Positions 1-23,580 of a stretch of 23,580 nucleotides of DNA are shown here, one piece after another (positions within the stretch are counted from its first letter, which is position 1; each line of letters begins with the position of its first letter). Made by a program: the position numbers and the translations under genes. The notes under the pieces were generated by a model. The model saw only the letters and a program-made list of their open reading frames with translations. It did not search any database and was not told where the DNA came from. The stretch comes from a virus, in the IMG/VR virus record IMGVR_UViG_3300048800_000176, positions 1 through 23,580 of that record; one strand, written 5' to 3'.

Positions 1-1
1 C

Positions 2-178
2 TGTCTCCACGGTGCCAATCTCATCGGTGCCAATCTCAGCGGTGCCGATCTCAGAGGTGCCAATCTCAGCTTTGCCGATCTCAGTGATGCCAATCTCATC
101 GGTGCCAATCTCCGCGGTGCCGATCTCAGCGATGCCAATCTCAGCTTTGCCATCGGTCTGTCAGACACTACCCGTTAA
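2..178 (+). CDS. Pentapeptide-repeat protein, C-terminal part (5' end outside window)
   Basis: The frame is open from the first bases of the window and reads as consecutive A(N/D)LxX pentapeptides, the pattern of a right-handed quadrilateral beta-helix. It ends with the tail IGLSDTTR, which the PRP at 221-754 shares, so the two are paralogues. No start codon is present, so the N-terminus lies upstream of the window. PRPs of the Qnr/MfpA type mimic DNA and bind gyrase, but most phage PRPs have no known role and nothing here fixes one. The frame is chosen over other open frames because it alone gives the A(N/D)LxX register. The DNA after the stop (TAACCATTCTCGCGCGCAC) recurs after the integrase stop. 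Confidence 0.85.
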
Positions 179-220
179 CCATTCTCGCGCGCACTCTACC
201 ACCAACACTAGGAGCCAACC
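176..220 (+). repeat. Conserved leader repeat upstream of PRP genes (copy 1)
   Basis: The stretch from the preceding stop codon to the PRP start codon is nearly identical to 4183-4228. Shared landmarks are TAACCATTCTCGCGCGCAC, ACCAACACTAGGAG and the ATG spacing. It contains the Shine-Dalgarno AGGAG about 7 bases before ATG. A partial copy (TAACCATTCCCGCGCAC) follows the stop of the PRP at 754. The leader and the first ~30 codons travel together, as expected for a duplicated cassette. Confidence 0.8.
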
Positions 221-754
221 ATGATTCAAATCACGCACCGAGCCAGCGAAAAGACCCTATACACGTCCGAAACTGCCACGGATATCCGTACGGCTTTGGA
301 GGAGGCTGTGAAAAGCGATGCCGATCTCAGCGATGCCAATCTCAGCTTTGCCAATCTCAGCGGTGCCAATCTCAGCGATGCCAATCTCATCGGTGCCAAT
401 CTCAGCGGTGCCGATCTCATCGATGCCAATCTCAGTGATGCCGATCTCAGCAATGCCAAGCTCATCGGTGCCAATCTCATCGGTGCCAATCTCAGCGGTG
501 CCTATCTCCACAGGGCCAAGCTCCGCGGTGCCGATCTCATCGGTGCCGATCTCAGCGGTGCCAATCTCAGCGGCGCCAATCTCAGCGGTGCCTATCTCAG
601 CGATGCCAAGCTCAGCGATGCCAAGCTCCACAGGGCCAATCTCCGCGGTGCCGATCTCAGAGGTGCCGATCTCAGAGGTGCCAATCTCAGCGGTGCCAAT
701 CTCATCGGTGCCAATCTCAGTGATGTAATCGGTCTGTCAGACACTACCCGTTAA
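221..754 (+). CDS. Pentapeptide-repeat protein (177 aa)
   Basis: Residues 1-32 form a short non-repeat cap (starts MIQITHR, ends TALEEAVKS), a cap type often seen in phage and bacterial PRPs. Residues ~33-168 are about 27 A(N/D)LxX repeats that should fold into a right-handed quadrilateral beta-helix, four pentapeptides per turn. The last residues leave the pattern and end in LSDTTR. The start is supported by AGGAG 7 bases upstream and by conservation of the same start in the 4229 paralogue. It is probably cytosolic, since no signal peptide or membrane segment is visible. A DNA-mimic or gyrase-interacting role is possible by analogy to MfpA/Qnr but is inference. It lies just upstream of dnaN in the same direction. 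Confidence 0.88.
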
Positions 755-800
755 CCATTCCCGCGCACATTCCACGAAACACCACTGAAAGGATTACACA

Positions 801-1943
801 ATGGACACCATTACCGACGTCAATACGCTCGCCGGCTCAGTAGCTGTGACTCATGCGCACTTGAATGCAGCAGTGACGAAAATTGCCCGACTCTTGAAAG
901 GATATCTAACACCTACAATTACAGTGTCTTCTTGCAATGGGCGAGTATCCTTGGAAACAAGTACAGTTGAAACCCGAGTATCTATTCAAGTACTCGCTGA
1001 ATCTGGAACTAATTTCAGCGAAACCTGCGTACCGCTAAAAGCGTTTTCAAGCGCTCTGAAATCATGTGACAAACGCACCCCAGTCGAATTGCAACAGATG
1101 GACGCCGGTATCACAATCGTGTCAGGATCGTCAACATTTGCAATGCCATTCGCTAACCCGGATCTTTACGGACCCAAACTCCCCATGATGGACACTGGGG
1201 TCATTATCATGGACGGTCCCGCAGGACCGTTCCGTGACGTTGTGGCTAACTCAATTACGCATGCCGGAACTGACCATACTCGCCCGATGCTTTCACAAAT
1301 AAAGCTCATCAACACGGGTGAACAGAATTATGCCGGTGCCACCGATTCATACCGTCTATGTCAGCTCGTGCTCGGTGACATGATCGAGTTTGGAACCAGC
1401 GTAGAGATTCCTGCTCGGGAATTGCGCCTAGCCACGCAACGTTTGGGAGACGCTGAAAGTCTCATAATTAGCAACCATCCCGGCAATATCGTGCGCGTGA
1501 AAAGTGATATGGAAACATGGGCAATCAAGTGTGATAGAGGACAGTACCCTAATTTCGCTCAGTTCATTCCCGATGAAAATACGTTCATCGCGGCCATTAC
1601 CGTAGATCGCAAGCAGCTTATGAACGCAGCCTTGAATGCTTCGCGCATAGGGGGACCACGCAGCAACGCCCCATTGAGATACAAGATCGGGGACCGAGAA
1701 TTGAAGCTGACTCTAATCAGCCCGGACGAAGCAACGTTCTGCGAAGTTATCCCCTGCGAAACGCATGAAAAAGTGTCAGACGATCTTAGAACAGCCGGGA
1801 TCGACGCAGGTTTCCTTCACGACGCGCTCAAAATACTCAAGGAAGATCAGGTCACAATCAATTACATATCGCCATACAAACCGATGTTGTTGACGAGCGG
1901 AGATGATCGGGTACTAATCATGCCGATCATATTGAATTCCTAA
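801..1943 (+). CDS. dnaN: DNA polymerase III beta subunit-like sliding clamp
   Basis: The 380-aa product has the full length of a bacterial beta clamp (three similar domains; two monomers form a ring on DNA that tethers the polymerase). Diagnostic positions are R161-P162 followed by a hydrophobic strand, ATDSYRL at 180-186, YPNF at 249-252, and the C-terminal KPMLL (360-364) and IMPI (373-376) that in the family form the peptide-binding pocket. The start has AAAGGA about 10 bases upstream. No polymerase gene is visible in the window, so the clamp would serve a polymerase encoded elsewhere in the phage, or the host polymerase, or another clamp-binding enzyme. Phage clamps of bacterial type are uncommon but known. 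Confidence 0.93.
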   Translation: MDTITDVNTLAGSVAVTHAHLNAAVTKIARLLKGYLTPTITVSSCNGRVSLETSTVETRVSIQVLAESGTNFSETCVPLKAFSSALKSCDKRTPVELQQMDAGITIVSGSSTFAMPFANPDLYGPKLPMMDTGVIIMDGPAGPFRDVVANSITHAGTDHTRPMLSQIKLINTGEQNYAGATDSYRLCQLVLGDMIEFGTSVEIPARELRLATQRLGDAESLIISNHPGNIVRVKSDMETWAIKCDRGQYPNFAQFIPDENTFIAAITVDRKQLMNAALNASRIGGPRSNAPLRYKIGDRELKLTLISPDEATFCEVIPCETHEKVSDDLRTAGIDAGFLHDALKILKEDQVTINYISPYKPMLLTSGDDRVLIMPIILNS

Positions 1944-1964
1944 GCGCAGCGGTCGGAAGGGTCG

Positions 1965-2021
1965 CGCAACACAACAATCATAGTGTTGTGTCGCGGGTTC
2001 GATTCCCCGCGCCCGACTCAA
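1965..2021 (+). other. tRNA-Met-like 3' half; candidate attP core
   Basis: An 8-bp hairpin (1969-1976 with 1984-1991) has the 7-base loop ATCATAG, which reads as an anticodon loop with U33, anticodon CAU and A37. It is followed by a T-arm-like hairpin (1992-1997 with 2006-2011) with TTCGATT in the loop and then GCCCGACTCA. No matching 5' acceptor strand or normal D arm can be drawn upstream, although GTCGG at 1952-1956 can pair with CCGAC at 2013-2017. A tRNA missing its 5' half beside an integrase is the usual look of an attP core that integrates into the 3' end of a host tRNA gene. A degenerate phage tRNA is the alternative. Confidence 0.5.
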
Positions 2022-2048
2022 GTACGACAAAATAGAAGGGAAGGTTCG

Positions 2049-3107
2049 ATGAACGTCGTAGATGTAGGAAAAGTAATCGTTTCCAAACTGAATGACCTGG
2101 GGGTCGAATGCACTCTCCAAAATGTCATTGACGCGCCGCAAGTTACGCGCGTAGAAGTGACCCCAACCACGTCATCCATCCGTATGCAAGACTTCACCCG
2201 GCTAGGACGCTCCAACGATCTCGCGTTCGCGCTCGGGATCTCAAACGTCACCATCCACGCACCCAGCTCGTCAGGAAATGTGGCTATCGAGTTCGCGCGC
2301 GAAGACCGACAAAATGTCGCGCTCGAATCACTACCTGAAGCCAAATTCCCGCTGCTCATCCCGATCGGTCTCGAAGTTGACGGGCGGCCAGCCCTGCTGC
2401 CGTTGCAGGATTGCCCCCACTGCCTTATCGCGGGACAAACGGGCGGCGGCAAATCGAATCTTCTACACGTCATCATCTCTCAACTTTTGCGCTCGCATTC
2501 ACCCGAGCAACTGGAACTAGCTTTGATCGACCCAAAACGGGTTGAAATGACCCGATGGGAAGGTGTACCTCATCTTGCGGCCCCGGTCGCTGACAACGTG
2601 CAAACTGCAATCCGTCATCTTCACGGCACCGTCTTGACGATAGACCGACGCTATGAGATTCTACAATCGCTTGGAGCACAAAACATTGTGGAAGCAAACT
2701 CAATTCTCGCCGAACGCGGAGTAGCTCAAATCAGATACGGCGTCATCGTCATTGATGAGCTTGCAGAACTGATAATGGCAGCTCGCGGCGAAGTTGAATC
2801 ATTGCTCGTACGGATCGCGCAGAAAGGGCGCGCGGCAGGTGTCCATTTGATCGTGGCGACCCAGTACCCGAAAAGCGAATGCGTAACCGGGTTGCTCCGC
2901 GTGAACCTGCCAACGAAGATCAGCTTCGCCGTACCGGATCAGGTGGCAAGCAGACTCATTCTCGGCGTGAACGGCGCAGAAAAGTTGCTTGGTAAAGGCG
3001 ACGGGCTAATGTCTCTCACCGGGTTGCCTGCAAAACGTTTTCAAGCCGCATTCGCAACCAGCGTCGACATTCAGCAGACAATAGAAAAGTGCCGGCATGA
3101 CCAGTAA
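2049..3107 (+). CDS. FtsK/SpoIIIE-type DNA translocase ATPase
   Basis: The 352-aa product carries the FtsK motor signature: Walker A GQTGGGKS (129-136), Walker B ending in VIDE (234-237), RIAQKGRAAGVH (255-266), ATQ (270-272) and a C-terminal EKLLGKGDG (311-319). The motor pumps double-stranded DNA using ATP. There is no N-terminal membrane domain and no C-terminal winged-helix gamma domain, so it is much shorter than host FtsK. The start at 2049 has a strong GGGAAGG about 6-8 bases upstream; an in-frame upstream extension would read through the tRNA-like element and is rejected. Its stop overlaps the integrase start by 11 bases, so the two are probably co-translated. Related short FtsK proteins occur in actinophages and in TraB of actinobacterial integrative elements. 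Confidence 0.92.
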   Translation: MNVVDVGKVIVSKLNDLGVECTLQNVIDAPQVTRVEVTPTTSSIRMQDFTRLGRSNDLAFALGISNVTIHAPSSSGNVAIEFAREDRQNVALESLPEAKFPLLIPIGLEVDGRPALLPLQDCPHCLIAGQTGGGKSNLLHVIISQLLRSHSPEQLELALIDPKRVEMTRWEGVPHLAAPVADNVQTAIRHLHGTVLTIDRRYEILQSLGAQNIVEANSILAERGVAQIRYGVIVIDELAELIMAARGEVESLLVRIAQKGRAAGVHLIVATQYPKSECVTGLLRVNLPTKISFAVPDQVASRLILGVNGAEKLLGKGDGLMSLTGLPAKRFQAAFATSVDIQQTIEKCRHDQ

Positions 3108-4185
3108 CACGTTGCCCACACAATACTCCGGTAATGTCCGGCGTCGTGCAGACGGCAAATGGGTCGTCCGCTACCGTCTTCCTTCAGGCGTCGATTCGCG
3201 CCGCGTACTTGACTGCCAGACTGAGCAGGAGGCGCAAGAAGCGTTGCAAACGATTTTCGCACGCTTTAAGGAATGGGCTCCCGGAACCGACGCGCTATTC
3301 TCAGTTCTAGCGGCAGAATTTCTCACCCGCTGTGAGACGCGTGGGCTGCGTCAGGACACGATCACCCGATACAAAGGGATCATTGAGTGGGATCTTCTAC
3401 CGGCGCTTGGAGAGAAACCTCTCACGATGGTCTCAAAACGAGAGATCATTCTCTTGCACGATTCTCTCAGCGCGCGGTTAGCTCCCGCGAGCGTGAATCA
3501 GACCAAAATCGTTTTCAGCGGCATCGTGAGTTACGCGCGACGCGCTCGAGACTACGTGGGAACAGACCCGAGCGAATGGTTCGAGCGCGCGCGAAACCGG
3601 CCGCAAGAATCCTTGGACGTACTCAACGTGCAGGAAGTCGAGCTTGTCGCCAACTCACTTGATAACCCTTATGCCGTAATCGTGCGCACCGCTGCTTACG
3701 CCGGGTTGAGGTTATCTGAGCTACGCGAGCTTCGCTGGCAAGACGTTGATTTCGCAGGATCAAAAATCACCGTGTGCAAACGTTACACCGATCTTGACGG
3801 GATCGGTGCGACAAAGAGCGGCAAAATCCGCGTGGTGCCAATGGCAAGCAGAGTCGCGAGTGAGCTGAAACTACTTTCACAACGGGAGCGCTACACCGAG
3901 CCTGGATCCCTAGTCTTTTGCACGATGAACGGAGGGCATCTTAGCGGAGACCGAATCTACAGGAAGTTCGTCTCTGCATGCTCACGATCGGGATTGCGTC
4001 GATTGAGCTTTCATTCACTCCGGCACACAGCCGGCAGTCTGTGGATCCAGAAATTCGATCTCCGTCAAGTTCAAGAATGGCTTGGTCATGCAAGCATCAC
4101 GACCACTTCGCGATACCTTCATTACCAACCACGCGGCAATGAGGCAAAGATGATGGACGAACTTCTAAGTAGCACTGACCGCTAA
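3097..4185 (+). CDS. int: Tyrosine site-specific recombinase (phage integrase)
   Basis: The 362-aa product has the full phage integrase layout. An arm-binding-like N-terminus (~10-50) holds a repeated basic and aromatic pattern, a core-binding SAM-like domain spans ~65-160, and a catalytic domain ~175-345. The catalytic set is visible: R205 in AGLRLSEL, K240 or K243 in the TKSGK turn, H306 and R309 in SFHSLRHT, H331 in WLGHA, and nucleophile Y340 in TSRYLHY. It would catalyse integration and excision of the element. The likely attP is the tRNA-like sequence ~1.1 kb upstream. The start overlaps the end of the FtsK-type gene; right after the stop begins the PRP leader repeat. All catalytic residues are intact. 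Confidence 0.95.
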   Translation: MTSNTLPTQYSGNVRRRADGKWVVRYRLPSGVDSRRVLDCQTEQEAQEALQTIFARFKEWAPGTDALFSVLAAEFLTRCETRGLRQDTITRYKGIIEWDLLPALGEKPLTMVSKREIILLHDSLSARLAPASVNQTKIVFSGIVSYARRARDYVGTDPSEWFERARNRPQESLDVLNVQEVELVANSLDNPYAVIVRTAAYAGLRLSELRELRWQDVDFAGSKITVCKRYTDLDGIGATKSGKIRVVPMASRVASELKLLSQRERYTEPGSLVFCTMNGGHLSGDRIYRKFVSACSRSGLRRLSFHSLRHTAGSLWIQKFDLRQVQEWLGHASITTTSRYLHYQPRGNEAKMMDELLSSTDR

Positions 4186-4228
4186 CCATTCTCGCGCGCA
4201 CTCTATCCACCAACACTAGGAGCTAACC
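4183..4228 (+). repeat. Conserved leader repeat upstream of PRP genes (copy 2)
   Basis: This is the second copy of the PRP leader, beginning inside the integrase stop codon (CTAACCATTCTCGCGCGCAC) and ending at the start codon of the next PRP with ACTAGGAG as Shine-Dalgarno. It differs from 176-220 at only a few positions. Homology continues ~100 bases into the coding sequence, which indicates duplication of leader plus cap as one unit. Confidence 0.8.
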
Positions 4229-5047
4229 ATGATTCAAATCACGCACCGAACCAGCGAAAAGGTCCTATACACGTCCGAGCCGGCTACGGATATCCGTACG
4301 GCTTTGGAAGAGGCTGTGAAAAGCGGTGCCAATCTCCACAGGGCCAATCTCAGCTTTGCCAATCTCCGCGGTGCCGATCTCAGAGGTGCCAATCTCAGCT
4401 TTGCCAATCTCCGCGGTGCCGATCTCAGAGGTGCCAATCTCCACAGGGCCAATCTCAGCTTTGCCAATCTCCGCGGTGCCGATCTCAGAGGTGCCAATCT
4501 CCACAGGGCCAATCTCAGCTTTGCCAATCTCCGCGGTGCCGATCTCAGAGGTGCCAATCTCAGCTTTGCCAATCTCCGCGATGCCTATCTCATCGGTGCC
4601 AATCTCAGCGGTGCCAATCTCAGCGGTGCCGATCTCCACAGGACCAATCTCAGCTTTGCCAATCTCCGCGGTGCCGATCTCAGAGGTGCCAATCTCAACT
4701 TTGCCAATCTCAGCGGTGCCAATCTCAGCGGTGCCTATCTCCACGGTGCCAATCTCATCGGTGCCAATCTCAGCGGTGCCGATCTCAGAGGTGCCAATCT
4801 CAGCTTTGCCGATCTCAGTGATGCCAATCTCATCGGTGCCAATCTCAGCGGTGCCGATCTCAGTGATGCCGATCTCAGCGGTGCCTATCTCAGCGGTGCC
4901 AATCTCATCGGTGCCAACCTCAGCGGTGCCGATCTCATCGGTGCCAATCTCAGCGGTGCTAACACAGCATCTGCGCAAATGCAGGACAATCGCCGGGAAG
5001 CCGAACAAGACACCGTGAAGGGTATGGATTATGACGCAAAACGATGA
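4229..5047 (+). CDS. Pentapeptide-repeat protein (272 aa)
   Basis: The N-terminal cap (1-32) is almost the same as in the 177-aa paralogue. It is followed by about 42 A(N/D)LxX repeats (~33-245), predicting a beta-helix of roughly ten turns, and by a charged, non-repeat tail of ~27 residues (from NTASAQ) that the other copies lack. The repeat body contains copies of a 60-bp unit (four pentapeptides, one helical turn), some exactly identical, so expansion is recent. The start is fixed by AGGAG and by conservation with 221. The next gene starts 17 bases before this stop. The function is unknown; DNA mimicry as in MfpA/Qnr is a hypothesis only. Confidence 0.9.
4336..4695 (+). repeat. 60-bp direct repeats inside a PRP gene
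   Basis: A 60-base unit beginning CCACAGGGCC and ending GTGCCAATCT occurs at 4336-4395, 4441-4500 and 4501-4560 without change, and at 4636-4695 with one change (CCACAGGACC). A 45-base version lacking the first pentapeptide codons lies at 4396-4440. Sixty bases encode 20 residues, which is one turn of the quadrilateral beta-helix, so each duplication adds a whole structural coil. Confidence 0.9.
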
Positions 5048-5381
5048 CAACTTGCTCACTAAATGTTCTGAAGTCACCTATGACATGCGTGACTCCGATA
5101 AACACGAACCGCATTACCTAGCTAACGTTGGCGATCTACTTTGGAACCCAAAAAGCGGAGACGGACACGTTCTTGTTTCCGAAACAATCTGTGGTCAAAA
5201 ATATAACGGTCGAACTGTCAACTGTGGTTGTCAAGGATACGGGATACAACCTTGCCCCAATACCACACTTGTTTGCGAATGCGGGGAAGACGATTCGTGG
5301 CGTGACCATCACTACGAACTGATTAAGCGTGCTCGACGTGTTGGCACATGGGCTCCGCCCTACCAGGAGGATCAATCATGA
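5031..5381 (+). CDS. Small cysteine-rich protein, possible zinc binder
   Basis: The 116-aa product is not recognised. Its middle third is rich in cysteine, with closely spaced pairs (C-G-C near 65-67 and C-E-C near 82-84) plus C54 and C75, a spacing that suggests a metal site. No membrane segment is seen. The ATG at 5031 has GAAGGG about 10 bases upstream, inside the end of the PRP gene (17-base overlap), and its own stop overlaps the next start as ATGA. It therefore looks translationally coupled on both sides. Confidence 0.7.
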   Translation: MTQNDDNLLTKCSEVTYDMRDSDKHEPHYLANVGDLLWNPKSGDGHVLVSETICGQKYNGRTVNCGCQGYGIQPCPNTTLVCECGEDDSWRDHHYELIKRARRVGTWAPPYQEDQS

Positions 5382-5749
5382 CTGCTCCGAATCGCCGCAA
5401 AAAGAGAAATCCATCAAAAGAACCCATCACCCTCAGCCCTGACGCGCTGGAAGACTTGCTCATCTCTCTTGAAGTCATTTCTGAGGCGCGCACACAAACG
5501 ATTCAGGACATCTCTCTTTTGCGCGCGCAAGCTCTAACTCGATACCAAGAGGAGATGAGAGAGCTCAACCAGCTCCACCTTTCGGCGAACAAAGCACTAC
5601 TCTCCTCGATTGACGAAGCGCATAACCGTGGAGTACCGAAAATGCTCGCTTACGAACACGTCAACCTGACGCCACGCAGAATCCAATATCTTCGCCGGCA
5701 AGTTCCTGCCGCAGAAAAGGCGCCGGTAACGCGCACAGTGACAAGATGA
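5378..5749 (+). CDS. Small helical protein of unknown function
   Basis: The 123-aa product is basic at the N-terminus (NRRKKR), then mostly predicted helix. It ends in a segment around residues 88-110 (VPKMLAYEHVNLTPRRIQYL) that has the look of a helix-turn-helix. The start at 5378 has a strong AGGAGG 8 bases upstream and shares ATGA with the preceding stop; a longer in-frame start at 5348 has no such site. A DNA-binding or regulatory role is possible but not shown. It is the last rightward gene before the convergent leftward operon. Confidence 0.72.
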   Translation: MTAPNRRKKRNPSKEPITLSPDALEDLLISLEVISEARTQTIQDISLLRAQALTRYQEEMRELNQLHLSANKALLSSIDEAHNRGVPKMLAYEHVNLTPRRIQYLRRQVPAAEKAPVTRTVTR

Positions 5750-5834
5750 ACGTCGCATAGAACATCAGCCGCGACGCGAGAATATGATCGGCGAGCCAGT
5801 CGATGACCCGATCGTCGCGACCGCGACCGGGCAT
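5661..5834 (-). CDS. Possible small membrane protein (57 aa), convergent overlap
   Basis: After the tail gene stop the leftward strand keeps an open frame with an ATG at 5834. The predicted product has a charged N-terminus, then a hydrophobic stretch around residues 23-40 (SRLMFYATFILSLCALPAP) compatible with one membrane span. It overlaps the 3' end of the rightward gene ending at 5749 by 89 bases and has only a weak ribosome site, so it may be a chance frame. Small membrane proteins in this position of actinophages are common, which is why it is kept at low confidence. Confidence 0.35.
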   Translation of the reverse strand: MPGRGRDDRVIDWLADHILASRLMFYATFILSLCALPAPFLRQELAGEDIGFCVASG

Positions 5835-5845
5835 GATCTCGCCGA
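5788..5845. terminator. Weak inverted repeat in the convergent junction
   Basis: TCGGCGAG (5788-5795) can pair with CTCGCCGA (5838-5845), with smaller GC-rich pairings inside. It lies between the rightward gene ending at 5749 and the leftward tail gene ending at 5875, where a bidirectional terminator is expected. There is no clear U-tract, so the call is weak. Confidence 0.25.
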
Positions 5846-5874
5846 GCCTGCCCTGTATCCGGACGGTGGCGGGC

Positions 5875-7899
5875 TTACTTCCCGACCTTGTAGTTGCCGT
5901 TGAACACCACGTTCGTGCTGGCGACACCGACAACTCCCGTGGGCACCGTCACTTGGACGGTCCCGTCGCTGCCGTAGATCCGGACGATTGTCGTGCCGCT
6001 GATCGTGCCGCTGATCGTGACCGTGGCGGGAATATCGACGAACTCGACGCCCATCGGCCGGAGATCCGAGGGCATTGTCCACATTGTTGCCGTGGTCGCG
6101 CTGGAAGCGTCGAGCCCGCCCTTGACATGGACGTTCCCGTCCATGTCCACCGAGAACGCGGGCCGTTCAAGCACGAAAATCCCGTAGAAGTCTCCGACCG
6201 TCCACCCGTTCTGTAGCGCTGCGGCGCCGCCAATCCCGACCGGCAAAAAGAACGTGCGAGCGGCGATCTTCGCGGCGCTCCTAACGCGGTCGGTTAACAG
6301 TGACGACTTGACTATCGCGTCCCGCACGCCTTTGCCCATCGCTCTGTGACCATTCATGTTCGTATGCGGGTTGATGTTGAACGTGTGGCCATCGTTCCAG
6401 TGGCTCGGATTCTGGGCAAGGATCGTGTCGATGTTCACGCCGATCACGCGGGATGCGAACTCGGCGTTCTCCATCGTCTGCTGACTGCCGATCCACGACA
6501 GGACCGCCGCGTCGTTCATCGGATCAGCACCGTCAGAACCGTTCGGGAACCCATCGGCGACGGTAAAGAACGTGTAGCCAACCGTTGATGGCATCCGCGC
6601 GGCTGTCTGACATGCGATGAGCGGCCCGTCGAGCGGGTCGGACTCCATCCCGCCGTGGCTGACGTTGAGATAGCCGGTGGTGTGAGTCGTGAGCATCACC
6701 TGAATCACCTGGCCGGCAGTGATGTTCGCACCGCTCGTCGGGTCCGTCGGACCACCAGACCCCAGCCGCAAAGTGACGCCGTTGAGCAGTGCCGAAGCCT
6801 CTGCTGCCTGGTCACAAATGACGCTGCCTTGCAGCCGCACCGTGCCGTAGACTGTCGCGTCGATTCCGACGGTGACCGTCACGTCCTGACTTTGGCTGAC
6901 AGGAATGCAAATCGGGTAGACGCGGCCGGGGGGAGCGTCTGCCGGCACCGTGAACTTCAACTGGTCGCCGACAACGCTCGTGCGCTGATACCCAGTGCCG
7001 GCGTTGGCGTGAACGTTGCCGGTGGTCGGGTTCACGCCTCCGCCCGCTACCTTCGCCCACGATCCGGCGCCTGTACCCGGAAAATCGGTGAAAACCATTG
7101 CGCTATCCGCGGCGGTCCCGTAAACGGTGTCCGCGCCTGATGCGAGATAGATCGCCGCGAGACACCGGGCCGACAGGATCGTACGATGCGCGTGCAGAGC
7201 GGGAGTCGGGTTGGAATGCCCGAGCTGCGGAAGGTCGTTGAAGATGTCGTTCATCATCGTGAGCTTGCTGCCCGGCGGGTATGGGTACTCCGGGGTCTGG
7301 TAGCAGCCGGGCATGCCCGGCACGAGGATGTTTTGCAACACCCATGACCAGCCACCGTGTACTGGTGAACCGCCGACCGGGCCGTCAGACCAGCACGCGC
7401 GACTGCCGCTCACAGCGATATTCCGGCGCGTGCGGGCGCCAAGCAATGTCGCGGCTATCTCCGACCAATTGTCAACCCACATGGTGGACGGCGGCCCAGC
7501 AAACGCATACGAATTGCCGTTCACCTCGACATGGTCGATGCCGGGACGGGCGTTCACCACAGACCTTGAATCTACGCCATTTATCTGCATGACGGTCGGG
7601 TTCGGAAGAGTGCCTGAAAGATCCCCGCCAGCGGGACTCCCACCCAAAATTGCGCGTGCGCCTGATTCACTCATGTCAATCGTCCCTCCTGGTGGTAAGG
7701 CAGGCCACGGAAAATCAGTCCGAGTCCAAGGGATCGCCCCAGGAACCAGAACAATAGTTGACTGTAAATCATCCCATTCTTCCCCAGAAAAATATCCTGA
7801 CTGTCCGATCGAGATAACTCCCGATGACACGTACAGAACAGACGTGCCATCTCTCTCCTCATCCTTGTTACCCCAATACGTGTACGTGCCAGAAGGCAT
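5875..7899 (-). CDS. Tail fibre/receptor-binding protein with SGNH (GDSL) hydrolase domain
   Basis: The 674-aa product has a phage-tail type N-terminus including GGDLSGTLPNP (91-101), a motif common in phage tail proteins. An SGNH-like domain follows, with block I as GNS (128-130, nucleophile S130), block II around VSGS (163-166), block III as FND (220-222), and block V at 503-518, where D503 and H505 or H512 could complete the triad. Between blocks III and V sits a beta-rich insertion (~270-430), so the enzyme looks split. The C-terminus (~575-674) is beta-rich and could be the tip. The family removes acyl groups from polysaccharides, so the likely job is host surface recognition and de-esterification. 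GNS for GDS is a variant. GGGGG upstream, overlapping the preceding stop, serves as ribosome site. Confidence 0.8.
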   Translation of the reverse strand: MPSGTYTYWGNKDEERDGTSVLYVSSGVISIGQSGYFSGEEWDDLQSTIVLVPGAIPWTRTDFPWPALPPGGTIDMSESGARAILGGSPAGGDLSGTLPNPTVMQINGVDSRSVVNARPGIDHVEVNGNSYAFAGPPSTMWVDNWSEIAATLLGARTRRNIAVSGSRACWSDGPVGGSPVHGGWSWVLQNILVPGMPGCYQTPEYPYPPGSKLTMMNDIFNDLPQLGHSNPTPALHAHRTILSARCLAAIYLASGADTVYGTAADSAMVFTDFPGTGAGSWAKVAGGGVNPTTGNVHANAGTGYQRTSVVGDQLKFTVPADAPPGRVYPICIPVSQSQDVTVTVGIDATVYGTVRLQGSVICDQAAEASALLNGVTLRLGSGGPTDPTSGANITAGQVIQVMLTTHTTGYLNVSHGGMESDPLDGPLIACQTAARMPSTVGYTFFTVADGFPNGSDGADPMNDAAVLSWIGSQQTMENAEFASRVIGVNIDTILAQNPSHWNDGHTFNINPHTNMNGHRAMGKGVRDAIVKSSLLTDRVRSAAKIAARTFFLPVGIGGAAALQNGWTVGDFYGIFVLERPAFSVDMDGNVHVKGGLDASSATTATMWTMPSDLRPMGVEFVDIPATVTISGTISGTTIVRIYGSDGTVQVTVPTGVVGVASTNVVFNGNYKVGK

Positions 7900-7908
7900 G
7901 ATGACACG

Positions 7909-8229
7909 CTACCCCCAGTAAACATCAAGCTCGATGTTCCCATCCACGATCTCAACGTAGATAGCGCCGTTAAACACTTCGAGAGACTGATCGCCAAACC
8001 AGTCTCGAGCTGACTCTCCAGGAGAAAGAGAAATCACAGCCGTCAATGCCGGGGACGATACTTTCGCTCCATCATGCAGACGAAAATGAGCGTAAGCGGA
8101 ACCAGTAGACTCCTTCGTGCTCCACCCGAACAACGCCGTAGGAACAACGGCGACGCCATCAACCTTAGTGACAAGAAGCTGCGAAGAGCCCGACGGATTC
8201 GGGCTCAACAGCGCAGTTTTCGCCGGCAT
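7909..8229 (-). CDS. Small beta-rich phage protein, probably structural
   Basis: The 106-aa product is not assigned to a family. It has alternating hydrophobic residues, many glycines and prolines and no helix-rich segment, ending in ELDVYWG, which suggests a small beta-sandwich such as a tail or decoration protein. It starts one base after the stop of the gene upstream on this strand and ends 9 bases before the tail fibre start, so it is inside the tail operon and may be a chaperone or component of the tail tip. Confidence 0.65.
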   Translation of the reverse strand: MPAKTALLSPNPSGSSQLLVTKVDGVAVVPTALFGWSTKESTGSAYAHFRLHDGAKVSSPALTAVISLSPGESARDWFGDQSLEVFNGAIYVEIVDGNIELDVYWG

Positions 8230-8230
8230 C

Positions 8231-8449
8231 TTAGACGGTGATGAGTTCGCGGATCCGTGATGTCGGAACCGCGCGAGCCTTACCGCTGGAAACGGTCTGC
8301 CCTTGATCGACAGGATTGGCGAACACGATAAACCCGTTCGAGACTGCCGCTACTGCCGCCGCAGCGGTAGCGTAGTCGGCGCTCGAAAACGAATCACTGC
8401 CTGTACCGCCCGAAACTTGGTCGGATGCGATTGTGACGAAGACGGAAAT
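8231..8449 (-). CDS. 72-aa phage protein with apparent ATT start codon
   Basis: The frame is open upstream to 8686, but that part overlaps the PD-(D/E)xK-like gene and has no good start. At 8449 an ATT codon is preceded by GGAGGG (complement of 8457-8462) with 7 bases between, an ideal Shine-Dalgarno distance, while no in-frame ATG, GTG or TTG lies between this point and the upstream gene's stop at 8538. ATT is a known rare start codon (infC is the classic case). The product is alanine, serine and glycine rich, with no membrane span and no recognised family; it is probably a small structural or tail-associated protein. Its stop is one base before the next start. Confidence 0.6.
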   Translation of the reverse strand: MSVFVTIASDQVSGGTGSDSFSSADYATAAAAVAAVSNGFIVFANPVDQGQTVSSGKARAVPTSRIRELITV

Positions 8450-8537
8450 GGCTCTGCCCTCCAGAAGAAGTTTCCAAGCGGCCTCGCCTGCCCGTATTGT
8501 TGTCGCGCCAAAGGATAGCGCAGATAAAAGACGTATG

Positions 8538-8924
8538 CTAATCGGTATCCCGCAGGAACGCAGGGACGCGCGAAAGTGATCGCACGATCTCCGACCGACG
8601 TGGCGTCCGAAAAGCTTGCGCTTCAGAAGTAAACACTTCCCCAGCATCCTCGAGCCGCATAACCAGAAACTTCTTACCATCATCATCTAAGAATGCGAGA
8701 GCTGGAGTTTCCCCCGTCTGGTAAGCCATCTCGACGGCTTCAACCATGAATGCACGGATCTTGGACCATGAGATACGCCCGGTCGTAGATTTGCATGAAA
8801 GCCTGATTCTCCCACGCGCATCTGATCGTTCATGCTGGTTTCCGCTACCTGGAGTGAGGCTAAGGCCGAGCATTTGAGCCGCTTCCGACTCAAAAGCTCG
8901 GCCTCTATCCTGCGATGAGAGCAA
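8538..8924 (-). CDS. PD-(D/E)xK-like nuclease fold protein (Holliday resolvase-like)
   Basis: The 128-aa product has the order expected of small phage resolvase-like proteins: an acidic helix with E12 and E14, the TPGSGN loop (24-29), D35, a strand ending in SCKST (43-47), then a helix and a last strand near 76-90. In the family the ExK or DxK position lies at the end of this strand; here it reads S43-C44-K45, so one acidic ligand is missing. The enzyme may use a different ligand or be inactive. Its place within the tail and lysis operon is unusual for a recombination nuclease. The start is TTG (8924), just after the preceding stop, with AGGGT upstream. Confidence 0.6.
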   Translation of the reverse strand: MLSSQDRGRAFESEAAQMLGLSLTPGSGNQHERSDARGRIRLSCKSTTGRISWSKIRAFMVEAVEMAYQTGETPALAFLDDDGKKFLVMRLEDAGEVFTSEAQAFRTPRRSEIVRSLSRVPAFLRDTD

Positions 8925-8925
8925 C

Positions 8926-9630
8926 TTACCCTACCGCTGAAGCAGGAGGCTCCCCTTGCGAAGTGGCCTCAGGAACCCCGGCATCTTCTGCCGGGACATC
9001 AACCGGATAGGACTCTTGCGGAACGTTTGGAGTGGGGAAGAATGCGGATCCTGGGGGGATCTGCACGACTGGAGGCTCCGAAGTGAAAGTGACGATCGGG
9101 TTCGCTGGAACTTCAGGTACTACGTGTTCAACGACCGGATCTGAGAATGTATCCTCGACAGGAAACGTCTGCACAGGGAATTTCACAGGGTTACCGGGAG
9201 GGAACAGCGTAGAAGCAGGCTCCGCGATAACCTCCGGCGCGGGTCCAGGGACTTCAACACTCGGTTGCGGAATCGGATCTTGAGCCGCTGGCGGCGACTG
9301 ATCCTCAGTCATCGGAGCGGCAGTGCTTGCCTCGGGCGGGAAGTTTCGCGCCGATCCTGCTGCGGAAGCGAGACCAGCATCTTCCACTGCAACCGCTGGC
9401 GGCAAAAGCGAGTTGATCTGAAGATTGATGCTGTCTCCGATCATCCCTGGGGATGGGTTGAGTTCCCCCGATCCGCTGACCGCGACATAACCGCCAGTAG
9501 CCTGCGCGAGCTTCATCAATGCTTCAGCGGCATGTACTGCGATCTCCGCTTCACGACCATTGGTTGCCGAAACAACCTGCACGGTGATGCTTTTGGCTTC
9601 GCCTTGAGTTGAAGAGAGAACGAAAGTCAT
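8926..9630 (-). CDS. Proline-rich phage protein with small N-terminal domain
   Basis: Residues ~1-75 form a compact domain in which ALMKLAQATGG is followed by VAVSGSGELNPSPG and a final beta-strand. The pattern resembles small actinophage proteins of unknown function (recollection, not searched). Residues ~78-234 are strongly enriched in Pro, Glu, Val and Ala without cysteine, and are probably extended and unstructured, as in spacer or wall-crossing segments. No signal peptide is seen. The ATG overlaps the stop of the holin-like gene as ATGA, and the next gene starts 2 bases after this stop. A link to the tail or lysis apparatus is inferred from position only. Confidence 0.65.
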   Translation of the reverse strand: MTFVLSSTQGEAKSITVQVVSATNGREAEIAVHAAEALMKLAQATGGYVAVSGSGELNPSPGMIGDSINLQINSLLPPAVAVEDAGLASAAGSARNFPPEASTAAPMTEDQSPPAAQDPIPQPSVEVPGPAPEVIAEPASTLFPPGNPVKFPVQTFPVEDTFSDPVVEHVVPEVPANPIVTFTSEPPVVQIPPGSAFFPTPNVPQESYPVDVPAEDAGVPEATSQGEPPASAVG

Positions 9631-9932
9631 GACTGCACCTGTGTGACAGGAGCAACGTTCTGCGCGTCCGCGAGCGTGACCACAGGCTGCGAGATTTGGT
9701 CAGACGTCGAGACCTTCGTTGGCACGATCGCGACGATTGGACTCGCCGAATCAGCCAAGTGATGAATCGCATTCGCTCCAAGAAACGCAGCCGCAACGAT
9801 CGCCGAGCACAACTGAATCAGGATCGACTTGTTTGGTGACCATGATGGTACGAGGGCAACAACCTGCCCGATGACTGTCGTCAGCCCGGCAATGATGCCA
9901 GCCTGAGTGATGCTGATATGCGTAGTTTTCAT
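9627..9932 (-). CDS. Holin-like small membrane protein (101 aa)
   Basis: The ATG at 9932 has GGAGC 6-7 bases upstream and is preferred to a longer in-frame start that would run inside the peptidase gene. The product has two hydrophobic stretches, ~8-32 (GIIAGLTTVIGQVVALV) and ~37-60 (LIQLCSAIVAAAFLGANAI), separated by a short polar turn (PSWSPNKS), then a polar tail. Two spans, ~100 aa and a position beside a lysin suit a class II holin, which forms holes in the inner membrane. Other small two-span phage proteins would look the same. Confidence 0.62.
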   Translation of the reverse strand: MKTTHISITQAGIIAGLTTVIGQVVALVPSWSPNKSILIQLCSAIVAAAFLGANAIHHLADSASPIVAIVPTKVSTSDQISQPVVTLADAQNVAPVTQVQS

Positions 9933-9940
9933 CAATGCTC

Positions 9941-10738
9941 CTAGATCGTTGATGGCGGTCCAACCCGACGAATAACCCAAAAATCGGCGGCCTGTCCTGT
10001 GTCGAAAAACCATTGAGGAAGATAGAAGTCGCCATTGTCGCCCCATCCAGCGCCCCAACTGTTACGGCATCTTTTAGTTCGCGGCGGAATCTTCCCGATC
10101 GTATCGGTAAAACTGGAGTTGTACCCAGTCAATGCCACGCAATGACGGCCAATAACTTGCTCGCCTTTCCCTGGTATCGGAACGATCCCAGTGGAAGCCA
10201 CCGAAGCACTCTCAAACGATTCGTACACGGTGAACCCAAAAGCGATCGGATACCCGCTAGCAATCGCTTGGTTCAAGTGCGGGTAATAGACGGCCTCATA
10301 AACGAGTGCTTCCTGCTGCTTAGCATCAGCGTACGCTTGCGATCCGGGCGCGACATTGAACACCTGATCGCTGTAAGGGAACTCGTTGTCAGGACAAACG
10401 CCGTACTTCGCGATTCCGGCCACTGAATCTCGAACAGTCGCGCCTGAATCCTGATCAGTGGTCCCTTCAGGAATGCGCGCGTCGTAATAGACCATCGCTC
10501 GACTCGGAACGACAACCGGCTCGCTCTGCTTCACCTGATCGTACATAACGAGCACGCAAGGACCATGACCCGTACAACTACCTTCAGCTCCCTGATCGAG
10601 AACAGGGATGCTCACAGTGTCCAACTCCATACTAACCGGGACCGTCTGCGCGGCGGCAGTGTGCAAGAACTGATGATCTCGCTGATCTGGGGCTTGCGGG
10701 TTCCATCCACCGTAATGTGTCTTGAGCAGATGGCTCAT
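9941..10738 (-). CDS. Papain-like (C1A) cysteine peptidase
   Basis: The 265-aa product shows the complete papain catalytic set: oxyanion Q49 and nucleophile C55 in LDQGAEGSCTG, H199 in GRHCVALTGYN, and N226 in RNSWGAGWGDNG. The N-terminus with P-D-x-R-D (17-21) is the form seen in bacterial C1A enzymes, without a long inhibitory propeptide. No signal peptide is visible, so export would need the holin or the virion. It is translated next to the lysin (ATGA overlap, plus its own AGGGAG 5 bases upstream) and the holin-like gene. It may digest cell-surface protein, process virion proteins or help lysis. C1A peptidases are uncommon in tailed phages. Confidence 0.88.
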   Translation of the reverse strand: MSHLLKTHYGGWNPQAPDQRDHQFLHTAAAQTVPVSMELDTVSIPVLDQGAEGSCTGHGPCVLVMYDQVKQSEPVVVPSRAMVYYDARIPEGTTDQDSGATVRDSVAGIAKYGVCPDNEFPYSDQVFNVAPGSQAYADAKQQEALVYEAVYYPHLNQAIASGYPIAFGFTVYESFESASVASTGIVPIPGKGEQVIGRHCVALTGYNSSFTDTIGKIPPRTKRCRNSWGAGWGDNGDFYLPQWFFDTGQAADFWVIRRVGPPSTI

Positions 10739-11886
10739 GCGAACTCCCTGAAAATTTGGCTAGCCTTGGAGGCGAAGAAGTTGTAACGCTGCCCCTGCCT
10801 CTGACAGACCTGACTTCGATAGGGCTTGCGACAGTTGTTGGTTCTCAGTGACCTTCTGGTCGAGTCTCGAGCGCCGCTGTAGATCGCAAGCTCAGGGCGA
10901 GCTATCTGGCAAGCCGGAACATTCTTCTGCGCGCCAACCCCCCAGCAGTGCGGATGCGATCCCTGATGAATGTCGATTCTCCGCTCAAAACTGATGACCG
11001 TACCAGCAAGAACGTGGCATCGTCTGAAACCGAGAGCGGGAGCTGCGCAACGCAATGACTTGTAAACGGACAACGCCGCATTACGCGCCTTTACCCATCC
11101 TAGAACCGGGTTGGGCGCAGGCTTCGGTGGAGCGTCCGCTGGCTGCTGCCCGTAGTCCAGAGCGATAGCCCGGTCAAAATCGACAGCAGACCCATTCTGG
11201 TACTGCTCGAGCGGCGCGCATCCAGCGGACGGCCAAACTCCGTTCGTCCGATAGAACCACGCATATGTAGCCCAGTTCGTGTTGCCAACAAGATGATGCG
11301 CACAAAGATAGTTGATCGGACCCGCACCGCCATAGGCGTTCGACCTTGAACTCAGAACCGACCGCGCACACGAAAAGTATGGCGCGACATCAGGTCCAGT
11401 GGCGTCAAAGTCGATCGCGAAATCAACGCTAGCGTTCGGGAATCCTAATGCCCGCTCTTCTGACTGTGCGGCCTGCGCGTCTGCGATCCCTGCTCCACAT
11501 CCCCCGAGCGCTCTCGTCGCGCTCGTTTCCCAAACGAAAACCGTCTTCTTTCCAGCAGAATGCCATTTTCTCAGGCAAGAAGCCGTCCAGTTTTTCGATA
11601 GATCGAACGAAAGATAGCTAGCTCCAAAATCATGCCCGCTAGGCGATGGGCATGACCAAGCGAAGTCGATTCCGAGCGCAAAAGTCCTGGCTGACTTCGG
11701 CAAAGGCTGAAGGTTGACCGGCGTTAGCGCGCAGTTCATCGTGAAATCCTTTGGATTGCACGAGCGCCCAGAAACGACTTTCGACGTGGGGACGAGGAAG
11801 ATAACGACCGCGAAAATGGTCACGGCAAGCGCTATGAGAAAAACGAGAAAAAATCTTAGCTTCTTCAACGCGGCACAGAATAGCAC
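10735..11886 (-). CDS. Membrane-anchored DUF1906-like glycoside hydrolase (endolysin)
   Basis: Residues ~9-33 are one strongly hydrophobic span after KK, a signal-anchor (SAR-type) N-terminus. Residues ~68-246 match the DUF1906/Rv2525c-like TIM-barrel glycoside hydrolase pattern: D74 in GIDF, E120 in VWE, D159-F-D161 in AIDFDATGP, QYQ (228-230) and D236. The expected function is peptidoglycan cleavage after membrane release. The start is GTG at 11886; TTG at 11868 is possible. The tail after ~340 is basic and less protein-like, whereas another frame there gives an amphipathic helix ending at 10760, so a frameshift is possible. In the frame given, the stop overlaps the peptidase start as ATGA. 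Confidence 0.78.
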   Translation of the reverse strand: MLFCAALKKLRFFLVFLIALAVTIFAVVIFLVPTSKVVSGRSCNPKDFTMNCALTPVNLQPLPKSARTFALGIDFAWSCPSPSGHDFGASYLSFDLSKNWTASCLRKWHSAGKKTVFVWETSATRALGGCGAGIADAQAAQSEERALGFPNASVDFAIDFDATGPDVAPYFSCARSVLSSRSNAYGGAGPINYLCAHHLVGNTNWATYAWFYRTNGVWPSAGCAPLEQYQNGSAVDFDRAIALDYGQQPADAPPKPAPNPVLGWVKARNAALSVYKSLRCAAPALGFRRCHVLAGTVISFERRIDIHQGSHPHCWGVGAQKNVPACQIARPELAIYSGARDSTRRSLRTNNCRKPYRSQVCQRQGQRYNFFASKASQIFREFA

Positions 11887-11959
11887 TTTGATCGGAGACT
11901 TGTCGTTGTCTCAACCCGGCGCAGAAGATGCTGCCGCTCAAGCAAGCAATACGATCGCG

Positions 11960-12031
11960 CTAGACGCGCCGCGCCAGGCTGAGAATCAAAATTATCAAGA
12001 TCACGACGATAAGCAAACTAACTAGGTCCAT
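11960..12031 (-). CDS. 23-aa single-span membrane protein
   Basis: An ATG at 12031 is preceded by the near-perfect ribosome site AGGAGG (8 bases away). The frame encodes a short product whose residues 3-19 are all hydrophobic or serine (LVSLLIVVILIILILSL) and which ends in RRV. This is a single membrane span with a positive C-terminal end, like very small phage or bacterial membrane regulators. It lies directly upstream of the membrane-anchored lysin on the same strand, so a role in lysis timing (pinholin or antiholin type) is a reasonable guess. The strength of the ribosome site argues against chance. Confidence 0.6.
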   Translation of the reverse strand: MDLVSLLIVVILIILILSLARRV

Positions 12032-12103
12032 GAGAGACCTCCTGCGGTAGTGGGTTGCTGGAATAACTTACCGGGATCTCGCTCAGACAATGCCCGACTG
12101 CCG

Positions 12104-12184
12104 TCATAGCCGTCGTCTTCCGGCGTAAAGAATGCCTCCCGTCCAAAGCGCGGCAAGCAAAGCAAAAATGATCCAGGCCGCCAT
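12104..12184 (-). CDS. 26-aa single-span membrane protein
   Basis: The ATG at 12184 shares its A with the preceding stop (TGATG), which favours coupled translation, and GGGGA lies upstream. The product has residues 2-20 hydrophobic (AAWIIFALLAALWTGGILY) and ends in GRRRRL-like basic residues, giving an N-out/C-in single span by the positive-inside rule. Together with the 23-aa neighbour it forms a pair of micro membrane proteins between the coiled-coil protein and the lysin. Function is unknown; a lysis-control role is inferred from position. Confidence 0.6.
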   Translation of the reverse strand: MAAWIIFALLAALWTGGILYAGRRRL

Positions 12185-12618
12185 CAGTGTCCCCATTGCG
12201 CCAGAATCGCGACAAAAACCCCGGCGTATGCACCCAAAGCACCAAGCCCCATAACCCATATCTGACGGCGAGAGAACCGGGCTTTGGCTTGAATGGAGAC
12301 GCTATTAGCCAGCGCCTGCGTGATCGCCAAGCTCTTGTCCCAAGCGGCGGCCAGCTCAGACATCCCCTCCTTGAGGTCCTCTAGTGCCTTGGCCGTCTTG
12401 CGCTGAGTGTCGTCAATCTCATCCAGCCGCCGTGAGTGGTCAGAGATGTCCCTATCGACAAGGGCATCCTTGACGGCACGCTCAGTCATCTTCTCGGCAT
12501 CAGCAAGTGCCAGTCCGGCGGCGCGGTCTGAGGCGACGCGGACGAGCCCGGCGGCACGGTCCGCGGCCATCCGTGCCAGCATCTCAGCTTTCTGCTCAAC
12601 AGTCTGATTATCCGACAT
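12184..12618 (-). CDS. Coiled-coil protein with C-terminal membrane anchor (XhlA-like layout)
   Basis: The start at 12618 follows GAGGAGGGG. The 144-aa product has a long charged helical region (~5-110) with heptad-like spacing, including the near-repeat VASDRAAGL / MAADRAAGL, and one hydrophobic span near the C-terminus (~118-140, WVMGLGALGAYAGVFVAIL). This order matches the lysis-associated XhlA/holin-partner layout, in which cytosolic coils are tethered to the membrane beside holin and lysin. It is the first gene of the leftward lysis and tail operon. Sequence identity to XhlA is not claimed; only the architecture is similar. Confidence 0.62.
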   Translation of the reverse strand: MSDNQTVEQKAEMLARMAADRAAGLVRVASDRAAGLALADAEKMTERAVKDALVDRDISDHSRRLDEIDDTQRKTAKALEDLKEGMSELAAAWDKSLAITQALANSVSIQAKARFSRRQIWVMGLGALGAYAGVFVAILAQWGH

Positions 12619-12792
12619 CAGACTTCCCCTCCTCACGCACAGCCACAGCCACAAGGTCGAAGCGAAGATCGGACGGATATACCCAAACTCCTGCCGGATC
12701 CAGAAAATCGGTAGCAGAACAAGACGCGACCCCTCCCAATGTCCCGAGCGGCGTCGCCTGCTCTCTTTGCGAAAAAAATCTACCAAATTTTC

Positions 12793-12820
12793 TTGACAGG
12801 CGCAAATTCGAGTCTAGGAT
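12793..12820 (+). promoter_or_regulatory. Strong sigma70/SigA-type promoter
   Basis: TTGACA (12793-12798) is a perfect -35 box. A 16-base spacer is followed by TAGGAT (12815-12820), which fits the actinobacterial TAnnnT -10. Transcription would start near 12827 and run into the hairpin series and the helicase gene. Confidence 0.75.
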
Positions 12821-12826
12821 CAAATC

Positions 12827-12940
12827 AAAAACGGTTCAGTTTCTCAGACGCTCGATCAGAATTCTCGCAAGACTGAACCGTCTGGAATAACGAAAATGGG
12901 CGCCTTGTAGATTTGAACTACAAGGCACCCATTTTCGTTC
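12827..12940 (+). ncRNA. Candidate small RNA: promoter, hairpin, terminator
   Basis: Downstream of the promoter a perfect 10-bp inverted repeat (ACGGTTCAGT 12831-12840, ACTGAACCGT 12872-12881) makes a hairpin. An alternative pairing of CAGACG (12845-12850) with CGTCTG (12879-12884) overlaps its 3' arm. The terminator-like hairpin at 12889-12939 follows immediately. No open frame of note exists in it. It could be an independent ~110-base RNA or an attenuating leader of the helicase gene. Confidence 0.45.
12889..12939. terminator. Long, probably bidirectional terminator hairpin
   Basis: AACGAAAATGGG (12889-12900) pairs with CCCATTTTCGTT (12928-12939) and GCCTTGTAG (12902-12910) with CTACAAGGC (12918-12926), with one mismatch and a 7-base loop. 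The A-rich and T-rich arms give U-rich 3' sides on both strands, as in bidirectional terminators. Confidence 0.75.
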
Positions 12941-12971
12941 GGCAGAACCGAGGGGCATCACCCGGCAAGCC

Positions 12972-13008
12972 CTGAGAACACAAAGGCCCCATATTTCAGG
13001 GGCCTCAG
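12972..13008 (+). promoter_or_regulatory. GC-rich leader hairpin
   Basis: GGCCCC (12985-12990) pairs with GGGGCC (12999-13004), and an outer CTGA (12972-12975) with TCAG (13005-13008) across an internal loop. It lies in the transcribed leader of the helicase gene. A regulatory or stabilising role is inferred. Confidence 0.5.
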
Positions 13009-13010
13009 CG

Positions 13011-13039
13011 CTGGGAGACGCGAGCAATCGCGGTCCCAG
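13011..13039 (+). promoter_or_regulatory. GNRA-capped hairpin directly before the helicase start codon
   Basis: CTGGGA (13011-13016) pairs with TCCCAG (13034-13039), and inside it GCGA (13020-13023) pairs with TCGC (13028-13031) around the GCAA tetraloop. The start codon begins 2 bases after the stem. No Shine-Dalgarno is exposed, so the structure probably controls translation. Confidence 0.6.
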
Positions 13040-13040
13040 A

Positions 13041-14522
13041 ATGATAGCACAGCTTCAAGGGCTCGCGCAGCCGGTATTTTGCGCCCTTGCGTATGATGCG
13101 ATCAACTTGATCGTCCGTATCGACCATTCCATTCATCTGGACGAGCCTTCTACGCCACCAGAGTTCCTGCAACGAGTTCTCAAAGAACTCACGATCATCA
13201 ACCCTGGCAAAGAACGAGCACTAGCGGAGCTGATCCGTGGCGCTGGGAACTTGCCTGACGAAATCGTCCTCTGGCGCCGTTCTGGCCGCAAGATCATCAT
13301 CCCGAGAGGATTCGTTCACCGCTTCGAGCAGATCGCGGAGCAAGAAGGCATCGACATCGAATGGGATTCTCGTATGACGCTCCTGCCGCCATCAGAGCAC
13401 TGCTTCCGTGATTGGCCGGCAGCGGAGTTGCGCGACTACCAGATCCCAGCGCGAGATGCGATGCTCAACTGGTCACAGGGAGTGCTCGAGGCGCCGACTG
13501 GATCGGGAAAAACCCGAATATGCCTTGAGTTCGTCCGCTGGGCTGGACAAAAAACGCTCGTGATCGTCGGCAAGGTTTCTCTTGCGCGCCAATGGCAGGC
13601 TGTCGTCCAAGAAGTGTACGGATACGAGACAGGGTTCATCGGAGAAGGTCAATGGGATGAACGCGACTTGACGATCGCGCTATGGCAGTCTCTGCATCGG
13701 AAGAGCGAGAACGGATCAATGAAGTGGGGATGCGTGATCGTAGATGAAGTCCACCATTGCGCGGCGGATTCTCTGTCGAATGTCACGGAAGGTTTAGACG
13801 CTTTCTACCGCTTCGGCTGCTCGGCGACGCCGCGATGGGATCCGCTGCTATTCCCGATCATCGAAGCATCTGTCGGACCGATCATCCACAGAATCCTACC
13901 AGCGCAGGTTGGAAGCAGCCTCATCTCGCCCACCGTGCGCGTCATCGAAACCGATTTCGCGATGGCGTACAAGGCGACGATCCGCTTCAAAGGACGCCGA
14001 CAGCAAAACAATTTCGCCGAAATTATGGCCGCGCTCGTTGCTGATCCTGCGCGCAACGATCTTCTCGCCAAGATCGCTCGTGACGAAGCGCTCGATGGTC
14101 ATCACGTTCTGATCGTCACCCGACGCATTGAGCACGTCCGTCAGCTCGTCTCGCGGCTCGAGAACGACTTCGACCTTGGGAACGACCTGAATGTCCTGAC
14201 AGGTGCTCAGACCGGCGCAGATGCCCGCAGGATCGCTCACACGATAGATCAGGCGCAAAGCGGAACGATTCTCGTGAGCACGGTCGCCGAGGAAGCGCTC
14301 GACTTCCCCAAACTGAATCGTTTGATCATGGCGTACCCGCTACGACGGCTCCCGCTGATCGAGCAACAGGTGGGGCGCATCCTACGCCCGGTACCGAGAA
14401 AAGAGGGCGCGACGGTCTACGACATCGCTGATCCGAAGACCAGCGTTCTGCGCGCTCAAAGAACTGAGCGCATGAAGCTCTACGCAAGACGCGGCTGGAA
14501 GATCGAAACCGAAGATTCTTGA
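13041..14522 (+). CDS. SF2 DNA helicase (DEAD/DEAH-like)
   Basis: The 493-aa product has an N-terminal accessory region (~1-125) and two RecA-like domains. Visible motifs are RDYQ (131-134), Walker A APTGSGKT (151-158), DEVHH (235-239), SATP (261-264), and in the second domain VSTVAEEALDFP (motif V) and QQVGRILRP (motif VI). This is the XPB/UvsW/RecG-like type used by phages in replication, recombination or repair. The ATG at 13041 is taken although no Shine-Dalgarno is visible, because a stable hairpin ends just before it; a later TTG (13107) is possible. It is the only gene of its transcript before the origin-like region. Confidence 0.92.
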   Translation: MIAQLQGLAQPVFCALAYDAINLIVRIDHSIHLDEPSTPPEFLQRVLKELTIINPGKERALAELIRGAGNLPDEIVLWRRSGRKIIIPRGFVHRFEQIAEQEGIDIEWDSRMTLLPPSEHCFRDWPAAELRDYQIPARDAMLNWSQGVLEAPTGSGKTRICLEFVRWAGQKTLVIVGKVSLARQWQAVVQEVYGYETGFIGEGQWDERDLTIALWQSLHRKSENGSMKWGCVIVDEVHHCAADSLSNVTEGLDAFYRFGCSATPRWDPLLFPIIEASVGPIIHRILPAQVGSSLISPTVRVIETDFAMAYKATIRFKGRRQQNNFAEIMAALVADPARNDLLAKIARDEALDGHHVLIVTRRIEHVRQLVSRLENDFDLGNDLNVLTGAQTGADARRIAHTIDQAQSGTILVSTVAEEALDFPKLNRLIMAYPLRRLPLIEQQVGRILRPVPRKEGATVYDIADPKTSVLRAQRTERMKLYARRGWKIETEDS

Positions 14523-14658
14523 CGCTCGACGTCCCGTGTTTCAACGACCGAGGATGCCAGCCCTTCTAACGCGTCTCGCCAATACGTATGTACTGAGATT
14601 CTCGCTGAGCGTTGAGCAATTTTCGCACGCTCCAATACTCTACTTTTCCGTAAGCCAT

Positions 14659-14847
14659 CTCCCGCCAGCGGGAGCCGCGTACGTAATCTCAAAAGCATCG
14701 GTGGGAATGGGGCGGACTTCTAAATGAAGTTTCAAAATAAGACTCAGTCTCATTTTCCTTAAATATTTTAAAAGAAGAAGTAATCTCTGTAAGTAGTCTC
14801 TGGTATTGTGCTCCCGCTGGCGGGAGACCATCTCCCGCCAGCGGGAG
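14659..14847. repeat. Three copies of a 16-bp palindrome
   Basis: CTCCCGCCAGCGGGAG lies at 14659-14674 and 14832-14847, and its reverse complement CTCCCGCTGGCGGGAG at 14811-14826. Copies two and three are only 5 bases apart. Each can form a short hairpin or be a site for a dimeric protein. Confidence 0.85.
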
Positions 14848-14857
14848 GCGCTTTTTC
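14832..14857 (+). terminator. Possible rho-independent terminator after the helicase gene
   Basis: The third palindrome copy forms a CTCCCG/CGGGAG stem, followed within a few bases by CTTTTT. This would end rightward transcription before the convergent winged-helix gene. Confidence 0.5.
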
Positions 14858-14966
14858 CTACGTACGTAGGCCTATTTTCCCTACGTACGTATCTCATGAG
14901 AGAGCTTGACGATACCTTCATCATCTAACTTCCACCATCTCGTCTGGTCCATCCGTACGTACGGAT
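14857..14966. promoter_or_regulatory. Iterated TACGTACGTA palindromes, possible operator or iterons
   Basis: CCTACGTACGTAGG (14857-14870) is a perfect 14-base palindrome, TACGTACGTA recurs at 14882-14891, and ATCCGTACGTACGGAT (14951-14966) is a perfect 16-base palindrome inside the adjacent coding sequence. Looser relatives lie at 14583-14592 (TACGTATGTA) and near 14677. Their spacing around a DNA-binding protein gene suggests that they are its sites. Confidence 0.6.
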
Positions 14967-15228
14967 TCTGTATTGAGATGACGAGTCCACGCTCTTTCAA
15001 TGCGTCCAAGGCACGCTCGGTTTGCTTGTAGCTCAACCCGAGTTCGTCGCCCCATTCCTTGTAGGTCTTGTAGACCCATGTGTGCCCGTCGTGCTCTTTT
15101 GTCGAACGCTGCACCCAGTAGTGGAGCTGCTCAAGCACGATGGCTTGCGTGAGGCTCCCGAGTGCGGCAGCGACGGAAGGGCGATAGACCTGTGGGCGTT
15201 CTCCGAAAATGCTGGAGGAATCTTGCAT
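14881..15228 (-). CDS. Winged helix-turn-helix protein (replication initiator or regulator-like)
   Basis: The 115-aa product reads like the N-terminal DNA-binding domain of phage and plasmid replication proteins: YRPSVAAALGSLTQAI (15-30), a helix with QLHYW (34-38), KEWGDELGLSYKQTERAL (57-74) as the recognition region, then a wing (KERGLV, residues 78-83) and RWWKLD (97-102). It lacks the long C-terminal domain of many such proteins, so it may be a truncated initiator or act as a repressor. The start has AGGAGA 6 bases upstream. It is the only leftward gene in this part and is surrounded by palindromes that may be its binding sites. Confidence 0.8.
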   Translation of the reverse strand: MQDSSSIFGERPQVYRPSVAAALGSLTQAIVLEQLHYWVQRSTKEHDGHTWVYKTYKEWGDELGLSYKQTERALDALKERGLVISIQNPYVRMDQTRWWKLDDEGIVKLSHEIRT

Positions 15229-15460
15229 CTGTTCTCCTTTGAGATATTTGTGCCGGAAGGATATGTGTTACCTTCCATACCGGTGCAGATAAGGGCGACA
15301 TCTTATCGCCTACTCGGCCTCTAGCCCCGAAGATTCGAGATATGTCTTCGGGGCTACGTCGTTCTTGAGGGAATCAAAAAAAAACTTTCGCTTGACGTGC
15401 TACTCGACTTATGATTTGATCTCGAGCCAAGGGATTGAATGCGAGCTGTGAGGAGAAGCA
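15229..15460. promoter_or_regulatory. Divergent control region with several inverted repeats
   Basis: The region lies between the leftward winged-helix gene and the rightward replication operon. It has GGAAGG/CCTTCC (15255-15260 and 15271-15276), GATAAG/CTTATC (15288-15293 and 15302-15307) and the 11-bp hairpin AGCCCCGAAGA/TCTTCGGGGCT (15323-15333 and 15345-15355). These suit operators or transcript hairpins. No gene is seen in it. Confidence 0.6.
15392..15420 (+). promoter_or_regulatory. Likely promoter of the rightward replication operon
   Basis: TTGACG (15392-15397), a 17-base spacer and TTTGAT (15415-15420) form a plausible SigA-type promoter. A run of nine A (15376-15384) sits just upstream, like an UP element. 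The first gene starts 40 bases later. Confidence 0.5.
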
Positions 15461-15610
15461 TTGACCACTTTTTGCCGGATGATCATTTTCGCTATTTGCG
15501 CGGCCGGCGCAGCGGAGAATCAGGTTCTCCACGTCGGTAGTCTTATGCAAGGTCTTTTAATTGTGGGCGCAATCATCATGTTCATCATCATTGCTGGAGA
15601 GGACATCTGA
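15461..15610 (+). CDS. 49-aa small membrane protein, TTG start
   Basis: TTG at 15461 is preceded by AGGAG 5 bases upstream. The product has two hydrophobic parts, ~7-18 (MIIFAICAAGAA) and ~29-45 (LLIVGAIIMFIIIAG), and a short acidic end (EDI), so one or two membrane spans. It ends 3 bases before the next start codon and heads the rightward operon. The function is unknown; it could affect membrane attachment of replication or superinfection. Confidence 0.6.
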   Translation: MTTFCRMIIFAICAAGAAENQVLHVGSLMQGLLIVGAIIMFIIIAGEDI

Positions 15611-15613
15611 GCG

Positions 15614-15808
15614 ATGTCAGAACCGCAAGCTCAGCACAACAATTTTGGGCACAGGAGCAAGGTAAAAAGTTCCAACGCACGCGCCAACCATCTTGCGCTC
15701 AAGAGCATGACGCAGGCGCAAAGGGAAACTGGGCTCACTCCCGAAGAGCTTGAGAAATATCAAGCATCCCTCCGAACCTCCTTCTACGACCGCCGAGAAG
15801 CATCATGA
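15614..15808 (+). CDS. Small hydrophilic protein of unknown function
   Basis: The 64-aa product is charged, with no membrane span and no recognised motif; a helix is likely at ~28-55. The ATG has GGAGAGGAC about 10 bases upstream, and its stop overlaps the next start as ATGA. Its reading frame is supported by tight packing within the operon. Confidence 0.6.
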   Translation: MSEPQAQHNNFGHRSKVKSSNARANHLALKSMTQAQRETGLTPEELEKYQASLRTSFYDRREAS

Positions 15809-16206
15809 CGCGACGTTTCAGGAACTCTCTTATTGCGATCCTGCTCTTTTTCTGGGAGCGCATCCTTGGGGCTGAGGATGAATCATCACAGGCTTTTCCC
15901 TCAGAACCGCGTCAACCCCGGCGTGATCTTACGAACGGGCTTGAAGAAGAAATGAGCGGTCGTACCATCGAGATATGGGTTCCTCACAACCTCGAGCGCC
16001 GACTGAAAGCTGCGATACATCGAGCCAACGCTTCAGGGCTCGTCGCGGGATGGGACGGGGACCAATTCTTCGATCTTCAGGATGATCTTCAGACGTTTCT
16101 AATCTCGACCTCAGAGATCGGCATGAAAATTTACGAGATAGATGACGGCGTCGTCTATGACGAAACCACCGGGTGCCCAATCGGCATTCTCCCCGAAGGA
16201 GTTTGA
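15805..16206 (+). CDS. Unknown protein with short N-terminal hydrophobic segment
   Basis: Residues ~8-20 of the 133-aa product are hydrophobic (SLIAILLFFWERILG), which may be a membrane-contacting helix but is short for a full span. The remaining part has an acidic hinge and a soluble-looking alpha/beta region (~48-130), including ISTSEIGMKIYEIDDG. No family is recognised. The start shares ATGA with the previous stop. Confidence 0.62.
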   Translation: MTRRFRNSLIAILLFFWERILGAEDESSQAFPSEPRQPRRDLTNGLEEEMSGRTIEIWVPHNLERRLKAAIHRANASGLVAGWDGDQFFDLQDDLQTFLISTSEIGMKIYEIDDGVVYDETTGCPIGILPEGV

Positions 16207-16208
16207 GT

Positions 16209-16517
16209 ATGGCTCAAGAACAACAGCAGGCTAAGACGGCTCGTGAGAGCACCGAGAAGGGACAGATCGAATCAGGAGAATGGTTTTCTCACAACGGCGT
16301 TCCGATGGTAAAGTATTCATGCTCGGCATCCGAGTTGATTCCCACCATCCAGTACGGGAACGTGCTTATAGGGCCAGTTTCCGTGCAACGTTTTGCGCCT
16401 GACGATGAGAACCTTTACGCGGTAATTCAGAAGACACAGTCTGTTTGCGAGCAAGCAGTTGCTGAAGAACGCCAAACTGTGCAGACGCTTCTGCGCTCCA
16501 ACGCTGCTACCGCGTAG
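16209..16517 (+). CDS. Small phage protein, unknown function
   Basis: The 102-aa product begins at ATG 16209, 2 bases after the preceding stop, with GAAGGAG upstream; a longer in-frame start at 16173 lies inside the previous gene. A central conserved-looking block, CSASELIPTIQYGNVLIGPV (~37-56), followed by an acidic and helical end, resembles small phage replication-cluster proteins seen in actinophages (recollection, not searched). No catalytic motif is seen. It sits directly upstream of the DnaB-like helicase. Confidence 0.65.
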   Translation: MAQEQQQAKTARESTEKGQIESGEWFSHNGVPMVKYSCSASELIPTIQYGNVLIGPVSVQRFAPDDENLYAVIQKTQSVCEQAVAEERQTVQTLLRSNAATA

Positions 16518-16525
16518 CGCGCGGA

Positions 16526-17794
16526 ATGAATGTTGACCGCGCTCTTTTAACCAAGAGCATTCAAACTGGAGCTGTCGTCCAGCTAATTTCTCGCGGCGTG
16601 TCTGCGCACCAGTTCACGCAGACTCCTGACGGTGAAGAGCTGGCCGACGTGCTGAACTGGATGATAGATCACACGCGCCGTTATAACGTGGCGCCGTCGA
16701 TGTCCCTATTCCGTCAGCGGTGGCCGGAGTTCCGGATGGAACCATCGGCGGATCCTCTCGATGCGCTGATCGACGCTTTTTTCGCGAACGTGAAGCGCCG
16801 GCACTTTGCGGCGAAAGTGAAAGAGCTTGCTCACGCCGAGTATGACCCTTCCAAATGGTTGAAGTTGGATGAGATCATGCTCGATGCTGCTAAAGACCTG
16901 GCCGCAATAGTCCCTACCGGCAGAGTTTCTCGCTTCAGTGAGATGAACAAACGTGTTGACCGTTATGAGCTTGAGGTTGCAAACCCAGAATTACAGTCAG
17001 CATTCAAGATGGGCATCAAACCTTTTGATGACGCAACAGGAGGATTCCGGCCAGGAAATCTGGTGACGATCGCAGGCTATAGCGGAAGAGGAAAAAGCTT
17101 ACTGTCACAATTCTTTCTCATGCAGGCGCGAGAGTCACATGATGCTCTCGGGCTCTTGATAAGCCTCGAGATGACTGCTGACGAGATTTTCGAGCGGCTC
17201 GACACGATGGTAACCAACTTTTCTCACAAGCTTCTCGCGCAGCGACAGTTGCCGGAAGACAAGGTTGATCTCTGGCGTCGCATTGCCAAGCAGTTTCAAT
17301 CCTCGCGTTCAGACATCATCGTCAAGGACAATCTTCTTGGATGCACGACCGATACTGTCTACGCTGAGATTTCACGATACAAACCAGACATTGTTGCTGT
17401 TGATTATGTGCAGCTCATGCGTTCCAAGCAGAACTACGCGGCACAATGGCAAGTCCTTTGTGACATTACTAACGACCTGAAACAGATCGCGCTCTCAACC
17501 GGCACTGTGATCCTGATGGTTTCTCAAGACGGTAGAGATTCTGCGAAAAACGGTTCGACCGAAGAGAACATGGGCAGCTCAGTGTCGATACTTCAAGCGG
17601 CCGATATCTACCTTGGGTTGAATCAGACAGACGAGATGTATAAAGACCGGCGTATGGAGATCAGGATGCTCAAGAACCGGCGCGGTCCCAAAGAAACGTG
17701 CGCTTACATGGATTGGGATCCGAATACGATGACTTTCAAGTATCACGACGAAGCGAAGCCTCAATCTGAGAGCTTCTTGAGAGAGGTAGCGTGA
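16526..17794 (+). CDS. dnaB: DnaB-like replicative helicase
   Basis: The 422-aa product has a DnaB-type N-terminal helical part (~1-130) and a RecA-like motor with Walker A GYSGRGKS (184-191), catalytic E215 in SLEM, Walker B ending D293 in VAVDY, SQ at 333-334 and an arginine-finger region KNRRG (383-387). It unwinds duplex DNA ahead of the fork as a hexamer, 5'-3'. The ribosome site is weak, so translation may be coupled to the previous gene. The primase-like gene lies downstream, with the glycosyltransferase cluster between them. Confidence 0.94.
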   Translation: MNVDRALLTKSIQTGAVVQLISRGVSAHQFTQTPDGEELADVLNWMIDHTRRYNVAPSMSLFRQRWPEFRMEPSADPLDALIDAFFANVKRRHFAAKVKELAHAEYDPSKWLKLDEIMLDAAKDLAAIVPTGRVSRFSEMNKRVDRYELEVANPELQSAFKMGIKPFDDATGGFRPGNLVTIAGYSGRGKSLLSQFFLMQARESHDALGLLISLEMTADEIFERLDTMVTNFSHKLLAQRQLPEDKVDLWRRIAKQFQSSRSDIIVKDNLLGCTTDTVYAEISRYKPDIVAVDYVQLMRSKQNYAAQWQVLCDITNDLKQIALSTGTVILMVSQDGRDSAKNGSTEENMGSSVSILQAADIYLGLNQTDEMYKDRRMEIRMLKNRRGPKETCAYMDWDPNTMTFKYHDEAKPQSESFLREVA

Positions 17795-18318
17795 TGTTAG
17801 TGGGGTTCAACGCTATGAACCATCCTCAACAGATTTCCAAGCGGGGCGCCAATCCGCACGTTGATGAGCGTCAAACTTCACCAGAAGCTTTTGATCCATT
17901 GCACGCGAGGTTCCGCTTTACGGTTGATGTTGCTGCGCTTCCACGTAATGCGAAGCTGCCAAAGTTTTATACACCTGAAGACGATGGTCTAACCCAGAAT
18001 TGGTCGGGGGAGCGTGTTTGGTGTAATCCTCCATACTCTTCAATCGAGCCTTGGGTAGAGAAGGCGCATAGAGAATGGCGGATTGGTGAACAAGGACGAG
18101 GCGGTCCTGAGTTGATCGTGATGCTTCTACCTGCCAATCGTACTGAACAAGGGTGGTGGCAACGCAAGGTTGAACCGTTCCGGGATCGTCTTGGATCGGA
18201 TTTCCGAGTTGAGTTTTTGTCAGGGCGCCTACGTTTCATCGCATTCGACGCGACAGAAATCAAGCCAAATGAGCGACCACCATTCGGATGCTGTCTTCTG
18301 ATTTGGAGCAAGTCATGA
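17794..18318 (+). CDS. Phage Dam-type DNA N6-adenine methyltransferase
   Basis: The 174-aa product fits the short phage Dam family (PF05869-like): a DVAA segment (45-48) preceded by ERQTSPEAFDPL, and the catalytic NPPY (78-81) in VWCNPPYSSIEPW. It would transfer methyl groups from SAM to adenine N6, often to block host restriction. The ATG at 17794 shares its A with the helicase stop (TGATG); GTG at 17791 or ATG at 17815 are alternatives. It is the first of a tightly overlapping group of modification and transferase genes. Confidence 0.88.
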   Translation: MLVGFNAMNHPQQISKRGANPHVDERQTSPEAFDPLHARFRFTVDVAALPRNAKLPKFYTPEDDGLTQNWSGERVWCNPPYSSIEPWVEKAHREWRIGEQGRGGPELIVMLLPANRTEQGWWQRKVEPFRDRLGSDFRVEFLSGRLRFIAFDATEIKPNERPPFGCCLLIWSKS

Positions 18319-18983
18319 AGATTGTGTGCATGTTGAACTGGTTTGATGAGCAGCCGCATCAACTTCGTCGCCGCGTTAGAGAAGCATTTATGATCGGGTG
18401 TACGCATGTCGTAGCTGTCGATGGTGCCTACGCTCTATTTCCTGGTAGCAGGGAATTTTCTTCATCTTCTCAAGGCAAGGAGATCACAGATACAGCATTC
18501 TTCTACAAGCTTGGGTGCATCATTTACAAACCAGAAGTAGTTTGGGCGGGGAATGAAATCGAGAAGCGTCAGAATATGGTTGACATCTGTCTCGCGATCA
18601 CGACCGATGATGATTGGCTGTTTCTTATGGACGCTGATTTCCATATCGAGCCCCCATTCGTCAACATGACTAAGTTACTCGCCGAGCATCCAGGACGGTT
18701 CGGAGACGTGTTGTTGACAGACAGCGATCAGGATGCAGGATGGTATCCGGTGCGCCTCCTTTACCGAGCTGTTCGAGGGATGCACTTGACGACGAACCAC
18801 TACACCTACCATTATCCTGATGGGGATCAAACAGTGATGAACAATCCTCGCGGCGACGATTTGGAGCGCGGGTTGAAAATTCCGATCCGTGTCCGGCATG
18901 AACCTAATAATCGTTTACCAGGTCGTCGTGAAAGACAAGTTGCTTATTACGAGCGGCGGCATCAAGATGGGATCGAGTCATGA
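18315..18983 (+). CDS. Glycosyltransferase-like protein 1 (GT-A fold)
   Basis: The 222-aa product begins with a typical nucleotide-sugar binding strand (MKIVCMLNWFDE) and has DAD (106-108) in LFLMDADF as the metal and sugar-nucleotide binding DxD. There is no membrane span or signal peptide, so it is cytosolic. The ATG at 18315 overlaps the preceding stop as ATGA and has GGAGC upstream. The acceptor and donor cannot be told from the sequence. Confidence 0.75.
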   Translation: MKIVCMLNWFDEQPHQLRRRVREAFMIGCTHVVAVDGAYALFPGSREFSSSSQGKEITDTAFFYKLGCIIYKPEVVWAGNEIEKRQNMVDICLAITTDDDWLFLMDADFHIEPPFVNMTKLLAEHPGRFGDVLLTDSDQDAGWYPVRLLYRAVRGMHLTTNHYTYHYPDGDQTVMNNPRGDDLERGLKIPIRVRHEPNNRLPGRRERQVAYYERRHQDGIES

Positions 18984-19633
18984 AAGAGCTTGTGATCCTC
19001 GTACCCGTGCTGAAAAGACCTTGGCGAGTTGAACCGCTGCTCGAGTCGATCGCGAAGGTCACAGGCGAAAGTTATCGCGTGCTATTCATTCCCGATCCTG
19101 ATGATGAGCCTGAACGCGAGGCGATTCGTCAGGCCGGCGCAGAAGAGATGCCCATCTCCGGAAATTATGCTCGCAAGATCAATGCAGGGGTCGAAGCTAC
19201 AGGAGAACCGCTGATATTTCTTGGGGCTGACGATCTCAATTTCCATCCAGAATGGTTTTGGACTGCAATCTCATTTCTCAAGCCAAGAATCGGGGTGGTC
19301 GGAACAAACGACATTTGTAACCCTCGAACAGCGGCGGGAGGAGACCTTTCAACACATTCTCTCGTGACTCGAATCTACACTAAAATGGGTACGGTTGATG
19401 ATCCGACAAAACTTCTGCACGAATCATACCCGCATGAGTACGCCGATCAAGAGTTCATTGAGACAGCGAGGCTTCGTAGTGCGTACGTGCATGCTTCTGA
19501 CTGCATTGTCGAGCATCTTCATCCGATGGTGAAAAAGGCTCCGATGGATGATCTGTATGCACAGCAAGAGGAACGGATGCGAGCCGGGAGTTTGATCTTC
19601 CTTCGCAGACAAAGGTTGTGGGCATGGACGTAA
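18980..19633 (+). CDS. Glycosyltransferase-like protein 2 (GT2 family type)
   Basis: The 217-aa product has the GT2-type opening KELVILVPVLKRPWRVEPLL (2-21), a variable middle and GADD (82-85) in the DxD place, then GVVGTND. It is soluble and the start overlaps the previous stop as ATGA. It lacks the C-terminal membrane spans of cell-wall processive GT2 enzymes, so it is a single-sugar transferase type. The acceptor is unknown. Confidence 0.78.
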   Translation: MKELVILVPVLKRPWRVEPLLESIAKVTGESYRVLFIPDPDDEPEREAIRQAGAEEMPISGNYARKINAGVEATGEPLIFLGADDLNFHPEWFWTAISFLKPRIGVVGTNDICNPRTAAGGDLSTHSLVTRIYTKMGTVDDPTKLLHESYPHEYADQEFIETARLRSAYVHASDCIVEHLHPMVKKAPMDDLYAQQEERMRAGSLIFLRRQRLWAWT

Positions 19634-20235
19634 CTGTTGTCATTGCTACTTTCGGTGAAGACAAATGGATGCGCCTCGCTATGGAACGCGCGGTCCCTTC
19701 AGTACCACCTGAAGTCAAAACTATCCTGTCTCATCACCCAAGTGATCTTGCGGTAGCAAGGAATACTGGGTTGGAAGAAGTCAAAACTGAGTGGGTTGTT
19801 TTCCTTGACGCTGATGATGAGTTGGACGATGGATATTTCGATGCGATGGAATTAGGTCATGCAGACGTTCGTGGGCCGATGGCGCGATACGTCGAGGATG
19901 ATGGGTCTGAGCGTCTTTGGCAACCTCGCGTCGCTGGGCATAAACATAATTGCGTGTCTAGTTGCTTGCGCTACGGAAACTGGCTTCTGATTGGATCTGC
20001 GGTTCGCTCGCAGTCACTCTGTGATGTTGGCGGGTTCCGTAACTTCGAGTGGAGTGAAGACTGGGATCTATGGATTCGTTGTTGGAAATATGGAATGACA
20101 TTCGAGTTGATTCACGATGCTATCTACATCGCGCATGTCAGCCCGGACTCTCGTAACCGAGGCTCTGCAACGAGGGATGCGCAACTGTTGAGTTATAACG
20201 CCATTCGCCGGGTCAATAACTTGGAACAACACTGA
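19624..20235 (+). CDS. Glycosyltransferase family 2 protein 3
   Basis: The 203-aa product is a clear GT2: TVVIATF start, ARN (45-47), LDADDELDDGYF with DADD (62-65), and SEDWDLWIR near 143-151, the ED-x-[D/W] catalytic region of GT2. The ATG at 19624 (GTG at 19618 possible) lies inside the previous gene's 3' end, with AAAGG upstream. It is cytosolic. Confidence 0.88.
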   Translation: MDVTVVIATFGEDKWMRLAMERAVPSVPPEVKTILSHHPSDLAVARNTGLEEVKTEWVVFLDADDELDDGYFDAMELGHADVRGPMARYVEDDGSERLWQPRVAGHKHNCVSSCLRYGNWLLIGSAVRSQSLCDVGGFRNFEWSEDWDLWIRCWKYGMTFELIHDAIYIAHVSPDSRNRGSATRDAQLLSYNAIRRVNNLEQH

Positions 20236-20849
20236 TGATCGAAGACGTTTGCCTACTAATCATCCGTGACGGACGTGACCAAATTCACGATCTCGCACTC
20301 CAGTCAGCCGCTGAGAATCTTCCGAAGTTTCGTCACTCCATCATTATCAATGACCGGGAGCACGCGCTCGGATTCGCTGGAGCGATTCAAGAAGGTTGGC
20401 GTCAGGTCATCAAAACCAACGCGCTATGGGTCTTCCACTTTGAAGCAGACTTCCTTTTCCGATCCCCCATTTCAATCAAAGCGATGCGATCAGTGTTGCT
20501 CTCATATCCTGAGATTGCGCAACTCTCGTTGAAACGGCAGCCGTGGAACCAAACTGAGATTTCTGCCGGAGGAATTGTTGAAGCGTCACCTGATGACTTC
20601 GTAGAGTGTTGTGAAGGTGATATCAAGCGAGTTTGGACTGAGCATCGTCAGTATTTCACGACCAACCCTTCACTGTACCCGGCTCGATGGTGTCACATGG
20701 GATGGCCACAGGAAAGGCATTCTGAAGGCAAGTTCACGCAACTACTTCTCAAGGATCGTCCTAAAAGGCGTTTCGCGATCTGGGGGAGAAAGTTCGACCC
20801 ACCACTCGTCACACATATCGGAACGGAGCGCACTGGTGTCGGATACTGA
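20235..20849 (+). CDS. Glycosyltransferase-like protein 4
   Basis: The 204-aa product starts with VCLLIIRDGRD (5-15), has a later GFAGAIQEGW helix (46-55) and EAD (70-72) in FHFEADFLF, in the position of a GT-A DxD. The catalytic pair is less typical than in its neighbours. The ATG shares its A with the previous stop (TGATG). It is probably another GT-A transferase of the same pathway. Confidence 0.68.
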   Translation: MIEDVCLLIIRDGRDQIHDLALQSAAENLPKFRHSIIINDREHALGFAGAIQEGWRQVIKTNALWVFHFEADFLFRSPISIKAMRSVLLSYPEIAQLSLKRQPWNQTEISAGGIVEASPDDFVECCEGDIKRVWTEHRQYFTTNPSLYPARWCHMGWPQERHSEGKFTQLLLKDRPKRRFAIWGRKFDPPLVTHIGTERTGVGY

Positions 20850-21456
20850 TTACACGCCGGATTTCTACGAGATAATCCGTGAAGGATGCCGAAGCTCAGC
20901 AGAAATTGTTGTGCCCCGAGTCCTCGATTATATGCCCCCGATAAAAAGCGTGATCGACGTGGGATGCGGAGAAGGATGGTGGGGAAAAGCTTTTCGAGAC
21001 AACGGTTGTGAGACCGTGCTCGGGCTCGACGGCGGGTACGTAACCCCAGTGATCCCTTCTATTGGGGCGGATCTTGAATCCACACTCCCAGAAGTAGGAA
21101 CATTCGATCTTGCTGTTTGCTTGGAGGTTGCAGAACATCTTTCTCCATCGAGAGCTGAATCTTTCGTCGCTGAGCTTTGCATCCTTTCACCAATTGTTTT
21201 CTTCTCGGCAGCAGTTCCAGGTCAAGGGGGCGCAGGTCATCTGAATGAGCAACCGATTACATACTGGGTAAGACTGTTCAATATGCAAGGGTTCTGGTGC
21301 TCAGACGCGATTCGATGGGCAGTCTGGGAAGACAAGGGTGTTGAAGTGTGGTATCGGCAGAATATGTTTTTAGCGTCCAAAGGGTTTCTGTCTGAAGCGT
21401 CGAGAATCTGTGATGTCATTCACCCATTCCTTTTTGATGCGAGGAGAAGAGCATGA
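20836..21456 (+). CDS. SAM-dependent methyltransferase
   Basis: The 206-aa product has motif I as VIDVGCGEGWWG (39-50) and motif post-I LGLDGG (62-67), then FDLAVCLEVAEHL (90-102), the order of a class I methyltransferase of the Methyltransf_11/23 kind. The GTG at 20836 with GGAGC upstream is chosen; an in-frame ATG at 20611 would lie wholly inside the previous gene. Its position among glycosyltransferases suggests O- or C-methylation of a sugar or of a modified base. Confidence 0.85.
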   Translation: MSDTDYTPDFYEIIREGCRSSAEIVVPRVLDYMPPIKSVIDVGCGEGWWGKAFRDNGCETVLGLDGGYVTPVIPSIGADLESTLPEVGTFDLAVCLEVAEHLSPSRAESFVAELCILSPIVFFSAAVPGQGGAGHLNEQPITYWVRLFNMQGFWCSDAIRWAVWEDKGVEVWYRQNMFLASKGFLSEASRICDVIHPFLFDARRRA

Positions 21457-22229
21457 GCGTTTTCGGAGTGTCAATGTGCAAAGATGAGTGCGACATCATC
21501 GGTCACACAGTCTCGTGGATGCTCACGCAGGTTGACAAGATCATCATCGCCGACAACGGTTCGACTGATGGCACGATCGAGATCCTCGATTCTTTCCCTA
21601 TGGATCGCGTCATCGTGAAGCACGACCGCGATGTCGCGTACTACCAGAGTCAGAAGATGACGAAGCTTGCGCAGGAAGCGGCTGACTGTGGAGCTGACTG
21701 GATAATCCCTTTCGACTCAGATGAAATCTGGTATTCGCCGTTCGGTCATATCGTGGACGTGCTCGCTGAGCACCCTACAGTGTCGGTTGTGCGAGCGCCT
21801 CTTTACGATCATGTTGCTACGGCGGTTGATCCTAACGATCCAGACCCTGTGCGCAGGATTGGGTGGCGCCGGAGGGATCCAGTTCCGATAGAAAAGATCG
21901 CCTGCCGTTCTCGCCCCCCGCTTACGATTCATCAAGGGAACCATAGTCTTGATTACGGTGAGACGATCAAGGACATCCTTGTTGTGCGTCACTTCCCATA
22001 CAGATCAGTGGAGCAGTTCGTCAAAAAGGTTAGGAACGGGTCTGCGGCATACGCCGCAGCGACTGATCTTCCCGAAGAGGCCGGCAAGCATTGGCGCGAC
22101 TACGGGCGCCTGCTGGAATCTGGGGGCGAAGAGTCTATCGAGGAAGTCTTCCTCGCTTGGTTCTGGTCTGAGAACCCGGCTGCGGATCCGACATTGATTT
22201 ACGATCCAATCAACGATGGGATCGTGTAG
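21453..22229 (+). CDS. Glycosyltransferase family 2 protein 5
   Basis: The 258-aa product is the most typical of the group: VSMCKDECDIIGH (6-18), a DNGSTDGT motif (34-41), DSDE (88-91) in FDSDEIW, and a conserved-looking HFPYRSVEQF (~180-190). This is the Glyco_tranf_2_4 type without membrane spans. The ATG overlaps the methyltransferase stop as ATGA. The primase starts 2 bases after its stop, with a GTG codon. Confidence 0.88.
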   Translation: MSVFGVSMCKDECDIIGHTVSWMLTQVDKIIIADNGSTDGTIEILDSFPMDRVIVKHDRDVAYYQSQKMTKLAQEAADCGADWIIPFDSDEIWYSPFGHIVDVLAEHPTVSVVRAPLYDHVATAVDPNDPDPVRRIGWRRRDPVPIEKIACRSRPPLTIHQGNHSLDYGETIKDILVVRHFPYRSVEQFVKKVRNGSAAYAAATDLPEEAGKHWRDYGRLLESGGEESIEEVFLAWFWSENPAADPTLIYDPINDGIV

Positions 22230-22231
22230 CT

Positions 22232-23290
22232 GTGGCTTCGGAGTCTCTACCGTGGGTGAACGCCTACGACCTTCTCGAGAACACGGGAGCACGCAATCTA
22301 AGTCAGTCGGGTTCTGAGATAACGTTCTCGTGCTTCTCTAATAACCACGCGCACGGGGATGCTGTCCCTTCAGCCGGGATGAACGCTAGAACGACATTGT
22401 GGAGATGTCGTAGCCCGAACTGTGGATTGAGAGGCAACGCAGCCGATTACCTCGCGGGATTGAAAGGGTATACACGATCAGAGGCGATGCGTATCCTTCA
22501 AGAACGTTATGGCGGACCTGAAATTTCTTCTGAGCCCGGAGCGTTGGAGGCGGAAGTCAATAGCATCCGAAGCTCTTACAAGCAGATGGATGAGGGTAGG
22601 ATCACACCACAAGAAAGTGATCTCGCGCAATTCAAGATCCCCTGGATGAGTTTGAAGTCTCCGTTATCTGGTCCGGTTGTGTATTTGCTACAACGCGGAT
22701 TCAACACGAGAACACTTGACTCGTGGCAAATCGGGTATGACTCTCTTTCAGATCGCATCACGATTCCTGTTCATGACGAGAATGGGAATATCGTCGGGAT
22801 CAAAGGGCGCGCTTGGCGACCGGAAGTTCAACCACGGTATATCTCACTCGGGCATCAGGTTAGTCAATCGTTTTCGAGATATAACTTTCACACGTATCAT
22901 AAGAGTCAGTTCGTCTATGGTTTGCACAAACTTAGCGATGTTCATACGCTTCTTTTAGTGGAAGGCGAGTTGAACGCAATGGCCTTGCACCAGATGGGGA
23001 TGAAGAATGCTGTTGCTGTCGCCGGGTCAGAATTTTCCAAGCGTCAATGCGATCTGATCGTCTCGAATGCTGAGGCAGTCTGCATCTTCTTCGATCAGGA
23101 TCTGGCAGGTAAAGCTGGTGCGAAAAAGGTCGCGGGAATGCTCGATGAGCATATCCCAGTGTCGATCGTAGAAAAAGCTCACGGAGATGCGGCTTCCGCG
23201 CTCGAGGCGCGCACAGCATACGGCGCCAGTGACGTGTGGAAATGGGTTGCAGACGCTAGATCATGGTTAGAAATCTATGCGGGATGCTAG
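22232..23290 (+). CDS. DnaG-like primase with zinc finger and TOPRIM domain
   Basis: The 352-aa product has an N-terminal zinc finger (C34, H39 or H41, C59, C64), a linker, and a TOPRIM domain with LLLVEGELNAM (E245) and FFDQDLAG (D288 and D290), the metal-binding residues of DnaG. It makes RNA primers for replication and pairs with the DnaB-like helicase. The finger has the CHCC spacing typical of bacterial and phage primases. It is shorter than host DnaG because it lacks the helicase-binding C-terminus. The start is GTG with no strong ribosome site, so coupled translation from the glycosyltransferase is likely. Confidence 0.92.
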   Translation: MASESLPWVNAYDLLENTGARNLSQSGSEITFSCFSNNHAHGDAVPSAGMNARTTLWRCRSPNCGLRGNAADYLAGLKGYTRSEAMRILQERYGGPEISSEPGALEAEVNSIRSSYKQMDEGRITPQESDLAQFKIPWMSLKSPLSGPVVYLLQRGFNTRTLDSWQIGYDSLSDRITIPVHDENGNIVGIKGRAWRPEVQPRYISLGHQVSQSFSRYNFHTYHKSQFVYGLHKLSDVHTLLLVEGELNAMALHQMGMKNAVAVAGSEFSKRQCDLIVSNAEAVCIFFDQDLAGKAGAKKVAGMLDEHIPVSIVEKAHGDAASALEARTAYGASDVWKWVADARSWLEIYAGC

Positions 23291-23351
23291 TCTTTCAAAA
23301 CAACCAACGATGCCCGACGCGGGCGCCGATCAACTAGAAGGAAGGGTAGAA

Positions 23352-23580
23352 ATGGCATCAGGAGCGCAATCCTACGAGCGCAAGGCGCAGACTAAGGAGA
23401 ATCAGAAGAAAGCGCGTGAGGATAGGGATTCCACGCAAGCATTGTTCACGAACAATTTTTATCTTCGCGACAAGGAGTTTGCGGTTGTCAGATTTTTGGA
23501 GCAGGGAGACGATCTCTCGTTCGCTGACACGCATCGGGTTCCAGTGCAGGGTGCGAAAAAGTCGTACTTCCGTGATTTCG
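23352..23580 (+). CDS. Unknown replication-cluster protein, 5' part (runs off window)
   Basis: The ATG at 23352 has GGAAGGG about 7 bases upstream. The first 76 residues are shown, with a lysine- and glutamate-rich helix (~9-26) and then a beta-rich part beginning at FYLRDKEFAVVRFLEQGDD (~36-54). This recalls the N-terminus of small phage DNA-binding or single-strand-binding proteins found after primase, but no motif proves it. The remainder is outside the window. Confidence 0.55.
   Translation, partial: MASGAQSYERKAQTKENQKKAREDRDSTQALFTNNFYLRDKEFAVVRFLEQGDDLSFADTHRVPVQGAKKSYFRDF

What the first reader, a model, noticed from the sequence alone, without database searches (positions are those of the whole stretch)
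9941..10738. Complete papain-like peptidase in a phage lysis cassette
Q49, C55, H199 and N226 are all present in a gene coupled to a lysin and a holin-like gene. Phage lysis normally needs glycan and peptide-bridge hydrolases, not C1A enzymes. It may cut surface-layer or wall proteins, be carried in the virion, or counter host defence.
Basis: partly seen in the sequence, partly recalled or inferred. Interest (0 to 1): 0.7.

Follow-up and report, generated by a model that had tools for sequence, protein, structure and literature searches.

The report
Papain-like protease in phage lysis cassette
A probable bacteria-infecting virus carries, squeezed between the genes it uses to burst its host, a protein-cutting enzyme of the papain family; the same pairing recurs in unrelated phages, which suggests an extra tool for opening the cell envelope, but nobody appears to have tested it.

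Summary
A 265-aa gene (minus strand, 10738..9941) encodes a papain-fold C1A peptidase of the xylellain type with Q49, C55, H199 and N226 intact. It overlaps a wall-hydrolase-like gene (Rv2525c/DUF1906 type) by 4 bp, and its stop overlaps the ribosome-binding site of a two-TM holin-like gene. A second assembly carries the operon base for base. New here: the lysis linkage recurs. Alicyclobacillus phage MMB025 fuses C1A, DUF1906 and a peptidoglycan-binding domain in one 'endolysin'; THSA-485A has GH25-C1A; Bacillota loci have amidase-C1A. In 50 IMG/VR records with this gene, 8 of 19 lysin hits lie within 3 kb on the same strand (2.3 expected, p about 0.0006 under a simple null). The link is not universal: many copies sit elsewhere. 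Best explanation (0.6): an auxiliary envelope protease of lysis working beside the DUF1906 lysin; substrate (wall peptide or wall/S-layer protein) unknown. Caveats: an Arg beside the catalytic His is unique among 43 relatives, and activity is untested.

The parts
9941..10738 (-). C1A (xylellain-type papain-like) peptidase, 265 aa, no signal peptide or TM segment seen
10735..11886 (-). Rv2525c/DUF1906 glycoside-hydrolase-like lysin, 383 aa, N-terminal hydrophobic segment (possible signal anchor); stop overlaps the C1A start (ATGA)
   Evidence: PF08924 2.6e-9, PHROG 13480 endolysin; segment and overlap
9627..9932 (-). holin-like protein, 101 aa, two predicted TM segments; RBS overlaps the C1A stop
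   Evidence: hydropathy and sequence; no Pfam or PHROG match to the longer frame 9627-10058 that contains it, none in NCBIfam
12184..12618 (-). 144-aa protein with a helical region and one C-terminal TM segment (XhlA-like architecture, by inspection)
   Evidence: a longer frame gave no convincing family
12104..12184 (-). 26-aa hydrophobic peptide MAAWIIFALLAALWTGGILYAGRRRL, start overlapping the upstream stop
11960..12031 (-). 23-aa single-TM peptide MDLVSLLIVVILIILILSLARRV with a strong RBS (aggagg)
8926..9630 (-). 234-aa proline-rich protein, start overlapping the holin-like stop (ATGA); function unknown

Best explanation
The gene encodes an active papain-like endopeptidase used as an auxiliary lysis enzyme. 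It is made late from the same operon as the DUF1906 (Rv2525c-like) lysin and a holin-like protein, leaves the cytoplasm when the holin-like proteins permeabilise the membrane (it has no signal peptide of its own), and cuts peptide or protein components of the envelope while the lysin attacks the glycan. Shown: gene, fold, catalytic residues, operon coupling, recurrent linkage or fusion to wall hydrolases in other phages. Inferred: late expression, activity, holin-dependent release, envelope substrate. Open: whether the substrate is peptidoglycan peptide or a wall/S-layer protein.
For: Tight coupling lysin-C1A-holin-like. Rosetta-stone fusion: the Alicyclobacillus phage MMB025 'endolysin' joins Peptidase_C1, PF08924 (1e-28) and PG_binding_1. 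Independent cassettes: Thermoanaerobacterium phage THSA-485A GH25 then C1A; Gordonia and Arthrobacter phages, C1A beside lysin A pieces and holin or membrane protein; IMG/VR L003 with VanY-like, Phage_lysozyme2 and TM genes; Bacillota L148 and L153 Amidase_2 then C1A; Desulfosporosinus L142 C1A next to a DUF1906 gene. Quantified: among 50 IMG/VR records, 8 of 19 lysin-family hits within 3 kb and same strand versus 2.3 expected, p 0.0006. BFVD fold matches include phage proteins named 'Peptidoglycan binding-like' (484 aa) and 'N acetylmuramidase' (385 aa) carrying this fold. Catalytic residues kept; fold confirmed.
Against: Many homologs are not in lysis cassettes: neighbours include terminase, tail sheath, RNA ligase and metallophosphoesterase genes; Burkholderia FLC9, Mycobacterium Indlovu, Streptomyces BillNye, Stenotrophomonas RAS14 and Xanthomonas XacN1 carry it elsewhere. 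Small membrane-protein genes are not significantly enriched next to C1A (37/220 near, 44/372 far, p 0.11). The window protein has substitutions beside the active site not seen in 43 relatives. No wall-binding domain. The uniform null ignores the general clustering of late genes, and two of the 8 records are close relatives.
Confidence: 0.6

Rival explanations
1. The peptidase is a virion-associated protein that degrades surface-layer or wall proteins at entry, and sits near lysis genes only because late genes are neighbours.
For: In several IMG/VR records the gene lies among terminase, portal, capsid or tail-sheath genes; MMB025 follows tail genes.
Against: No tail or virion domain fused to it; in the window the immediate partners are a lysin and a holin-like gene; the fusion partner in MMB025 is a lysin plus wall-binding domain.
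Confidence: 0.13
2. It is an intracellular host-takeover or counter-defence protease (moron) that cleaves a host or defence protein; the operon position only sets late expression.
For: No signal peptide; many homologs lie in solitary or opposite-strand positions in jumbo phages or in tRNA/HNH-rich regions; cellular relatives are mostly stand-alone genes.
Against: Translational coupling with lysis genes and recurrent fusion or adjacency to wall hydrolases; counter-defence genes are usually expressed early (general knowledge).
Confidence: 0.15
3. The window copy is a degenerate or repurposed C1A that no longer cuts (for example a wall-binding or lysin-regulating subunit).
For: Long branch (1.04 changes per site) and G198R, L52E, L81A at positions otherwise fixed or nearly so in 43 relatives.
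Against: Q, C, H, N and the NSWG motif are intact, the reading frame is intact and identical in two assemblies, and the model keeps the papain fold.
Confidence: 0.1

Closest known systems
Xylellain (Xylella fastidiosa C1A peptidase, PDB 3OIS)
   Same: Full-length sequence match (4e-35) and best fold match (TM 0.83); short N-terminal region; same catalytic set.
   Different: Cellular enzyme, not known to be beside lysis genes; about 32% identical in the fold alignment.
Alicyclobacillus phage MMB025 'endolysin' (XXN61434.1)
   Same: Same two catalytic domain families: xylellain-type C1A and Rv2525c-like domain.
   Different: One 753-aa fusion with a peptidoglycan-binding domain; in the window they are two coupled genes without a recognised wall-binding domain.
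Gordonia/Arthrobacter phage 'cysteine protease' genes in the lysis cassette (GMA2, Aleemily, Mareelih, Lilbeanie, Mufasa8)
   Same: C1A gene in the lysis cassette, overlapping the upstream gene, next to holin or membrane protein.
   Different: A distinct shorter C1A lineage (about 18-23% identity to the window), paired with C39, amidase or GH lysins.
C39-like (N5) and RipA-like (N4) domains of mycobacteriophage lysin A
   Same: Cysteine peptidases used in lysis, N5 assigned to the large papain family (PMC3314691).
   Different: Not C1A proper, and built into lysin A itself.
Thermoanaerobacterium phage THSA-485A GH25 plus 'peptidase C1A papain'
   Same: Glycosidase lysin gene directly followed by C1A.
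   Different: Distant C1A (23% identity), GH25 rather than DUF1906.

Membership tests
Peptidase family C1A (PF00112), xylellain type | Significant match to the family profile | tested here: met
   PF00112 1.2e-6, 29.2 bits, cut-off 20.7
Peptidase family C1A (PF00112), xylellain type | Gln-Cys-His-Asn catalytic set in order | tested here: met
   Q49, C55, H199, N226; conserved in relatives
Peptidase family C1A (PF00112), xylellain type | Papain fold, closest to xylellain | tested here: met
Peptidase family C1A (PF00112), xylellain type | Cysteine-dependent proteolysis | not testable with these tools
   needs enzyme assay with C55A control
Phage endolysin | Gene in a lysis cassette with holin-like gene | tested here: met
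Phage endolysin | Recognised peptidoglycan-hydrolase domain | tested here: not met
   only Peptidase_C1 / phage peptidase families found in the protein
Phage endolysin | Peptidoglycan hydrolysis | not testable with these tools
   needs zymogram or muropeptide analysis
Phage endolysin | Route to the wall (signal, anchor or holin) | tested here: inconclusive
   no TM or signal segment in C1A; adjacent two-TM protein looks holin-like only by hydropathy
Coupled or fused C1A plus DUF1906 lysin | Both domains encoded together | tested here: met
   coupled in window, fused in MMB025, adjacent in L142
Coupled or fused C1A plus DUF1906 lysin | Physical complex or joint activity | not tested
   no complex prediction or assay was made

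The most novel reading that the evidence does not exclude
C1A proteases are a recurrent, previously unrecognised class of lysis enzyme: dedicated proteases for protein layers or wall peptides, which here form a functional pair with an Rv2525c-like lysin that in another phage is fused into a single protein.
Probability: 0.3. Interest if true: 0.6.

Novelty: new variant of a known kind. Interest (0 to 1): 0.42.

Why it matters
Lysis models count holins, glycan and peptide-bridge hydrolases, spanins and, in mycolate hosts, lysin B. A protease repeatedly recruited into the same cassettes in phages of actinobacteria and Bacillota, once fused to a lysin, suggests that protein layers or unusual wall peptides are a lysis barrier in some hosts. 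It is directly testable in cultured Gordonia and Arthrobacter phages that carry the gene. If wrong, it still sharpens a common 'hypothetical protein' or 'cysteine protease' annotation.

Tried and rejected
A search of bacterial genomes with the window protein alone found no relative; an alignment-based search found 66 cellular loci at 31-44% identity, mostly stand-alone genes among those inspected. Hypothesis 'C1A always sits in lysis cassettes' rejected. Enrichment of small membrane proteins beside C1A not significant. Search for relatives of the DUF1906 lysin returned only the second copy of this phage. Misassembly rejected. Literature searches found no functional study of a phage C1A in lysis; the Gordonia rubripertincta lysis-cassette survey (PMC9671378) mentions no papain-type enzyme.

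Full report
Observation. The gene is real, at the stated coordinates, on the minus strand: 265 codons from ATG at 10738 to TAG at 9941. Q49, C55, H199 and N226 are present. It matches PF00112 above the curated cut-off, PHROG 16701 'peptidase' and, best among solved structures, xylellain of Xylella fastidiosa (3OIS, 4e-35). An AlphaFold model (pLDDT 92) has xylellain as first Foldseek match, TM 0.83. The window is a whole 23,580-base IMG/VR record, classed linear and so possibly a fragment. A second assembly is 99.95% identical over 14.4 kb and identical across the lysis operon, so misassembly is unlikely, although the two samples may not be independent.

Surroundings. The operon runs leftward: a 144-aa helix-plus-TM protein, two very small hydrophobic peptides (26 and 23 codons), a 383-aa lysin of the Rv2525c/DUF1906 type with an N-terminal hydrophobic segment, the C1A gene, a 101-aa two-TM protein and a 234-aa proline-rich protein. 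The C1A start overlaps the lysin stop (ATGA) and its stop overlaps the next RBS (taggag), so the three central genes are very probably co-translated. The TM and XhlA-like assignments rest on hydropathy and inspection. The DnaB-type helicase of the window has its best hits mainly in actinophages at about 25% identity, and the DUF1906 lysin hits a Mycobacterium prophage lysin A: an actinobacterial host is likely, not shown.

Relatives. Xylellain-type C1A genes are common in uncultured viruses: at least 460 confirmed stretches in IMG/VR, and 66 loci in bacterial genomes from many phyla. Q and C are conserved in all 161 aligned homologs and H and N in all 150 that align there; across 18 diverse phage proteins Q, C and H are invariant and N nearly so. 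The window protein is, however, a long branch, with G198R next to the catalytic His, L52E and L81A where 42 or 43 of 43 relatives agree on another residue; it may have altered specificity or activity.

Is the lysis position meaningful? Independent cases: Gordonia phages GMA2, Aleemily, Mareelih and Lilbeanie have lysin A pieces (C39 plus amidase or glycosidase where named), a small protein, then C1A, then holin; Arthrobacter Mufasa8 has lysin A, two small genes, C1A. Thermoanaerobacterium phage THSA-485A has GH25 then C1A. IMG/VR contig L003 has VanY-like, Phage_lysozyme2 and membrane genes upstream. Bacillota loci L148 and L153 have Amidase_2 then C1A. Desulfosporosinus L142 has C1A followed by a DUF1906 gene. 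Most telling, Alicyclobacillus phage MMB025 fuses C1A, DUF1906 and PG_binding_1 in one protein annotated endolysin, the same two enzyme families that are coupled genes here. On the tree MMB025 groups, on a long and therefore uncertain branch, with the Bacillota lysis-linked copies, away from the window, so the pairing probably arose more than once. Fold matches in BFVD include phage proteins named 'Peptidoglycan binding-like' and 'N acetylmuramidase'; those names were not checked further.

Quantification. In 50 IMG/VR records with this gene, six lysin families (Amidase_2, Phage_lysozyme, Phage_lysozyme2, M15_4, GH108, GH19) gave 19 hits; 8 lay within 3 kb on the same strand, against 2.3 expected for a uniformly placed gene (p 0.0006). 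Limits: late genes cluster anyway, two of the eight records are close kin, and the records are those most similar to the window. The link is partial: other neighbours are terminase, tail sheath, nucleases and phosphoesterases (only the 25 commonest families per scan are listed), and several cultured phages carry C1A outside lysis regions. Small membrane proteins are not significantly enriched (p 0.11).

Mechanism. Most likely an auxiliary lysis endopeptidase that reaches the envelope after holin action and cuts wall peptides or wall/surface-layer proteins while the DUF1906 lysin attacks glycan. Gene, fold, residues, coupling and recurrent linkage are shown; activity, timing, export and substrate are inferred. 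C1A enzymes normally cut ordinary L-peptide bonds (general knowledge), which favours a protein substrate, whereas related papain-superfamily C39, NlpC/P60 and CHAP enzymes cut peptidoglycan peptides; the choice is open.

Known versus new. Xylellain-type C1A in Caudoviricetes is published (PMC10380794). Papain-superfamily domains in mycobacteriophage lysin A are published (PMC3314691). GenBank already labels the Gordonia genes 'cysteine protease'. I found no study of C1A as a lysis enzyme, within an open-access library only. I therefore rate it a new variant of a known kind, of moderate interest.

Noticed in passing
window 12184..12104 and 12031..11960 (minus strand): Two tiny hydrophobic peptides (26 and 23 aa) just upstream of the lysin, the second with a strong RBS; possible mini-holins or lysis regulators.
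   Followed up: partly
window 221-754 and 4229-5047: Two pentapeptide-repeat genes with nearly the same N-terminus; the second is 272 aa here and 257 aa in the second assembly (L002), so repeat number varies between near-identical phages.
   Followed up: no
window 10738..9941, residues 52, 81, 198: L52E, L81A and G198R at positions fixed or nearly so in 43 relatives, one of them beside the catalytic His.
   Followed up: partly
L020 and L021 (Stenotrophomonas RAS14, Xanthomonas XacN1): In two jumbo phages the C1A gene lies opposite its neighbours, next to a metallophosphoesterase-type gene and near ribonucleotide reductase genes: a non-lysis context kept between phages.
   Followed up: no
L015 (Streptomyces phage ZL12) 4989-5813: C1A homolog downstream of tail-like genes in which the catalytic Asn is aligned with Gln (QSWG), possibly altered activity.
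   Followed up: no
L009, L010, L012, L013 (about 4.6-5.0 kb): A small conserved protein of about 120 aa precedes and overlaps the C1A gene in all four Gordonia phages; function unknown, called 'putative lysin' in GMA2.
   Followed up: no
L142 6727-7954: Between C1A and the DUF1906 gene of Desulfosporosinus sp. BG lies what looks like a holin-type membrane gene split over two frames (by inspection).
   Followed up: no

What the first reader, a model, noticed from the sequence alone, without database searches (positions are those of the whole stretch)
11960..12184. Two micro membrane proteins (26 and 23 aa) upstream of the lysin
Both frames have good start signals (TGATG coupling; AGGAGG) and each encodes one clean membrane span with basic C-terminus. 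They are below the length cut-off of gene finders. With a coiled-coil anchor protein, a SAR-type lysin and a separate holin candidate they form a four- or five-part lysis system that would be new if confirmed.
Basis: partly seen in the sequence, partly recalled or inferred. Interest (0 to 1): 0.7.

Follow-up and report, generated by a model that had tools for sequence, protein, structure and literature searches.

The report
Two tiny membrane proteins before lysin
A phage fragment carries one convincing 23-residue and one plausible 26-residue membrane-protein gene just before its cell-wall-cutting enzyme; many-part lysis gene sets are already known, and what is unusual here is how small these two are and that the enzyme is tied to the membrane.

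Summary
Both short frames exist as described, on the minus strand: 26 aa at 12184-12104 (TGATG overlap with the upstream gene) and 23 aa at 12031-11960 (AGGAGGT, 5 nt before ATG). The 23-aa frame is well above chance: none of 20,000 shuffles of the gap gives a membrane span of hydropathy 3 or more (it has 3.54), and no 18-45 aa frame in 2.45 Mb of other viral DNA combines span >=3.2 with SD >=6 (two frames in L049 come close). The 26-aa frame is only suggestive. The surroundings are a lysis cassette: tail-anchored coiled-coil protein, the micro frames, a PF08924 lysin with an N-terminal span, a papain-like protease and a two-span holin candidate. The lysin's span is too hydrophobic for a typical SAR domain; 0 of 78 readable related phage lysins have such a span. 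The decisive test, conservation, could not be made: the only kin found is a 99.97-100% identical record. Lysis cassettes with four membrane proteins, and phage P1's SAR endolysin with four holin or antiholin proteins, are in print, so a four- or five-part system is not new as such. Best reading: very small holin-like accessories of a known kind of cassette; a new variant if translated.

The parts
12184..12618 (-). 144-aa coiled-coil protein with C-terminal membrane span (tail anchor, predicted N-in), first gene of the cassette
   Evidence: SD AGGAGG; span hydropathy 2.07, four basic residues before it; no significant Pfam/PHROG family, weak phrog_1193 'hemolysin' E 0.019
12104..12184 (-). 26-aa single-span frame, predicted N-out/C-in; possible translated partner
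   Evidence: TGATG overlap with the gene above, weak GGGGA, span 2.08, RRR tail; no family match
12018..12107 (-). 29-aa frame with ATGA overlap to the 26-aa stop, running into the 23-aa start; at most a coupling leader
   Evidence: sequence read-out; no SD, no span; speculative
11960..12031 (-). 23-aa single-span frame, predicted N-out/C-in; probable real gene
   Evidence: AGGAGGT at 5 nt, span 3.54, RR tail; no equal in 2.45 Mb of other viral DNA
10735..11886 (-). Lysin, PF08924 glycoside-hydrolase-like domain, with strong N-terminal membrane span; start GTG 11886 or TTG 11868 (neither with a good SD), or ATG 11739 (SD AAGGA) without the span
   Evidence: PF08924 E 2.6e-9, phrog_13480 endolysin E 6.8e-11; alignment profile matches Rv2525c structures 4pmn/4pmq; starts
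9941..10738 (-). Papain-like cysteine peptidase
   Evidence: PF00112 E 1.2e-6, phrog_16701 E 3.6e-10; overlaps lysin end
9627..9932 (-). 101-aa two-span protein, candidate holin
   Evidence: SD AGGAG, two spans; no family match

Best explanation
The stretch is the middle of a phage lysis operon, probably of an actinobacterial phage. The 23-aa frame, and less surely the 26-aa frame, are translated single-span N-out/C-in membrane peptides that act as very small holin-like accessories: they insert in the cytoplasmic membrane with the tail-anchored coiled-coil protein and tune or trigger depolarisation together with the two-span holin, while the lysin is held at the membrane by its own N-terminal span (export through Sec is inferred). 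Shown here: frames, start signals, spans by hydropathy, lysin domain, cassette context. Inferred: translation, topology, membrane permeabilisation, any interaction, and the host group (from the lysin's closest relatives, and the DnaB and FtsK relatives).
For: 23-aa: longest SD match in the window at an ATG and hydropathy 3.54; 0 of 20,000 shuffles with span >=3; no ORF of 18-45 aa with span >=3.2 and SD >=6 in 246 other viral loci, 2,445,077 bases, both strands. Context: lysin family; coiled-coil tail-anchored proteins recur near lysins or papain-like peptidases: 9 of 79 papain loci within 3.5 kb and 12 of 79 lysin loci within 2.5 kb by a crude filter, e.g. L273 amidase, tail-anchored coil, two-span protein, papain (Amidase_2 E 9.8e-24). 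L014, the closest lysin kin among the viral contigs (41% identity), has two single-span proteins of 97 and 88 aa directly upstream, the places the anchor and the micro frames hold here. A single-span N-out/C-in lysis protein is known by genetics: LysF1b (PMC13056207, abstract and passages).
Against: No divergent relative holds the cassette, so conservation is untested. Micro single-span frames with SD are not enriched near related lysins (same strand 3, opposite 3, in 82 loci) or papain genes (3 vs 5 in 79). The 26-aa frame lacks a good SD, and ORFs starting at a stop-overlapping ATG have spans hardly more often (5 of 89) than all short ATG ORFs (277 of 6422). The lysin's long-form start has no good SD. 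The RNA fold around the 23-aa start is not significant (z 0.05 and -0.81).
Confidence: 0.5

Rival explanations
1. Only the 23-aa frame is a gene; the 26-aa frame is a chance frame at the end of the anchor gene, and the gap is leader sequence.
For: A span >=2.0 arises in 681 of 20,000 shuffles of the gap; stop-overlapping ATG frames are hardly enriched for spans (5 of 89 vs 277 of 6422); no SD match of 4 nt or more at its ATG by my filter.
Against: TGATG overlap, RRR tail and weak GGGGA fit a coupled gene; otherwise 152 nt between the anchor stop and the 23-aa start would be non-coding.
Confidence: 0.3
2. Both are real membrane micro-proteins, but not for lysis: superinfection exclusion, a membrane toxin of the type I toxin-antitoxin sort, or a regulator of a host membrane protein.
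For: Tandem micro single-span genes occur outside lysis genes: L049 31 and 35 aa behind a 77-aa protein that I recognise from memory (not searched) as TM2-domain-like, on the strand opposite the lysin-family gene; L273/L274/L275 38-aa span gene coupled to a non-lysis gene.
Against: Position inside the lysis operon between the anchor and the lysin; no Rfam family found in the window.
Confidence: 0.15
3. Neither frame is translated: hydrophobic frames by chance.
For: No homologue in any library; no enrichment of such frames near kin lysins.
Against: Joint start signal and hydropathy of the 23-aa frame: 16 of 20,000 shuffles reach even SD >=6 with span >=2, none a span >=3; none in 2.45 Mb at span >=3.2 and SD >=6.
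Confidence: 0.05

Closest known systems
Actinophage lysis cassettes with several holin-like membrane proteins (Gordonia phage Xenia2; PMC11385102, passages read)
   Same: One lysin plus several membrane proteins of one or more spans in one cassette
   Different: Xenia2 proteins have 2, 4, 4 and 1 spans and were called as annotated genes; here two single-span frames of 23 and 26 aa
LysF1a/LysF1b of Mycobacterium phages Girr and NormanBulbieJr (PMC13056207, abstract and passages read)
   Same: A two-span protein plus a single-span N-out/C-in protein with basic residues after the span
   Different: LysF1b is 124 aa with a long charged cytoplasmic domain; the micro frames have only a few residues after the span
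Phage P1 lysis system Lyz, LydA, LydB, LydC, LydD (PMC9025707, abstract read)
   Same: Lysin with an N-terminal span and several holin-like proteins; five parts
   Different: P1 genes lie in several operons and Lyz is a SAR endolysin; here one gene run and a strongly hydrophobic lysin anchor
Phage Mu gp22 SAR endolysin with gp25 releasin (PMC9239132, passages read)
   Same: A membrane-held lysin beside a small protein with one span and a cytoplasmic domain
   Different: gp22 span is weakly hydrophobic (10 of 20 weak residues), here 4 of 19; gp25 carries an N-terminal span, the protein here a C-terminal one; the only test against DUF2730 is the Pfam scan, which did not list it
XhlA-type coiled-coil tail-anchored protein of Bacillus PBSX cassettes (recalled)
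   Same: N-terminal coil, C-terminal span, next to holin and lysin
   Different: No significant match: phrog_1193 'hemolysin' E 0.019 only

Membership tests
Phage lysis cassette | Adjacent cell-wall hydrolase gene | tested here: met
   PF08924 E 2.6e-9 above the gathering score; phrog_13480 endolysin E 6.8e-11
Phage lysis cassette | Holin-like membrane protein in the same operon | tested here: inconclusive
   Two-span 101-aa protein by hydropathy, but no family match
SAR endolysin | N-terminal span of weakly hydrophobic residues | tested here: not met
   Hydropathy 3.31 over 19 residues, 4 of 19 G/A/S/T; yardstick 10 of 20 in Mu gp22
SAR endolysin | Release from the membrane by a pinholin or loss of proton motive force | not testable with these tools
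   Needs expression
Holin (functional) | Lethal membrane permeabilisation at a set time | not testable with these tools
   Needs expression
Holin (sequence families) | Match of the micro frames to a Pfam, PHROG or NCBIfam family | tested here: not met
   0 families for both frames; lengths of 23-26 aa make such matches unlikely in any case
XhlA (anchor protein) | Profile match | tested here: inconclusive
   phrog_1193 E 0.019, residues 54-86 only; no XhlA model among the Pfam matches

The most novel reading that the evidence does not exclude
The 26- and 23-aa peptides form a two-component minimal pinholin, each only one membrane span, that depolarises the membrane and thereby frees or switches on a non-SAR, strongly membrane-tethered Rv2525c-like lysin, with the coiled-coil tail-anchored protein as timer and the two-span protein as a second holin.
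Probability: 0.1. Interest if true: 0.75.

Novelty: new variant of a known kind. Interest (0 to 1): 0.4.

Why it matters
If translated and lytic, 23-26 aa peptides would be among the smallest phage lysis proteins I know of (recalled, not searched exhaustively), and gene finders with a length cut-off would be missing parts of lysis cassettes. A tethered lysin of strong hydrophobicity would also raise the question of how it is freed, since the SAR release rule would not apply.

Tried and rejected
Conservation test: single-protein scans with lysin, anchor, helicase and DnaB found only IMGVR_UViG_3300048797_000283, 3 mismatches in 11,149 aligned bases and none in 10300-14200: uninformative. Bacterial genomes: lysin domain scan, anchor and holin candidate in 341 genomes of one family: 1 of 341 a weak anchor hit at E 4.7e-4, not followed up, and 0 of 341 for the holin candidate. 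Named phages: no DNA match for 5001-17000; no lysin match at 1e-5, 4 weak ones at relaxed E.

Rejected: SAR lysin. RNA switch at the 23-aa start: a 6-bp stem covers part of the SD, but the folds are no better than shuffles. Dual start of the 26-aa frame (ATG 12196/12184): no SD of 4 nt or more listed at the outer ATG and no added charge. Enrichment of micro spans in lysis or papain neighbourhoods: none. Sigma-70 promoter for the cassette: none on the minus strand in 9500-13200. Structure prediction was not run: with no alignment of the micro frames it would not decide the question.

Dropped rows: 4 of 82 lysin loci (L023, L028, L041, L050) had no readable ORF, so 78 were judged; 11 of 80 bacterial loci had none, so 69 were judged, 3 of them (L208, L209, L214) with an N-terminal span >=1.8. 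My gene caller favours longer genes, so lists of small proteins undercount micro genes; some 'tail-anchored coil' calls look spurious (L071-L073, three copies of one sequence, and L089; L288 and L298).

Full report
What the window is. The window is a whole IMG/VR virus record of 23,580 bases, GC 0.54. Of 20 products scanned against PHROGs none matched a capsid or portal family, and only the FtsK-like protein had a secondary match to a terminase family, so it is probably a fragment. The plus strand holds replication genes: sliding clamp, FtsK-like protein, helicase, DnaB-like helicase, primase. The minus strand from 12618 down to 9627 holds the cassette discussed here.

The observation. Both frames are present at the stated place on the minus strand. 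The 26-aa frame begins on the ATG that overlaps the TGA of the 144-aa gene. The 23-aa frame begins 5 nt after AGGAGGT. Each has one span and a basic tail, which by the positive-inside rule (established knowledge) predicts N-out/C-in.

Is it more than chance? In 20,000 dinucleotide-preserving shuffles of the 297-nt gap, an ORF of at least 18 aa with a span >=2.0 appeared in 681, SD >=6 nt in 674, both at once in 16, and a span >=3.0 in none; the 23-aa frame has SD 7 and span 3.54. In 246 other viral loci (2,445,077 bases, both strands) no ORF of 18-45 aa had span >=3.2 with SD >=6; the nearest are two tandem ORFs in L049 (span 2.97 with SD 6, and 3.26 with SD 5). For the 26-aa frame: of 3459 ORF ends (ORFs of at least 120 aa), 697 have an ATG overlapping the stop, 89 of these give 18-45 aa, and 5 have a span >=2.0; 5 of 89 is close to the 277 of 6422 among all ATG ORFs of that length. 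So a stop-coupled span is rare per gene end (5 of 3459), but the coupling itself adds little evidence. I put the 23-aa frame at about 0.9 to be translated and the 26-aa frame at about 0.6 (judgement).

The neighbours. The 144-aa protein has a strong AGGAGG, a coil-like N-terminal part and a C-terminal span preceded by basic residues. The lysin has a PF08924 domain (E 2.6e-9) and endolysin family phrog_13480; a four-sequence profile that includes it matches Rv2525c (4pmn, 4pmq). Its N-terminal span is unusual: 0 of 78 readable related phage lysins reach 1.8 in the first 60 residues (highest 1.74, L021) and 3 of 69 bacterial relatives do, against 3.3 here. The start of the long form (GTG 11886 or TTG 11868) has no SD-like sequence of at least 4 nt except a GATC match at 11886, which I do not count, while ATG 11739 has AAGGA at 7 nt; a short, untethered product or a double product cannot be excluded. 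Next come a papain-like peptidase and a two-span protein with AGGAG.

Related cassettes. No relative of the anchor or micro frames was found apart from the near-identical record, but the same kind of arrangement recurs. L273 has a 66-aa single-span protein, an Amidase_2 lysin, a tail-anchored coil protein, a two-span protein and the papain-like peptidase on one strand. L276 has a lysin-like gene (not searched by profile), a tail-anchored coil, three- and two-span small proteins and the peptidase. L284 has the peptidase, a tail-anchored coil, a two-span and a one-span protein. L014, the closest lysin kin among viral contigs, has single-span proteins of 97 and 88 aa just before the lysin, the second overlapping its start. 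Thus the window's cassette is of a recurring kind, with two very small members in the places where these others have proteins of 59-111 aa.

Mechanism. Most likely the 23-aa peptide, perhaps with the 26-aa one, is a holin-like accessory that acts with the tail-anchored coil protein and the two-span protein. The best genetic parallel is LysF1b, a single-span N-out/C-in protein needed for efficient lysis by Mycobacterium phages Girr and NormanBulbieJr (PMC13056207, abstract and passages). How a lysin with so hydrophobic an anchor becomes active is open: it may be cleaved after export, work while tethered, or be made mainly from the internal start. The SAR label is not supported on composition.

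Against known systems. Cassettes with many membrane proteins are in print: Xenia2 with four (PMC11385102) and P1 with a SAR endolysin, a holin, an antiholin and two more holins (PMC9025707). I saw no report of lysis proteins of 23-26 aa in the listings of the searches, which do not cover most subscription journals and were not aimed at single-gene lysis phages; one search returned nothing. The review of phage small proteins (PMC11323111, passages) does not contain the word holin in its main text.

Verdict. The 'new four- or five-part lysis system' does not stand as a claim of kind; what would be new is the size of the parts and the tethered PF08924 lysin.

Noticed in passing
window 10735-11886 (minus), starts 11886, 11868, 11739: Lysin with a strong N-terminal span not seen in 78 related phage lysins; an internal ATG with AAGGA would give an untethered form, so a two-product lysin is possible.
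   Followed up: partly
window 12889-12939: 22-nt inverted repeat, 95% complementary, 7-nt loop, between the divergent cassette and helicase genes, downstream of a plus-strand TTGACA-16-TAGGAT at 12793-12820; leader hairpin or operator.
   Followed up: no
window 12018-12107 (minus) and 11865-11945 (minus): 29-aa frame (ATGA overlap) and 26-aa TTG frame (TTGA overlap with lysin start TTG 11868) would make a nearly unbroken chain of frames from anchor to lysin; no SD, may be chance.
   Followed up: partly
L049:6119-6558 (minus): Two tandem micro membrane genes (31 and 35 aa, SD AGGAG and AAGGAG) spaced 1 nt apart behind a 77-aa protein that resembles a TM2-domain protein (recalled), on the strand opposite a lysin-family gene.
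   Followed up: partly
L273:6479-6595, L274:6794-6910, L275:3395-3511 (minus); L276 near 4062 (minus): Short single-span proteins of 38-42 aa, alike by eye in L273 and L274/L275, overlapping the stop of an upstream non-lysis gene: a conserved micro membrane gene.
   Followed up: partly
window 221-754 and 4229-5047 (plus): Long pentapeptide-repeat-like frames (ANLSGANL...), with repetitive frames open on both strands.
   Followed up: no
window 18288-22229 (plus): Run of glycosyltransferase- and methyltransferase-like frames; only 20235-20849 was matched to a galactosyl transferase family, the rest by eye.
   Followed up: no
L269-L347 and window 9941-10738: Papain-like peptidase encoded in 430 viral contig stretches, in some with lysin, tail-anchored coil and small membrane proteins nearby: perhaps an under-described companion of phage lysis genes.
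   Followed up: partly
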